Source: Gluconacetobacter johannae
Lineage (GTDB): Bacteria; Pseudomonadota; Alphaproteobacteria; Acetobacterales; Acetobacteraceae
Assembly (NCBI RefSeq): GCF_014174305.1
Contig: NZ_JABEQH010000003.1
Location: forward strand, 1 to 64,000
Direction of reading: 5' to 3'
DNA: 64,000 nucleotides
Position 1 is the first letter of the stretch, and each line of letters begins with the position of its first letter. The translations under genes were made by a program, and so were the position numbers. Below the pieces are notes generated by a model. It was not told the DNA's origin and searched no databases. It saw only the letters and a list, made by a program, of their open reading frames with translations. Of the stretch, positions 1 through 64,000 are shown piece after piece.

Positions 1-93
1 TTCTATAATCCGGTGCGCAAGCACGTCAGGAACGGGATGCTGTCACCCGTGCAATTCGAACAACAGCAGATTTTGAATGTTCAAGGCGTCTAG
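1..93 (+). CDS. IS3-family transposase OrfB, C-terminal fragment
   Basis: Frame 1 is open from the window edge and gives 30 residues beginning FYNPVRKH, with LSPVQFE further on, then TAG at 91-93. This is the conserved tail of IS3-family OrfB integrases, where the YNP..R motif and L-S-P-x-x-F-E close the DDE domain. The DDE catalytic residues are upstream of the window, so activity cannot be judged. The gene belongs to the outermost of three nested ISs. Confidence 0.75.
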   Translation, partial: FYNPVRKHVRNGMLSPVQFEQQQILNVQGV

Positions 94-111
94 AAAACTA
101 GGGGCTATTCA
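1..111 (+). mobile_element. Right end of an IS3-family insertion sequence (IS-A)
   Basis: The first 111 bases are the 3' end of an IS3-type element read on the plus strand: the tail of its OrfB transposase, then a terminal repeat ending in TTCA at 108-111. The boundary is set where the opposite-strand reading of another IS (MKRSRFSEEQI, 112-144) is cut off. The rest of the element lies outside the window. Confidence 0.7.
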
Positions 112-144
112 GATCTGCTCTTCGCTGAAACGGCTGCGCTTCAT
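112..144 (-). pseudogene. IS3-family OrfA, first 11 codons only
   Basis: Reading minus from the ATG at 144 gives MKRSRFSEEQI, the usual opening of an IS3-family OrfA helix-turn-helix protein. It then hits TGA at the junction with IS-A. The rest of the gene, if it survives, is beyond IS-A to the left of the window. It is non-functional as seen. Confidence 0.7.
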
Positions 145-208
145 CAGTCTGTCCTCTCAATGGGCCAGACTCTATTTCAAATCGGAGGAAATTCTCCACA
201 GCAGGTCA
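112..208 (-). mobile_element. Left-end remnant of a second IS3-family element (IS-B)
   Basis: On the minus strand this reads from a TGACCTGC terminus at 208 through a leader to the start of an orfA. Leader and start resemble the left end of IS-C at 535-594: both begin TGACCT and both place a GACAGAC(T)GATGAAG start region. IS-B is cut by IS-A after 11 codons of orfA, so only about 97 bp remain here. Confidence 0.65.
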
Positions 209-274
209 CTGCGAGTAATCCCGTTCGGTTATCGCCCAGGTCACGGCGTCCCGCCGCAAACCGGGCGTCGCGAG
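209..274 (-). pseudogene. IS3-family OrfB, N-terminal 22 codons, truncated by IS-B
   Basis: In the -1 frame relative to orfA, starting right after the slippery AAAAAAC, 22 codons give LATPGLRRDAVTWAITERD and then YSQ. This is a typical OrfB start after frameshifting. Reading ends exactly at 209, where IS-B's TGACCTGC terminus begins. The catalytic core is absent. Confidence 0.7.
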
Positions 275-534
275 TTTTTTGCCAGCAGTTCCTTCAACGT
301 CGAGACGTCCATCACGCTCTCCGCCAGGAGCCGCTTCAGCTTCGCGTTCTCTTCTTCAAGAGCCTTGAGCCGCCGCGCTTCCGACACTTCCATCTCGCCG
401 TATTTCGAGCGCCAGGTGTAGAACGTCGCATCGCTGATCCCGTGCTTGCGGCACAGATCGGTCGCCGTGGCGCCCGCCTGATGCTCCTTCAGGATCTCAA
501 TGATCTGGTCCTGTGTGAAACGCGCCTTCTTCAT
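241..534 (-). CDS. IS3-family transposase OrfA
   Basis: A 97-residue DNA-binding subunit. It has an N-terminal helix-turn-helix (about residues 5-45, with CRKHGISDATFYTW) and a leucine-zipper-like coiled coil (about 50-88, LKALEEENAKLKRLL). This matches IS3-family OrfA in length and order. The minus-strand AAAAAAC at 280-274, near the end of the gene, is a canonical -1 frameshift heptamer used in this family to make OrfAB. The zero-frame tail SRRPVCGGTP is unlikely to matter. Without a full OrfB the element cannot transpose by itself. Confidence 0.85.
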   Translation of the reverse strand: MKKARFTQDQIIEILKEHQAGATATDLCRKHGISDATFYTWRSKYGEMEVSEARRLKALEEENAKLKRLLAESVMDVSTLKELLAKNSRRPVCGGTP

Positions 535-591
535 CGTCTGTCTCCAATGGACAGACCTTACTTCAAGTCGAGGGCATTTCAGGGGGCAAGG

Positions 592-1893
592 TCACTCATC
601 ACTCGCGTGCATGGTAATCGATTGGCGTACCGTGATGATCGACAGCAGGCCAGCTACAACCAGCGCCGCACCGCACATATACCAGGCGATGTCGAAGCGT
701 CCTGTGTAAGACACGATATACCCGGTCACGATCGGTGCAAGAAGTCCGAGCGAATTGCTGAATGTCAGGGTCACGCCGGTTACGGCGCCGATCTTTTGCC
801 CGTCTTCGACAAGGTCGGTGAGTAACGCGGTATTGGCGCCATTTGCAGCAATCAGGCAGCAAAGCGAGATCGAAAGAACCAAGAGAATTGGTGTCATGGT
901 ATGAAAATGGGGCAGTAGCCCGATCGACGCGGCCCCAGTGAGGCAGGCTGCTACAATGAACCGTCGGCGTGGGGGATGCAGGCTATTCCGGAACACGATG
1001 CGTTCGGAAATCCGCCCTAATATTACCGCACCGGCAGCAGCGGACAAATAGCAAAGAGCCGTGTTGGTTCCCGACCCGGTAACGTCAATATGCAGTTCGT
1101 GAATCAGGTAGAGCGGCATCCATGACATGACCAGGAAGTTGAGATAATTTTGCGTGCATTGCACGACAAGGATTCCAATAAAGGACGGCGATCTGAAGAG
1201 CGCTTGCACCTCGCGAATCGATATGGGAGTCCTTTTTTGCTGGCGTAATCCGTCAGTGGGGTTCCGATAAATCAGCCACCATGCCGCGGCCCAGATCAGG
1301 CCGATAATGCCCAGCGCGATAAACTCGCAGCGCCATCCGAACAGTGCAATCATATACGCGCCCGCGATCGTGCCGCCCGCCAGGCCCAGTTGCATACCGG
1401 TCAGAAGGACGGTCATGACCGATCCGCGCTCTTTCGGAAGCGCCCAGTTCCTGACGACTGTCGCCCCGACGCCGAATGTCGGCGCCTCTCCAACGCCGAG
1501 CAGTACACGGGTCATCAGGAACTGCGAAATATTTTGAACCATGCCGCCCAGCAGCATCGCGCAGGACCAGAGGGCAACGGCGACGCTGCCGACAATGCGA
1601 GCACCGACAATGTCGAGCACGATCGTCGACGGCAGATTCAATAGAAAATACGACCACAGGAAGCTTGAAGACACCCAGCCCATCTCGACCGGGGTCAATG
1701 TGAATTCTTTCCCCAAGGCGGGAAGGGCGATGGAAAGGGCCGCGCGATCACCGTAGCTGATGACGTACATCAGAAATACAAGGGAAAAGAACACATATCG
1801 GGATGGGACTTTTCCGTGCGCCAGCGCGCCCATAGCCGATTCTCCGGATACGGTGCTGCATGGCCCCTCGGGGCCGGTCCGTTCACCAGACAT
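592..1893 (-). CDS. MFS transporter, anion:cation symporter type
   Basis: A 433-residue inner-membrane protein with about 12 hydrophobic segments. The first helix carries YGDRAALSIALPAL, close to the Y-x-D-R-x-x-L/I pattern of the anion:cation symporter family, whose members carry hexuronates, glucarate or other organic anions. The substrate is not evident. An AAAGGA ribosome site lies 8 bp before the ATG at 1893, supporting this start; the upstream DMT gene ends 2 bp away, so the two are co-transcribed. The last codons run into IS-C, whose first three bases form the stop, so a few native C-terminal residues may be missing. Length is otherwise normal. Confidence 0.85.
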   Translation of the reverse strand: MSGERTGPEGPCSTVSGESAMGALAHGKVPSRYVFFSLVFLMYVISYGDRAALSIALPALGKEFTLTPVEMGWVSSSFLWSYFLLNLPSTIVLDIVGARIVGSVAVALWSCAMLLGGMVQNISQFLMTRVLLGVGEAPTFGVGATVVRNWALPKERGSVMTVLLTGMQLGLAGGTIAGAYMIALFGWRCEFIALGIIGLIWAAAWWLIYRNPTDGLRQQKRTPISIREVQALFRSPSFIGILVVQCTQNYLNFLVMSWMPLYLIHELHIDVTGSGTNTALCYLSAAAGAVILGRISERIVFRNSLHPPRRRFIVAACLTGAASIGLLPHFHTMTPILLVLSISLCCLIAANGANTALLTDLVEDGQKIGAVTGVTLTFSNSLGLLAPIVTGYIVSYTGRFDIAWYMCGAALVVAGLLSIITVRQSITMHASDE

Positions 1894-1895
1894 GG

Positions 1896-2819
1896 CTACA
1901 ATCCTTTGACGTTGGTGGGAGCCATCATTCCGCTGGCGGCTAACGGCCGTTTTGCCGGTTGGTCATGACGCAGCATCCACACGCCCGAGCCGATAATCAG
2001 GAGCCCGCCAGTCAGCATCGCGATGCCGGGAATTTCGCCAAACCCGAACCAACCGATGATGGACGCCCAAAGGAGACCCGAGTAGGCAAAGGGGCCGATG
2101 GCGGACACCTGAGCCGATGCGAATGCTTCGGTTTGCAGGACCTGCGCGATGCCGGCGAAGGCGCCGACCGCGACAAGACACAGGGCATCGGTCATATGTG
2201 GCGTAGTCCAGAGGAAAGGCAGGGGAAGGGCTGTGGCGACAGTCATCAGGATGGCCTGCCACAGGGCGATGGTTGTACTCGACTCCGTCGCCGAAAGCTG
2301 CCGGATCTGCATGGTGGTCAATGCACCGACCGCGCCTTGTGCAAGGGCCACGAAGTAGGCCCAACTGGGGATGGATGCCGGCCCTGAATGCAGAAGGCCC
2401 TTTCCCAACGCGACAACGATGACCCCGGAGAAGCCGATCGAAACCGCAACCCAGCGATGAAGCGACGGCTTTTCATGGAGCAGGGGGATCGACAGCAGCA
2501 CAAGGAAGAGAGGCTGCGTATAGGAGAGCACCTGCTGTTCCGCGAGCGGAAGCCTTGTGACCGTCACCACGACCATGATCATGCTGACCAGGCCGACGAC
2601 CGAGCGCGTCAGATGGCCGCCAAAATGATTGGTTTTCAGCGTCATCTTCGTTCGCGCGGCGATCATCATGACGAACGGCAGAGAAAACAGATTCCGAAAG
2701 AAGATGATCTCAAGTGCTGGAAGCTGGGAGCCGGTCAATTTCTGGAGGGCATTCAGCATTGCCGTAAACAATGTGGCCGATGCCAGCAGGAGTGCTCCGC
2801 GTTTCAGGTCGTGCTTCAT
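1896..2819 (-). CDS. DMT-superfamily (EamA-type) transporter
   Basis: A 307-residue protein with about ten hydrophobic segments in two EamA-like halves (roughly 10-140 and 150-285), the usual drug/metabolite exporter size. The ATG at 2819 (MKHDLKRG) is preferred over an in-frame ATG nine codons upstream because GAGGTG sits about 9 bp before it. It lies between pxpA (173-bp gap) and the MFS gene (2-bp gap), suggesting transport linked to the pxp genes. The substrate is unknown. Confidence 0.85.
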   Translation of the reverse strand: MKHDLKRGALLLASATLFTAMLNALQKLTGSQLPALEIIFFRNLFSLPFVMMIAARTKMTLKTNHFGGHLTRSVVGLVSMIMVVVTVTRLPLAEQQVLSYTQPLFLVLLSIPLLHEKPSLHRWVAVSIGFSGVIVVALGKGLLHSGPASIPSWAYFVALAQGAVGALTTMQIRQLSATESSTTIALWQAILMTVATALPLPFLWTTPHMTDALCLVAVGAFAGIAQVLQTEAFASAQVSAIGPFAYSGLLWASIIGWFGFGEIPGIAMLTGGLLIIGSGVWMLRHDQPAKRPLAASGMMAPTNVKGL

Positions 2820-2992
2820 AGCGATGTTCACCTCAAAGCACGACACAGACGCGTGTGCACCTCATAACGGACCGATCATGGCCCTTTGGCGTCCTGCCGC
2901 TGGACCGTCACGATAGTGTAATGCTCCGGATTCCATTTTCGGTCATAAAACTTCGCTGCGCCCGGATAGGGAATTCTTATGCCTGCGGGGCA

Positions 2993-3760
2993 TCAGTCCA
3001 TGAGCCGGTGGGCGGGCGTCAGCTCTGCGCCGGTCGCTTCGATTTCCGAGCGAATGGCGCGTGCAAGCTCCAGTGATCCCGGCGTATCGCTATGCACCAG
3101 GATCGAACGCGCCTTCACCGGCAGGCGGGATCCGTCGATGGTCGTGACGGACCCATCTTCCAGAAACCGGCGCACACGGGCGCGGACGTCGGCCAGGTCG
3201 TGAATGACGGCCCCTGGTTGCCCGCGGGGCACCAATGTTCCCGCCGCCGTATAGGCGCGATCGGCCAGAAAGAGGGTCAGCACACGCAGGCCGGCCTTTT
3301 CCGCCGCACGTTCCGTAAGCTGGCCGGGCATCGAAAACACGGTCAGTTCGCGGTCCAATGCGGCGATGGTGCGGGCCAGCCGCAGGGCGAGCCCTTCGTC
3401 CGCATTGGCCATGGTTCCGAATGCGGCGTGATAGCTGACATGCGTCACGCGGTGTCCGTGCCGCGCCGCGACCGCCTGCAGGGCGCCGACCTGATAGGCC
3501 AGCATGGCCTCCATGTCGGCGTCGGATACCGCCATTGTCCTGCGTCCGAAACCGATGAGATCGGGCAGGCCGGGGTGCGCGCCGATGCCGACCCCTCGTT
3601 CCTTCGCGGCCCGAACCGTGCGGTCCATGATGGCGTAATCGCCGGCATGGAATCCGCACGCGATATTGGCCGAGGACACGACGTTCATCAGCCCGTCGTC
3701 GTCGGCGATGCTCCAGCGGCCGAAGCCTTCGCCCATATCCGAATTGAGGTCGATTTTCAT
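2993..3760 (-). CDS. pxpA: 5-oxoprolinase subunit A, LamB/YcsF family
   Basis: A 255-residue protein opening with the LamB/YcsF signature (DLNSDMGEGFGRW), followed by ANIACGFHAGD (about 32-42) and GAHPGLPD (about 61-68), the family's conserved metal/active-site blocks. In bacteria with characterised PxpABC, this subunit works with PxpB and PxpC in ATP-dependent opening of 5-oxoproline to glutamate. Its ATG overlaps the pxpC stop in ATGA (3757-3760), so translation is probably coupled. It is the last pxp gene before the two transporter genes. Confidence 0.9.
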   Translation of the reverse strand: MKIDLNSDMGEGFGRWSIADDDGLMNVVSSANIACGFHAGDYAIMDRTVRAAKERGVGIGAHPGLPDLIGFGRRTMAVSDADMEAMLAYQVGALQAVAARHGHRVTHVSYHAAFGTMANADEGLALRLARTIAALDRELTVFSMPGQLTERAAEKAGLRVLTLFLADRAYTAAGTLVPRGQPGAVIHDLADVRARVRRFLEDGSVTTIDGSRLPVKARSILVHSDTPGSLELARAIRSEIEATGAELTPAHRLMD

Positions 3761-4761
3761 GCCTGGGCTCCGGACGTAAGGGGAGCGCGCCGTCGGGCGG
3801 ATCCGCGGTAGAGGGCGACCATCATGCGGAGGTCATCGAGATAGGATGCGATGGGCTGCATGGCAGCGACCCCCTGGTGATGATCGCATTCCTCGAAGCG
3901 TATCCGGGTGCCGATGCGCGCCTGGGCGAGGCGCCACAGATCGGCCTCGATGACACCCGCGATCCTGGGGTAGCCGCCGGCGGTATTGGCGTCGGCCATC
4001 TGCACGATGGGCTCGCCGGCGGGAGGCACCTGGACGATACCGGGGACGATGCCGTACGAGCGCAGTTCGATCGGGCGCTGGAGCGTCAAGGGTTCGCCTT
4101 TGAGGCGGTATCCCACGCGATCGCTCTGCGGCGTGATGCGCCATTCCGTCTGCCAGAACCGGTCGCGCGCCTCGTCGGTAAAGAGATGATAGTCCGTGGC
4201 GGGAATGGCGCGTAGCGTCACGACGTTGCCTTCGTGATCGCACGGGCGGCTGAGGGCCACGGCGGGCGGGAGGGCCCCATATCCCGACGATGCCGGGCCG
4301 CCGGCGATTTTCAGCCTGTCGCCTGCCTCGAGCGGTCTGCCCGACAGGCCGCCGAATCCGCCGCGCAACTGGGTGCTGCGCGAGCCGAGCACCAGAGGTA
4401 CATCCACCCCACCCGCGATGCATACATACGCGCGGGCGCCACGGCGCGGGGGACCCACCGTGAGAACCTGCCCGACCACCGCATGTTCGACGGACCAGGG
4501 CAGGACGGGATGCCCGTCGAGGTCCAGAACGGCGTCGACGCCCGTTACGGCGAAGCTGCCGGCGGCGTCGAATCGAACGGCGAACGGATAGGTCTGGATT
4601 TCGATGCCCGCGTCATCCGGCTGATTGCCCAGAAGAATATTGCCGACCTGCAGGGCCAGGGGATCCATGGCGCCCGACGTTCCGACGCCGAACTGGCGAT
4701 AGCCGAATCGTCCCAGATCCTGCACCGTATTCAGGGCTGAGGTTTCGAGGACGGTTATCAC
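3757..4761 (-). CDS. pxpC: 5-oxoprolinase subunit C / biotin-dependent carboxyltransferase family (KipA-like)
   Basis: A 334-residue AHS2/KipA-type protein. N-terminal markers are TVQDLGRFGYRQFGV and SGAMDPLALQVGN (about 12-40). The frame stays open upstream to 5190, but that stretch is arginine-rich out-of-frame pxpB. The real start is GTG at 4761, overlapping the pxpB stop as GTGA. KipA/KipI-type domains also form the carboxyltransferase half of urea carboxylase. That is relevant because biotin carboxylase and carrier genes lie across the divergent promoter. Confidence 0.88.
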   Translation of the reverse strand: MITVLETSALNTVQDLGRFGYRQFGVGTSGAMDPLALQVGNILLGNQPDDAGIEIQTYPFAVRFDAAGSFAVTGVDAVLDLDGHPVLPWSVEHAVVGQVLTVGPPRRGARAYVCIAGGVDVPLVLGSRSTQLRGGFGGLSGRPLEAGDRLKIAGGPASSGYGALPPAVALSRPCDHEGNVVTLRAIPATDYHLFTDEARDRFWQTEWRITPQSDRVGYRLKGEPLTLQRPIELRSYGIVPGIVQVPPAGEPIVQMADANTAGGYPRIAGVIEADLWRLAQARIGTRIRFEECDHHQGVAAMQPIASYLDDLRMMVALYRGSARRRAPLTSGAQA

Positions 4762-5441
4762 AGTTCGATACTTTCCGGATAGAAGCGGATACGGTCGCCG
4801 ATCGAAAACAGCGCGGGCGGGTCCCTCTGCGGGTCGAAGAGGGCGAGTTCGGCAAAGCCGATGGAGTTCCAGCCGTTCGGTCCCGTCAGGGCGGAAATGC
4901 CGGCCTGCATGCCACCGATCGTCACCGTGCCGGCCAGCATTTTCAGGGAGGGAACCGCCTTTCTGGGCGTGGCGATGCGCGGGTCGAGGCCGTGCAGATA
5001 TCCGAACCCCGGCGCGCTGCCCAGCGCGCAGACGGTGTACTCGCCGGCATGGTGGATGGAAATGACGTCCGACGGCGAGAGCCCGGTATGGGCGGCGACA
5101 TGGGCAAGGTCTTCGCCCAATGCCCCGCCATAGCGCACGCCGACCTCGAAGAGGCGTCCTTTGATATGCCGTTCGGGCAATGTCTCCCATGCGTGCCGCA
5201 GCCAGTCGGCCACGGTCTGGGGCCGTTCCGGCGGAACGGAAAAGACCAGCATAAGGTTCGTTACGCCAGGGATCAGTTCCTGGACGTCGTTGCGGCTGCC
5301 GGCTTCCTCCATCAATGCCCAGATCCGGCGTTGCTGGGCGAGTGTGAATTCACCCGGCGCCTCGAACAGCATCGCCCGTGTCCCGATCATACTGACGACT
5401 GGCTGGCCGCCCGCCGCATGGGTCACGGCCTCGGCCGGCAT
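4758..5441 (-). CDS. pxpB: 5-oxoprolinase subunit B, KipI/AHS1 family
   Basis: A 227-residue protein with AHS1/KipI features: GTRAMLFEAPGEF near the N-terminus, GVTNLMLVF, then IHHAGEYTVCALG and GFGYLHGLDPRI, which mark the cyclophilin-like C-terminal part. The frame extends to 5582, but the ATG at 5441 (MPAEAVTH) fits the family length of about 220 residues and drops a basic, non-conserved leader. PxpB and PxpC form a complex in characterised systems. First gene of the pxpB-pxpC-pxpA-DMT-MFS minus-strand operon. Confidence 0.88.
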   Translation of the reverse strand: MPAEAVTHAAGGQPVVSMIGTRAMLFEAPGEFTLAQQRRIWALMEEAGSRNDVQELIPGVTNLMLVFSVPPERPQTVADWLRHAWETLPERHIKGRLFEVGVRYGGALGEDLAHVAAHTGLSPSDVISIHHAGEYTVCALGSAPGFGYLHGLDPRIATPRKAVPSLKMLAGTVTIGGMQAGISALTGPNGWNSIGFAELALFDPQRDPPALFSIGDRIRFYPESIEL

Positions 5442-5830
5442 GGCGGCCTCCAGACCCGGATTGTGCGTCGTATCCCTGTTCACCGTACGCCGCCTCCAGC
5501 ACAATGTCCGCTCACGCCACGAAGGTGTGAAAGACCGGGATCTGAGACCGATATCGCAACGATATATGCTCAGACTCTCCAATTCGATAATCGAAAATAT
5601 GACGGTTCATGGTGCGCTCGCCAGAGCCATTTTCGCTGTGAGGCTATCGGATAATCTTATGGGTCAATCTGGGTAACCCCTTCTATCGCATTATCTTATG
5701 ACGCAAGAACGAACTGCTCTTGGCGCTCTGATTGTTACGATAGTAGCGTCAAGCGGATAATTTCCGGTCGACGCACGATGTCCTGCGCCGGGCGGCGACT
5801 TTATTCCTTGCAGGATCGGGATTCAAACAG
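5442..5830. promoter_or_regulatory. Divergent promoter region between pxpB and the SDR/acc operon
   Basis: This 389-bp non-coding stretch separates two divergent operons and is more AT-rich than its surroundings. It holds a pair of near-identical 18-bp direct repeats (5644-5661 and 5683-5700) and further GATAAT-like words near 5586 and 5755. No regulator gene is adjacent. No start site can be assigned from sequence alone. Confidence 0.6.
5644..5700. repeat. Pair of 18-bp direct repeats, candidate operator
   Basis: CTATCGGATAATCTTATG (5644-5661) and CTATCGCATTATCTTATG (5683-5700) match at 16 of 18 positions. They start 39 bp apart, close to four helical turns. The position midway in the divergent promoter suggests a regulator binding on one face of the DNA. 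The repeats are directly visible; the role is inferred. Confidence 0.5.
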
Positions 5831-6586
5831 ATGAGCAACCAGCCGTATCGTACCGCTCTCGTCACCGGAGCTTCATCTGGAATCGGTGCGGCGATCGTCG
5901 GGCGCCTGCGGGAGGCCGGGATCGAGGTTCACGCCGTCGCCCGCGACAAGGACCGGCTGGCGCGGCTGGCCGACGAGACCGGCTGCATTCCCCATGCGCT
6001 GAGCGTGTCCGATCGTGACGGCATGGCAGACCTGATCCGCACGCTCGACGTGGATATTCTGGTCAATAACGCGGGGCAGTCCCGCACGGGCAATATCACC
6101 AACACGACCCCGGATGATATCGATGCCCTGGTCGATGTGAATCTGCGCGCTGTCCTGCAGCTGACCCATCTGGTCGTCCCGGGCATGATCCGGCGTGATC
6201 GCGGGCATATTATCAATATCAGCTCGATCGCCGGTCATTATGCGTTCGCCGGTGGCAACACGATCTACCATGCGACGAAGGCCGGGGTGCATTCGCTTTC
6301 CCAACAGTTGCGCTGCGATCTGTATGGGTCGCATGTGCGGGTGACCGAAATTTCGCCGGCGCGGGTGGAGACCGAAGTCTTCGGTCGATTGATCGGCGAC
6401 ATGGAAGAAGCGAAGCGCAGGTTTTTCGACGAGTACGAGTCTCTTCTTCCGGTGGACATTGCCAATTCGGTTGCCTTTGCGGTGCTGGCGCCGCAGCGCA
6501 TGAACGTCAGCTTTATGGAAGTACTGCCGACGATGCAGGTGGTCGGAGGGCTGAATTTCGCGAAGAAATCGACTGATCCGGCGTGA
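5831..6586 (+). CDS. Short-chain dehydrogenase/reductase (SDR family)
   Basis: A 251-residue classical SDR. The nucleotide-binding TGASSGIG is at 12-19, NNAG at 80-83, the catalytic serine at about 132-133, and Y147 and K151 in Y-H-A-T-K. Overall it resembles YdfG-type 3-hydroxy acid/serine dehydrogenases that act with NADP, but the substrate is not determined. The stop overlaps the accB GTG start (GTGA at 6583-6586). It leads the four-gene operon with the carboxylase parts, suggesting it makes or uses the metabolite carboxylated or hydrolysed by this locus. Confidence 0.85.
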   Translation: MSNQPYRTALVTGASSGIGAAIVGRLREAGIEVHAVARDKDRLARLADETGCIPHALSVSDRDGMADLIRTLDVDILVNNAGQSRTGNITNTTPDDIDALVDVNLRAVLQLTHLVVPGMIRRDRGHIINISSIAGHYAFAGGNTIYHATKAGVHSLSQQLRCDLYGSHVRVTEISPARVETEVFGRLIGDMEEAKRRFFDEYESLLPVDIANSVAFAVLAPQRMNVSFMEVLPTMQVVGGLNFAKKSTDPA

Positions 6587-7029
6587 CGCCCGTGGATATC
6601 CTGCGCCTTAAACGCCTGATCGATCTCTTCGCGCATGCTCCGATCACCGAATTGGAGATCGAAGACGGCGGTCAACTGATCCGCATAAGCCGTGGAAACG
6701 CAGGTGGCGCGGCGCCGGTTGTCGTGCATCGGCCAACTGATCGCGCGGAGACGGCAACCGTCCCGGAACCGCCGCCTGCCGCGCCGGCGGAAGAGCCGCG
6801 CGTTATTACGGCCCCTACCTATGGCGTTTTACACCTTTCTCCGTCACCGGGGACACCCCCGTATGTGACGGTCGGGCAAGATATAGAGGCCGGGCAGCAG
6901 GTGGGGCTTGTCGAGGCAATGAAGGTATTCAACGCGGTCAAGGCGACGCTGTCGGGTCAGATCGTGGAGATTCTGGTGCAGGATGGCGCGGAAGTGGAGG
7001 CAGGTTCGCCCCTGTTTCGTCTGAAATGA
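6583..7029 (+). CDS. accB: Biotin carboxyl carrier protein
   Basis: A 148-residue AccB-like protein with an N-terminal ITELEIEDGGQLIRISR segment, a Pro/Ala-rich linker (about 55-75) and a C-terminal biotinyl domain carrying EAMK with biotin-accepting K114. The start is GTG, chosen because it overlaps the SDR stop as GTGA. It is coupled to accC by ATGA at 7026-7029. No accA or accD is present, so the partner transferase may be PxpB/PxpC rather than acetyl-CoA carboxyltransferase; that part is inference. Confidence 0.88.
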   Translation: MTPVDILRLKRLIDLFAHAPITELEIEDGGQLIRISRGNAGGAAPVVVHRPTDRAETATVPEPPPAAPAEEPRVITAPTYGVLHLSPSPGTPPYVTVGQDIEAGQQVGLVEAMKVFNAVKATLSGQIVEILVQDGAEVEAGSPLFRLK

Positions 7030-8393
7030 GCGACACACAACGTTTCAACCGGGTTCTGATTGCCAATCGGGGCGAAATAGCCCTGAGGATCCAGCGTGCG
7101 TGCCGGCGACTTGGGCTGGAAACGGTCGCTGTTCATTCGGAAGCGGATGCTGAGAGCCGTCATGTGCGCGAAGCGGATGTCGCTCTGTGCATCGGGCCCG
7201 CAGCCGCGGCCCGGAGCTATCTGGACACCGATGCGCTGTTGCTGGCGGCCAGAGTCACCGGGGCGTCGGCCATTCATCCCGGGTATGGATTTCTCTCGGA
7301 AAATGCCGATTTCGCGGATGCCGTCGAAGCCGCAAGCCTGACGTTCATCGGCCCGACCGGCGCGTCCATTCGCCAGATGGGTGACAAGATCACGGCCAAG
7401 CGCGCCATGCGGGACGCAGGCGTTCCATGTGTGCCCGGCTCTGACGGACCGTTGCCCGCTTCGATGGACGAGATTCAGGCCCTGGCCGCGGACGTCGGCT
7501 TTCCGGTGATCGTGAAGGCGTCGGGCGGCGGCGGTGGTCGCGGCATGCGTGTCGTATGGAATGCCGCCGATCTGGCCGAGGCTGTGACGCTGACGGCGAA
7601 GGAGGCCCAGCAGGCATTCGGCAACCCCACCCTGTATCTTGAGCGCTTCATGCAGAAGCCGCGTCACATCGAGATCCAGGTGCTCTGCGATACCCATGGG
7701 ACGGCTTTGTGGCTGGGGGCACGCGACTGTTCGCTGCAGAGGCGCCACCAGAAGGTGCTGGAAGAAGCGCCCGCGCCGGGCATTTCACCTGCCGTTATTG
7801 CCGAGATCGGTGCCCGTTGTGCCGAGGCGTGCCGCAAGATCGGATATCGCGGGGCCGGGACCTTCGAGTTCCTGTATGAGGACGGTATTTTCGCCTTCAT
7901 CGAGATGAACACGCGCGTGCAGGTGGAGCACCCGATCACCGAGGCGACGACCGGTATCGATATCGTCTGCGAACAGTTGAAAATCGCGCAAGGCGCGGCG
8001 CTGGCGATCAGGCAGGAAGACGTCGTTACGTACGGTCATGCGATCGAATGCCGGATCAATGCCGAGGACCCGTTTTCATTCATGCCCTCACCGGGTACGA
8101 TTTCGCGCTGGGATCTGCCGGGCGGTCCGGGAATCAGGGTCGATACGCATGTTGTCGGCGGTTATACGGTTCAGCCCTATTACGACTCGCTGATCGGCAA
8201 GGTTATCGGCCACGGCGCGACACGAGAGGAAGCCATCGCGCGTCTTCGCGTCGCGCTGGCGGAAATGCGCGTGGAGGGGGTTTCCACCAATCTGCGGTTG
8301 CATCAGGACGTACTGGCCGACCCTCGCTTTCAGGAGGGAGGCGTCGATATTCATTATCTCGAACGATGGCTTGCGGAGAGGGCGCCGTCATGA
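7026..8393 (+). CDS. accC: Biotin carboxylase subunit
   Basis: A 455-residue biotin carboxylase of standard length. It shows IANRGEIA at the N-terminus, the glycine-rich ATP-grasp loop KASGGGGGRGMR (about 161-172), RHIEIQ, and EMNTRVQVEHPITE (about 293-306) for Mg-ATP and bicarbonate binding. It carboxylates biotin on the carrier using ATP and bicarbonate. Translationally coupled on both sides by ATGA. It is probably a second, specialised copy, because the housekeeping accC is normally next to an ordinary accB without SDR or pxp genes. Confidence 0.92.
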   Translation: MSDTQRFNRVLIANRGEIALRIQRACRRLGLETVAVHSEADAESRHVREADVALCIGPAAAARSYLDTDALLLAARVTGASAIHPGYGFLSENADFADAVEAASLTFIGPTGASIRQMGDKITAKRAMRDAGVPCVPGSDGPLPASMDEIQALAADVGFPVIVKASGGGGGRGMRVVWNAADLAEAVTLTAKEAQQAFGNPTLYLERFMQKPRHIEIQVLCDTHGTALWLGARDCSLQRRHQKVLEEAPAPGISPAVIAEIGARCAEACRKIGYRGAGTFEFLYEDGIFAFIEMNTRVQVEHPITEATTGIDIVCEQLKIAQGAALAIRQEDVVTYGHAIECRINAEDPFSFMPSPGTISRWDLPGGPGIRVDTHVVGGYTVQPYYDSLIGKVIGHGATREEAIARLRVALAEMRVEGVSTNLRLHQDVLADPRFQEGGVDIHYLERWLAERAPS

Positions 8394-8845
8394 CCGGATC
8401 GTCGAAATTGATCCCCGACCTGGATACGCTGCCGGAAATAGCGGAAATCGGCCAGATCGCGACCTGGCTGGCCGAGGCGGGACTGGAGTCCGTGGAACTG
8501 TCGAACTGCATGGGCGGCCGGCTGCGACTCTCGGTCGCGCAGGCGCCCTCGGCGGTGGGACAAGGCATGATCGCCCAGCCTGTGCCGCAACCTGCGGTAG
8601 CCGAACTGGTGGCCGCGAAGGCGCCATTCTTCGGCCGTCTGTGTCTGGTGAATCCGCTCGGTGAAGAAGCGTTCGCTCCTGTCGGATCGACTGTCCGGAA
8701 GGGCGATATCGTCGCTCTTCTGACTCTTGAAACCCTTCAGGTTCCCGTCACGGCGCCGATCGACGGCGAGGTCGTGGAAATCGTCGGGCAAGCGGAGGAT
8801 CTTGTCGGATATGGCACGGAAATATTGATGATTCGCCCCCTTTAG
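8390..8845 (+). CDS. Biotin-carrier-like protein lacking the biotinyl lysine
   Basis: A 151-residue protein laid out like AccB: an N-terminal VELSNCMGGRLRLSV segment resembling the AccB N-domain, and a C-terminal barrel with PVTAPIDGEVVEI. Where carriers have E-A/V-M-K it reads ETLQ (114-117), so the lysine is a glutamine and biotin cannot be attached there. The start is the ATG overlapping the accC stop; the longer frame from 8048 is accC shadow. Last gene before a strong terminator. It may be structural or regulatory in the carboxylase complex. Confidence 0.75.
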   Translation: MTGSSKLIPDLDTLPEIAEIGQIATWLAEAGLESVELSNCMGGRLRLSVAQAPSAVGQGMIAQPVPQPAVAELVAAKAPFFGRLCLVNPLGEEAFAPVGSTVRKGDIVALLTLETLQVPVTAPIDGEVVEIVGQAEDLVGYGTEILMIRPL

Positions 8846-8871
8846 CCGGGGAATTGATCTCGTGGGCCGCG

Positions 8872-8907
8872 GCCGGGGGAAGCACATATCTTCCCCCGGC
8901 TTTTTTT
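8872..8907 (+). terminator. Rho-independent terminator of the SDR/acc operon
   Basis: A perfect 11-bp stem (GCCGGGGGAAG at 8872-8882 with CTTCCCCCGGC at 8890-8900), a 7-nt loop and a run of seven T at 8901-8907. It lies 26 bp after the last acc gene and just before the convergent aminotransferase stop. Confidence 0.92.
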
Positions 8908-8911
8908 ATTC

Positions 8912-10114
8912 TTACGTCAACGAGGACACGAATTCGGCAATGCGCCGGCAGCCCTCGCGCAGCGTGTCCGTGTCCGTCGCATAGGAAATGCGGAAGAAGG
9001 GGCTCATCCCGTACGCCGCGCCCTGCACGGTGGCGACCTGCTGCTCTTCGAGAAGCGCCATGACGAAGTCGGTGTCGGTCTCGATCCGGCGGCCGCCTTT
9101 GGTGGTCTTCCCCAGGCAGGCGCCAATTTCGGGATAGACGTAGAAGGCGCCCTGCGGCGTGTGGCATCGCAGGCCGGGAATGGCGTTCAGAAGGCCGACG
9201 ACGAGGTCCCGTCGCGCCTGGTATTCGCGCGCCCGATCCTTGAGATAGTCCTGCGGGCCTTCAAGCGCCGCAATGGCGGCGGCCTGGGCGATCGTGTTGA
9301 TGCCGCTGGTGGCCTGGCCCTGCATGTTGTTCATGGCGGCGATCAGTGCCCTCGGGCCGCCACAGAATCCGACGCGCCAGCCGGTCATGGCATAGGCTTT
9401 GGAGACGCCGTTGACCGTCAGGACCCGATCTTTCAGGCGCGGCTCGATTTCCGCCAGCGTGCGGAATTCAAAGTCGTCGTAAATGAGGTGTTCGTAGATA
9501 TCGTCCGTCAGGATCCACACATGCGGATGCTTCATCAGGACGGCCGCGATCTCCTCCAGGTCCTGACGGGGGCAGCAGGCGCCCGTCGGATTGTTGGGGA
9601 AATTCAGCACCAGCCATTTGGTCTTCGGCGTGATCGCCGCGTCCAGATCCGTGGCCGACAAGCGGAAGTCATTGCCGGCAGGGCAGGGGACCTGCACGAT
9701 GCGGGCCCCCCCCAGCCGGGCGATGTCGGCATAGCTGATCCAGTACGGCGTCGGCAGCACCACTTCGTCACCCGGATTGCAGGTGGCCATCATGGCGTTG
9801 TAGATGATCTGCTTCGCGCCATTCGCGATCAGGATTTCATCCAGTTCGTAATGAAGGCCGTTATCCCGCAGGAACTTGCTCTGCACGGCCTTCTTCAGGG
9901 CCGGCTTGCCGTCCTGCGGCGGGTATTTGGTGTCCCCGCCGCGGGCGGCCACGATGGCCGCCTCGACGACGTGGTCGGGCGTCGGAAAGTCGGGTTCGCC
10001 CGACGAGAGGCTGACGATCTTCACGCCTTGGGCCTTGAGCGCCGACGCCTTGTCCGTCATGGCTGCGGAAGCGGAGATCGCAATCCCGTTCAGTCGGTCT
10101 GCAAAGCCAGGCAT
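8912..10114 (-). CDS. Pyridoxal-phosphate aminotransferase, aspartate/aromatic type (class I)
   Basis: A 400-residue fold-type I enzyme. SSGEPDFPTP is near the N-terminus, NFPNNPTG at 171-178, the PLP-phosphate aspartate in TDDIYEHL (about 203-210), and the Schiff-base lysine K239 in VSKAYAMTGWRVGF. The last motif is typical of alphaproteobacterial AspC-like aspartate transaminases. It is divergent from aspartate ammonia-lyase (215-bp gap), so the two may share control of aspartate/oxaloacetate/fumarate exchange. Monocistronic as seen. Confidence 0.9.
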   Translation of the reverse strand: MPGFADRLNGIAISASAAMTDKASALKAQGVKIVSLSSGEPDFPTPDHVVEAAIVAARGGDTKYPPQDGKPALKKAVQSKFLRDNGLHYELDEILIANGAKQIIYNAMMATCNPGDEVVLPTPYWISYADIARLGGARIVQVPCPAGNDFRLSATDLDAAITPKTKWLVLNFPNNPTGACCPRQDLEEIAAVLMKHPHVWILTDDIYEHLIYDDFEFRTLAEIEPRLKDRVLTVNGVSKAYAMTGWRVGFCGGPRALIAAMNNMQGQATSGINTIAQAAAIAALEGPQDYLKDRAREYQARRDLVVGLLNAIPGLRCHTPQGAFYVYPEIGACLGKTTKGGRRIETDTDFVMALLEEQQVATVQGAAYGMSPFFRISYATDTDTLREGCRRIAEFVSSLT

Positions 10115-10329
10115 CGATGGGTTCTCCAGTCTCGATAGCGCGATATTGCTTATGGTTCGATCCAGTCTAGATCGTTTCGTATTCGCTTAGATACCGACGA
10201 AAATAGTCTGACCCCATACAACAATTATATGGAGGTGGAGGGGGCTGCCGACCTTACAATCCCAGGACGGTTGGCGCGAACGCCGCGCGTGACGTCGATC
10301 GTCTCAATTCTCCCATCCCAGGATTCCCA

Positions 10330-11805
10330 ATGGCCGACATGACGCGGGATAGTGAAGTCAGCGATAGCCTGTCCTCGGGCCGCGCCTGTCGGCCAGGCTA
10401 TCGGGTCGAGCGGGATCTGCTGGGGAAACTCGAGATTCCCGCCGATGCCCTTTGGGGCGTGCATACCCAGCGGGCCATCGAGAATTTTCGGATCAGCGGC
10501 ACGCCCATCGGGGCGTTTGAGGAGCTTGTTCGGGCGCTGGTGATCGTCAAGCAGGCGGCCGCACGCGCCAATCGCGCTTTGGGGCATCTGGATGTCGTGC
10601 GTGCGACGGCGATCGACGAGGCATGTACTGAAATATTGAACGACGGACGCTACCGAGACCACTTCGTCGTGGATGCCATGCAGGGTGGGGCGGGAACATC
10701 CACCAACATGAATGCGAATGAGGTCATCGCGAACGTCGCGCTCGAGATGTCCGGCAAATTCCGGGGCGACTATGCCGCCCTGCATCCCAACGACCATGTC
10801 AACATGGCGCAGTCGACCAACGATGCCTACCCGACGGCTCTCAGGCTGGCGGCGCTTCTGGCTATCGACCCTCTGGTTGCCGCGCTCGCCAGACTGGCGG
10901 CTGGTCTTGACGTAAAGGCGGCGGAGTTCGCATCGATCCTCAAGGTCGGTCGTACCCAACTGCGTGACGCTGTTCCGATGACACTGGGCCAGGAGTTTGG
11001 CGCGTTCAAGAGCACGATCGAGGCGGAGATCCGGAGCCTGAAGGACCAGTCGGCCGTGTTTCTTCAGGTCAATCTCGGGGGGACGGCCGTTGGTACCGGG
11101 CTGAATACCGACCCGCGCTACAGGCAGGCGGTCACGGCCGAACTGGCGCGATTGACCGGACGCCCGATGGTGTCTGCCGCCGACCTGATCGAGGCGACGT
11201 CGGACGTCGGGGCGTTCACGCTGTTTTCCGGCGTGTTGAAGAGGCTGGCCCTCAAGCTGTCCAAGATTGCGAGCGATTTGAGACTGCTGTCGAGCGGACC
11301 GCGTGCCGGACTGGGCGAGATCGTGCTGCCCGCGGTTCAGGCCGGGTCTTCCATCATGCCCGGAAAGATCAACCCGGTCATACCCGAAGTGGTGAATCAG
11401 GTTGCCTACCTCGTCGCCGGGCATGATGTGACGATCACGATGTGCGCGGATGGTGGACAGCTTCAGCTTAACCCGTTCGAGCCGATGATCGGCTATTGTC
11501 TTCTGTCCTCGATGAAATTGTTGACCTCTGCCGTCGATGCGCTTCAGTCGAAATGCGTTGGGGGAATCGAGGCCGATATCGCCAGGTGCCAGTATTTATC
11601 GGAAAATAATATCGGGGTGGTGACGGCGCTTGTGCCGGTGCTTGGATACGACGTGTGTTCAACGATCGCGAAGCGCGCCCTCGCGGAGCACCGGAAGGTT
11701 GGTGACCTGGTGCTCGAAGAAGATCTTCTGTCCAGAGAACGGCTTATGGAGATCTTGCGCCACGAGGCCCTGACCAGACCCAACCTTGGCGGGGCTGCGG
11801 GATGA
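10330..11805 (+). CDS. aspA: Aspartate ammonia-lyase
   Basis: A 491-residue fumarase/aspartase superfamily enzyme converting L-aspartate to fumarate and ammonia. The superfamily signature GSSIMPGKIN is at 339-348. GGAGTSTNMNANEV and HPNDHVNMAQSTNDA supply the substrate-site T/S and H/N residues. It resembles AspA more than FumC in these loops, and the neighbouring aspartate-type aminotransferase fits. The N-terminus is about 20 residues longer than usual, so a slightly later start is possible. It ends in a shared hairpin with the convergent LysR gene. Confidence 0.88.
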   Translation: MADMTRDSEVSDSLSSGRACRPGYRVERDLLGKLEIPADALWGVHTQRAIENFRISGTPIGAFEELVRALVIVKQAAARANRALGHLDVVRATAIDEACTEILNDGRYRDHFVVDAMQGGAGTSTNMNANEVIANVALEMSGKFRGDYAALHPNDHVNMAQSTNDAYPTALRLAALLAIDPLVAALARLAAGLDVKAAEFASILKVGRTQLRDAVPMTLGQEFGAFKSTIEAEIRSLKDQSAVFLQVNLGGTAVGTGLNTDPRYRQAVTAELARLTGRPMVSAADLIEATSDVGAFTLFSGVLKRLALKLSKIASDLRLLSSGPRAGLGEIVLPAVQAGSSIMPGKINPVIPEVVNQVAYLVAGHDVTITMCADGGQLQLNPFEPMIGYCLLSSMKLLTSAVDALQSKCVGGIEADIARCQYLSENNIGVVTALVPVLGYDVCSTIAKRALAEHRKVGDLVLEEDLLSRERLMEILRHEALTRPNLGGAAG

Positions 11806-11841
11806 ACTGGCCGGCTAGGATGCCTGCGTTCCCGGCCAGTT
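11805..11841. repeat. Inverted repeat at convergent gene ends
   Basis: AACTGGCCGG (11805-11814) and CCGGCCAGTT (11832-11841) form a perfect 10-bp stem with a 17-nt loop. It covers the ends of aspA and the convergent LysR gene. There is no T-run on either side, so if it terminates transcription it does so weakly. Confidence 0.5.
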
Positions 11842-12762
11842 CCGCGAGGTTGCCATCGCCCTGGCCAAATCGATCAGCTGTTCCCGGACGGCGACCGAAG
11901 CTTCGGTTTCCGGAACCGTTTCGGGAATGCAGAGAGATACATCTTCCTGGATAACCGGGTTTCGCAAGGGATAAATTCTGGATCTGTCGGGCACGACAAT
12001 GCGACTGGCGACGGACCACGGGAGAATTGTGCTGCCGATGCCTTCGGCTATCGATTCCTGCAACGTAAGCAGAGCTTCTATTTCCGCGATTATGTTGGGC
12101 TTGAGCTGCTTGCGTAGAAAAGCCATGTCAATGCGGCTGCGGACGAAATTATGCTTGGGTGGAACCAGGAGAGGAATATCGACGATGTCCGCCAGTTGAA
12201 CCGCGCCAGTCGAATCTTGTGGAAATTCCAGCGATAGGGGTGCAAGAAGAAAGAAGTCCTCTTTCATCAACGGTGTGAAGACGACACCCTTGATCGGACC
12301 GGAGCCATGAATGACGGCCATATCCAGCCGGCCGGTCATAATCAACTCGCTGTATATATCGTCGAAGCTTTCGGTTAAATGAAGGGTGATACCCGGAAGG
12401 CGCGACCGAACGCGCTGCAGGAGGTCGACGGCGAGGGTCGACCCGGCACTGTATGGTGAAAGCCCGACCGACACCTTGCCCACCAGTGGCCCGACGCCGC
12501 TGCTGATTTCGACCATGGCCCTGTCGAGCTGCTTGATTAATGTTTGCGCGTGCCGATATAGTTCCAGACCGGCCGTCGTCGGGGTGACGCCGCTCTTGCT
12601 TCTGATGACGAGCTTCTGCTTGAAAGCACTTTCAAGTGCCGCCAATTGCTGACTGAGTGCGGGCTGGGCAATATTGAGGAGGTCGGCAGCACGCGAGATG
12701 CTGCCAAGGTCTATTATTTTTACAAATGCCTGCAGCCGTCTTATGTCCAAGTGAAACTCCAT
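11815..12762 (-). CDS. LysR-family transcriptional regulator
   Basis: A 315-residue LTTR. The winged helix-turn-helix is at about 5-65 (LGSISRAADLLNIAQPALSQQLAALE), followed by a linker helix and an effector-binding domain (about 95-300). It resembles Nac/CbL-like nitrogen-assimilation LTTRs in the HTH, but assignment is uncertain. Convergent with aspA and divergent from the TonB receptor at 13283 across a 520-bp gap. Its target could be either neighbour. Confidence 0.85.
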   Translation of the reverse strand: MEFHLDIRRLQAFVKIIDLGSISRAADLLNIAQPALSQQLAALESAFKQKLVIRSKSGVTPTTAGLELYRHAQTLIKQLDRAMVEISSGVGPLVGKVSVGLSPYSAGSTLAVDLLQRVRSRLPGITLHLTESFDDIYSELIMTGRLDMAVIHGSGPIKGVVFTPLMKEDFFLLAPLSLEFPQDSTGAVQLADIVDIPLLVPPKHNFVRSRIDMAFLRKQLKPNIIAEIEALLTLQESIAEGIGSTILPWSVASRIVVPDRSRIYPLRNPVIQEDVSLCIPETVPETEASVAVREQLIDLARAMATSRNWPGTQAS

Positions 12763-13282
12763 CTGGCGGCAAGGGCGTGGTGCTTAGATAATAGGCAATC
12801 TCGCCTCGTTAGTCAATGAATCAGCGGCTGGATGTGCCGGTCCCCAGCTTGCCCACGGGCGGCATGCGTCGGTCATGGTGGCGGCTCTCGTGCTGGAATG
12901 CCGGCCGGGGTCGGGTGTGCTGTATGACAGGACGGCATTCGCAGGGAGCGCCTGAGGAAACGCCTGGTGGGTACGTGGCAGACCCCACACCACAAAAAAA
13001 TATTTCCGATTTCGTAATGTCATGAGCGTCTCCGGCCTCTCCCGGAGAGGGAGGGGGCATAAGGCGCCTGTCCGGTGGAAGCGGCGGGGTCATACAATTT
13101 AATTATACTGCCATATTCCGGACTCTGGCGTAATTTGCAACGAAGCAGCCGGCGTTGCTGCCTTGAATTTTCCGAAACTGAAATCATTGCCTGATCGGCG
13201 AGAGTGTGCCGTCGGTAGAGGCCTGAATATATCGTTACGTAACGGGATTATTCCTACATCATTACATGTAAGGAGGACGAAA
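12763..13282. promoter_or_regulatory. 520-bp intergenic region upstream of a TonB receptor
   Basis: No convincing gene was found; the short frames here have no start sites or composition like neighbours. It contains a CTCCGG/CCGGAG hairpin near 13028-13044, an AT-rich stretch near 13095-13110 that could hold promoter elements, a 12-bp palindrome CGTTACGTAACG (13233-13244), and TTACATGTAA (13262-13271) overlapping the AGGAGG ribosome site (13271-13276). The palindromes lie within 50 bp of the receptor start and are candidate operators. Confidence 0.45.
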
Positions 13283-16015
13283 ATGTTGCTTCAGCATTCC
13301 CCGGAGTCGCGGTCACATGGCAATGTTGACGTTGCTCTTTCAACGAAACTTGCAATTCATAGACGCGAGAAGGTGAAATTTTTGGCCACTTCGAGGTGGA
13401 AGGCCGGCACTGCCTTGCGGCCGGTGACATGTCTGGCAGCCTTTGGCCTGTTCGCAACCGCTGCCGTAACGCTTCCTCAGGCGGCGACCGCACGTGCGAA
13501 TGATGGAAGTCTGGAAGCCCAGGACGACAATATTGCGAAGAAGCCCTCTCGCGCGGCTGCGACGGGCAAGGCGCGAGGCGGCGCTCATTCGAAGCACAAG
13601 TCTGACGCGGATGAGCAGGTCATCGTGACAGGAACGCGCGCACCCAATCGCCACGCGCGCCAGAGTTCCAGCCCGATTACGGTCGTCACGGCGGCCGCGC
13701 TGGCGCGCACGGGCGTGCCGAATTTGGGCGAGGCGCTGGCGCGCACCTATCCGTCCATCAACATCCAGGCGATGGGACAGAACGCGGACGCCCTGACGTC
13801 GTCCATTCGCATGCGCGGATTGAACCCCAATCACGTGCTTGTTCTGGTTGATGGCGTCCGCCGCCACACGACAGCGAATATCAGCACCGGCGCGGGGGTG
13901 AATTTCGGGTCCACCCCGACCGATCTGAACACGATCCCCGCAGCCTCGATCGACCATATCGAAGTGCTGGAAGACGGCGCTGCTGCGCTGTATGGTTCCG
14001 ACGCGATCGCCGGCGTGGTCAATATCATTACGAAAAAGAAGCCCTCGGGCCTGCATGTCAGCGCGACGACCGGCGCCAACGCCTATAATGGCGACGGCTG
14101 GACCGCCCAGCTCGACGCCGACGGCGGCATCAGGCTCGGCAATGACGGCTACCTGCATCTGTCCGGGCAGTTCATGCACCGTGACTATTCCGTCATCAAG
14201 GCCATCGATCACCGGCTGATCGAAGACCAGGCGCCGCCTGGCGCCTACACGGCGGGGGCTTATACCGGCAATCTCAAGGTTCCGCTCTATTCGAACAAGG
14301 TCACAAACGTCCCCGAGGAAACCCGGGAATCCCTGGCACTCGCCTTCGGCAAGCCATTGTCCGCGAAGGTGGACGGGTACGGCCTCATTACGTACGCCCA
14401 CCGTCATTCGCAGGCGTTCGAGCAATTTCGCCTGCCCACCGTGCTGCCTTCGGTCTATCCGTACGGTTTCGAACCGATCGATGCGGGCGATGAAAACGAC
14501 TACGCCGCCACGCTCGGGCTGAAAGGGCACGATTTCTTCGGCTTCGACTGGAACCTCAGCACCACGTACGGCGCCGATCAGATCAATATCTCGACGAACA
14601 ACAACATCAATCTCGGCATGCTGAAGCCGACCTGCGTTCCCGCATCGGTCGATCCGACATCCCCTTTTGCCTCGGGGGACGGGTGTGGCTACGCGAAGAC
14701 CGAATTTTTCCTCAAGGGCTTCACGGCCGCGCAGTGGGATAACAAGCTGGATTTTCGCCGCGGGTTTACCCTGCCGTTCCATATGCCGCTCAACCTGGCT
14801 TTCGGAGCGGAGCATCGTCTTGAGACATATGAACTGTCGCCGGGCGAGCCCTCGTCCTATCAGCTCGGCGGGCCGCAGGCCATTGTCGGACTGACGCCCA
14901 GCAATGCCGGGTCCTGGAGCCGCGACATCTGGGCCGGATATGTCGACACCGACATCAAGCCGCTTCCGCACTGGGATATCGATCTGGCCGGACGGTTCGA
15001 GCACTATACGGACTCCGGCAATACCGAAAACGGAAAGGTTTCGACACGCTACGACTTCACGCGACGGATCGCGATCCGGGGTACGGTCAGCAACGGCTTC
15101 CGTGCGCCGACCCTGGCCGAACAGCATTACAGTTCCGCCAGCCTGTCACCGACGATTGCGGGTGGACTGCTGCCCGCAAATTCGGCGGCCGCGCGTGAAC
15201 TGGGCGCCACGCCGCTCAAGCCCGAACGGTCGTGGAATCTGTCGGGCGGCTTCGTTCTGGAGCCGATCGACGGTTTCCACGTCGAAGTCGACGCCTACCA
15301 GATCGCGATCCGGGACCGTCTGGTCAGCAGCAGCTCCTATAACGGGTTGCCGGCGGTCGCTGCCCTGGAATCCTTCGGTTTCAGCGTGCCGTCGACCATT
15401 CCGGCCCAGAACGTCACAGCCAATTACATTACGAACGGCGCCAGCACGCGCACCCAGGGTGTCGATATCAAGGCGGACTACCTGCTGCATCTGCACCGCT
15501 ACGGCAATGTGGCGTTGACGGCTGCGCTGGATCTGAACCGCACCCGCGTCGGTCATATCGCCAGCGGCGCGAACGGCGCGCCGCTTCTCAATGCTCAGGC
15601 GATCTCGCAGTTCACGACCGAATATCCGCGGAGCAAGCTGATCCTCAACGCCCTTTGGACGATCGGCAATTTCGACATCAACGTCCGCCAGAGCCGTTAC
15701 GGCGAAACGACCAGCCTGCTGACCTATCAGGACTGGGCGACGGGTACCTGTCCCGACGGGTCGCCCAAGCAGTATTCGACAAAATGTTTCTATCAGTTCA
15801 AGGGGGCGCCTCGTTGGCTGACCGATCTGCAGATCGGCTACCGGGTCAATTCCAACTGGCATGTGGCCGTCGGCGCCAACAACATCTTCAACATTCGTCC
15901 TCGTAACATCCCGCAGTCGACACGCTATAATGGGACGAATATTTACGATACCAACGCGGCAAGTATTCCGATGACGGGCGGATATTATTACGGTCGTGTC
16001 GACATGACGTTCTGA
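13283..16015 (+). CDS. TonB-dependent outer-membrane receptor
   Basis: A 910-residue receptor. Start ATG 13283 follows AGGAGG by 6 bp; the frame is open to 13163 but without a ribosome site. An unusually long leader precedes a hydrophobic segment (about residues 49-68, CLAAFGLFATAAVTLP) and AATARA, the likely signal cleavage area. A TonB-box-like EQVIVTGTRA, a plug domain (VLVLVDGVRR, GAAALYGSDAIAGVVNI) and a 22-strand barrel ending in aromatic VDMTF follow. The next gene is a GH32 lipoprotein, so uptake of fructan oligosaccharides is plausible but not shown. Confidence 0.88.
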   Translation: MLLQHSPESRSHGNVDVALSTKLAIHRREKVKFLATSRWKAGTALRPVTCLAAFGLFATAAVTLPQAATARANDGSLEAQDDNIAKKPSRAAATGKARGGAHSKHKSDADEQVIVTGTRAPNRHARQSSSPITVVTAAALARTGVPNLGEALARTYPSINIQAMGQNADALTSSIRMRGLNPNHVLVLVDGVRRHTTANISTGAGVNFGSTPTDLNTIPAASIDHIEVLEDGAAALYGSDAIAGVVNIITKKKPSGLHVSATTGANAYNGDGWTAQLDADGGIRLGNDGYLHLSGQFMHRDYSVIKAIDHRLIEDQAPPGAYTAGAYTGNLKVPLYSNKVTNVPEETRESLALAFGKPLSAKVDGYGLITYAHRHSQAFEQFRLPTVLPSVYPYGFEPIDAGDENDYAATLGLKGHDFFGFDWNLSTTYGADQINISTNNNINLGMLKPTCVPASVDPTSPFASGDGCGYAKTEFFLKGFTAAQWDNKLDFRRGFTLPFHMPLNLAFGAEHRLETYELSPGEPSSYQLGGPQAIVGLTPSNAGSWSRDIWAGYVDTDIKPLPHWDIDLAGRFEHYTDSGNTENGKVSTRYDFTRRIAIRGTVSNGFRAPTLAEQHYSSASLSPTIAGGLLPANSAAARELGATPLKPERSWNLSGGFVLEPIDGFHVEVDAYQIAIRDRLVSSSSYNGLPAVAALESFGFSVPSTIPAQNVTANYITNGASTRTQGVDIKADYLLHLHRYGNVALTAALDLNRTRVGHIASGANGAPLLNAQAISQFTTEYPRSKLILNALWTIGNFDINVRQSRYGETTSLLTYQDWATGTCPDGSPKQYSTKCFYQFKGAPRWLTDLQIGYRVNSNWHVAVGANNIFNIRPRNIPQSTRYNGTNIYDTNAASIPMTGGYYYGRVDMTF

Positions 16016-16290
16016 AGGCCGCAGTCGGCACAGGAGGGTCTCGTCTGGAAATCGGTTTTATGACCAAGGTGGTGCTGGCGGGCTGCATTTTACGTGCAGT
16101 TCGCCAGTCGCCCATGTCAATCGACGGCAACCATCGCCATAATGAACGGCCGTCCAGTCTGGCGCCCTCAGTACGAGATTGTATCAAGATGGCTGGCGTA
16201 CAGGCGTTCTGCTCCCCCCGCTCCGTCGGGCGAATAGCCGCGTTCCCTGCGACGCCTGGCTGCCTGTCCGACCGACAGAAAGTGGATTCC

Positions 16291-18000
16291 ATGACTCGTC
16301 TGCTTGCGGCTCTGTGCGCTTCCTTCGGTTGCCTGATGCTTGGCGCGTGCGCCGATATGTCCCCCGCGCAACCGGATGCCGGGGCGCGCGACGCATCCCC
16401 TCCCGGCCATGCTTCAGCCTTCGATCCGGCGCCGGCGCGCTATTCCGAAAATCATAGGCTTCAGTTTCATTTTTCTCCGCCGGAATACTGGATGAACGAC
16501 CCCAACGGGCTCGTTTACTTCGACGGCGAATATCACCTGTTCTATCAATATAATCCGCATGCCGCGGTCTGGGGACCGATATCCTGGGGGCATGCGGTCT
16601 CGCGCGATCTGATACATTGGGAAAATCTGCCTGTGGCGCTTGGGCCGGACAAATGGGGCCAGGCCTGGTCGGGCAGTGTCGTTGTTGACTGGCGCAATAG
16701 CAGTGGCCTTGGCCCCAAGGGGACCCCACCCATGGTGGCGGTCTATACCGCGCATAATCGGGAATTCAAGGCGGCCGGGCTGACGCAACCTGAAGGTCAA
16801 CACCTTGCCTACAGCACCGACCGGGGCCGGACCTGGGTGAAATATGCGGGCAATCCCGTTCTGCCCAACCCGGGGGACGAGAGAAATTTTCGCGATCCCA
16901 AGGTCGCGTGGCACGCCGCGTCGCATCAATGGGTGATGGCGCTGGCAGAGGGGGACCACAGCGTCTTCTACGGTTCGCCCGATCTGAAGAACTGGCGCTA
17001 TCTCAGCGCATTCGGCAAGGGCATTGGCGGACATGGCGGGACGTGGGAATGCCCCGACCTGTTCCCGTTGACGGTTCGGGAAAGCGGCGAGACGAAATGG
17101 GTGCTTGTGCAGAGCCTGAATGCGGGCGGGCCCAATGGCGGGTCCGGGGTGCAATATTTCATTGGGGATTTCGACGGGACGCATTTCACCCTCGATCCCC
17201 AGTTCGCGGCAGCCGTGCGGAGACTGGGTGGCGTGTGGCTTGACTGGGGGCGAGACGATTATGCCGTCGTCAGTTGGTCGGACGTGCCGGCGTCCGATGG
17301 ACGTCGCATCGCGATCGGCTGGATGGCGAACTGGGACTATGCGGCAAAGGTTCCAACCGAGCGATGGAGGGGCGCCATGACCGTGCCGCGCACGCTCGCC
17401 CTGCACAAGACGCCGGCAGGATTCCGCCTTTTCGTCAATCCGGTACGGGAGATGGAGACTCTGCGCGGGACACCTCATGTCGTGTCCGCACGCCGCGTTG
17501 ACGGCAGGCTGGCCCTGGCCCTGGATCGGGACACCGTCAGCCAGTCGGACATGCTGTTGCGGTTCGACCGGCCCGCCGGGCCGGTCCGCTTCGGCCTGAT
17601 CTTTTCCAATGCGCGCGGTGAGGAATTCCGGGTCGGTTATGACGGCGCGACCGGCCGCTATTTCAGCGATCGGCGCAAGGCCGGCGATCCGGCTTTCTCT
17701 GACCGGTTTGCCGCCGGGGTTCACAGCGCCCCGCGTGACGCGACGACCGTGCAGATGAAACTGCGGTTGTTGATGGACGCGGCTTCGATGGAACTATTCG
17801 CCGATGAAGGTCGGACGGTGATGACGGAAACGTTCTTTCCCTCCCAGAAATTCGATCGCGTTTCTCTTTTCAGTGAAGGCGGCCGCGCGCAGTTCAGGGG
17901 GGCCGTTATCTATCCCATGAATCGCATCTGGTCGGCGCAGGACAGACAACCGGTGGATATGCCGTCGCATGACGCGGACATGAAAACGAAAAGGGGATGA
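16291..18000 (+). CDS. GH32 glycoside hydrolase lipoprotein (levanase/inulinase/invertase-like)
   Basis: A 569-residue exported enzyme. The N-terminus is a lipoprotein signal with LGAC and lipidated C20. GH32 landmarks are all present: WMNDPNG at 67-73 (nucleophile D70), FRDPK with R201-D202-P203 (transition-state stabiliser) and WECPD with acid/base E253. A C-terminal beta-sandwich follows. The family cleaves terminal or internal beta-fructosyl bonds in levan, inulin or sucrose; the exact substrate cannot be read here. The start is chosen for the signal peptide, not the open frame from 16060. It follows a TonB receptor by 275 bp. Confidence 0.88.
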   Translation: MTRLLAALCASFGCLMLGACADMSPAQPDAGARDASPPGHASAFDPAPARYSENHRLQFHFSPPEYWMNDPNGLVYFDGEYHLFYQYNPHAAVWGPISWGHAVSRDLIHWENLPVALGPDKWGQAWSGSVVVDWRNSSGLGPKGTPPMVAVYTAHNREFKAAGLTQPEGQHLAYSTDRGRTWVKYAGNPVLPNPGDERNFRDPKVAWHAASHQWVMALAEGDHSVFYGSPDLKNWRYLSAFGKGIGGHGGTWECPDLFPLTVRESGETKWVLVQSLNAGGPNGGSGVQYFIGDFDGTHFTLDPQFAAAVRRLGGVWLDWGRDDYAVVSWSDVPASDGRRIAIGWMANWDYAAKVPTERWRGAMTVPRTLALHKTPAGFRLFVNPVREMETLRGTPHVVSARRVDGRLALALDRDTVSQSDMLLRFDRPAGPVRFGLIFSNARGEEFRVGYDGATGRYFSDRRKAGDPAFSDRFAAGVHSAPRDATTVQMKLRLLMDAASMELFADEGRTVMTETFFPSQKFDRVSLFSEGGRAQFRGAVIYPMNRIWSAQDRQPVDMPSHDADMKTKRG

Positions 18001-18118
18001 GTCCAGATGCTTCCCGTCATAGCCTGACAGGCATGATGACGCCACCAAGGTTGGTTGATATTTATTTGGATACCAGGAACGAGGCTGCGTGGGAGATCAT
18101 GGAACTGAACCGTTGGTA

Positions 18119-19039
18119 TTAGCCCGACGGCAGAATTGGTGATGAGGCGTTGCCTCTCGTCCGTTCGATGGACTCGACAGCAAGGGCGACGATGTCCTCA
18201 ACCACGTTCGAGCCATGTTTGACGAGACGTCCGGCGACACATTCCATGGCTGGAAGCCTCAATCCGATATCCATGATCCTCAGCACGCCTTGTTCGAGAT
18301 GGTGGCGGATGACCTCGACGGGAAGCAATGCCAGGCCGACACCCTTGCAAAGCATGTCGATGATCGTTGGAACCGAGTTCATGGCGCAGACGCGATGATG
18401 GACGATTCCCTCGCGGGACAGCAGGCTGCCCAGGATCGCATGAGGAACGGTATTGCGGGAGAAAGTCATTATCGGCATGGGCGGTAGAGCCTTCAGGTCG
18501 ACTCGGCCACCTTGCTCGGAAATGAGATGGGCGGGGCAGATCAGGGCCATCTCGAAATCACAGAGATGGGTTTCGGTCAGCATGGGAGAATTGGTCGCGC
18601 CAATATAGAAACCGATGTCCAGCATCCCCTTGAGCACCTTGCGCTGGATCTCGTCGGATACGTTGACGTCGAAATCGACGGCCACATGCTGGTATTTCTC
18701 GGAAATTGCACACATCAGGGAGGGAAGCCAGGTATGGACGGCGGTTTCCATCGCGCCGATCCGGATGATTCCATGCTCCTCGTTGTGACCCTTGATTTTC
18801 GCGATGGCGGTCTCCCGCAGCCCGAGAATCTGCTCGGCGTAGTCGATCAGTGTCACGCCGACCGGCGTGAGGGAGACCCTCTTGCCGGAACGATAAAAGA
18901 TCTGGGCGCCGAGCATCTCCTCGAGCTGGAAGATCCGGGCCGAGACAGCCGGCTGGGTCATCCGCAGGGCCTCGGCCGCGGCTTTGAAGCTGCCGAGCCT
19001 GTCCACCCATATTGCTGCTTCGAGGCTTTTGAAATCCAT
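18119..19039 (-). CDS. LysR-family transcriptional regulator
   Basis: A 306-residue LTTR: HTH at about 4-62 (GSFKAAAEALRMTQPAVSARIFQLEE) and an effector domain starting at about 90 (GIIRIGAMETAVHTWLPSL). It lies 36 bp after the amidase on the same strand and is the likely last gene of the TonB-MHS-DUF2848-amidase operon. It may sense the operon's substrate and autoregulate. Convergent with the GH32 gene. Confidence 0.85.
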   Translation of the reverse strand: MDFKSLEAAIWVDRLGSFKAAAEALRMTQPAVSARIFQLEEMLGAQIFYRSGKRVSLTPVGVTLIDYAEQILGLRETAIAKIKGHNEEHGIIRIGAMETAVHTWLPSLMCAISEKYQHVAVDFDVNVSDEIQRKVLKGMLDIGFYIGATNSPMLTETHLCDFEMALICPAHLISEQGGRVDLKALPPMPIMTFSRNTVPHAILGSLLSREGIVHHRVCAMNSVPTIIDMLCKGVGLALLPVEVIRHHLEQGVLRIMDIGLRLPAMECVAGRLVKHGSNVVEDIVALAVESIERTRGNASSPILPSG

Positions 19040-19075
19040 GGGACAGGGGCATCCTTCCAGTAGGGCGCGTTGTCG

Positions 19076-20446
19076 TCAGGCGCCCGGGACCTCACTCTGT
19101 CCTAGCGCCGCCTCGATCGCACCCGCAAGCGCGAGCAACGGCCAGTCTCTTTCTTTCCGGCCCCAGAGCATCAGTCCGCTCGGCAGGCCCGGACCCGGCA
19201 TCGGCAGGGAAAGCGTCGGAAGATCGAGCATGTTCGCGACCCGCGTGTTCCGCAGGAGCAGCCCGTTGGCGCGCCGGAACGCATCCGGGTCGCGCAACGC
19301 GTCCCGCATAGGCGCGACGACCGGAACCGTCGGGAGAACAATCGCGTCGAGTCCCGCCATGAGTTCGTCCATCCGTTCGATCGCCGACATGCGCGTCCAA
19401 TGCATTTTCAGGTAATCGGTCGCCTGGACATCGTAGCCCACGCGAACGCGATCCCAGATCATCGGATCGAGCTTCCCACGCTCGTCCTCCGTCAGAGGTC
19501 CGAGACGGGCGGCAAGCTCGATGCCCGGAAACAGGCCGATGGCGTCGATCCGGGCGAGGATATCCAGGACCGGGCCCAGGTCTACCTCCATCACCTCGGC
19601 CCCGGCATCGCGCAGAATCCCGCAACTTCTCGCAAAGGCGGCGGAAACCGTATCGTCCATCTCGCTCATCAGGCGAGCGTCCCCGCTGACGCCGATCTTT
19701 CGCCCGGCAAGGGAGGTCGGATCTTGACCCGGCAGCGGAGCCGAGCCGGAGAGAACCGCGAAGGCATCCCTGCATCCCGAGACATCCGATGCGATCGGTC
19801 CCACCGTGTCCAGTGTCACGGACAGCGGAAATGCCCCTTGCGTGGGAATCCACCCGGAAGTCGGGCGGAATCCGGTCATGCCGCAGAGCGCCGCCGGGAT
19901 GCGAAGCGAGCCGCCTGTATCGCTGCCGAGCGCGATATCCGCGAGGCCCGCCGCCACCGAGACCGCCGCGCCGGACGAGGACCCGCCGGGAATGCGGAGC
20001 GGATCGACCGGATTGCCGGGTGTTCCGTAGTGCGGATTGATCCCGACACCCGAGAAGGCCAGTTCGGACATGGTGGTGCGGCCGATTACGACACAGCCCG
20101 CCGCCCGCAGGCGGGCGACGGCCGGCGCATCGGCCGATGCGGGAGAGGTGACGCCTTCCAGAAGCCGGGAACCCGCGATCGTCGCGCTGCCCGCGACATC
20201 GAACAGATCCTTGACCGAGACGATCCGTCCGTCCAGCGCCCCCAGGGGACGCTGCTGCGTCCTGCGCTGGTCCGAAGCGCGGGCCTCGGCCAGCGCCGTG
20301 TCGGCGTAAAGGACGTGAAAGACATTCCGGGTGGCCGGTTCGTCGCGCGCGAGGCGCGCCAGGATCTCCCTGACGCGTTGCTCGCACGACATGTGGGAGG
20401 CCCTTGAAACCAGGGGCGTCACGCCCGCGCTACCGGGGCGGTTCAT
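19076..20446 (-). CDS. Amidase signature family enzyme
   Basis: A 456-residue amidase. The Ser-cisSer-Lys triad is visible: K79 in VSVKDLFD, the serine cluster at 156-158 in GGSSSGAA, and nucleophile S180 in SDTGGSLRIPA. Start ATG 20446 overlaps the DUF2848 stop (ATGA); the frame continues to 20824, but that is DUF2848 shadow. The family hydrolyses amides including allophanate, indoleacetamide and Glu-tRNA amidation donors. With no gatB or gatC nearby this is a catabolic amidase. Its substrate probably enters through the receptor and MHS transporter of the same operon. Confidence 0.87.
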   Translation of the reverse strand: MNRPGSAGVTPLVSRASHMSCEQRVREILARLARDEPATRNVFHVLYADTALAEARASDQRRTQQRPLGALDGRIVSVKDLFDVAGSATIAGSRLLEGVTSPASADAPAVARLRAAGCVVIGRTTMSELAFSGVGINPHYGTPGNPVDPLRIPGGSSSGAAVSVAAGLADIALGSDTGGSLRIPAALCGMTGFRPTSGWIPTQGAFPLSVTLDTVGPIASDVSGCRDAFAVLSGSAPLPGQDPTSLAGRKIGVSGDARLMSEMDDTVSAAFARSCGILRDAGAEVMEVDLGPVLDILARIDAIGLFPGIELAARLGPLTEDERGKLDPMIWDRVRVGYDVQATDYLKMHWTRMSAIERMDELMAGLDAIVLPTVPVVAPMRDALRDPDAFRRANGLLLRNTRVANMLDLPTLSLPMPGPGLPSGLMLWGRKERDWPLLALAGAIEAALGQSEVPGA

Positions 20447-21111
20447 GCCACGACAGGGAGGTGATCCACGCGATAGGCGTGGGTGATCGTCCGGCCGGAA
20501 ACCGGATTGGACAGCTCGATTGTCAGCCCCTCGGACGGGACGATTCCGCCGATCGCAGGCATCGTCCCGCAGAACATGAGGCCTCCCGCCGCCAGTCCCC
20601 GACCTGACGGACCCGACGCCGGGCCCAGTTCCATCAGCCGTTCGGGCCGAAGCAACGCGGCAAGCGTGCCTTCCTGGTAAAGCACGCGGTCCTCGCCGAC
20701 ATGGCGGTAGGAGCGCAGCACGAGGTCGTCCCAGTGGTCGATCACGTCCTCGTACCGCCAGAACCGGCGGCCCACGATCTTGGGGCAGATCTGCTTGGAC
20801 AGGGCCACGCTGAAATTCTCGCACGTCCGGTCGGTATGATCCGACCCCACACCGACGAATAGCCCGTCATCGGTCTGGACGAGGACAGGTTCAGCCTCGC
20901 CGGAGGTATTGTCCCCCACGACCGTGATCGAGTCGGCCTGGGTCAGCCGGTCGGCGGAGACGCGATAGAAGAGGGGCGTCGCCGAGGGCGGGGCCACGCC
21001 GAGCGCCTCCAGCTCTCGTATGTGATGCTCGACATCCTCCCGGTCACGTCCGGCCCATCCCGCGATGACGACCGTCGAAATCATGGGGACGACGCTGAGT
21101 TCAAATTCCAT
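20443..21111 (-). CDS. DUF2848 family protein (FAH-like fold likely)
   Basis: A 222-residue protein recognised as DUF2848 from GVGSDHTDR (about 86-94), the conserved PLFYRVS stretch and the overall length. From family knowledge it is distantly related to fumarylacetoacetate-hydrolase-like proteins, in which such acidic/His residues bind metal; no reaction is established. It overlaps the amidase start and lies 6 bp after the MHS gene, so it is part of one catabolic operon. Confidence 0.7.
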   Translation of the reverse strand: MEFELSVVPMISTVVIAGWAGRDREDVEHHIRELEALGVAPPSATPLFYRVSADRLTQADSITVVGDNTSGEAEPVLVQTDDGLFVGVGSDHTDRTCENFSVALSKQICPKIVGRRFWRYEDVIDHWDDLVLRSYRHVGEDRVLYQEGTLAALLRPERLMELGPASGPSGRGLAAGGLMFCGTMPAIGGIVPSEGLTIELSNPVSGRTITHAYRVDHLPVVA

Positions 21112-21117
21112 TTTTCG

Positions 21118-22413
21118 TTATTCCTGTTTGGCGACGCCGCGTGCCGACAAGAGGCCGAGCGCCGTGATGACGGTCGCCACGACGACGTAGAAAGAGAGCG
21201 CGACCGCCGAGCCGGTCGAGCGGTAGAGAGCGGCCATGATGAGCGGCGCGAATGCTCCGCCTCCGGCCAGGCTGCCGAAGGTGTAGGAGATCGAGGATCC
21301 GCTGTAGCGGATCTCGGCGGGAAAACACGCCGTGATGAAGGCCCCCTGGACGGCGTACATGGACGCGTGGATCACCAGGCCCGCGGCGATCGTCGCGATA
21401 ATCGCCGCCTCCTGTCCGGTGCGGACCACCGGAAAGAAGAGGCACGCGAAAGGAACGGCCGCCAGAAGACCGCCGAGATACACCGCCCTGACGCCGACCC
21501 AGTCGGCGAGGAGAGCGAAGCCTATTGTCGCGGGCAGGCTGAAAGCGGATCCGACGAGAAGCGCCGTGAGAACCACGACGCGCGACTGCCCGACGATCTG
21601 TGTGACATAGGTGAGGCTGAACACCACCAGAAGCGCGTACAGAACGTCGGGTCCGATCCGCGACAGCGCGGCAATCACCAGCGACCGTCCGTGGCGGCGC
21701 AGGAGGTGCCGGATGGGCGAGCGCAGGGTCTGTCCGGACTGGCGCATCGTCTCGAACGTCCGTGTTTCCGGCACGCCCGACCTGAGCCACAGCCCGATGA
21801 CGGCGAGTACGCCGCTGAGGGCGAAAGGTATGCGCCATCCCCACGCGATGAACTGTGTTCCACTCGTCAGGGCGGCGATGGACGCGATCACGGCGGAGGA
21901 GGCCAGTGTCCCGGCCCCCGGGCCCATCTGCGCCCAGGACGCATTGAGCCCGCGGCGATCGGCGCTGCCGTGCTCCACGCCAAGCAACACCGCCCCGGCC
22001 CATTCCCCGCCCAGGGCGATACCCTGAAGGAACCTCAGAAGGACGAGGATGGCCGGGGCGGCCAGGCCGGCCGTCCGGTAGCTGGGCAGCAGAGCGATCA
22101 GTCCGGTGCAGATCCCCATGAGCAGCAGGGTGATCGTCAGAACCGCCCGCCTTCCGATCCGATCACCCATCTGCCCGAAGATCATGCCGCCCAGCGGGCG
22201 GGAAATATAGCCGACGGCGTAGGTGGAAAACGCCATCAGCGTCCCCACCATCGGCGAGCTCGTCGGGAAGAACAACGGACCGAAAACGAGCGCCGACATG
22301 GTGTTGTAGATCATGAAATCGTACCACTCCAGGGCGGTCCCGACCATGCTGGCAAGGGCGACATGCGTCATGGAATGACGCGCGACACGGGATTCAGGGA
22401 GCAGGACTGTCAT
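21118..22413 (-). CDS. MFS transporter, metabolite:H+ symporter (MHS) type
   Basis: About 431 residues with 12 hydrophobic segments. MHS hallmarks are TALEWYDFMIYN near the first helix, PLGGMIFGQMGDRIGRR in loop 2-3, and FLQGIALGGEWAGA. Relatives carry organic acids, betaine-like solutes or shikimate by proton symport. Start ATG 22413 (MTVLLPES) has a GGAG a few bases upstream; an ATG at 22437 is possible. It sits between the TonB receptor and the DUF2848 protein, so it is the likely inner-membrane step of the same pathway. Confidence 0.87.
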   Translation of the reverse strand: MTVLLPESRVARHSMTHVALASMVGTALEWYDFMIYNTMSALVFGPLFFPTSSPMVGTLMAFSTYAVGYISRPLGGMIFGQMGDRIGRRAVLTITLLLMGICTGLIALLPSYRTAGLAAPAILVLLRFLQGIALGGEWAGAVLLGVEHGSADRRGLNASWAQMGPGAGTLASSAVIASIAALTSGTQFIAWGWRIPFALSGVLAVIGLWLRSGVPETRTFETMRQSGQTLRSPIRHLLRRHGRSLVIAALSRIGPDVLYALLVVFSLTYVTQIVGQSRVVVLTALLVGSAFSLPATIGFALLADWVGVRAVYLGGLLAAVPFACLFFPVVRTGQEAAIIATIAAGLVIHASMYAVQGAFITACFPAEIRYSGSSISYTFGSLAGGGAFAPLIMAALYRSTGSAVALSFYVVVATVITALGLLSARGVAKQE

Positions 22414-22481
22414 GAAACTCCGCCAGATTGCGACCATCCCTTGCGGCGGACACGCCGTATGCGCGTGTCCGTCGCCACACG

Positions 22482-25070
22482 TCAGAAGCGCAGGGATGTC
22501 TTTACGTAATACATGCCGCCATTGAAGCCATAAGGAGAATTCCCGGCATAGAGGAATGCGTTCTGGAGCGCCGCTCGGGACGCGGCGTTCGCCTGGGCCG
22601 GATAGTGGTTGCCGACGTTATAGGCGCCCGCTGCGACATGCCATTTCGGGAGGATGTCATAGCCGAGTTCGAGGTTGGTGATGTAGGACGGGCCGGCATA
22701 AGTCCATTGCGGCTGCTGGAGGGATGGCGAGGCGACCCAGGTGTAGGAGCCGAAGCGCTGCTCCTCCACTCTGATGGAATAGGGCCCCTTGTTCCACAGA
22801 ACCGTCAGGTTCTCGATGTTCCGTGGCGAGGAATGGAGGAGATATTCCTCGTTGGTGCGATTGAAAGTGCTGAGGCCCATTCCGGCGAGAAGCGCCGGGG
22901 TCGCATTGTAATGGCTGATCTGGGTATCGCCGATATTGACGGAAAAGCGGAACTGGAACGTTCCGGACCGAGCGGTCTTCCATGTGTAGGACGTGGCGAG
23001 GTCGCCACCGTTGGTCGTCGTATTGACCGGGTTGCTATAGTAGGCCGCGTAGTAGACCCCCGGCAGGCCGGCGGTCGCCAGCAGGTTCTCGACCTGGCTG
23101 CCCCCGAACTGGGACGTATTGAAAAGACGGTCGTTGATCGAGATGCGATAGAGATTGGCCGTCAATGTCCAGTTCGGCAGGAGCGTGGCGTCCACGCCGA
23201 CGCTGAAGCTGCGCGATTGCTCGCCCTTGAGCGGGGTTGCGCCGAGCGACTTCGCCCAGGAGGAATTCACCGGAAGCTGGGCCGTGCGATAGGTCGGATA
23301 GGTCGTCTCGGCGAAGAAGGCTTCCTCGCCCAGGGTCGGGGCACGATAGCCCGTGTTGGCGTTCGCCCGGATGGCGAGCCTGCTGCTGAAATTATAGCGC
23401 GTTCCGATGGATCCGGTCGGATGAATGCCCACGTCGTCATAGCCGACGACATGGCCGCCCAGCGTCCATTCCCATTTCTGCGTCGCGTAGAGATCAAGAT
23501 TGACATAACCGTCGTAGATGCCGCGGTTGTTGATGCTTCCCGCCTCGCGCGGCACGCCGAACTTGTCCACCGCTCCGGCCGCCGCGGCCTTTCCGGCATT
23601 CGGGCCGTCCAGGATCGGCACGCCGCCGTCCATGACGGATGCCGGATCTCCCGCCCCGACCTGATAGGTGTCGAAGCGGTACTCGAAACCGTAGGACAGG
23701 CTGACGGGCTTGGGCAAAACCGAAGGATGGAAGAACTTGGTGGCGCGCAGGCCCGCCGCAAGCTCGGTGGAAATGAACAGGCTGGTGAGGAACGTCGTCG
23801 GACTGGCCGTGCCGAGCGTGGGGTTTACGGTGTTGGCGATGTGGGTCGCCATGGAATCGCGCCCGTAATTGACGTAGGCGTCCCATTGCATGCCCAGGAA
23901 ATCTCTTGCCCGGATACCGTTGTCCACCTGGAAATCGTATTCCTGCGCCAGCGCCAGGGGCTGCATGCCATTGGGGTAGATCGCCCGCACGACCGTGTCG
24001 TTCGACGGCGCGCGATAGGTCTGGGCCTGGACCATGTCCTTGTGGGCGAAGGTCGACGTATTGTAGATCTCGAACCTGTCCCCGACGGGATAGGCCGTGT
24101 TGGTGCTGAGGGTTTCGAGCAGCGTCCTGGGCGTGCCGGCAATGCGCTGCACGTCCTTGCTGGCCGTCTGGTTGCGGGGATCGCCCGGAAAATAGAGATT
24201 GCCCGGATAGTTGCCGGAGCGGTTCGTGGAAAGCTGGTTGGAAATCTGCGCCGCGACGTTGAAATAGCCTCCATCATGGCCAAGGGCCATGCCGTAATCG
24301 GCGTTTCCATCGAATGCCTGGCCGTCGCCGAGGTAATATCCGCTGTTCTGGAGGTTGATCGATCCGCCCCGCGTGTCGCGCTTCAGGACGATATTGACCG
24401 CCCCGGCCTCGGCGTCCTGTCCGTAGAGTGCCGTTGCGCCTTCCGTGATGATCTCGACATGGTCGATGGCGCTGATCGGGATCAGGGACAGATCGGCCGG
24501 ATCCGTGCCGTAGTTCGGACCAGACTGGAAATAGTTGAAATTGGCGTCGACGTGACGGCGCTTGCCGTTGACCAGCATCAACGTCTGGTCGGCGCCCAGG
24601 TTGCGGAGCTGCATGGTCTTGTTCAGGCCGTTGCCGCCGATCCCGCCGAACGGAGATGACGTGACCGCAGGCGAAAGCTGTGCGATCGCCGCGAGGATGT
24701 TCGTCTGCCCCGTCTCGCGAAGCTGCTCGGCGCTGTAGCGGAAGACCTGCACGGTACTGTGTTCGCGCGTCGAAGGCGAAAACACCGAGTTGGACAGGCG
24801 CGCCCCCTGGACGGAAATGGCTTCGTTCGCATGGGAAATCAGCCGGCCAGGCGCTTGGCGGCGGCTCTGTGCCCCATGCGACATCGTCTGGGAGGCCGGC
24901 TTCCGGGTGGCGGCTACGGGGTTCGTCTCACCGGGCGCCTTGTGCACCGACGCCGCGAAGGAAGACGCGTGCAGGCCGAAGACCGCGAGAGCGACCCAAC
25001 ACGAACGAGGCGCAACGTTCCGGATAAAGAATGTTGAACAAAGCAGCATTTTCGGGGTCATCTCTCTCAT
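22482..25070 (-). CDS. TonB-dependent outer-membrane receptor
   Basis: An 862-residue receptor. A signal-like segment lies at about 20-40 (SCWVALAVFGLHASSFAA) with a positively charged start. The plug domain has ETGQTNILAAIAQL, TLMLVNGKRRH and GATALYGQDAEAGAVNIVLK, and the barrel ends in YVKTSLRF with terminal Phe. AAAGGA precedes the first of three close ATGs; 25061 is an alternative. First gene of an apparent five-gene operon (receptor, MHS transporter, DUF2848, amidase, LysR). It should import the unidentified amide-type substrate across the outer membrane. Confidence 0.87.
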   Translation of the reverse strand: MREMTPKMLLCSTFFIRNVAPRSCWVALAVFGLHASSFAASVHKAPGETNPVAATRKPASQTMSHGAQSRRQAPGRLISHANEAISVQGARLSNSVFSPSTREHSTVQVFRYSAEQLRETGQTNILAAIAQLSPAVTSSPFGGIGGNGLNKTMQLRNLGADQTLMLVNGKRRHVDANFNYFQSGPNYGTDPADLSLIPISAIDHVEIITEGATALYGQDAEAGAVNIVLKRDTRGGSINLQNSGYYLGDGQAFDGNADYGMALGHDGGYFNVAAQISNQLSTNRSGNYPGNLYFPGDPRNQTASKDVQRIAGTPRTLLETLSTNTAYPVGDRFEIYNTSTFAHKDMVQAQTYRAPSNDTVVRAIYPNGMQPLALAQEYDFQVDNGIRARDFLGMQWDAYVNYGRDSMATHIANTVNPTLGTASPTTFLTSLFISTELAAGLRATKFFHPSVLPKPVSLSYGFEYRFDTYQVGAGDPASVMDGGVPILDGPNAGKAAAAGAVDKFGVPREAGSINNRGIYDGYVNLDLYATQKWEWTLGGHVVGYDDVGIHPTGSIGTRYNFSSRLAIRANANTGYRAPTLGEEAFFAETTYPTYRTAQLPVNSSWAKSLGATPLKGEQSRSFSVGVDATLLPNWTLTANLYRISINDRLFNTSQFGGSQVENLLATAGLPGVYYAAYYSNPVNTTTNGGDLATSYTWKTARSGTFQFRFSVNIGDTQISHYNATPALLAGMGLSTFNRTNEEYLLHSSPRNIENLTVLWNKGPYSIRVEEQRFGSYTWVASPSLQQPQWTYAGPSYITNLELGYDILPKWHVAAGAYNVGNHYPAQANAASRAALQNAFLYAGNSPYGFNGGMYYVKTSLRF

Positions 25071-25155
25071 TTTCCTTTGGGGGGATCACTCGGGCCGGCG
25101 TTGTTCCCGCTCTCGCGTCGTTTCGATTCCCTATCTACATGAAGGTGAAACAAAA

Positions 25156-25224
25156 ATGAAATTTTATGTTCTTATGATTGTTGATAAAAAATGCTTATCA
25201 GGCTTCCCCTGCCGAGGCGGATGA
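25156..25224 (+). CDS. Possible 22-residue leader peptide
   Basis: An ATG at 25156 with GAAGG about 10 bp upstream opens a 22-codon frame, MKFYVLMIVDKKCLSGFPCR followed by GG. It is AT-rich for this genome and lies between the divergent TonB gene and the B12 riboswitch. It is not recognised as any known peptide and may be chance. Confidence 0.2.
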   Translation: MKFYVLMIVDKKCLSGFPCRGG

Positions 25225-25330
25225 GGTAGCGATGACAATCCTGCACGGATGGTTTCTACCGAGGCTCGTTGTGCCCGGGCGGCGGATCGGCAGGCCGGCT
25301 TGCCGAGCATTGACAGGGCAGGCGTCGCGA

Positions 25331-25437
25331 TTAAGGTGCAGCCTTGGAAGCAGGGGAAGTCGGTGAAAGTCCGACGCGGTCGCGCCACTGTAATTGCCGC
25401 CACGCCATGCGTGATGGAAAGCCAGACCCCCACCTCC
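25331..25437 (+). promoter_or_regulatory. Cobalamin riboswitch upstream of cbtB-cbtA
   Basis: The conserved core is plain: GCAGGGGAAGTCGGTGAAAG around 25350-25369, then CCGACGCGGTCGCGCCACTG (25371-25390), and a 3' part with GCCAGACCCCC (25421-25431). It lies 44 bp before cbtB on the same strand. Adenosylcobalamin binding is expected to lower cobalt-transporter expression when B12 is plentiful. Confidence 0.9.
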
Positions 25438-25481
25438 TTTCTGTCCCACCGCGGAACGCGATTTTTCGAGCGGAGTACGTC

Positions 25482-25703
25482 ATGAGCTACGGTCTTTCCA
25501 CATCCCTTCCCGCATCTTCCGTGGCGCCCGAAGCCATCCCGTTGCGCGCGCTTCTGCCGTGGGCGGTATTCGGCCTGGTCCTGGCCGTGGTGCTGCTGTA
25601 CTTCGTGGGCGCCGAGCAGGGCGCCACGTCGCTGGTTTCGGGTCATGCGGTGCATGAATTCGTGCACGATGGGCGACATCTTCTGGGTTTTCCCTGCCAC
25701 TGA
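25482..25703 (+). CDS. cbtB: Cobalt transporter subunit CbtB
   Basis: A 73-residue single-span membrane protein: hydrophobic helix at about 26-45 (LLPWAVFGLVLAVVLLYFVG) and a His-rich tail HAVHEFVHDGRHLLGFPCH, whose His and Cys residues suit metal binding. This layout is characteristic of CbtB, the small partner of CbtA in B12-regulated cobalt uptake. It directly follows the B12 riboswitch; cbtA begins 16 bp later. Confidence 0.9.
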   Translation: MSYGLSTSLPASSVAPEAIPLRALLPWAVFGLVLAVVLLYFVGAEQGATSLVSGHAVHEFVHDGRHLLGFPCH

Positions 25704-25719
25704 CCGCGGGAAACCCATC

Positions 25720-26454
25720 ATGGCCGGACGTCTTCTGGCGCGTGGCATGATCGCCGGCGTCTTCGCCGCGTGTCTTGCATTCCTGTTTGCCCGCGTGTTC
25801 GGCGAACCGCAGGTCGATCTGTCCATCGCCTTCGAAAGTGCGCGGGATGCTGCCGCCGGCATGGCGACGGAACCCGAAATCGTCAGTCGTACCGTGCAGG
25901 CATCGTTCGGCCTGCTGACGGCGGCGGTGATGTATGGCGCGGCCTATGGCGGGATTTTCGCCATTGTCTTCGCATTGGCATATGGGCGGGTGGGCCGGAT
26001 ATCGCCCCGCGCGCTGGCGTTGTTGCTGGCGGGGGCGGGGTTCCTGACCTTCGTGCTGATACCCGATCTGAAATATCCGCCCAATCCGCCGGCGGTGGGA
26101 CAGGCTGGTACCATAGGGCTGCGGACCGCGACGTATTTCGAGATGATCGTGCTGTCGCTGTGCGTGATGGCGCTCTCTCTGCTGGTGGGGCGACGCCTGA
26201 CGCAGCATTTCGGACTGTGGAACGGCGCGTTGTGCGGGGTCGGGCTGTTCGTGGCCCTGACGGCGCTGGTGCAGAGTGGACTGCCCGATATCAATGAGGT
26301 GCCGGCGGATTTCCCCGCCGTCGTGCTCTGGCGGTTTCGCGAGGCGGCCATCGGGATGCAGGTCGTCCTGTGGGGGGCGCTGGGGCTGATTTTCGGACCG
26401 CTGGCGACCACCGCCCTGGCGCGGGGGACAACCGGGCGCCGTCAGGTCGGCTGA
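25720..26454 (+). CDS. cbtA: Cobalt transporter subunit CbtA
   Basis: A 244-residue membrane protein with about five to six hydrophobic segments and the CbtA-typical IPDLKYPPNPPAVG loop (about 114-127). The ATG at 25720 is used instead of the upstream in-frame ATG, which would run through cbtB. It is predicted to supply cobalt for the corrin ring inserted by CobN. Its 3' end overlaps the convergent phosphatase-like gene by 13 bp. Confidence 0.9.
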   Translation: MAGRLLARGMIAGVFAACLAFLFARVFGEPQVDLSIAFESARDAAAGMATEPEIVSRTVQASFGLLTAAVMYGAAYGGIFAIVFALAYGRVGRISPRALALLLAGAGFLTFVLIPDLKYPPNPPAVGQAGTIGLRTATYFEMIVLSLCVMALSLLVGRRLTQHFGLWNGALCGVGLFVALTALVQSGLPDINEVPADFPAVVLWRFREAAIGMQVVLWGALGLIFGPLATTALARGTTGRRQVG

Positions 26455-27026
26455 CTGCCGCCCGTCTTGTGGGGGAGGCAGGCCAGCGGCGCGCCGATGG
26501 CCGAGATCCGCCAGCCGGTATGGCGGGACATCTCGCTGCGGCTTGAGGGCGGCACATCCAGGCGCCGCATCATCTCGGCGCTGCCGCCCAGGCAGCGGAT
26601 CAGCAGCGCCCTGATGACTGCCGGTCGTGCGATGACGATGAGGGCGCCCGTCCCGCCGGGCAGACGATCGAGCCAGCCGCCGATGCGTTCGAATGCCGCG
26701 CGGCCGCTTTCGCCGTCGGGCGGAGCAAAGTCCGGGTCGTCGATCCAGCGGCGCACATCGTCCGGCGGCAGATCGCGGAGGCGGCAGCCGTGCCACTGTC
26801 CCTGATCGCGGTCGCGCAGGGCGGGCTGGGTGAGGATCTGACGTTCGGGGCAGGGCCCCAGGGCGGTCAGATCGACGTCCGGGCCGGCGACGATCGGATG
26901 GCGATCGCCGGTTGCGTGGAGCCATGCGGCGATGGAGCTGTCATGACCGCCGGTGCTGTCGCGTGCGGGTATGATACCCCGTCGTACGTCATCCGGCAGG
27001 CCGGATGCGATGCCCCATAGCTTCAT
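26442..27026 (-). CDS. Histidine-phosphatase-fold protein without the catalytic histidines
   Basis: A 194-residue protein with histidine-phosphatase layout: LRDRDQGQWHG mirrors the L-R-E-x-x-x-G-x-W-E-G strip, and PDGESGRAAFERI mirrors P-x-G-E-S. The N-terminal L-x-R-H-G motif instead reads LWGIASG, and the C-terminal V-x-H-G-G-x-I-R-A reads VIARPAVIRA, so neither catalytic His is present. Its ATG overlaps the CobF-CobC stop (ATGA). It sits where a CobC-type alpha-ribazole phosphatase relative might be expected, but it probably lacks that activity. Confidence 0.65.
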   Translation of the reverse strand: MKLWGIASGLPDDVRRGIIPARDSTGGHDSSIAAWLHATGDRHPIVAGPDVDLTALGPCPERQILTQPALRDRDQGQWHGCRLRDLPPDDVRRWIDDPDFAPPDGESGRAAFERIGGWLDRLPGGTGALIVIARPAVIRALLIRCLGGSAEMMRRLDVPPSSRSEMSRHTGWRISAIGAPLACLPHKTGGSQPT

Positions 27027-28867
27027 CCTGCCGCCTTCGGGCCTTTCCTTCGCCAGGTCCGCAGGGCGCCGTCCAGGCGGGTCCAGGCCTCTTCGGTGCC
27101 CGGCAAGCCAAGGCGCAGGGCGTCCGGTTGCGTGTCGAATATACGGGTGACGATCCCGTGACGGCACAGATGGGCCCAGAGATCCGGCGCACCGTCTGTC
27201 CGGACCAGGGTGAACAGGCGTGCCTGCCCCACGTGGCGCAGTCCCGCCCCGTCCAGAAGCCGGGCAAGGCGGTCATGCGCGCGGGACGCCGTCAGGCGGG
27301 CATGTTCCAGCCACTGCCGGTCCCGCAGGGCCTGACGGCCGGCGGCAAGGGCCAGGCTGCCGACGGGCCAGGCGCCGATCAGGTTGCGCGCCCGTTCCGC
27401 CGTTTCCGGGGAGGCCAGGAGAAATCCCAGCCGTACCCCCGGCAGGCCATAGGTCTTGCCGAACGAACGCAGGACGATCAGGCCCGGGTGCGGCAGGGCC
27501 GGTATCAGGCTTTCTCCATCGAAATCGGCAAAAGCCTCGTCCACGACAAGATGATTTCCGTGTGACGCGCACCGGTCGGCAAGGTCCCGCAGCATCGTCG
27601 CCGGCAGGATGCGCCCGTCGGGGTTGTTGGGATTGCACACGATACAGACCGTGCCGGGTTGCGCCGACTGGCGCATGAGGCCGTCAGGGTCGAAGACCTC
27701 GCGCACCGCCGCCCCCGCTTGCCGCCAGGCGGTGGCGTGCCCGGAATAGGTCGGCCCCAGGATGCAGGCGGCCGATGCGCTTATGACGCGGGGCAGCAGG
27801 GACATCAGGCTCTGGCTGCCGGGGCCGGCCGCGACCATGGCGGGGTCGGCGGCGCCGTAGGCCGCCGCCGCCGCCGCGCGCAGATCGTCTTCCTCGTCCG
27901 CTTCGGGTAGGCGGGCCAGGACCTGGGGCGCGGGCATGTCCAGCGGATAGCTGTCCGGATTGATGCCTGTCGACAGGTCGATGAACGGGCGGGGCGCGTC
28001 GGGAAAATGGCGCATGATCGCCCGCACCTGTCCGCCGTGCGCGGGAAAGGACGCGCCGGCCGCACCCTCTGCCGACCCGTCCGGTTGCCCGTCGCCTGTG
28101 CTTCGCCGGAGCAGGTAGATGTCCATGATCCAGCCATGGCGTGCGCGGGCCTCGGCCCGGGCGGCGATAATCCGCGGCCCGGTCTGCGCGAGGGGGCCGG
28201 AGAGCAGGATCTGCTGGGCCATGCCGACGTAGGCGCCCCAGTGGATGGTGACGTCGTCCGCCGCGATGTGCTGGAACGAACAGTCGCCATCCAGCATCAC
28301 CGCCACGGTATCGGCCCCCTGCGGCCAGCCGTGATCGCGGAGTTGGCGCCCGGTGGTGACCAGAAACGGTGCGCCGATGTCGTTGAGCGCGATGGCGTGG
28401 GCCGCCGCCAGCATGTTCAGCGACATGATGCCGGGAATGCTGCGTACCGCAGGCGCCGGGGTCAGCCGGGCGGCGATCCGCAGGGTGCTGTCGTACAGGG
28501 CCGGGTCGCCCCAGACGAGCAGCGCGACCGTGCCGCCGCCCGCAGCGTCCTGGTCCTGGTCCTGGGGCAGGTTCGAGCGGATGGCTTCGGTCCACACGCC
28601 GGCGATGGCGTCGTGCCAGTGCGCGACGCCCCGGCGGTAGTCGGGGTCGGCGGCGTTGCGGCGCGGCATGTCGAATTCGGCGATGCGGGTGGCCGGGTTG
28701 GTCAGCACCTGCGTGCAGATGGCGCGGCGCAGTTCGGCCAGGTCGGCCGTGTCGCGGCCCTTGCGCGGGATGAGGATGAGGTCGGCGGCGTTGAGTTCGC
28801 GAATGGCCTGCAGGGTCAGATGTTCGGGATTTCCCGTGCCGATGCCGACAAGAACCAGGTCGATCAT
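27023..28867 (-). CDS. cobFC: Fusion of CobF (precorrin-6A synthase) and CobC (threonine-phosphate decarboxylase-like)
   Basis: A 614-residue two-domain protein. Residues 1-255 are a SAM methyltransferase of the CobF type (VGIGTGNPEHLT, SIPGIMSLNMLAA), which methylates C1 and releases acetate to give precorrin-6A. After a Gly/Ala/Ser-rich linker (256-277), residues 278-614 are a class I PLP enzyme of the CobC/CobD kind: NPNNPDG, VVDEAFADF, Schiff-base K471 in SFGKTYGLPGVRLGF. CobC makes aminopropanol phosphate for the nucleotide loop. The frame is continuous with no internal stop. Coupled to cobB and the phosphatase-like gene by ATGA overlaps. Confidence 0.88.
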   Translation of the reverse strand: MIDLVLVGIGTGNPEHLTLQAIRELNAADLILIPRKGRDTADLAELRRAICTQVLTNPATRIAEFDMPRRNAADPDYRRGVAHWHDAIAGVWTEAIRSNLPQDQDQDAAGGGTVALLVWGDPALYDSTLRIAARLTPAPAVRSIPGIMSLNMLAAAHAIALNDIGAPFLVTTGRQLRDHGWPQGADTVAVMLDGDCSFQHIAADDVTIHWGAYVGMAQQILLSGPLAQTGPRIIAARAEARARHGWIMDIYLLRRSTGDGQPDGSAEGAAGASFPAHGGQVRAIMRHFPDAPRPFIDLSTGINPDSYPLDMPAPQVLARLPEADEEDDLRAAAAAAYGAADPAMVAAGPGSQSLMSLLPRVISASAACILGPTYSGHATAWRQAGAAVREVFDPDGLMRQSAQPGTVCIVCNPNNPDGRILPATMLRDLADRCASHGNHLVVDEAFADFDGESLIPALPHPGLIVLRSFGKTYGLPGVRLGFLLASPETAERARNLIGAWPVGSLALAAGRQALRDRQWLEHARLTASRAHDRLARLLDGAGLRHVGQARLFTLVRTDGAPDLWAHLCRHGIVTRIFDTQPDALRLGLPGTEEAWTRLDGALRTWRRKGPKAAG

Positions 28868-30195
28868 GCGTGGCTCCCGTCGGGTTGGTCGGCCGGCGCG
28901 ATCAGGTGGAAGAAGGTGCCGGTGGCCAATCCGCGCCGGGACCCGGCCTCGGGCACCTCGGCGCCGTTGGCGTCGACGGTCCGCGCCAGCGCGTCGTCCG
29001 GCTGGCTGGCGATGGTGGCATAGTGGAACTCGTGCCCGCGCAGCCGCCTGCCCGCATCATGGCCGGGGATGGGCGCGAGCAGCGTCGCCAGCCGGTAGCC
29101 CAGATGCATCCGCCGTCTGGCGAATGAGGTTTCCAGGCCCAGCAGGCCCGCCATCTCGTGCCGCGTGCCCTGCGCGTCGACCAGCCCCGCGCCCATCGCC
29201 ATGTAGCCGCCGCATTCGCCATGCACCGGCCGGCTCATGGCAAAGCGTCGCAGCCCGTCGCGGAAACGGGTGGCGGCGGCCAGTGTGCCGGCATGGAGTT
29301 CGGGATAGCCGCCGGGGAGCCAGCAGGCGTCGGCGTCCGGGTCGGGCGCTTCGTCGGCGAGCGGCGAGAAGGGCACGATTTCCGCCCCTGCCGTGCGCCA
29401 TCCCTCGATCAGATGCGGGTAAACGAAGGAAAAGGCCGCATCGCGGGCCAGCGCCACGCGATTGCCGGGCGGCGCTACCGCAACCGGCCGGCCGCTTGTG
29501 CCGAAGGCGCCGCCCGCCAGCGTCAGAATGTGATCCAGATCGACATGCGCGGCGATGAATGCGCCAAGCTCGCCCAGCAGCGCGGCAAGGTGCGGCTGCT
29601 CCTCGGCCTGCACCAGGCCGAGGTGCCGCGCGGGCAGGGCCACGGCCTCGCGCCGGGGCAGGGCGCCCAGCACGCGCAGCCCGGCGGCCGCCATGCCGGC
29701 GCGGACCAGCGCCTCGTGGCGCGGGCTGGCGACCCGGTTGAGGATCACCCCCGCCAGCCTCACCTGGGGCGACAGCGTCGCGAAGCCATGAGCGATGGCG
29801 GCGGCGGACTGGGCCTGGCCGGACACATCCAGCACCAGCACGACGGGCCAGCCGGTCAGCGCCGCCAGGTCGGAACTGGCGCCATTGCCCGTTTCGCCCG
29901 CCGATGCCACGCCATCGAACAGGCCCATCGAGCCTTCGGCGATCATCAACTCGGCGTCCGCGCGGGCGCCGACCAGCCCCGCGATCCGCTCGGCCGACAT
30001 GGCCCAGGTGTCGAGGTTGACCGAGGCGCGCCCCGATGCGGCGCTATGGAACGCCGGGTCGATATAGTCCGGCCCGTTCTTGAAGGGCTGCACCGCCTGG
30101 CCGCGCGCCCGCAGGGCGGCAAGCAGCCCCAGCGTGACCATGGTCTTGCCCGCGCCCGAGGCGGGGGCGGAGATGATGAGGCCAGGGGTGCTCAT
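28864..30195 (-). CDS. cobB: Hydrogenobyrinic/cobyrinic acid a,c-diamide synthase
   Basis: A 443-residue glutamine-dependent amidotransferase. The P-loop is in [10 protein letters not shown] (9-18), followed by [13 protein letters not shown]. The C-terminal class I GATase domain holds the cysteine in [11 protein letters not shown]. It amidates the a and c side chains with ATP and glutamine before cobalt insertion in the aerobic pathway. Start and stop overlap cobM and cobFC by 4 bp, so translation is chained. Confidence 0.93.
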
Positions 30196-30974
30196 TCCGC
30201 CTCTGGAAAGCGGGGGGCGGTGCCGACGGGGCGGAACCGGCGGTCATAATCGCCGGCATAGAGGCGGCTTTCGCCGAAGTCCGTGGCCCCGATCGCGCGG
30301 CCGACCAGGATCAGCGCCGTGCGTTCCAGTTCGGTGGCCAGCGCGGCTTCCAGCGTGTCCAGCGTGGCCTGGACGATGCGCTGGTCCGGCCAGCTTGCGC
30401 GCCACACCACGGCGACCGGACAGTCGCCACCGTAATGCGGGGTCAGTTCGGCCATGACGCGGTCCAGCACATGGATCGACAGATGGATCGCCAGCGTGGC
30501 GCCCGTGGCGGCGAAGGCGGCAAGGGTCTCGCCCGGCGGCATGGAGGTGGCGCGGCCGGAGGTGCGTGTCAGCACCACCGACTGGGCAACGCCCGGCAGG
30601 GTCAGTTCGGCGCCCAGCGCGGCGGCGGCGGCGGCGAAGGACGGCACGCCGGGCGTCACGTCATACGCAATGCCCAGCGCGCGCAGGCGGCGCAGTTGTT
30701 CGCCCATGGCGGACCACACCGACAGGTCGCCGGAATGCAGGCGGGCGACATCATGACCCGCTTCCTGTGCCGCCACCATTTCGGCGATGATGGCGTCGAG
30801 CGAGAGCGGCGCGGTGTTGACGATGCGCGCGCCGGGTGGGCAATGGTCGAGCAGCGCCGCCGGAACCAGCGATCCGGCATAGAGGCATACGGGGCTTGCC
30901 GCGATCAGGTCCCGCCCGCGCAGGGTGATGAGATCGGGCGCGCCCGGTCCGGCGCCGATGAAGTGAATCGTCAT
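30192..30974 (-). CDS. cobM: Precorrin-4 C11-methyltransferase
   Basis: A 260-residue tetrapyrrole methylase. It opens with [14 protein letters not shown], has SGDLSVWSA (about 81-89) and the CobM/CbiF-typical [23 protein letters not shown] and [17 protein letters not shown]-dependent methylation at C11 gives precorrin-5. It overlaps cobE and cobB by ATGA. Confidence 0.94.
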
Positions 30975-31348
30975 GCGTTGTTCCCCTCGGCTTTCTCGGC
31001 AATGGCGGCCATTGCCATCCCGTCGGCCGAGGCCGCGCGGGGGGCGAGCAGGCGCGCGCCTGCTCCGGCGGCGGCCAGCGCGGCCGCTTCGGCGATGCTG
31101 CCGGTCCCGAAACCCGCCATGACGCGGCTGGACCGGGTTGGTGTGGCGACATGCGCCAGCGTTTCGGCCGCCAGCGCGCGGATGGGCAGGCCCAGTTCCG
31201 CCGCCAGCGCCAGAAGCGGGGGCGAACCGGCCTTTTGCGCGACCGTGGCCAGGGCGTCGATGCCCCTGGCGCCCCCCGCCGCCGCCAGCGCATCGCGCAG
31301 CGACGCCAGGCTGGCGGCCTGCCGGAAGCCGAAGCCCGCGACCCTCAT
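30971..31348 (-). CDS. cobE: CobE / CbiG C-terminal-domain cobalamin biosynthesis protein
   Basis: A 125-residue protein matching the stand-alone CbiG C-terminal domain: [49 protein letters not shown]. The ATG at 31348 overlaps the cobL stop; the longer frame to 31783 is cobL shadow. CobE is needed in some aerobic pathways, possibly as a helper at the ring-contraction stage, but its biochemical role is not settled. Confidence 0.85.
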
Positions 31349-32538
31349 CGCGTCACGCTCCATTGCACGACGGGGCGCGCCGGGCGCCATCCGCGCATCG
31401 ACCCCAGAGGTGCGGCGGTTGCCAGCTCGATACGCAGCAATTCGCCGCCCTTTTGGCCGTGCCATGCGGCCAGCAGCGTCTCGGTCTCCAGCGTGACGCC
31501 GTTGGCGACGATCCGCGTTCCGGGCGGCAGCAGGGCCCACAGGTGATCGAGCAGGGCGGCATGGGCGCCACCGCCGATGAACACGGCATCGGGCGGGGGC
31601 AGGCCCGCCAGCGCCGCCGGGGCCTCGCCTTCCACGATCCGGAGCAGGTGGTCCAGGCCAAGGGCCTGGGCATTGGCGCGGATGGTCGCGGCGCGGTCGG
31701 CGCGGGTTTCGACCGCGACGGCCCGCCCGCCGGCCAGGCACCATTCCGCCGAAATCGACCCCGATCCCGCGCCGAGATCCCACAGACGTTCGCCGGGGCG
31801 CGGCGCGAGGGCCGACAGGGTGAGCGCGCGGACCGGGCGCTTGGTGATCTGCCCGTCATGGATGAACGTCTCGTCAGGCAGGCCCGACGCCCGGCCAAGC
31901 CCCGGCGCGCCGGACATGGCGATGGCCACGGCAACCGGCGCGGCGACGTCGGTGAAGGCAAAATCGGCCGCGCCGACGGTGCGGATGCGCTCGCGCGGGC
32001 CGCCCAGGGCCTCCATGACGTGGAGGGCGGAGGCGCCGAACCCCCGGCCGACCAGCCACCGCGCCAGCGCGCCGGCGGCGGGGCCGTCGCGCAGCAGGCA
32101 GATCGCCCGCCCCTGCGCGCTCAGCGAAGGCGTCAGCCGTTCGAACGGCGCCGCGTGCAGCCCCAGGCAGGACACCTGTTCAAGCCGCCAGCCCAGCCGG
32201 CTGGCCGCCAGCGAAAAGGTGGATGGCGCCGGGTGGGCCAGCCACTCGCCCGGTTCAAGCCGGGCGGCAAGGGTGGCGCCCGCGCCGAACCAGAACGGAT
32301 CGCCCGACGCCAGAACCGCCACCCTGCGTCCGCGCTCGGCCAGGACCGGTTCGACCGAGAAGGGCACCGGCCAGGCGCGGCCCCTGTCGCCCGCGTTCAC
32401 CAACGCAAGATGGCGCGGGCCGCCAAAAATCACCTCGGCGCGGGCCAGCTCGGCATGGCGCGCCGCCGGCAAACCTGCCATGCCATCCTCACCAATGCCG
32501 ATGATCGCAAGCCAGGGGTCAGCCCAGGAGTCAGCCAT
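31345..32538 (-). CDS. cobL: Precorrin-6Y C5,15-methyltransferase (decarboxylating)
   Basis: A 397-residue bifunctional enzyme. The N-terminal CbiE-type methylase (about 8-200, [16 protein letters not shown]) is fused to a C-terminal CbiT-type domain (about 215-397, [14 protein letters not shown]). It methylates C5 and C15 and removes the C12 acetate carboxyl. The chosen ATG (MADSWADPW, 32538) shares two bases with the divergent cobK ATG; an ATG at 32568 would overlap cobK further. It begins the distal minus-strand block cobL-cobE-cobM-cobB-cobFC. Confidence 0.93.
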
Positions 32539-33301
32539 GACGCGCGTCCTCTTGCTGGGGGGCACCACCGAAGCCAGCCAGATGGCCCATGTTCTGGCCG
32601 AAGCGGGGACGGACGCCCTCTTTTCCTATGCCGGCCGGACCGCGTCGCCGGCCCGGCAGCCCCTGCCGGTCCGGGTCGGCGGGTTTGGCGGGGCGGAGGG
32701 GCTGGCGGCCTATCTGCGGGAGGCGGGGATCAGCCACGTGATCGACGCCACCCATCCCTTTGCCGTCCGGATGAGCCACAACGCGGTGGCGGCCTGCGCC
32801 GCCGCCGGCATCCCGCTGCTGGCGTTCGAGCGGGCGCCGTGGGTGCCGGCGGAGGGCGATGACTGGCGCGCGGTGGCCGATGTGGCGGGCGCGGTCGCCG
32901 CGCTGCCCGATGCGCCGGCACGGGTTTTCCTGGCGATCGGCAGGCAGTTGGTCGATGCCTTCGCGGCCTGCCCGCGGCATGACTACCTGCTGCGTCTGGT
33001 CGATCCGCCCCGCGCCGCCCTGCCGCTGCCCCGCGCGGCGGTGGTCGTGGCGCGCGGGCCGTTCACGCAGGAGGGGGACATGGCCCTGATGCAGGCGCAC
33101 GGCATCACCCATGTCGTGGCGAAGAATGCCGGCGGGGTCGGCGCGCGGGCCAAGCTGGATGCCGCGCGCATGCTGGGCCTGCCGGTGATCCTGATCGAGC
33201 GGCCCGCCACGCCGCCCCGCCCTGTCGCGCGCACGGCGGCCGAGGTGATGGCATGGCTTGGGGGTGGTTCGGAAGGTCATTCGGCGCGCCTCGGCGTGTA
33301 G
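32537..33301 (+). CDS. cobK: Precorrin-6A reductase
   Basis: A 254-residue NADPH-dependent reductase. LLLGGTTEA is at 5-13, followed by IDATHPFAVRMS (about 75-86), FLAIGRQ, and VAKNAGGVGARAKLDAA (about 195-211), all CobK/CbiJ signatures. It is the only plus-strand gene inside the minus-strand cob block: its ATG overlaps the cobL ATG within CATG (32536-32539), and its 3' end overlaps cobJ by 25 bp. The long frame upstream to 31577 is cobL antisense. Confidence 0.93.
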   Translation: MTRVLLLGGTTEASQMAHVLAEAGTDALFSYAGRTASPARQPLPVRVGGFGGAEGLAAYLREAGISHVIDATHPFAVRMSHNAVAACAAAGIPLLAFERAPWVPAEGDDWRAVADVAGAVAALPDAPARVFLAIGRQLVDAFAACPRHDYLLRLVDPPRAALPLPRAAVVVARGPFTQEGDMALMQAHGITHVVAKNAGGVGARAKLDAARMLGLPVILIERPATPPRPVARTAAEVMAWLGGGSEGHSARLGV

Positions 33302-34011
33302 ACATGCCGCCCGACGCGTCGTGTCGAGGCGTTGCCGACCAGCACCACGGTCCGCATGTCCGCCATTTCGGCGCGGGCCTCGGCCAGCGTCGTCACGCTG
33401 AGTCGTTCCTCGGGCGTCGTTACGGCGCGGGCGAAGATGATGAGCCGGTCCGGCCCGCATTCCTCGCGCAGAATCTCCAGCGCGCGGGCCAATTGATGCG
33501 GACGGCTGGCCGAGCGCGGATTGTAGAAGGCCATGGCGAAATCGGCCTGCGCCGCCAGGCGCAGCCGCCTTGCGACCGTTTCCCAGGGCTTGAGATTGTC
33601 CGACAGGTTGATCGCGCAGAAATCATGGCCCAGCGGCGCGCCGGCCCGCGCGGCGGCCGCCAGCATGGCGGTGATGCCGGGCAGGATGCGGATATCGACA
33701 TGGGCCAGGCGCGGGGCCTGTTCCACCGCCTCGAACACCGCCGAGGCCATGGCGAATACGCCCGGGTCGCCCGACGAGACGACGACGACCCTGCGCCCCG
33801 CCGCCGCCAGGTCCAGCGCGTGGGTGGCCCGCGCCAGCTCCACGCGATTGTCCGTGGCATGCAGCGTCAGCCCGTCGCGCGCCGGGATGCGCGCCACGTA
33901 GGGGATGTAGCCGACGACATCGGTCGCGTCGGCAAGGGCCGTCGCCACCTCGGGCGTGACGAGCGCCTCGTCGCCGGGACCGAGGCCGGCGACGACCAGC
34001 GTGCCGCTCAT
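33277..34011 (-). CDS. cobJ: Precorrin-3B C17-methyltransferase
   Basis: A 244-residue tetrapyrrole methylase with VAGLGPGDEALVTPE, VVVVSSGDPGVFAMA (about 77-91), ILPGITAMLAAAARAGAPLGHDFCAINLSD and FYNPRSASR, the CobJ/CbiH fingerprint. It contracts the ring and methylates C17 to give precorrin-4. The ATG at 34011 overlaps the cobI stop (ATGA). Convergent with cobK, with a 25-bp overlap. Confidence 0.94.
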   Translation of the reverse strand: MSGTLVVAGLGPGDEALVTPEVATALADATDVVGYIPYVARIPARDGLTLHATDNRVELARATHALDLAAAGRRVVVVSSGDPGVFAMASAVFEAVEQAPRLAHVDIRILPGITAMLAAAARAGAPLGHDFCAINLSDNLKPWETVARRLRLAAQADFAMAFYNPRSASRPHQLARALEILREECGPDRLIIFARAVTTPEERLSVTTLAEARAEMADMRTVVLVGNASTRRVGRHVYTPRRAE

Positions 34012-34754
34012 GCTGCGTCCCCCTGTCCGGCTTCGGGGCGGCGGCCCTGCCCGTGCACCAGCACGATCGCGAAATAGGGGCAGTCGCCGTCGCCGGCTTC
34101 GGCAAGGCGGATCACGCGCTGGCCGGGCATGGTGCCGCGCTCGACCAGCCAGGCGTCCTCCAGCCGGCCGGCGGCGGCCAGGGCGCGGCGCACCCTGGGC
34201 AGGTTCCTGCCGGTCTTCATCACGACCAGCGCGTCGGCGGCCCGCATATGCCGCGCCAGGTCGGCCTCGGGCATCGTGCCGGTCAGCACGGTGAGCACAT
34301 CGTCGCCCCAGGTGATCGGGATGCCGGTGGCGTTCCAGCAGCCGGTCATGCCGGTGATGCCGGGGATGACCTCCACCGCGACGCGCCCCTGCAGGCGGGC
34401 GTGCAGGTGCATGAACGAGCCGTAGAAGAACGGGTCGCCTTCGCACAGCACCACCACGTCCTGCGTCCGGGCCAGATCGGCCAGGCGGTTCGTCCAGTCA
34501 TCGTAAAAGCCGGCCAGCGCGTCGCGATAGGCGGGGCTGTCCACCGGCAGTTCGGTGGTCACGGGATATTCCATCGGATACTCGGTGACGCCGGGGGCCA
34601 GCATCCCCTCGACGATCCGCCGGGCCTGTCCGGCGCGCCCGGCCTTGCGAAAATAGGCCACGTGGCGGGCCGTGCGGATCAGCCGGTCGGCGCGCACGCT
34701 CATCAGTTCCGGGTCGCCGGGGCCAAGGCCGGCGCAGACGATCCTGCCGGGCAC
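34008..34754 (-). CDS. cobI: Precorrin-2 C20-methyltransferase
   Basis: A 248-residue tetrapyrrole methylase. CAGLGPGDPELMSVRA at the N-terminus, YFRKAGRAGQAR (about 34-45), CEGDPFFYGSFMHL and VIPGITGMTGCWNATGIPITWGDD identify CobI/CbiL, which makes precorrin-3A with SAM. It follows cobH by 4 bp. Confidence 0.94.
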   Translation of the reverse strand: MPGRIVCAGLGPGDPELMSVRADRLIRTARHVAYFRKAGRAGQARRIVEGMLAPGVTEYPMEYPVTTELPVDSPAYRDALAGFYDDWTNRLADLARTQDVVVLCEGDPFFYGSFMHLHARLQGRVAVEVIPGITGMTGCWNATGIPITWGDDVLTVLTGTMPEADLARHMRAADALVVMKTGRNLPRVRRALAAAGRLEDAWLVERGTMPGQRVIRLAEAGDGDCPYFAIVLVHGQGRRPEAGQGDAA

Positions 34755-34758
34755 GGGG

Positions 34759-35388
34759 CTATTCCTTCCGGCTGGCCAGCGCGTTGACCGCGGCGACCGT
34801 GATCGCCGAGCCGCCCAGCCGCCCCCTGACGACCAGCGCGGGAACCGGGAGAGCCGCCATCAGCGCATCCTTCGATTCCGCGGCGCCGACGAAGCCGACC
34901 GGGCAGCCGATGATCGCCGCCGGCCGGGGGCAGGCGGGATCTTCCAGCATGTTGAGCAGGTGGAACAGCGCGGTGGGCGCATTGCCGATGGCCACCACCG
35001 CGCCGGACAGGTGGGGACGCCACAGCTCCAGCGCCGACGCCGATCGGGTATTGCCCATCCGGCGGGCCAGATCGACGACGCAGGGGTCGTTCAGCGTGCA
35101 GATGACGGCGTTATCGGCGGGCAGGCGCGCGCGGGTGATGCCCTCGCTGACCATGCGCGCGTCGCACAGGATCGGCGCCCCGGCCTCCAGCGCGGCGCGG
35201 GCGGCGATCGCCATGCCGGGGGAAAATTCCACGTGCCGTTCGAGGCCGACCATGCCGGCCGCATGGATCATCCGTACGGCGACGATCTCCTCTTCCGGGC
35301 TGAAACGGGCCAGATCGGCTTCCGCCCGGATGGTGGCGAAGGACCGGCGGTAGATCGCCGCGCCGTCGGTTTCATAGAGGTGGGGCAT
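34759..35388 (-). CDS. cobH: Precorrin-8X methylmutase
   Basis: A 209-residue CbiC/CobH protein. IRAEADLARF, MIHAAGMVGLERHVEFS (catalytic His in the first HAAGM region), CDARMVSEGITRARLP and GCPVGFVGAAESKDAL are family blocks. It moves the C11 methyl to C12, yielding hydrogenobyrinic acid. Its 5' end overlaps cobG by 17 bp, more than the 4-bp junctions elsewhere in the block. Confidence 0.94.
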   Translation of the reverse strand: MPHLYETDGAAIYRRSFATIRAEADLARFSPEEEIVAVRMIHAAGMVGLERHVEFSPGMAIAARAALEAGAPILCDARMVSEGITRARLPADNAVICTLNDPCVVDLARRMGNTRSASALELWRPHLSGAVVAIGNAPTALFHLLNMLEDPACPRPAAIIGCPVGFVGAAESKDALMAALPVPALVVRGRLGGSAITVAAVNALASRKE

Positions 35389-36537
35389 CGGGACCTTCCG
35401 TCAGCAGTCCGGGCGTGACCAGCATCTGTTCGACCGTCAGGTGGCGCCGGATGGGCGTCGTGGCGGCCGTGCCGCCCCGGACAAGGTCGAAGCCATGCGT
35501 TTGGGCGACGAGTGTCAGCGGAGTCGGCCCAGGATGCGCGCAGCCCTTCGCGCAGCCCGAGACATGCAGCAATGCACCGGCCGGGATATGCGGCGCAAGC
35601 GCCCGCGCCAGCACCCGCGTGGGGTGCAGGGCCTGGGTGCAGCCGGGCGCGCCGGTGCAGGCGACAACCCGCAGCAGGGGATCGTCCGGCCGGGTGATGA
35701 TGTGCGCGATCTCCGGCGCGCGCGTCTGCCCTTCGAGCAGGAGCAGGCGCCACGGCGTGACGCGCAGGGGGGCCAGGTCGGCGAGGGCGGCCAGGGTGCG
35801 GGCCTGCATCTGCCCGAAGGCGACGCCGACCAGGACGCCCGCGACCGCCCTGTGGGGGGCCGGGGCCGGCGCGCCGATCGCAGGCGCGGCCTCCATTTCG
35901 GTAAAGGCGGCGGGAAGCGCCGCGCCGCCGGCCAGATGTGCGGCCATGCGCCCCTGGCCGCCGCTGGCGACGAACCAGCGGGCGAGGGCCAGCGCGGTGT
36001 GCGCCATGCCGTCCGGCGTGACCCGCGCGCCGCCGGCGGCCCCGTCGGCGCGGCAGAGCAGGGCCCCCGTGGCGTCGCGTTCGATCCGGATGTCGGCGGA
36101 TACCTCCCGCAGGACGGGGTGCGCGCCGGTGTCGAGGGCAAAGCCGAACTTGCCGGGCAGGCGGATCGTCGGGTCGTCCAGCACGGCGCTGGTCAGGCGT
36201 TCGGCCAGTTCCGCCGTGCCGTCGCCGGCCTGCCAGTAGGGGGTGACGACGATGTTGCGCCGTGCCTCGGCTTCGGGCGTGGGGTCGATCAGGCCCAGCG
36301 TTGCGAGACCCGCGACAAGCGGGGCATGGGTCTGGTCGGTGACGCCGCGGATCTGGACGTTGGCCCGCGCGGACAGGTCGATCAGCCCGTTGCCGTGACG
36401 CGCGGCCAGATGCGCGATGCCGGCGGCCTGCGCCTGGGTCAGCCGCCCGGTGGGCGGGCGGACGCGGACCAGCAGCCCGTCGCCGGAGGGCATCGGGCGC
36501 AGGGCGCCGGGGCACCAGCCCTTGACCAGCGGCGCGC

Positions 36538-36541
<4 letters not shown>
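35372..36541 (-). CDS. cobG: Precorrin-3B synthase
   Basis: A 389-residue nitrite/sulfite-reductase-like monooxygenase. GWCPGALRPM at the start and IDLSARANVQIRG (about 52-64) are ferrodoxin-like half-domain motifs. Four cysteines for a 4Fe-4S cluster are visible near the C-terminus as CTGAPGC and CAKGC. O2-dependent hydroxylation of precorrin-3A by CobG marks the aerobic pathway. The GTG start at 36541 overlaps the cobN stop (GTGA). Confidence 0.92.
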
Positions 36542-39777
<3,236 letters not shown>

Positions 39778-39782
39778 GGCGG

Positions 39783-40844
39783 TTATCCCTGCGGCGCGGC
39801 CCGGCCCGCCAGCACGGCATGGATCGCCTGGGCATCGACATGGTCGTGCTCGGCGATGACCACCAGCCGGGTCTGGCGCGGCTGCGTGCCCCAGGGGCGG
39901 TCGTACTGGGTCCGCACCCGCTCGCCCACCGCCTGCAGCAACATCCGCATCGGCTTGCCGCCGATGGCGACATAGCCCTTCACGCGCAGGATATGCTGCT
40001 CGCGGGCGAGGGTGCGGACGGCCTCGGCCAGCGCTTCGGGGTCGGCGATTTCCGGCAGGTCGATGACGACGCTGTCGAAATCCTCGTGCTCATGGTCATC
40101 GTGACCGTCGTGGTGCGACGGGCGGGCGGCGAGGTCGTCTTCCGCCGCGGCCCCCACGCCGAGGATGAGCTGCGGGTCGATCAGGCCGTCGCGCATCGGC
40201 AGGATCGGCAGCGGGCGGGGCGCGATCTCGGCGATCGCCGCGCGCGCGCGGTCGAGGCATGCTGCGTCCACCAGGTCGGCCTTGGACAGCAGCACGATGT
40301 CGGCGCAGGAAAGCTGGTCCTCGAACACCTTGGCCAGCGGGGTGTCGTGATCCAGGCTGTCATCCGCCAGGCGCTGCGCGTCCACGGCCGCCGGATCGGG
40401 GGCGAAGCGGCCCTCGGCCACCGCTTCGGCGTCGGCCAGGGTGATGACGCCGTCCACCGTGATGCGCGAACGGATGCTCGGCCAGTCAAAGGCCTTGAGC
40501 AGCGGTTTGGGCAGCGCCAGGCCGGAGGTTTCGATGAGGATGTGGTCGGGCCGCTGCGGCAGGGCCATCAGCCGTTCGACCGTGGGGATGAAATCGTCGG
40601 CCACGGTGCAGCAGATGCAGCCATTGGCCAGTTCGAGGATGTTCTCCGCCGGGCAGTTCTCGTCGGCGCAGGATTTGAGGATGTCGCCGTCCACGCCCAG
40701 CGTGCCGAATTCATTGACCAGCACAGCCAGACGTCGCCCCTGCGGGTTGGCCATCAGGTGACGGATGAGCGTCGTCTTGCCGGCGCCGAGGAAACCGGTG
40801 ATGATGGTGACGGGAATTTTCGCGAGGTCGGTCCGGACGGTCAT
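39783..40844 (-). CDS. cobW: CobW family metal-chaperone GTPase
   Basis: A 353-residue G3E GTPase. Walker A GFLGAGKTT is at 17-25, the metal-binding GCICC at 75-79, a histidine/aspartate-rich linker HHDGHDDHEHED (about 246-257) and a CobW C-terminal domain. It is thought to deliver cobalt to CobN in a GTP-gated way. The ATG at 40844 lies 1 bp from the DUF1636 stop; the longer frame to 41000 is DUF1636 shadow. Confidence 0.92.
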   Translation of the reverse strand: MTVRTDLAKIPVTIITGFLGAGKTTLIRHLMANPQGRRLAVLVNEFGTLGVDGDILKSCADENCPAENILELANGCICCTVADDFIPTVERLMALPQRPDHILIETSGLALPKPLLKAFDWPSIRSRITVDGVITLADAEAVAEGRFAPDPAAVDAQRLADDSLDHDTPLAKVFEDQLSCADIVLLSKADLVDAACLDRARAAIAEIAPRPLPILPMRDGLIDPQLILGVGAAAEDDLAARPSHHDGHDDHEHEDFDSVVIDLPEIADPEALAEAVRTLAREQHILRVKGYVAIGGKPMRMLLQAVGERVRTQYDRPWGTQPRQTRLVVIAEHDHVDAQAIHAVLAGRAAPQG

Positions 40845-40845
40845 T

Positions 40846-41202
40846 TCAGCGCTCCTGCGGGGGGATGCGGGCAAGGCTCTGCTTGCGGAAAATCTGCGGG
40901 CGCTCGCGCCAGGGCACCAGGCCGTCGGGGGTGGCGGCATAGGCTGCGGCGCCGGCCAGGATATCGGGCACGTCCCCTTCGCCGAGACGGCCATAGACAT
41001 AGCTCCAGCAGCCGGGCGCGCTCAGCGCCACCGCGCAGCCGTTGGTGCAGGCCGACAGGCATTCCACCGGCGTGATGGTGAGGCCTTCGGGCGCGGGTTC
41101 GGCTGCCAGTGCGGCGTACAGGCGGGCGCCCGGCACGGGTTGTCCGTCCACGGCCGGTTCACCCGCGCGGCAGGTCGTACAGACGAAGAGTGTCGCGTTC
41201 AT
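40846..41202 (-). CDS. DUF1636 thioredoxin-like 2Fe-2S type protein
   Basis: A 118-residue protein with two cysteine pairs placed like a thioredoxin-fold ferredoxin: CTTC near residue 8-11, and C-L-S-A-C-T-N-G-C at about 48-56. DUF1636 proteins commonly sit beside cobW or cobN; a role in metal or electron handling is inferred, not shown. The ATG at 41202 (MNATLFVC) is used because upstream sequence is riboswitch leader. First gene of the large B12-regulated block. Confidence 0.8.
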   Translation of the reverse strand: MNATLFVCTTCRAGEPAVDGQPVPGARLYAALAAEPAPEGLTITPVECLSACTNGCAVALSAPGCWSYVYGRLGEGDVPDILAGAAAYAATPDGLVPWRERPQIFRKQSLARIPPQER

Positions 41203-41317
41203 GTCCCCAGCCCTGTTTCGCAACCGGGGCGCCCGCGGCCGACCCCGTGCCGCGACCGGGCAACGGGGAGCGTCCAGCCGGTTGCAGCACACCCCGGCTG
41301 CCCGTTGTATCGTCTGC

Positions 41318-41482
41318 TGGCAGGTCTCCCGGCTCGCGGATCCAGGGTTTCCCCAGCGATCGCCCACCCTTCCCGACGATGCGTCAGTGGCATTGGGCGA
41401 TCTTTCCGGTAACGGTCGCGGGGGCGGCTGTGCCTGGGTCGGCCCTTGGCAAGGCAGGCCCTGTCACATTCCCTCTTAGCCT
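41318..41482 (-). promoter_or_regulatory. Cobalamin riboswitch upstream of the DUF1636-cobW-cobN block
   Basis: Read minus: GAGGGAATGTGAC (41475-41463), a long variable arm, CCGCGACCG, GCCACTG (41391-41385), and the 3' B12-box-like AGCCGGGAGACCTGCC (41334-41319). It ends about 115 bp before the DUF1636 start. It should shut down the synthesis operon when adenosylcobalamin is abundant. Confidence 0.9.
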
Positions 41483-41565
41483 CTCCACAGATACGTCTAT
41501 AGAGCGGAACCAACAGACCGGCTGTTGCGGCAATGCGCCCCTTATGTCAAGCGATGGAGCCCCTC

Positions 41566-42204
41566 ATGACCCTTGCGACCGATCAGGACGGGAACAGCCT
41601 GGACGATACTGTTCGCCATGCCGGGAAAATGGCCAGGAAAAAGGCCGCGCGCGACAGGATCATGGCCTCCAAGCAGGGGGACAAGGGGCTGGTGATCGTC
41701 CATACCGGGGCGGGGAAGGGGAAATCCTCGTCCGGTTTCGGGATGATCCTGCGCTGCATCGCCCATGGCATGCCCTGCGCGGTGGTCCAGTTCATCAAGG
41801 GGGCGTGGGACACCGGGGAACGCCGGCTGATCGAGGCCAATTTTGCCGATCTGTGCCAGTTCCACGCGATGGGCGAGGGCTTTACCTGGGAAACCCAGGA
41901 CAAGGCGCGCGATATCGCCGCGGCGCGCAAGGGGTGGGAAAAGGCCAAGGAACTGATCCGCGATCCCGAGATTCGCATGGTGCTGCTGGACGAGATCAAT
42001 ATCGCGCTGCGCTACGACTATCTCGACCTCGACGAGGTGCTGGCCTTCCTGCGCGCGGAAAAGCCGCCGCTGACCCATGTCGTGCTGACCGGGCGCAACG
42101 CGAAGCCGGAACTGATCGAATATGCGGATCTGGTGACGGAGATGACGCTGGTCAAACATCCGTTCCGCGCGGGGATCAAGGCGCAGGCCGGGGTTGAATT
42201 CTAG
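41566..42204 (+). CDS. cobO: Cob(I)yrinic acid a,c-diamide adenosyltransferase
   Basis: A 212-residue CobA/CobO-family ATP:corrinoid adenosyltransferase. The P-loop [17 protein letters not shown] and [16 protein letters not shown] are diagnostic. Start ATG 41566 has GGAG 6 bp upstream; an ATG at 41554 or 41533 is possible. It attaches the 5'-deoxyadenosyl group after cobalt insertion. Divergent from the riboswitch-controlled block; no riboswitch was seen on its own strand. cobQ follows after 16 bp. Confidence 0.92.
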
Positions 42205-42220
42205 GGGCCGGAGCGGACCC

Positions 42221-43666
42221 ATGCGCGCGCTGATGATCCAGGGCACCGGCTCCAACGTCGGCAAATCGTTGCTGGTGGCGGGCCTGTGCCGGGCGGCCCT
42301 GCGGCGGGGGCTGTCGGTGGCGCCGTTCAAGCCGCAGAACATGTCGAACAACGCGGCGGTGACCGAGGACGGCGGAGAGATCGGCCGGGCGCAGGCGCTC
42401 CAGGCCCTGGCCTGCGGTCGCGCGGCCCATACCGACATGAACCCCGTTTTGCTGAAGCCGGAATCGGAAACGGGATCGCAGGTGATCGTGCAGGGGCGGC
42501 GCGTCGCCACGGCGCGGGCGCGGGAGTATGCCCGGCTCAAGCCCCGGCTGCTGGCGCCGGTGCTGGAGAGTTTCGCGCGGCTGCGGCAGGCCGCCGACAT
42601 CGTCATCGTCGAAGGCGCGGGCAGCCCGGCCGAGGTGAACCTGCGCGCCGGCGATATCGCCAACATGGGTTTCGCGCGGGCGGCGGATGTGCCCGTCATC
42701 CTGGTGGGGGATATCGACCGGGGCGGGGTGATCGCCCAGATCGTCGGGACCCGGGTGGTGCTGGACGCGGCCGATGCCGCGCAGGTGGTGGGGTTTCTGG
42801 TCAACCGTTTTCGCGGCGATCCGTCCCTGTTCGACGACGGCTATGCCCTGATCGGCCAGCGCACCGGCTGGCGGGGTTTTGGCGTGGTGCCGTATTTTGC
42901 CGATGCCGCCCGGCTGCCGGCGGAGGATGCGCTGGATCTGCGCCGGACCGCCGGGACTGGTCCATTGCGGGTGGCGGTGCCGGTCCTGTCGCGCATCGCC
43001 AATTTCGACGATCTCGACCCGCTGGCGCAGGAGCCGGCGGTCACGCTCGGCATGATCGGCGCGGGGCAGGCCATCCCCGGCGATACCGACCTGGTCATTC
43101 TGCCGGGAACCAAATCCACCCTCGCGGACCTCGCCTGGCTGCGCGCCCAGGGCTGGGATATCGACATCCATGCCCATGTGCGGCGCGGCGGCCATGTGCT
43201 GGGCATTTGCGGCGGCTATCAGATGCTGGGCCGCATCATCCGCGATCCGCTGGGGCTGGAGGGCGCGGCCGGCGATGTGCCCGGCCTGGGCCTGCTGGAC
43301 CTTGTCACGACGATGCGGCCGGACAAGCATCTCTCGCGGGTGGACGCCGTGCATGCGCCCAGCGGCGCGCCGATGACGGGCTATGAAATCCATATCGGCG
43401 AAACCACGGGCGAGGCCCGTTGCCGCCCGTTTGCCCATGTCGCGGGCGTGCCGGAAGGCGCCCTTTCCGCGAACGGGCGGATCATGGGTAGCTACCTTCA
43501 TGGCATGTTCGCCGGCGATGCGTTTCGCGGTGCGTTCCTGCGCCAGTTGGGCGCGGCGCCCTCGACGCTGGACTATGGTGCGGGGGTGGAGGCCGTCCTT
43601 GACGCGCTGGCCGACCACCTTGAAGCGCATTGCGATGTTGCCGGGCTGCTGGCGGCGGCGCGATAG
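42221..43666 (+). CDS. cobQ: Adenosylcobyric acid synthase (glutamine-hydrolysing)
   Basis: A 481-residue enzyme. The N-terminal ATPase half has [12 protein letters not shown] and [10 protein letters not shown]; the C-terminal glutaminase half has nucleophile Cys in [10 protein letters not shown] and His in SYLHGMF. It amidates the b, d, e and g side chains. The ATG at 42221 (MRALMIQG) follows GGAG; the frame also opens at 42194 inside cobO. Convergent with cobD. Confidence 0.94.
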
Positions 43667-43688
43667 GGGCGGTTAGCGTTGCGGCGCC

Positions 43689-44648
43689 TCATGGTCTCCC
43701 CGTCATCAGGACGATCAGGGCCATGATGGCGGCCAGCATCACCATTGCCCGGCGATACAAGGCCAGCCCGCGGGCAAGGTCGCCCGGCTGCGGGTCCGGT
43801 GCGTCGCCGTTGAGCCATGGTTCCTGGGCAATGCGATCGGCATAGGTGCGCGGCCCCGAGAGGCGAATGCCGAGCGCGCCGGCAAAGGCGGCTTCGGGCC
43901 AGCCGGCGTTGGGCGAGCGGTGAGAGCGGGCGTCGCGCAGCATGATCGTCAAGGCTGTCGCGGGCCGGGCCGAGGCAAGCGCGAACAGCAGCCCGGTCAG
44001 CCGCGCCGGGACAAGGTTGGCCACATCGTCGATCCGGGCCGCCGCCCAGCCGAAGGCCTCGTGACGGGGCGTGCGATGGCCGATCATCGAATCCATCGTG
44101 TTGATCGCCTTGTAGGCGGCAATGCCGGGCAGCCCCAGCAGCATTCCCCAGAATAACGGGGCGACGATGCCGTCCGAGGCGTTTTCGGCGAGGCTTTCCG
44201 CTGCCGCGCGCGCGATTCCGGCACCATCCAGCAGGGTCGGATTGCGACCGACGATCATGGATACGGCCTTGCGCGCACCGGCAAGGTCGCCGGCGGCCAG
44301 CGGCCTGGCGACGGCGGTGACATGGTCATGCAGGGAACGCGCCGCCACCAGCGGCCACGCCAGTATCGCGGTCAGGATCAACCCGGCTCGGCCTCCGGGT
44401 AGCAGCCGGGATATTGCCAGCGCCATGCCGGCCGCCAGAGCGATTACGGCCCCTGCCAGGACCACACCGGTGATGCGGCGAGAAAGGTCGCCGGCCTTTT
44501 CGCGGTTGAGGCGGCGATCGCCCGCGCCGATCAGCGCGCCTAGCCATGTCACCGGATGGCCGATGCGCGCGTACAGACCGTGCGGCCAGCCGAGTGCACC
44601 ATCCAGCATCAGCGCGATCAGCATCGCCGCCGTTGTTCCGGTCAGCAT
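43689..44648 (-). CDS. cobD: Adenosylcobinamide-phosphate synthase CobD/CbiB
   Basis: A 319-residue membrane protein with about five hydrophobic segments. P-V-x-W-L-G near residue 32, IVGRNPTLLDGAGIARAAAESLAENASDG (about 132-160) and INTMDSMIGHR are CbiB hallmarks. It couples aminopropanol phosphate (made by the CobC domain at 27023-28867) to adenosylcobyric acid. It stands alone on the minus strand, convergent with cobQ (22-bp gap). Confidence 0.93.
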   Translation of the reverse strand: MLTGTTAAMLIALMLDGALGWPHGLYARIGHPVTWLGALIGAGDRRLNREKAGDLSRRITGVVLAGAVIALAAGMALAISRLLPGGRAGLILTAILAWPLVAARSLHDHVTAVARPLAAGDLAGARKAVSMIVGRNPTLLDGAGIARAAAESLAENASDGIVAPLFWGMLLGLPGIAAYKAINTMDSMIGHRTPRHEAFGWAAARIDDVANLVPARLTGLLFALASARPATALTIMLRDARSHRSPNAGWPEAAFAGALGIRLSGPRTYADRIAQEPWLNGDAPDPQPGDLARGLALYRRAMVMLAAIMALIVLMTGRP

Positions 44649-44783
44649 GGGGTGGCTTGACGCGCGTCGGGACGCCTTTCATGCGGCGATGGGGCGTGAC
44701 CGATGATTCGCCGTTCCGTGGAGCACAGCTGCGCCAATTCGGCCTTTCTCCTCTTGTCCGTGGCGACACTTCCTGTCGCCGCG

Positions 44784-47700
44784 CTACTGATGCCAGCTCA
44801 GGCCCTTCGGCACCATTGAGAAACCGCAGGCGCGCAGGGCGGCGTCCAGGCGCGTCATCCTCACGGGGCGGTCGTCAACCATTTCAAGCGTGAATATGAG
44901 ATGCTTCTCGCGCCTCAGCGCGGCGGCAAGCGCGTCCAGGCCGCTGCGGAGCATGTCGGCATCCGCATCGACATACGTCAGCAGGGTACGTCCGCCTTGC
45001 GTAAGATAGAACATGAGGCGTTCGCCCGCGATCACGACGAACGCGCCGCCGCGGCGCGTCGGACGGATCGTGGAGGGGTGCGGCGGCCAGGGCAGGATCG
45101 TCCCGAAGGGGTTGGCCGGATCGCCGGCCGAAAGCGCCGCCGGCACGGGATCGGCGGAGCGCGTGTCCGCGAGTTCGCGCAACCGGTCGACGGTCGCGCG
45201 TTCCGCGAACTGGGAGGCCCCCAGCCCTTCGACGAAGCGGCCGCGCAATATCTGTCCGGCATCCTCCATGCTTCGCAAAATCGGCTGGAGCGCGGGGAAG
45301 CCCCCCGGCACGTCTTCCGCGACGGCCGCGCCGCGCGTGACGATGCCGTAACGGTCAAGAAGCCCCTCGACCAGTGCCAGCGCGCGGGCGGTGTCGCTGG
45401 CCGGTTCGCGGGGCAGCAGCGACCAGCGGCCCGCCAGGGTCGGATCGCCCCGCGCGCCGGATGTCGAAGCGCCGGTTGTCCTCGGTTGCGCGAACGAGGA
45501 GAATCCGCGAAGGCCCCTGCGCCGCCGCGACAGGTGAATCGGGCGGGGACGTTGGGGCGCGCCCGAGCGCGCGCGCAGCGGCGACCAGCTGTCGCTGGTG
45601 ACATAGCCGGCCCACGCCAGGCCCCAGAGCGCCGCGTCGAGTTCGGACACCGGCAGCAGGGAACCGCCGTCCCACGCCCCCGCCGGTCCTTCCGCCAGGC
45701 GGGCGGGCGCCAATGTCGCAAGCTGGCGTGCGAAATAGGCGCCCCCATCGGCGAGAAGGTCGAGGAGCGATCGCTGAAGCGGCGACAGGGCCGCCCTGTC
45801 TTCGGCATCCGCCAGGGGCGGCAGGGTCTCGGCGGCGAATTCCCGCGGATGCAGGGAGACCAGACCGTCTTCCCCGCCGAGCTTGCCATGGCCGCACCAC
45901 AGCACTGCGCCGGTGGCGATCAGCTCGTCCAGCATGGCCGGGCTGTAGTTGTGCACGCGGGCCCGCAGGATCTGGTTCTCCCACACCGAGGCCGGCAAAG
46001 GCATGCCGGCGAGTTGCTCGACGACGCGGGCGACGGCGTCGATGCCGGTGAGCGCTCCCCCCGCCGTAAGGCCGTGGCGCTCCAGCAGCAGGCGGATATA
46101 GGCGTCCCTGCGGGCGGGGCGGGTCGCCTCGCGCGCGGCCTGCAGCGAGCGCAGCCGGAGGCGCCGGAACACGTCGTCGGCCACCCATTCGTGGCGCGCC
46201 AAGGGATTACGCATCAGGGGATTGCGTGTCAGGGAATCGGGGCCGGTGGCATCGTCCCGTGCTTCCAGCCGGCGTTCGGCGCCGAAATTCCCCTTGAGCA
46301 GCTTGCCCTGCGCGCGCAGCCGTTCCAGCGCCGCGTCGGCAACCGTGACGCCGAGACCGAAACGGACCGCGACCTCGTTCGTCGTGAACGGCCCATGGGT
46401 GCGTGCGTATCGCGCGACCAGATCGCGGAGCGGATCGGCGACCGGCTGCCCGAAGACGTCGGGCAGGCGGGCCGGCGGCGTTATGCCGAGCGCATCGCGC
46501 AGCCGGGCGGCGTCCTCGACGGCGGCCCAGCATGGCCGGCCTGCGATCGTCACCCGGATGACGCGGCGCGCGGTTGCGAGTGCGGCGAGACCGGCTTCGG
46601 CGTCGCCGTCCGCGAGGCGCCGCGCGACCTCCTCGGCCGATAGCGGGCCGAGTTCGCGCACGAGATCGGCCACACCCTCCTGCCCCTTCGCCCGGTAGGC
46701 CGGCGCCAGACGCTGCAGCTCACTCTCGACCTGGTCGATGACCACGGGATCGAGAAGCGTGCCGAGATCGGCCTCGCCGAGAAGGTCGGCGAGCAGCCCG
46801 CTGTCCAGGGACAGGACCGAGGCGCGTCGTTCGGCGATCGGCGCGTCCGTCGCATACATGAATTCGGCCACGTAACCGAACAGGAGGTCCGCCGCGAAGG
46901 GCGACGGAATTTCGGTTGTCACCTCCACGATCCGGATCGCGCCGTCCGCGAGGCGGCGCGCCAGACTGTCGAGTGCGGCGAGGTCGTAGACGTCCTGCAG
47001 GCATTCGCGGGCGGTTTCGACCAGGATCGGAAAATCCGGATGGTCCCGCACGATTTCCAGCAACTGGCCGGCACGCAGCCGCTGTTGCCACAGCGGGGAG
47101 CGGTGGCCGGGGGCGCGGCGCGGCAGAAGCAGCGCGCGGGCGGCGCATTCCCGAAAGCGGGCGGCGAACAGGGCCGAGCCGCCCACGGCCTCCGTCACGA
47201 TGCCTCGGAGTTTGTCCGGGTCGAAGGTGAACAGGTCCGCGCCCGGTACCCGTCCGGCGGTGTCGGGCAGGCGGGCGACGATGCCGTCGTCGCTGGCCAC
47301 CACCGAAGGGTCGATCCCGAACCGGCGCCGGACCCGGGCCGCGATCGCCAGCGCCCAGGGATCATGCACGCGGCGTCCGTAGGGCGAGTGCAGGATGACC
47401 CGCCAGTCGCCGGCCTCGTCGCGGCAGCGTTCGACCACCAGGGTCCGATCGGTCGGCAGCACCCCGGTCGCCGCGCGCTGTTCGTCGATGAGGGCGCGCA
47501 TGTTGGCGATCGCGTTCGTGTCCAGCCCCGCCGCCCGCAGCCGTGCCTCCGGCCGGGGGAGGGTATCGCCGTCTGGGGTTTCCTCGCGCGTTCCGGCGTC
47601 GAGCGCGGCCAGGAAGGCGCCGATCGCCTCCCCCAGTTCGGCGGGCCGCCGCACGCCGTCGCCGTGCCAGAAAGGCAGCCGGGCGGAGCGGCCTGGCGCC

Positions 47701-49574
47701 GGCGTCACGATGACCTGGTCGTTGGTGATCTGTTCGATGCGCCAGGACGTCGTGCCGAGTGTGATGATGTCGTTCACCCGGGATTCGTAGACCATCTCCT
47801 CATCGAGTTCGCCCACGCGGCGCGATCCGGCCCGCTCCTCGCCCTCGGGGAGGACGACGGCGAACAGTCCCCGGTCGGGGATGGTGCCGCCGCTGGTGAC
47901 GGCAAGCTGCAAGGCGCCGGGACGCGGCGTCAAAAGCCCGGCCTCGCGGTTCCAGACCAGGCGCGGGCGGAACGCGGCGAAGTCATCGGATGGATAGCGC
48001 CCGGCGAGCATGTCGAGCGTCGCATCGAACGCGCCGCGTGGCAGGGTGCTGAAAGGGGCGGCGCGCCGCACCATCGCATACCAGTCCTCGACGGCGAGGG
48101 GCGAGACGGCGACCGCCGCCACCGTCTGCTGCGCCAGCACGTCGAGCGGGTTGCGCGGCGGGTCGATCGCCTCGATGCGGCCGGCGCGCATGGATTCGAC
48201 GGTCACGGTGGCATCGACCAGGTCGCGCCGCGTGCGCGGGTAGACCAGCCCGGACGAGGCGCCGCCGACCTGATGGCCGGCGCGGCCCACCCGTTGCAGG
48301 CCGCTCGCCACCGAAGGGGGGGCCGCGACCTGGATCACCAGATCGACCAGCCCCATGTCGATGCCGAGTTCCAGGCTCGACGTCGCGACAACGCAGCGGA
48401 GCGCGCCGGCCTTGAGGGCGCTTTCGATCTCGCGGCGCTGCTCCTTCGAGACCGAGCCATGATGGGACCGCGCGAGCAGCGGCGGCGCGCCCATCGACCG
48501 CTGTTCGGTGCCCCCGGAGACCGATGCGTAATGGAGGGGCGGCCCGGCGTCCGGTGCGGGCGGCGCGTCCTGCGCCAATCGCTCGGCGTAGAGTTCGTTG
48601 AGCCTTGCCGTGAGTTTTTCGGCAAGGCCGCGCGAATTGGCGAAGACGATCGTGGCGCGCCGGCCCAGGATCTTGTCGAGGATGCTGGCTTCGACATGAG
48701 GCCAGATCGAGCCGCTCCGTGCGCTCCGTTCCCCGTCGCCGGGCTGACCGCCGGTTGCCGCAAGGTCGCTCATGTCCTCGACCGGCACCACGATCTTCAG
48801 GTCGAGCCGGCGGCTGGAGGGCGGATTCACGACCGTGACCGGCCGTGCTCCCCCCAGGAATTGCGCCACCCGATCGACCGGACGCACGGTCGCCGACAAC
48901 CCGATCCGCTGGGCCGGCGTCGCCAGCAGCGCGTCCAGACGCTCCAGGCTCAGCACCAGATGCGCGCCGCGCTTGGTGCCGGCCACCGCGTGGACCTCGT
49001 CGACGATCACGGCGTTCACGCCACGCAACGTCTCGCGCGCCCTCGAGGTCAGCATCAGATAGAGGGACTCGGGCGTGGTGATGAGAATGTCGGGAGGGCG
49101 GCGCAGCAGCCCCGCCCGTTCCGCCGAAGGCGTATCGCCGGTACGCATGCCCACGGTGATCTCGACGGGCGCGTCCCCGCGCCGCTTCCGCTCCACCCCC
49201 ACGCCATGGAGCGGGAGGCGCAGATTGCGCTGCACGTCGGCGCCGAGCGCCTTGATCGGCGAGATGTAGAGAACGCGTGTCACCGCCCTGGCCCCTGATT
49301 TCGTTGGGGATTTCGTCGAGTCGGGTGGTGTCCCGGCGGCGGCTTCCGCCTCGCGCTCGCGGAAAAGCCGGTCGATCGCATGCAGGAACGCGGCCAGGGT
49401 CTTGCCCGAGCCGGTCGGCGCGATCACCAGCGCGCTGTCCCCGGCGCCGATGACAGTCCAGGCTGCCGCCTGCGCCGCGGTCGGAGACGCGAACGCGGCT
49501 TCGAACCACGCGCGGGTCGCGGGGGCGAACCTTGCAAGCGGGTCGGCGGCCGGGGTTTTCGTCGGAAGCGTCAT
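44784..49574 (-). CDS. lhr: ATP-dependent DNA helicase Lhr (long form)
   Basis: A 1596-residue superfamily 2 helicase. Walker A APTGSGKT is at 52-59 and the DEVH box at about 191-194. Motif III/VI elements appear further on ([13 protein letters not shown]). The N-terminal half is the Lhr core and the C-terminal half carries the extra WH and C-terminal domains seen in full-length Lhr of about 1500 residues. It unwinds DNA 3' to 5' and is linked to repair in species studied. Divergent from ppk2 across 219 bp. Confidence 0.92.
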
Positions 49575-49793
49575 GCCGAAGGTCGGTTCCTTCTGCTTTT
49601 CAGCGGTCGCCTCCTGGCCCGCCTGGTCCAGAGGAGCAGTTTGTCACGAACCCGTCCATGCGACTTTGAAAGACCGGCGTCGCGCTGTCCTGGCCGAAGC
49701 GCGATGACGGAACGCTCTGCCGTGCCTCGATGCTTGCCATCGGAGGACTCACGGCCCACCTTGAAGGGAGCTTGCCCGACGAGGGAAATGACG

Positions 49794-50663
49794 ATGACCA
49801 TTCATTCCGACGATTTTCGGGTGCGCGAGGGCGACGAAGTCAACCTTCGGAAGTGGCCGACCCTGATTGATCCTGTCTACAAATCGAAAGAACAATACCA
49901 GAACATTTTAAAGGCTCATGTCGAATGTCTCAGTGAACGGCAGCAGCTTCTCTATGCGTCCAATCGCCATGCCATCCTGCTGATCTTTCAGGCCATGGAT
50001 GCGGCGGGGAAGGATGGTGCGATCAGGCACGTCATGTCGGGCGTCAACCCGCAAGGGTGCCAGGTTTTCAGTTTCAAGCATCCCAGCCCGATGGAACTGC
50101 AGCATGACTTCCTGTGGCGTACGACCCGCGACCTCCCCGAGCGCGGACGGATCGGCATTTTCAATCGGTCCTATTACGAGGAGGTGCTGATTGTCCGTGT
50201 CCATCGCAATATTCTCGGCAGTGAAGGGCTTCCCGACGCGCCGAAAGAAGACAGGAAGATCTGGCGTCGCCGCTACCGTTCGATCGTGAATCTGGAACGC
50301 CACCTTCACGAAAACGGAACGCGGATCATAAAGTTCTTCCTCCATCTGTCGAAGGACGAGCAGCGCAAGCGCTTCCTCGAACGCATCGACGATGTGGAAA
50401 AGAACTGGAAGTTCAGCACGGCCGATATCGAGGAGCGGAAGTTCTGGGACCACTATATGGAGGCTTATGAGGACTGCCTCGGTGCGACAACCACACAAGA
50501 CTCGCCATGGTATATAGTTCCCGCTGACGACAAGGAAAACACGCGACTGATTGTTTCGCAAATCGTCCTGGATGCTTTCGATGAGCTCAAGATGTCGTAT
50601 CCAAAAGTGAGCGCGGAACGTCACCAGGAATTACTGGCGATCCGAAAGAAACTGACGGAGTGA
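49794..50663 (+). CDS. ppk2: Polyphosphate kinase 2 family protein
   Basis: A 289-residue PPK2. The Walker A-like DAAGKDG is at 69-75, followed by [23 protein letters not shown] (Walker B region, about 120-134) and [11 protein letters not shown], standard for single-domain PPK2 enzymes that phosphorylate nucleotides from polyphosphate. The ATG at 49794 is preferred because GAGGGA (49781-49786) is about 7 bp upstream; an ATG two codons earlier is too close. Nucleotide preference is not evident. Confidence 0.9.
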
Positions 50664-50731
50664 CCGCGACGGACCGCGAGGCATGAGTCCGATCGCCATC
50701 GGCACGCATCAGGGGTCTGCCCTGAAGGCAG

Positions 50732-51814
50732 CTAATTCGACGGGGGATAGCGCCGCATCAATCGCAATTGTCCCCACCACGCGCGGCACAGAGCCGCCGC
50801 GCCGATCGGGATCCGGCCGGTGGCCCGCATGTCGGCCGCCAGTGCGAACAATGTCTTCTGCTTGGCAAAGACGCCGCGATATGCGCCCGCCAGGCTTAGC
50901 GTCGGGTCCCAGAACTGAATGGCTTCCGATCCGGCGCCGTTGACCTCGATGATCTGGAATTGTCCCTGTCGCAGGGCGTCCTCGCTGCTGAATCGCACGT
51001 CGAGGCGACCGAAATAAAAGCCGTTCATCGATCGGGCAATGGCGTCGACAATACCCTCAAGGGTGGGGGTGTTCAGCCGCATGGCGTTTTCATAGCGCCC
51101 CCCGACCCGCAGGGAGGCGGCCGTGCCGAGGATGACCATTTCACCGCTTGGCGGGACATGGTCCAGGCGGCCTGCGGGAAGAGCCGTCCTGTAGTGCGCC
51201 ATCAGGGGAAAGAGCCGTGGATCTGCGCGCATCAGTTCGGCAATGGAGCGAACCCCGTCGCCGGTGACCTGTGGCGGGTGGCGAATGGCGAGCCCGATCA
51301 GGTGGCCGTGGGTCTCGGTGGGGCCGCGCATGTAAAACAGGCCGGCTTCGAAGGGTCCGGGAACAAATTCCTGCAACAGGAAGCCGGCGCGGGATGGAAA
51401 GGCCGCGATGTATTGTGCCAGTTCACCAGCATCGTTGATCCGCCTGACGCCGTAACCGCACCAGCCAATGTCGGGCTTGGCGATCAGCGGGAAGCCCAAT
51501 GTGCCCGCGATGGCGCCCACCCGATGGACGTCCCCGGGAGAGACGAGAATGGTCCGGGCGACCCATGGCGCATATTCCGGGCCGATCCGGGCCAGGCAGG
51601 CATGTTTTGATTCTCCCGCCAGTCCTCCGGTCTCGATCGCCGGGTTGACGACCGATGGCAGTGTCAGGCTGCGGTAACGAAGTCCCAGCCACAGCCACTG
51701 CATGACGAGCGGGATGCATAATATCGGTTTCGGCAGCCGTTCTATTGCGCCGAAGCCGGGCGGACTGATGGGTTGGCGGGAACAGGCGTCCGTCGTGCTG
51801 CGTTGAGACCTCAT
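50732..51814 (-). CDS. ATP-grasp superfamily protein (carboxylate-amine ligase-like)
   Basis: A 360-residue protein with an N-terminal hydrophobic stretch (WLWLGLRYRSLTLPS, about 40-54), a GGLAGESK element, and an ATP-grasp core: LIAKPDIGWCGYGV, LLQEFVPG, RLDVRFSSED and IIEVNGAGSEAIQFWDP (E and N for Mg-ATP). Databases may label it D-Ala-D-Ala ligase, but the N-terminal half is unlike Ddl. The ATG at 51814 overlaps the divergent methyltransferase ATG in CATG. It probably forms an amide or ester bond on a product shared with its two neighbours. Confidence 0.7.
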   Translation of the reverse strand: MRSQRSTTDACSRQPISPPGFGAIERLPKPILCIPLVMQWLWLGLRYRSLTLPSVVNPAIETGGLAGESKHACLARIGPEYAPWVARTILVSPGDVHRVGAIAGTLGFPLIAKPDIGWCGYGVRRINDAGELAQYIAAFPSRAGFLLQEFVPGPFEAGLFYMRGPTETHGHLIGLAIRHPPQVTGDGVRSIAELMRADPRLFPLMAHYRTALPAGRLDHVPPSGEMVILGTAASLRVGGRYENAMRLNTPTLEGIVDAIARSMNGFYFGRLDVRFSSEDALRQGQFQIIEVNGAGSEAIQFWDPTLSLAGAYRGVFAKQKTLFALAADMRATGRIPIGAAALCRAWWGQLRLMRRYPPSN

Positions 51815-52766
51815 GATGGAACAGCCTATCTCCCGTAATTCGAATCCGGATTGGGCAATGCGACAGGTGGGGATCACGCTGTTGCGAGCGGGATACAGAT
51901 TTGTTTGTCCAACGCCCGAAACCCAGCGACGTGTGAATGCGCGGCCAGGCAATGAATGGGCTGGAAATCTCGTGGATGTTTTCGGCTGGAGCCGACCGTT
52001 CCGGCAGGATGTGCTGCCCGCGCCGCTCTTTGAACAGGCGATGGCGGCGGGCATGCTGGTCGCGGACAGTGGGGCCTGGCGCAGTCGCTTCCGGTTCTCG
52101 ACGCTGGGCGGCAACGGGTTCTTTCACTCCTCCTTTCCGACCGAGGCGGCGGACGCCGTGTTCTTCGGCCCCGACAGCTATCGGTTCGGCGCCGTGCTGA
52201 CGGCGCATCTCCGTGGTGCCCCGCCGCCCGGGCGGGCGGTCGATATCGGCTGCGGCACGGGGCTGGGCGCGATCCTGATCGCGCAGCATGACCCGGCGGC
52301 CGAAACGGTGATGGTCGATATCAATCCGGCCGCGCTGCGCCTGGCGCGCATCAACGCGGCCCTGGCCGGCGTCGACGGCATTCTGGCGCGGCAGAGCGAC
52401 CTTCTGTCGGATGTTTCGGGCGCATTCGACCTGATCGTGTCCAACCCGCCTTATCTGCCCGATCCCCGACGCCGCCTATACCGAAACGGCGGCGGCAGGC
52501 TGGGCGAGGGACTGTCATTGGCGATCGTCAGGACGGCCATGGAGCGTCTGGCGCGTGGGGGAACGTTACTCCTCTACACAGGCACCGCCATCGTTGGCGG
52601 AGACAATCCGTTCCTGCAGGGCGTCGCATCCCTGCTGGGCCGCGCGGATTTTATCTGGGAGGCCGTCGAACTCGATCCCGATGTCTTTGGCGAGGAACTG
52701 GAGGAGAGCCCCTTGTCCGTTGCGGAGCGCATTGCGGTGATCTGCCTGACGGTGACACGGAAGTAG
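51813..52766 (+). CDS. Class I SAM-dependent methyltransferase with NPPY motif
   Basis: A 317-residue protein. The N-terminal 120 residues have no recognised domain; SAM motif I VDIGCGTGLG is at 143-152, the acidic loop VDINPAA at about 168-174 and NPPY at 211-214, as in PrmC/HemK and N6-adenine methylases that methylate amide or amino nitrogen. It is not an ordinary PrmC: no prfA neighbour. ATG 51813 overlaps the divergent ATP-grasp ATG; ATG 51816 is equally possible. The diiron-like gene starts 4 bp after its stop. Confidence 0.8.
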   Translation: MMEQPISRNSNPDWAMRQVGITLLRAGYRFVCPTPETQRRVNARPGNEWAGNLVDVFGWSRPFRQDVLPAPLFEQAMAAGMLVADSGAWRSRFRFSTLGGNGFFHSSFPTEAADAVFFGPDSYRFGAVLTAHLRGAPPPGRAVDIGCGTGLGAILIAQHDPAAETVMVDINPAALRLARINAALAGVDGILARQSDLLSDVSGAFDLIVSNPPYLPDPRRRLYRNGGGRLGEGLSLAIVRTAMERLARGGTLLLYTGTAIVGGDNPFLQGVASLLGRADFIWEAVELDPDVFGEELEESPLSVAERIAVICLTVTRK

Positions 52767-52770
52767 GACG

Positions 52771-53667
52771 GTGACGGCACCGATGAACGAAAACCTGTCC
52801 GCCGATACCGTCGAGCAGACGCAACGGAGCCTCCATCTGGGTCTGGCGATGCTGAATCGCGCGCGCCTGACGCCATGTTTGCCCGAGGATGATGAGACCG
52901 CCGGACTGGACCTTCGTCGTCTGCTGGAAGATGAGGCGCGCTTTTTGCGGGCGATGCGCGCGCGGGTCGCGCCTGCCGTTGCGTTGGCGCCGGAAGACCC
53001 GGTGGCATTCGTCTCGTGGTTCGAGGGGCTGGAACGGACCGGTCCCGGTCAGGGGGACCGTCTCTTTTCCTGGCTGGCCCATGAGGCGCCGCGTGAGGCC
53101 ATGTGCTGGTTCCTCGAACAGGAAGCCGCGGGCGAGGCTGGTTTCGAGGACCTGACGGCCCTGGTGCAGGTGCGTATGCCGACGCGGCCCAAGCTCGAAC
53201 TGGCGCGGAATTACTGGGACGAGATGGGTCATGGCCGCGAACCCGGCATGCATGGGCCGATGCTGGAGCATCTGGTCCATGCCCTGGGACTGGAGCCCCG
53301 GCCGGAGACGACGGTGTGGCAATCGCTCGCCCTGGCCAACACCATGGCTGGTCTCGCATCCAACCGGCATCTGGCGTTTCACGCGATCGGCGCGCTGGGC
53401 GTGATTGAATTGACCGCGCCGGGCAGGGCGGCACTGGTCGCCGCCGGGCTGAAGCGCCTGGGCGTGGGGCCGGATGACCGGCATTATTTCGACCTGCATG
53501 CCGTCCTGGATGTCCGCCATTCCGCGACGTGGAACACGGAGATTATCGGCCCCCTGGTCGCGGAAGATCCGCGACGCGCGAAGGCGATAGCCGAGGGTGC
53601 CCTGATGCGCCTCGAATGTGGTGCTGCATGTTTTTGGCGTTATCGGGACCATTTCGGCATATATTGA
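52771..53667 (+). CDS. Haem-oxygenase-like iron-containing redox enzyme (HDO superfamily)
   Basis: A 298-residue all-helical protein resembling the iron-containing redox enzyme family (relatives include UndA, BesC and CADD). Candidate iron ligands are E118, E151 with H154 in WDEMGHG, H161, E213, and D241, H243 or H250 near YFDLHAVLDVRH. The family uses O2 at a diiron site for oxidative cleavage or desaturation. GTG start with AGGA upstream; ATG at 52783 is an alternative. Cotranscribed with the methyltransferase. Confidence 0.75.
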   Translation: MTAPMNENLSADTVEQTQRSLHLGLAMLNRARLTPCLPEDDETAGLDLRRLLEDEARFLRAMRARVAPAVALAPEDPVAFVSWFEGLERTGPGQGDRLFSWLAHEAPREAMCWFLEQEAAGEAGFEDLTALVQVRMPTRPKLELARNYWDEMGHGREPGMHGPMLEHLVHALGLEPRPETTVWQSLALANTMAGLASNRHLAFHAIGALGVIELTAPGRAALVAAGLKRLGVGPDDRHYFDLHAVLDVRHSATWNTEIIGPLVAEDPRRAKAIAEGALMRLECGAACFWRYRDHFGIY

Positions 53668-53706
53668 CCCGACGGAGGGTAAGGCTCACGGCCGCCCTGC
53701 CTCCGC

Positions 53707-54525
53707 TCACCCCCGCAGGAAGGCCAGCAGATCGGCGTTGACCTGATCCTTGTGGGTCAGGGGGAAGGCGTGCGGCGCGCCGGGATAGAGCTTGAGCGTC
53801 GCCCCCGCGATCATCTCGGCGGCCAGCTTGCCGGTGGCCTCGAACGGCACCACCTGGTCGTCGTCGCCGTGCAGCACCAGTGTCGGCACGTCGATTTTCG
53901 CCATGTCGGGGCGGAAATCGGTTTCGGAAAAGGCGGTGACGCAGTCGATCGTGCCCTTGATCGAGGCGGTGAGGGCGATCTGCAGCGTCTGGTCGAACAC
54001 CGCCTGCGACACCGCCGTGCCGTGGTTGGCGCCGTAGAAGATGGGGCTGAAATCGGCCAGGAACTGCGCGCGGTCGGCCAGCAGCCCGGCGCGGATGCCG
54101 TCGAATACCGCGCGGTCGGGGCCGGCGGGGTGGTCGGGCGTTTTCATGAATAGCGGCGTCACCGCCCCCAGCAGCGCCAGCCCGGCCACCCGGCCGCTGC
54201 CGTGGCGGGCGATGTAGCGCACGATATCCCCGCCGCCCATCGAAAACCCGACCAGCACCACGTTCGTGAGGTCCAGCCGTTCGATCAGGTCGCTGATATC
54301 GTCGGCGAAGGTGTCGTAATCGTACCCGTTCCAGGGCTGGGCGGAGCGGCCGAAGCCGCGCCGGTCGAACGCGATGACGCGATAGCCGTGCTGCGCCAGG
54401 AACAGCATCTGATAGTCCCACATATCCGCGCTGAGCGGCCAGCCGTGGCTGAACAGGACGGGCTGGCCGGCGCCCCAGTCCTTGTAATAGAGGTCGGTGC
54501 CGTCGCGGGTCGTGATCGTGGGCAT
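53707..54525 (-). CDS. Alpha/beta hydrolase, non-haem chloroperoxidase-like
   Basis: A 272-residue esterase-fold protein. Oxyanion HGWPLSADMW, nucleophile serine in GFSMGG, catalytic aspartate in LHGDDDQVVP and histidine in PGAPHAFP give a full triad typical of bacterial chloroperoxidase/arylesterase enzymes. The ATG at 54525 (MPTITTRDG) is chosen; the upstream frame to 54711 crosses an AT-rich promoter-like stretch (near 54625-54665). Convergent with the HDO gene; 39 bp apart. Confidence 0.9.
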   Translation of the reverse strand: MPTITTRDGTDLYYKDWGAGQPVLFSHGWPLSADMWDYQMLFLAQHGYRVIAFDRRGFGRSAQPWNGYDYDTFADDISDLIERLDLTNVVLVGFSMGGGDIVRYIARHGSGRVAGLALLGAVTPLFMKTPDHPAGPDRAVFDGIRAGLLADRAQFLADFSPIFYGANHGTAVSQAVFDQTLQIALTASIKGTIDCVTAFSETDFRPDMAKIDVPTLVLHGDDDQVVPFEATGKLAAEMIAGATLKLYPGAPHAFPLTHKDQVNADLLAFLRG

Positions 54526-54783
54526 GGGGGCGTTCCTTCGTGATGTGGACAGGGCACGGAACGGGGCGCCTCGGGGTGTCGTGGGCCGCGTCGTCGTTGC
54601 CTGGACAGTAGGCGTCGCCCGGAATGGCATAAATAGAAACAATTGAAATATATCGTTCCTTATTTTTTGCTTTGCGGTGGAACGGGTTGGAGCGCCCCCG
54701 GATCGCCGCAAACCATGCTAATCTGGTTCGTTGACACCTGATCCGAACCATCGGGCCACAAAAAATGAGGTGCGGGACGCAAG

Positions 54784-55134
54784 ATGAGACGGTTGTGCCA
54801 GGTTGCCGCCATGGGGCTGACGCTGTTTATCGTGTTCGTGACGCTCGGCCCGCTGAGGGACCGGCCGCAGACCGGGCATCCGCAGACCGAACGGTTTGCG
54901 GCCTATTTCGTTCTCGGGGCCGTCTTTGCCGTTGCTTACCCGCGACATCGGGGCTGGATCGCGGCGGGGGTCGTCGTAGGGAGCATCGCGCTGGAACTGG
55001 GCCAGCTTGCGATCCCCGGCCGGGATGCGGGCCTGCCCGACGCCGCCGTCAAGGCCGTGGGCGGGATGATGGGAACGGCGCTGATCTCGGCGTCGGCCTA
55101 TACCGTGCGCCGGGCCCGCAGCCGGGCCTCGTGA
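54784..55134 (+). CDS. VanZ-like small membrane protein
   Basis: A 116-residue protein with three to four hydrophobic segments and VanZ-type features: TLGPLRDR after the first helix, ERFAAYFVLGAVFAVAYPRH, and IALELGQLAIPGRDAGLPDAAVKAVGG (about 68-93). VanZ-like proteins are membrane proteins of unclear function in most bacteria. It precedes the hairpin and the aldo/keto reductase. Confidence 0.75.
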   Translation: MRRLCQVAAMGLTLFIVFVTLGPLRDRPQTGHPQTERFAAYFVLGAVFAVAYPRHRGWIAAGVVVGSIALELGQLAIPGRDAGLPDAAVKAVGGMMGTALISASAYTVRRARSRAS

Positions 55135-55209
55135 TGCACGATGTCGTGAGTTAATCGGCGGGCGGACGTCTGGTCCCGTGGCTGGATTCCGGCATTCCGG
55201 CGCGGCAGG

Positions 55210-55294
55210 CTGGTGTTTTCGGCAGACGGGCCGCGTCGCATGCGTCGGGAACCGGATTGCCGTGCGATCGCTGCCCGTCTGCCGAAAACTCCAG
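55210..55294 (+). repeat. Long inverted repeat just before the aldo/keto reductase start
   Basis: Left arm 55210-55230 (CTGGTGTTTTCGGCAGACGGG) and right arm 55274-55294 pair at 20 of 21 positions, with a 43-nt loop that includes the palindrome CGCATGCG. The right arm ends 14 bp before the ATG at 55309. No T-run follows, so it is more likely a leader RNA structure or a repetitive palindromic element than a terminator. Confidence 0.6.
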
Positions 55295-55308
55295 CCGGGG
55301 AACCGATC

Positions 55309-56460
55309 ATGCCGACAAGACGGAATATGCTTGCCCTTTCCACCATGGGCGCCGCCGCGTTGCTGGCGCGGCAGGCCCATGCCCAGGACGGGGGCCACGC
55401 GGGCGATGTCATGCCCACGCTGGGCCGCGTGACGGGCACGACCATGCCGGCCAATGCGCCCCAGCCGGGCCAGCGCTTTCGTCCGCCGACGCGGATCGGC
55501 CTGGGCGGGGTGCCGATCGGCAACGGCTTCGCCCCCGGCACCGACGCGGATGCCGAAGCGGCGCTGGAGGCCGCATGGGCGGCGGGCGTCCGCTATTTCG
55601 ATACGTCGCCCTGGTACGGGCTGGGCCTGAGCGAGCGCCGCTTCGGCCATTTCCTGCATACCCGCCCGCGTGACGAATTCGTGCTGTCCACCAAGGTCGG
55701 CCGGCTGCTGACGGCGAGCACGCACCCTCCGGCGGTGAAGCTGTGGAAAGAACCGTCGCCTTTCGCCTATCGCTACGATTACACGGCGGACGGCGTGCGG
55801 CGCTCGATCGAGGACAGCCTGCAACGGCTGGGTATCTCACGCCTCGACATCGTGTACATCCATGACATCTCGCCCGATAACGGCGACATGGGCGCGCGCT
55901 GGACGGAGTATTTCGACGTCGCCGCCAAGGGCGCCATGCCGGCGCTGACCCGAATGCGCGAGGAAGGGATCATCCGGGCCTGGGGCTTCGGCGTGAACAC
56001 CCCCCAGCCGGCCCTGAAGGCGATCGAGGCCGGCGACCCCGATATTTTCCTGCTGGCCACGCAATATTCGCTGCTGCGTCATGACGAGGCGCTGGACCAT
56101 ACGCTGCCGGCGCTGGCCGGGCGCGGGATCTCTGCCGTGGTGGGCGCGCCGTTGAACGCGGGCTATCTGGCCGGGCGCGACCGCTACGATTATCGCGGCA
56201 CCATCCCCGAGGGCATGCCCCGCAAGCGCGCCCGGATCAGCGCCATCGCGGCGCGCCACGGCATCGACCTGCGGACGGCCGCCCTGCAATTCGCGGCCGC
56301 CCACCCCACGGTCGCCGCCATCGTCCCCGGCGCGCGAAACGCCGCGCAGATGCAGGCCAATGCCCGGTCGATGGAAGTGGCGATTCCGCCGGGATTCTGG
56401 GCCGAGCTGAAACAGAAAAAACTGATCGCGGAGAACGCGCCGACGCCCGCCATGACGTGA
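55309..56460 (+). CDS. Tat-exported aldo/keto reductase
   Basis: A 383-residue AKR. The start MPTRRNMLALSTMGAAALLA is a twin-arginine signal (R4-R5) with AHA as cleavage area, so periplasmic location is predicted. The core has DTSPWYGLGLSERRFG (catalytic D and Y), K in STKVGRLL, IVYIHDISPD and AAHPTVAAIVPGARNAAQM, typical of AKRs near the D-threo-aldose/L-fucose dehydrogenase group. The ATG at 55309 is used; an upstream in-frame ATG at 55213 would run through the inverted repeat. The substrate is unknown. Confidence 0.85.
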   Translation: MPTRRNMLALSTMGAAALLARQAHAQDGGHAGDVMPTLGRVTGTTMPANAPQPGQRFRPPTRIGLGGVPIGNGFAPGTDADAEAALEAAWAAGVRYFDTSPWYGLGLSERRFGHFLHTRPRDEFVLSTKVGRLLTASTHPPAVKLWKEPSPFAYRYDYTADGVRRSIEDSLQRLGISRLDIVYIHDISPDNGDMGARWTEYFDVAAKGAMPALTRMREEGIIRAWGFGVNTPQPALKAIEAGDPDIFLLATQYSLLRHDEALDHTLPALAGRGISAVVGAPLNAGYLAGRDRYDYRGTIPEGMPRKRARISAIAARHGIDLRTAALQFAAAHPTVAAIVPGARNAAQMQANARSMEVAIPPGFWAELKQKKLIAENAPTPAMT

Positions 56461-56594
56461 ACCCCATCGCGTAATCGCGACGACGCAGAACCGCCTTGCA
56501 GGCGGCCGGGGGCATGCACATGTCGTCTCTGCCGGGGAGAGGTGGCCGGGCCACACGGTCCGCGAACCGCCCTGGCAGGCGAGGAGCCGGGCCG

Positions 56595-56933
56595 ATGGAT
56601 GTCCAGGATTTCGACGAGGGTTCGCACTACGACAGCGAACGCGAGAGGCGGATCGAACTTCTGATCCGGCGTCTGCCCGCAGGGCTGCAACCGGCGGTGC
56701 GCTGGCTGCGCCGGCCGGTGGCGCGATGGGTCCGCATTCCCGCGGGTGTTCTGCTGGTCGCGGGCAGCGTGTTTGCCCTGCTGCCGGTTTTCGGGTTCTG
56801 GATGCTGCCGCTTGGGGTGTTGCTTCTGGCCGAGGACCTGCCGCCCGTGCGGCGCCTGACCGGCCGGCTTCTGCGCTGGATTGAAGCGCGTCATCCGCAG
56901 TGGATGGGCCTTTCGCCAACATCCACACACTGA
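56595..56933 (+). CDS. Small membrane protein of unknown function
   Basis: A 112-residue protein: a charged N-terminus (about 1-45), then a hydrophobic region at about 52-82 (IPAGVLLVAGSVFALLPVFGFWMLPLGVLLLAED) likely forming one bent or two short helices, and an amphipathic tail. The F-W-M-L-P-L-G pattern is common in uncharacterised alphaproteobacterial proteins. Start at 56595 (MDVQDFDEG) after GAGGAG. The Bax-inhibitor-like gene follows by 23 bp, so they may be co-transcribed. Confidence 0.6.
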   Translation: MDVQDFDEGSHYDSERERRIELLIRRLPAGLQPAVRWLRRPVARWVRIPAGVLLVAGSVFALLPVFGFWMLPLGVLLLAEDLPPVRRLTGRLLRWIEARHPQWMGLSPTSTH

Positions 56934-56956
56934 ACTCCCGGAAAGGGAGATGTGTC

Positions 56957-57676
56957 ATGGCCTTTAATGCCTATCCTGGGCCGTCGTTCCGGCCCGCCGG
57001 GCTTGCCGTCCCGTTCGACGCCGGCCTGCGACGCTATATGCTGTCGGTCTACAACTATATGTCGGCGGGGCTGGTCCTCACCGGCCTTGTCGCCTATTTC
57101 GCCGTCGCGACCGGCTTCTACCAGCAGATCGTCGCCACGCCGTGGATGTGGCTGGTGATGCTGTCGCCCCTGGCGGCGGTGCTGTTCCTGAGCTTCCGTA
57201 TCGAAAAGATGCGCCTGGGGACCGCGCAGCTGGTCTTCTGGGGCTTCGCGGCGATCATGGGTCTGTCGCTGGCCGGGATTTTCCTGGTCTATACCGGCAC
57301 CAGCATCGCACGGGTCTTCTTCATCACCGCCGGCACCTTCGCGGCCATGAGCCTGTATGGCTACCGCACCAAGCGGGATCTGACCGCCGTCGGCGCGTTC
57401 ATGATTATGGGCCTGATCGGGCTGATCCTGGCCAGCCTGGTCAATCTGTTCCTGGGCTCCAGCATGCTGCAGTTCGTGATTTCGGTGGTCGGCGTGCTGG
57501 TGTTCACCGGCCTGACGGCGTTCGACACACAGCGGATCAAGCATGTCTACCTGACGATCGGCGCGGCTGGAGATCTGGCGAAGGCGGCGCTGATGGGTGC
57601 GCTTTCGCTGTATCTCGACTTCATCAACCTGTTTGTCATGCTGCTCAACCTGACGGGCAACCGGCGTCAGTCGTAG
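56957..57676 (+). CDS. Bax inhibitor-1/YccA family membrane protein
   Basis: A 239-residue, seven-helix BI-1/TMBIM protein. Y-N-Y-M-S-A-G-L at the first helix, GYRTKRDLTAVGAFMIMGLIGL (about 134-155) and TAFDTQRIK with ALSLYLDFINLFVMLL at the end (D in the last helix) are family marks. BI-1 proteins in bacteria can conduct calcium or act with FtsH-type quality control. Start at 56957 after AGGGAG. Followed by a hairpin and a P-type ATPase. Confidence 0.92.
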   Translation: MAFNAYPGPSFRPAGLAVPFDAGLRRYMLSVYNYMSAGLVLTGLVAYFAVATGFYQQIVATPWMWLVMLSPLAAVLFLSFRIEKMRLGTAQLVFWGFAAIMGLSLAGIFLVYTGTSIARVFFITAGTFAAMSLYGYRTKRDLTAVGAFMIMGLIGLILASLVNLFLGSSMLQFVISVVGVLVFTGLTAFDTQRIKHVYLTIGAAGDLAKAALMGALSLYLDFINLFVMLLNLTGNRRQS

Positions 57677-57695
57677 GGGCGGAGATGCGTTCCGG

Positions 57696-57727
57696 CCCGG
57701 ATCGGGTACTTTTTGCCCCGATCCGGG
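57696..57727 (+). repeat. Perfect 11-bp inverted repeat between the BI-1 and P-ATPase genes
   Basis: CCCGGATCGGG (57696-57706) and CCCGATCCGGG (57717-57727), with a 10-nt loop holding five T (TACTTTTTGC). No T-run follows the stem on the plus or minus side, so it is not a standard terminator. It may attenuate read-through or be a protein site. Confidence 0.55.
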
Positions 57728-57770
57728 TTGAAGGTCTGCGACGGCGCATCGGGCGCCGGGAGGAAGGCAG

Positions 57771-60308
57771 ATGGACGCGTTCTCCGACTACCGAGGACTC
57801 GCCGGGTCGGAAGCCGCCCTGCGGCTGAAGCGGGAGGGGCCGAACGAACTGCCGCATGCCGGGCACCGCACCGCGTGGCGCATCGTGCGCGAGGTCCTGA
57901 AGGAACCGATGTTCCTGATGCTGCTGGCGGCCGGCGGGATCTATCTGCTGCTGGGCGAGCGCAGCGAGGCGCTGCTGATCGTCGGGCTGGCGTCGGCCTC
58001 GGTCCTGATTACCGTCATCCAGGAAGCGCGCAGCGAGCGCGTGCTGGAGGCCCTGCGCGACCTGACGAGCCCACGGGCGCTGGTCATCCGGGACGGCCAG
58101 CGCCAGCGCATCGCAGGGCGGGACGTGGTGCGCGGGGATGTGGTGGTGCTGTCCGAAGGCGACCGGATTCCGGCGGATGCGGTCCTGCTGTCCGGGCAGG
58201 TGTTCGAGACGGACGAATCGCTGCTGACCGGGGAATCGGTCCCGGTACGCAAGCGCCCTTCCGGTGGTGGACCCGCCACGCCGGTTGCGCCGGGTGGCGA
58301 GGAATCGGCATTCGTGTTCGCCGGCACGCTGGTCGTGCGGGGGCAGAGCATCGCCGAGGTGATCGCCACCGGCGCGCGCAGTGAAATCGGGAAGATCGGC
58401 AAGACGCTGGAGGGCATCGAGCGCGAGGCCCCGCGTCTGGCCCGGCAGACCAATCGGCTGGCCAAGGGCCTGGCGATCATCGGCCTGGGCGTCAGCGCGC
58501 TGTTCACGGTGCTGGACGGGGCGTTGCGGGGGGCGTGGCTGGAGGCGCTGCTGGGAGGCGTCGCACTCAGCATGTCGCTGCTGCCCGAGGAACTGCCCCT
58601 TGTCCTGACGGTGTTTCTGGTCATGGGCGCGTGGCGCATCACCAAAGCGGGGGTTCTGACCCGCCGGGCGTCGGCGATCGAAAGCCTGGGCTCGGCCACC
58701 GTGCTGTGCACGGACAAGACCGGCACATTGACCGAGAACCGGATGACCATCGTGGAATTGCGGGCGGGGGCGGCGGTGGTCGACCTGCGGGGCGATGCCG
58801 TGCCGGCCGGCGACGCGCCGACGGACCGGATGATCCGCATCGGCCAGCTTGCCTGCCCGCCGGACCCGTTCGATCCGATGGAAAAGGCCTTCCACGCCCT
58901 GGCGGGGCAGCATCCGGCGGGCGATGCGGCGATGGACGGGGGCGATCTGGTCCGGGACTACCCGTTCGGGTCGGACGTGCTGGCCATGTCCAACGTGTGG
59001 CGCCAGGCCGACGGTAGCCTGCTGGTTGCGACGAAGGGCGCGCCGGAGGCTGTCGCGGACCTCTGCCGCCTCGACCCCGTTCGGCGGGCGGCCTTGCGGC
59101 AGGCCACCGACGACATGGCGGCGCGCGGCATGCGGGTTCTGGGAATTGCACAGGCCGTCGGCGCGGTCGAACCGCTGCCCGTGTCGCAGCGGGACCTGGC
59201 GCTGGAGTTTCTGGGGCTGGTGGGGCTGTCCGACCCCCTGCGCGCCACGGTGCCGCGTGCGGTGGGGGAATGCCGGTCGGCGGGGATTCGGGTCGTCATG
59301 ATTACCGGCGACTACCCGACGACCGCGCGCGCGATCGCCGACGAGGCCGGGATCGAGACCAGCGCCATCCTCAGCGGTGACGATCTGGCGCGGATGACCG
59401 ACGACGCCCTGGTGGCGCAGGTACGCAGCGTCAATGTCTTCGCCCGCATCCGGCCGGACCAGAAGCTGCGGATCGTGCGGGCCCTGCGCCGCACAGGCGA
59501 CGTCGTGGCCATGACGGGCGACGGCGTCAATGACGCCCCGGCGCTGAAGGCCGCGGATATCGGCATCGCGATGGGCGGGCGCGGAAGCGACGTGGCGCGC
59601 GAGGCCAGCGCCATCGTCCTGCTGCGGGACGATTTCGGGTCCATCGTTCAGACCATCCGCCTTGGTCGGCGGATCTACGACAATATCCACAAGGCGATGG
59701 GGTTCGTGATGGCGATCCACGTCCCGATCGCGGGTCTGGCCATCCTGCCGCTGCTGTCCGGCCTGCCGTTGATCCTGATGCCGGTGCACATCGCCTTTCT
59801 GGAAATCATCGTCGATCCGATCTGCTCCATCGCGTTCGAGGCCGAACCGGAGGAGCGCGACCTGATGACGCGACGGCCACGCGACCCGGGCGCGGCCCTC
59901 TTTTCCCCCTCGCTGATCGCATGGAGCCTGGTTCAGGGTGCTGCGGTGCTTCTGGCTGCGGCGGCCATCCTGTTCATGTGCGTCCGGCGCGGCATGCCCG
60001 AGGCCGAGGCGCGGGCGCTGGTGCTGGTGACGCTGGTCCTGGGGGACATCACGCTGATCCTGATTAACCGGTCGTTCAGTACCTCGCTGCTGCGGGCGTT
60101 TCTGCGGCCGAACCGGACGCTGCTGCTCATTCTCGGGGTGGATATCGGCCTGCTGGCCCTGATCCTGCTGGTGCCCCCGCTGCGCGGATTGTTCCGTCTG
60201 GGGACGGTGGCGCCCCAGGACCTGGCCTATTGCGTGCTTGCCAATGCCGTAGTGCTGGCCACGATGGAGTTCTTCAAGCGGTTCTGGCGCACGGCCCTGC
60301 GAACATGA
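57771..60308 (+). CDS. P-type cation-transporting ATPase (P2-like, PEELP variant)
   Basis: An 845-residue pump. The actuator TGES is in LTGESVP; the phosphorylated aspartate is D315 in DKTGTLT; the hinge GDGVNDAP is at about 583-590; eight or more hydrophobic helices are present. The helix-4 motif is PEELP (272-276) rather than the PEGLP of Ca2+-ATPases. C-terminal helices lack a clear set of P2A Ca2+ ligands. It resembles bacterial P-type ATPases of uncertain ion. Separate from the BI-1 gene by 94 bp. Confidence 0.88.
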   Translation: MDAFSDYRGLAGSEAALRLKREGPNELPHAGHRTAWRIVREVLKEPMFLMLLAAGGIYLLLGERSEALLIVGLASASVLITVIQEARSERVLEALRDLTSPRALVIRDGQRQRIAGRDVVRGDVVVLSEGDRIPADAVLLSGQVFETDESLLTGESVPVRKRPSGGGPATPVAPGGEESAFVFAGTLVVRGQSIAEVIATGARSEIGKIGKTLEGIEREAPRLARQTNRLAKGLAIIGLGVSALFTVLDGALRGAWLEALLGGVALSMSLLPEELPLVLTVFLVMGAWRITKAGVLTRRASAIESLGSATVLCTDKTGTLTENRMTIVELRAGAAVVDLRGDAVPAGDAPTDRMIRIGQLACPPDPFDPMEKAFHALAGQHPAGDAAMDGGDLVRDYPFGSDVLAMSNVWRQADGSLLVATKGAPEAVADLCRLDPVRRAALRQATDDMAARGMRVLGIAQAVGAVEPLPVSQRDLALEFLGLVGLSDPLRATVPRAVGECRSAGIRVVMITGDYPTTARAIADEAGIETSAILSGDDLARMTDDALVAQVRSVNVFARIRPDQKLRIVRALRRTGDVVAMTGDGVNDAPALKAADIGIAMGGRGSDVAREASAIVLLRDDFGSIVQTIRLGRRIYDNIHKAMGFVMAIHVPIAGLAILPLLSGLPLILMPVHIAFLEIIVDPICSIAFEAEPEERDLMTRRPRDPGAALFSPSLIAWSLVQGAAVLLAAAAILFMCVRRGMPEAEARALVLVTLVLGDITLILINRSFSTSLLRAFLRPNRTLLLILGVDIGLLALILLVPPLRGLFRLGTVAPQDLAYCVLANAVVLATMEFFKRFWRTALRT

Positions 60309-60463
60309 ACGGAGGGGGGCGGCAATAACCCGATGCCCGGCGCGCCCGGGCGGATCGCTGACCGGCGGTGAACTGACGGTTGATGTTTCCTCGTATGACA
60401 GGACCGTTCGCATCTTCGATAAGGACGGGTCTGCAAATTTCCAGATGAGCGGGGGAAAACGCC

Positions 60464-61552
60464 ATGCCGGTGAATTTCATAGGCTACATCGGTTTCAATA
60501 ACAGGTCGGAGATCCACGCGGGTGTCCGCGAGCGTGCGCTGGACCGCGACTATGTGAACAAGGCCCTTCGGACCCAGGAGGATGGTGGGTTCGACCGCGT
60601 CCTGATTCCGTTCGGCTCCAATTCGCCGGAGGGCCAGATTGTCGCGGCCTTTGGCGCGGCCCGCACGAGCCGGCTCGGCTTCCTGGTGGCGCACCGGCCC
60701 GGCTTTACGCAACCCACGCTGGCGGCCCGCCAGTTGGCGACGCTGGACCAGCTTTCCGAGGGTCGGGTCGCGGTGCATATCATCACCGGCGGCGCCGATG
60801 AGGAAATGGCGCGTGACGGCGATGTCGGCACGACGAAGGCCGAGCGTTATGCGCGGAGCGACGAATATCTGGGCATTCTTCGCCAGGAATGGTCGGCGGC
60901 GAAGCCGTTCGATCACGATGGCAGATTCTATCATATCCGCCAGGCCAGCAGCGACGTGCGGCCCGACAACCTGCCCGTGTTTTTCGGAGGCACCTCGGCG
61001 GAAGCGATCGACGTGGCGGGACGGCACGCGGATGTCTACGCGACCTGGGGCGAGACGCTGGATGCGACGCGCGAGATCATTGCCCGTGTCCGTGCGTCGG
61101 CGGCGCGTCATGGCCGTACAATCGGCTTTTCCCTGTCCCTGCGCCCCGTCATTGCCGACACCGAGGACGCCGCGTGGAAGCGCGCGGACCAGATCGTGGA
61201 GCAGGTGCGGGCGAACCGGGAGAAAGCGGGACTGCCGACGAGCGGGCACCGGCCGCCCAATGACGGGTCGCGGCGTCTTCTGGACACCGCCTCGGCCCTG
61301 CGGCGGGACGCGCGGTTGTGGACGGGCGTCGCCCAGTTGACCGGCGCGGCGGGCAATTCCACCGGCCTGGTCGGCACCGCCGAGCAGGTCGCCGATGCCC
61401 TTGTGGAATATTACAAGCTTGGCATCGGCAATTTCCTGATCCGTGGTTTCGAACCCCTGGCCGATGCCGAACTGTACGGCCGCGACCTGATCCCGCTGGT
61501 GCGGGAACGTGTTGCCGCCCTGGAGACGCAAAGGCCGGCGGCAGCCGGTTAA
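60464..61552 (+). CDS. LLM-class flavin-dependent oxidoreductase (alkanesulfonate monooxygenase-like)
   Basis: A 362-residue bacterial luciferase-like protein. GFDRVLIPFGS, FLVAHRPGFTQPTLAARQLATLDQLSEGRVAVHIITGG, Y-A-R-S-D-E-Y, and PVFFGGTSAEAIDVAGRHADVY are typical of SsuD-type FMNH2 monooxygenases. Alkanesulfonate desulfonation is likely but not certain, because no ssuA/B/C or flavin reductase is adjacent. The stop lies inside a 14-bp palindrome GCCGGTTAACCGGC (61544-61557). Confidence 0.88.
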   Translation: MPVNFIGYIGFNNRSEIHAGVRERALDRDYVNKALRTQEDGGFDRVLIPFGSNSPEGQIVAAFGAARTSRLGFLVAHRPGFTQPTLAARQLATLDQLSEGRVAVHIITGGADEEMARDGDVGTTKAERYARSDEYLGILRQEWSAAKPFDHDGRFYHIRQASSDVRPDNLPVFFGGTSAEAIDVAGRHADVYATWGETLDATREIIARVRASAARHGRTIGFSLSLRPVIADTEDAAWKRADQIVEQVRANREKAGLPTSGHRPPNDGSRRLLDTASALRRDARLWTGVAQLTGAAGNSTGLVGTAEQVADALVEYYKLGIGNFLIRGFEPLADAELYGRDLIPLVRERVAALETQRPAAAG

Positions 61553-61916
61553 CCGGCCCTGTAGGATGGGTGCCCGCCACCCGGAACGGCGCCTCTGAGC
61601 ATCGCGTTCATGCAGGTCTTCGTGCGTGTGCGCGGAGACCTGTTTCGGGATGCCGACACGCCGATGCCTCAGCGCATCGGCGGTTGTCCGCAGGTCCCGC
61701 GGTTGCCATTCAGATCCATGAAAAATAATCATCAGAAACATAAAATGGAACTATACGTGCGCCTGCGGGTAAATTTCCATCACATGACGGTTTTGTATAA
61801 ATCAACTATTATATCGTAGACGGAATTTATTCAGGAAAAGTATGGTTTTCCATGTAAAGGATTCGGTCCCGACCGTCTCCGCATGCCCATTTCTTTTTCT
61901 GGATATATATCTGAAC
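61553..61916. other. 364-bp intergenic region, partly AT-rich
   Basis: No gene is supported here. The half from about 61715 to 61916 is clearly more AT-rich than the neighbours and probably holds the promoter of the TonB receptor at 61917. No riboswitch, repeat or small RNA could be recognised. Confidence 0.4.
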
Positions 61917-64000
61917 ATGTCGTCTTTATACAGCACCAGACTGGCTCCGGATGTGCGATTCGGGTCTGCCGTCACCCGCCCTGGATATCTCCTGCGGACG
62001 ACGTGCTGTGCTGCTCTTGTGGGGCTCGTTGTCAACGAGGGGCGCGCCGCTTCGTCCCATCTTCGGCCCGCGCATGCGCGCCCGACCAGGCATGCGAACA
62101 CCCTTGCCGTGCAGCCTCGTGGAAAGACAGGACATCCAGATGCACGGCCTCATGCGGATGCTATTCGCGTGCCGGCCGGAAAAGAGGAGACCGTGACGGT
62201 ATCGGGGCGTTCCGGATCGGCACGGCGGGAAGACGAACTTCAGAAAACGCCGTCATCGGCATCGCTTCTGACAGCCGCGCGCCTCGACCGCCTGGGTGTG
62301 CAGAACACGAAGCAACTTGCCAGGATCACGCCGAATCTGTTCATCCCGAATAACATGCCCGGCTATTCGGTGACGAATTACTTCATTCGCGGCATTGGCG
62401 AGGTCGATCCCCAGGGCGAACCTTCCGTCGGAACCTATATTGATGGTGTCTACCTGCCCCGCAACATGGGAAACATGCAGGAACTGCTCGATGTCGAGGA
62501 CATGCAGATCGATCGCGGTCCCGTTATCTTCTCGGGGCACCAGTCGGAAGGCGGCGCGGTCAGGATCAACACGATCGTTCCCACCGATCGCCGGCGTGCC
62601 ATAGCCCAGGTCGGCTATGGCACATACAACGAATACCAGATCGGCGCCGCGGCCAGTGGCGCGATCGTGCCGGGAAAACTTTTTGGAAGCATCGCTTTCG
62701 GGCGTCATGCCCGTGGGGGAATCGACCATAACTACACGGTCGGAAAAGACACGAACAACATCGACTACACGCAGGCACGCGGGAAACTTCGCTACACGCC
62801 GAACGAAGATCTCGATATCAGCATAGCCTTCGACGGGACGGTTGACGGCAGCACGAATCGTGGTGTCGGAAATCTGCTCAATCCCTATATCTATGGAAAT
62901 TATAATCAGCTTTTCCCGAAAAATAACTACAGTGAGGTCGGCTTTACGGGGAACGTACGTTATCGCCTCAACCGTAACCTGACCATTTATGCCATAACCG
63001 GCATCCGTGGCTATGACGACAAGGGAATCTACGACAACACGGGTGATTATTATTCTCGTGTGTCGCAGCCTCTCTATTACAACGATCGGATGTATTCGCA
63101 GGATATCCATCTGCATGGGGATTATGGCAAGGTGGATTTCAATGTCGGTGCATACTTCCTGTACGAAGACTGGTACACCCAGCGCTGGGCAAACAATGTG
63201 TACGGGCCGCTGACGAACAATCCGGCCCAGATACGTTACATGCCCGTCTACGCGGTGATCGACCAGCTCAACCGCAACTGGGCGCTGTATGGCGAGGCGC
63301 ATTACCATATTACCCCGACACTGACATTCTCGGCCGGGTTGCGGTTCAACTGGGAAAATCACTCGAACTCCGAAACCCTGAGCTATCTGGCTCCGGGTCC
63401 GACGCATATCGCGACACCCCAGAATCAGCTTTCATACATCCTCGGCGGCGTTCCCAATGATCTTGCGTGGCAGGTTGCGGCGCACAAGAGCTGGATTCAG
63501 CTTCTTCCAAAAGGGTCGCTCAGCTGGCAGGCTTTGCCGCGTCTCATGACATATGGGTCGATCTCGCAGGGTGGGAAGTCGGCAGGCTATGATTTCCGGG
63601 CCCAGACCCCCGCTGCGACGGGACGTATTCAGGCTTCGATTCCGTACGATCCCGAAATCGTCACCACCTATGAAGTCGGCGTCAAATCCGACCCCATTCC
63701 CGGTCGCCTGCATGTCAACGGTGCGCTGTTCTGGAACGAATTCGACAACATCCAGCTCACGACGACAGACCCTTCCAATGGTCTGTCCAGACGGTTCAAT
63801 GCGGGGAAAGCCCATTCCACCGGAGCGGAATTCGAAAGCTCGTACAAGGTGACGAGGGATCTGGATATTCATTATACCGCGTCCTATCTCTACACCGTCC
63901 TGGACAGGTTCGATGGGACCAGCAGCCGGATACGGCTTGCGGATGGTTCGTGGTATAACAACAACCCGTATGCCGGGGCTCCGCTGCCATGGGCGCCCCG
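61917..64000 (+). CDS. TonB-dependent receptor, N-terminal 694 codons (runs off the window)
   Basis: Open from ATG 61917 to the window end. A basic start and a short hydrophobic stretch (LLRTTCCAALVGLVV, about 24-38) fit a signal peptide. TonB-box-like EETVTVSG, a plug domain (RITPNLFIPNN, FIRGIGEVDPQGEPSVGTYIDGVYLPR, IDRGPVIFSGHQSEGGAVRINT) and barrel strands follow. The G-R-N-x-x-G-G-A motif of this subgroup reads GHQSEGGA. Sphingomonad/siderophore-type receptors resemble it. The 3' end is beyond the window. Confidence 0.87.
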   Translation, partial: MSSLYSTRLAPDVRFGSAVTRPGYLLRTTCCAALVGLVVNEGRAASSHLRPAHARPTRHANTLAVQPRGKTGHPDARPHADAIRVPAGKEETVTVSGRSGSARREDELQKTPSSASLLTAARLDRLGVQNTKQLARITPNLFIPNNMPGYSVTNYFIRGIGEVDPQGEPSVGTYIDGVYLPRNMGNMQELLDVEDMQIDRGPVIFSGHQSEGGAVRINTIVPTDRRRAIAQVGYGTYNEYQIGAAASGAIVPGKLFGSIAFGRHARGGIDHNYTVGKDTNNIDYTQARGKLRYTPNEDLDISIAFDGTVDGSTNRGVGNLLNPYIYGNYNQLFPKNNYSEVGFTGNVRYRLNRNLTIYAITGIRGYDDKGIYDNTGDYYSRVSQPLYYNDRMYSQDIHLHGDYGKVDFNVGAYFLYEDWYTQRWANNVYGPLTNNPAQIRYMPVYAVIDQLNRNWALYGEAHYHITPTLTFSAGLRFNWENHSNSETLSYLAPGPTHIATPQNQLSYILGGVPNDLAWQVAAHKSWIQLLPKGSLSWQALPRLMTYGSISQGGKSAGYDFRAQTPAATGRIQASIPYDPEIVTTYEVGVKSDPIPGRLHVNGALFWNEFDNIQLTTTDPSNGLSRRFNAGKAHSTGAEFESSYKVTRDLDIHYTASYLYTVLDRFDGTSSRIRLADGSWYNNNPYAGAPLPWAP

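Follow-up and report, generated by a model that had tools for sequence, protein, structure and literature searches.

A compact ATP-grasp, methyltransferase and diiron oxygenase gene trio in Gluconacetobacter johannae: a possible module for modifying arginine-type amino acids

The window considered here, i.e., the whole 64,000-nucleotide stretch of Gluconacetobacter johannae DNA that was analyzed, contains at positions 50732-53667 three intact ORFs. They encode an ATP-grasp enzyme (P0001), a SAM methyltransferase (MT, P0002), and a haem-oxygenase-like diiron oxygenase (HDO, P0003). The features of the locus are as follows:

50732..51814, minus strand: putative ATP-grasp amide ligase P0001, 360 aa, CphA/RimK-like, with conserved K113 and E290-x-N292-G-x-G-S-E motifs
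51815..51857, no strand: divergent intergenic stretch, about 40-43 bp if the MT starts at ATG 51858
51858..52766, plus strand: class I SAM methyltransferase P0002, PrmC-like with an MTS domain, 302 aa (317 aa from ATG 51813)
52443..52454, plus strand: codons of the MT NPPY motif, typical of planar-nitrogen methylation
52771..53667, plus strand: HDO P0003, 298 aa, PF14518, AF2 pLDDT 90.3, closest fold HrmI
53221..53223, plus strand: codon of HDO E151, an iron ligand predicted from alignments
53251..53253, plus strand: codon of HDO H161, likewise a predicted iron ligand
53407..53409, plus strand: codon of HDO E213, likewise a predicted iron ligand
53497..53520, plus strand: HDO H243-x3-D247-x2-H250, the iron-ligand helix predicted from alignments

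P0001 starts at ATG 51814 on the minus strand. For the MT, a start at ATG 51813 is possible and would overlap that of P0001; the RefSeq orthologue from Komagataeibacter medellinensis starts at an internal ATG equivalent to window position 51858. The MT stop (TAG, 52764-52766) and the HDO start (GTG 52771, with ATG 52783 as the alternative) are 4 bp apart, and a promoter scan of the divergent region of the trio found no sigma-70-like promoter. The immediate neighbors in the window, PPK2 and an alpha/beta hydrolase, are unremarkable. Farther away, at 27000-44700, there is a cobalamin biosynthesis cluster (cob genes, cobaltochelatase, CobW-like GTPase; names given by eye from the translations) adjoining an Lhr-like helicase. 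Nor did a short ORF for a precursor peptide stand out as accompanying the trio in the neighborhoods compared.

The HDO matches PF14518 (Haem_oxygenas_2) in Pfam with E=1e-44 and has the HO-like helical fold of this class. Its best sequence match in the PDB is HrmI (E=1.9e-24), and the fold ranking of its AF2 model is led by HrmI (TM 0.86, 2.5 A), followed by RohS and SznF, so that by sequence and model it resembles the lysine N-oxygenases HrmI and BelK. These best PDB matches are N-oxygenases without exception, and the substrates of RohS and SznF are guanidine-like nitrogens. Six residues, namely E151, H161, E213, H243, D247, and H250, show no variation in nine HDO sequences from Acetobacteraceae, in 16 sequences that include a 26 %-identity outlier, and in 20 sequences from sphingomonads and other bacteria. 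In the phmmer register with SznF, they align with six SznF ligands, while P158 stands where SznF has E222, the seventh ligand on its auxiliary helix, so that this glutamate is absent. The predicted ligand set is therefore 3H/3C, as in HrmI. Moreover, the protein ends after the HDO domain, and no C-terminal cupin was found in it, which places it outside the SznF type (3H/4C plus cupin). The ligand set alone does not reveal the chemistry of an HDO (PMC13108848). HrmI, the hormaomycin enzyme, converts the lysine side-chain amine into a nitro group (PMC13108848), and the E-x9-H spacing of our HDO recurs in Acinetobacter DtpC at residues that its activity requires (PMC13232832).

Regarding the MT, Pfam identifies an MTS domain (1e-18), and among 12 MTs compared N-P-P is invariant and the Y nearly so (F in Legionella), as is characteristic of the NPPY N-methyltransferases. 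In both NCBIfam and the PDB it matches HemK/PrmC and RsmC best, with all curated cut-offs missed by far; the score against the PrmC NCBIfam equivalog is 71.7 bits vs a cut-off of 199.1, which keeps the protein outside the PrmC/HemK glutamine methyltransferases. Antibiotic N-methyltransferases, the gentamicin N-3'' methyltransferase for example, appear among its weaker PDB matches.

P0001 has no match in Pfam. In an hhalign comparison, however, the profile of its family matches the ATP-grasp domain of cyanophycin synthetase (98.1 %, E=9.6e-14), which assigns it to the ATP-grasp superfamily, and the ATP-binding lysine (K113) and the E-x-N-G motif are retained. It is not itself a cyanophycin synthetase, as it is a single domain scoring 21.6 bits vs a cut-off of 850 for TIGR02068. 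The predicted structure is of low confidence (pLDDT 50.7) and has an N-terminal helix within a hydrophobic stretch. In the tree of the family, the trio-linked Acetobacteraceae copies cluster with those of genomes G010 and G017 (100/99), apart from VTT/DedA-adjacent paralogues, and the Variovorax and G023 proteins are sister to this group (98/92). Members of the wider P0001 family are found fused to, or beside, VTT/DedA membrane proteins (L182 and L184, from Azospirillum and Salinivibrio; L043 and L044).

The three genes belong together beyond chance, because MT and HDO were found in the same ten of 150 Acetobacteraceae genomes and all three genes occur together again in another class. In each of the ten genomes MT and HDO lie side by side, neither occurs in the remainder, and the association gives a one-sided Fisher value of 9e-16 over the 150 genomes, with shared ancestry ignored; chance adjacency is ruled out by this co-distribution. 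The other class is represented by a Variovorax plasmid (Betaproteobacteria, L141), where the gene order is different: HDO, MT, P0001-type ligase, OlsB-like acyltransferase, and LplT-like transporter (MFS). Adjacency of MT and HDO is repeated in Alpha-, Beta-, and Gammaproteobacteria. The earlier note, made from the letters of this stretch, had read the locus as a trio of these three families and had made its proposal depend on their co-occurrence in other genomes and on a plausible diiron ligand set; the trio proved real by its ORFs, family matches, and recurrence, and both the co-occurrence and an invariant 3-His/3-carboxylate set were found. A known anti-phage defense system was also considered and rejected, as PADLOC gave no match for the ATP-grasp enzyme or the HDO and only methyltransferase-type models for the MT.

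The partner that varies is the ligase. One of two unrelated ATP-grasp types is present in all ten pair-bearing genomes and in three of the other 140 (one-sided Fisher 2e-13 for either type with the pair, shared ancestry ignored). In five of the ten (G000, G042, G123, G128, G135), the P0001 type is divergent and adjoins the MT, and these genomes have at most an ordinary PurD-level match to the second type, a GARS/PurD-like ATP-grasp enzyme. The other five (G010, G017, G105, G108, G121) encode the latter elsewhere in the genome (E<=1e-90), with G010 and G017 additionally carrying an unlinked P0001 relative; the PurD-like gene is also present in two genomes that lack the MT-HDO pair. In other Alphaproteobacteria the PurD-like ligase adjoins HDO or MT-HDO, placed upstream, downstream, divergent, or convergent, and within the DNA stretches compared no MT-HDO locus has more than one type of ligase, be it P0001, PurD-like, or CphA. 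At the level of the genes, an HDO close to an ATP-grasp enzyme with putative ligase activity is the arrangement that defines HDO and ATP-grasp clusters of the mangotoxin kind. At L067, L132, L135, L174, and L188, the PurD-like ATP-grasp gene or the HDO is accompanied by a small SET-domain gene of about 140 aa.

The trio is accessory, with a close HDO in four of 14 genomes of the window's genus. One of the four, G123, has its HDO broken up across several frames (L033:7421-8303; G123:C7:106420-107302) by either decay or sequencing error, with the ATP-grasp and MT genes open. Three genomes of the same genus without the trio HDO (G919, G922, G925) carry a second HDO of more remote similarity (E about 1e-34). 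In Komagataeibacter the trio is carried on large plasmids, at least one of them typed as conjugative. A single scan covering 84,980 species genomes yielded 508 tblastn-confirmed stretches of this HDO clade at about 60 % identity. The MT is absent altogether from 13 of 24 sphingomonad genomes picked for an HDO lacking an adjacent MT, so the HDO can work without it, which weighs against a joint module. The neighbors of such lone sphingomonad HDOs vary (response regulator, SDR, and similar), and in Sphingobium-like genomes a short receiver-domain protein follows closely (L079, L085, L087, L091, L095, L105, L112, L118, L126).

The genes found around the pair in other bacteria speak for a substrate that is arginine or closely akin to it. 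On plasmid pKN1 of Sphingobium yanoikuyae (L185), cphA, an isoaspartyl peptidase, cyanophycinase, MT, HDO, and a dicarboxylate symporter form one run of mostly overlapping or closely spaced genes, and partial versions of this arrangement occur at L078/L080, L114, L164, and L168. When 14 HDO-bearing sphingomonad genomes were tested for both genes, cphA was present in five of the eight with MT vs none of the six without it (p=0.03). In Legionella sainthelensi, a domain of the arginine-deiminase/DDAH (ADI/DDAH) family is fused to a full MT (39 % identity with P0002 across 304 aa), with the HDO following after about 26 bp, and in Allosphingosinicella (L088) an ADI/DDAH-family gene lies directly downstream of the HDO. 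A cphA gene turned up neither in the window genome nor in the other nine pair-bearing Acetobacteraceae genomes, and the link to arginine is therefore drawn here through the homology of the MT-HDO pair and not through its own neighbors.

Our preferred reading, held tentatively and with a little less than even confidence, is that the three genes form a compact biosynthetic module, spread by horizontal transfer, for an arginine-type amino acid, i.e., one with a guanidino or amide nitrogen, which would undergo methylation, N-oxygenation, and amide ligation. In such a scheme, and possibly in this order, the MT would place a methyl group onto a planar side-chain nitrogen, the HDO, as a 3H/3C diiron N-oxygenase, would use O2 to oxygenate a side-chain nitrogen of the same residue, and the ATP-grasp enzyme would form an amide bond between the modified amino acid and another amino acid or carboxylate. 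The ADI/DDAH fusion suggests the arginine guanidine as the putative MT target, as with SznE. Elsewhere the role of the ligase could be taken by cyanophycin synthetase, in sphingomonads, or by the GARS/PurD-like ATP-grasp enzyme, in Roseomonas-like bacteria. The product is probably a small modified-arginine compound, not yet isolated. A wider claim, about which we are rather doubtful, is that MT-HDO constitutes a widespread and unrecognized route by which arginine, drawn in sphingomonads from the cyanophycin store, would become N-methylated and N-oxygenated and then be amide-linked by interchangeable ligases. The earlier note had imagined that the genes could make an amide or peptide-like compound, N-methylate it, and cleave or desaturate it with O2; the amide, the N-methylation, and the oxidation fit, while cleavage or desaturation loses ground, since the nearest structures to the HDO model favor N-oxygenation instead.

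The same module could nonetheless act on an arginine-type substrate with the HDO oxidizing carbon, be it to desaturate the substrate, form an acetylene, or cleave a C-C bond, in the manner of MboA, which works on arginine within a tripeptide. Mangotoxin clusters do unite an HDO, ATP-grasp ligases, and an arginine deiminase, with MboA desaturating arginine (PMC13185094), and the Legionella MT carries a fused ADI domain; however, MboA is absent from both the sequence matches of our HDO and its best structural matches, which were HrmI, RohS, and SznF, and no clear counterpart of the redox partner MboB lies beside the MT-HDO pair, so that we judge carbon oxidation unlikely. The Variovorax operon, in which the OlsB-like acyltransferase is an addition that counts against the arginine module, raises instead the prospect of an amino-acid (ornithine-type) lipid, whose head group the ATP-grasp enzyme would extend and the MT and HDO would methylate and hydroxylate. 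The LplT-like MFS protein of that operon, the predicted N-terminal helix of P0001, and the VTT/DedA association of its wider family are in line with a lipid, but this is a single locus, the OlsB-like protein scores far under the OlsB cut-offs, the ATP-grasp model is of low confidence, and other MT-HDO loci have cyanophycin or arginine genes instead. We therefore regard a lipid as improbable, and of the two substrates that the earlier note had named, an amino acid or a lipid, the former is retained and narrowed toward arginine, whereas the latter is no more than hinted at by one OlsB-like neighbor and the P0001 helix.

Two further explanations would dissolve the pathway altogether, and we hold both to be very improbable. 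The HDO might be a stress-protection protein with incidental neighbors, like Acinetobacter DtpC, an HDO-domain protein of undefined reaction that guards against desiccation-induced oxidative stress (PMC13232832). The many sphingomonads having HDO without MT agree with this, but the perfect co-distribution of the two genes in Acetobacteraceae and their repeated adjacency in three proteobacterial classes point to a joint pathway. Similarly, the resemblance of the MT to HemK/PrmC and RsmC could make it a protein or RNA methyltransferase with no role in a metabolic pathway, a view that accords poorly with the widely missed cut-offs, with a distribution that tracks the HDO and not the translation machinery, and with the fusion to an ADI-family domain.

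About a dozen of more than 10,000 HDOs have a known reaction (PMC13108848). The HDO clade described here is conserved, has a constant MT partner in Acetobacteraceae, three interchangeable types of ligase, and a candidate substrate suggested by its context, and direct deorphanization is therefore possible. HDOs near ATP-grasp genes have been mined before, with 1447 of them and at least 25 cluster types (PMC13185094), and the trio cluster may be among these types, unnamed. With that reservation, the MT-HDO pair, the exchange of its ligases, and its place in cyanophycin operons were not described in the literature searched. If the link to cyanophycin is true, these genomes use the arginine of the polymer beyond mere recycling, and if the wider route exists as well, a nitrogen storage polymer would be linked to reactive-nitrogen metabolites (N-hydroxy, nitroso, nitro) outside the natural-product clusters of actinomycetes.

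Among the known systems, HrmI and BelK, the lysine N-oxygenases of hormaomycin and belactosin, offer the closest solved sequence and fold, a 3H/3C set, and N-oxygenation of an amino-acid side chain, although our HDO is about 25 % identical to them. They come from natural-product clusters that are not known to contain such a methyltransferase and ligase set. A methyltransferase together with an HDO, as in the trio, is found in streptozotocin biosynthesis, where SznE methylates the guanidino group of arginine and the HDO SznF then acts on the same guanidine (PMC11705231); SznF, however, combines a 3H/4C set with a C-terminal cupin responsible for N-N bond formation (PMC13108848), whereas both the seventh ligand and the cupin are missing from our HDO. 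In the mangotoxin cluster, mboABCDEF, an HDO, ATP-grasp amino-acid ligases, and an arginine-deiminase enzyme act on an arginine tripeptide with oxidation of carbon (PMC13185094), a likeness in enzymes and substrate set against the lack of MboA among the sequence relatives of our HDO, of an obvious MboB in our clusters, and of any mention of a methyltransferase in PMC13185094. Finally, a survey of cyanophycin genes (PMC10206079) does not mention such an MT or HDO in cyanophycin clusters, and P0001 differs from CphA1 in having neither the Mur-ligase nor the N-terminal CphA domain, with no cphA in the trio-bearing Acetobacteraceae; yet P0001 aligns to the ATP-grasp domain of CphA1, and in sphingomonads the MT-HDO pair lies inside cphA operons.
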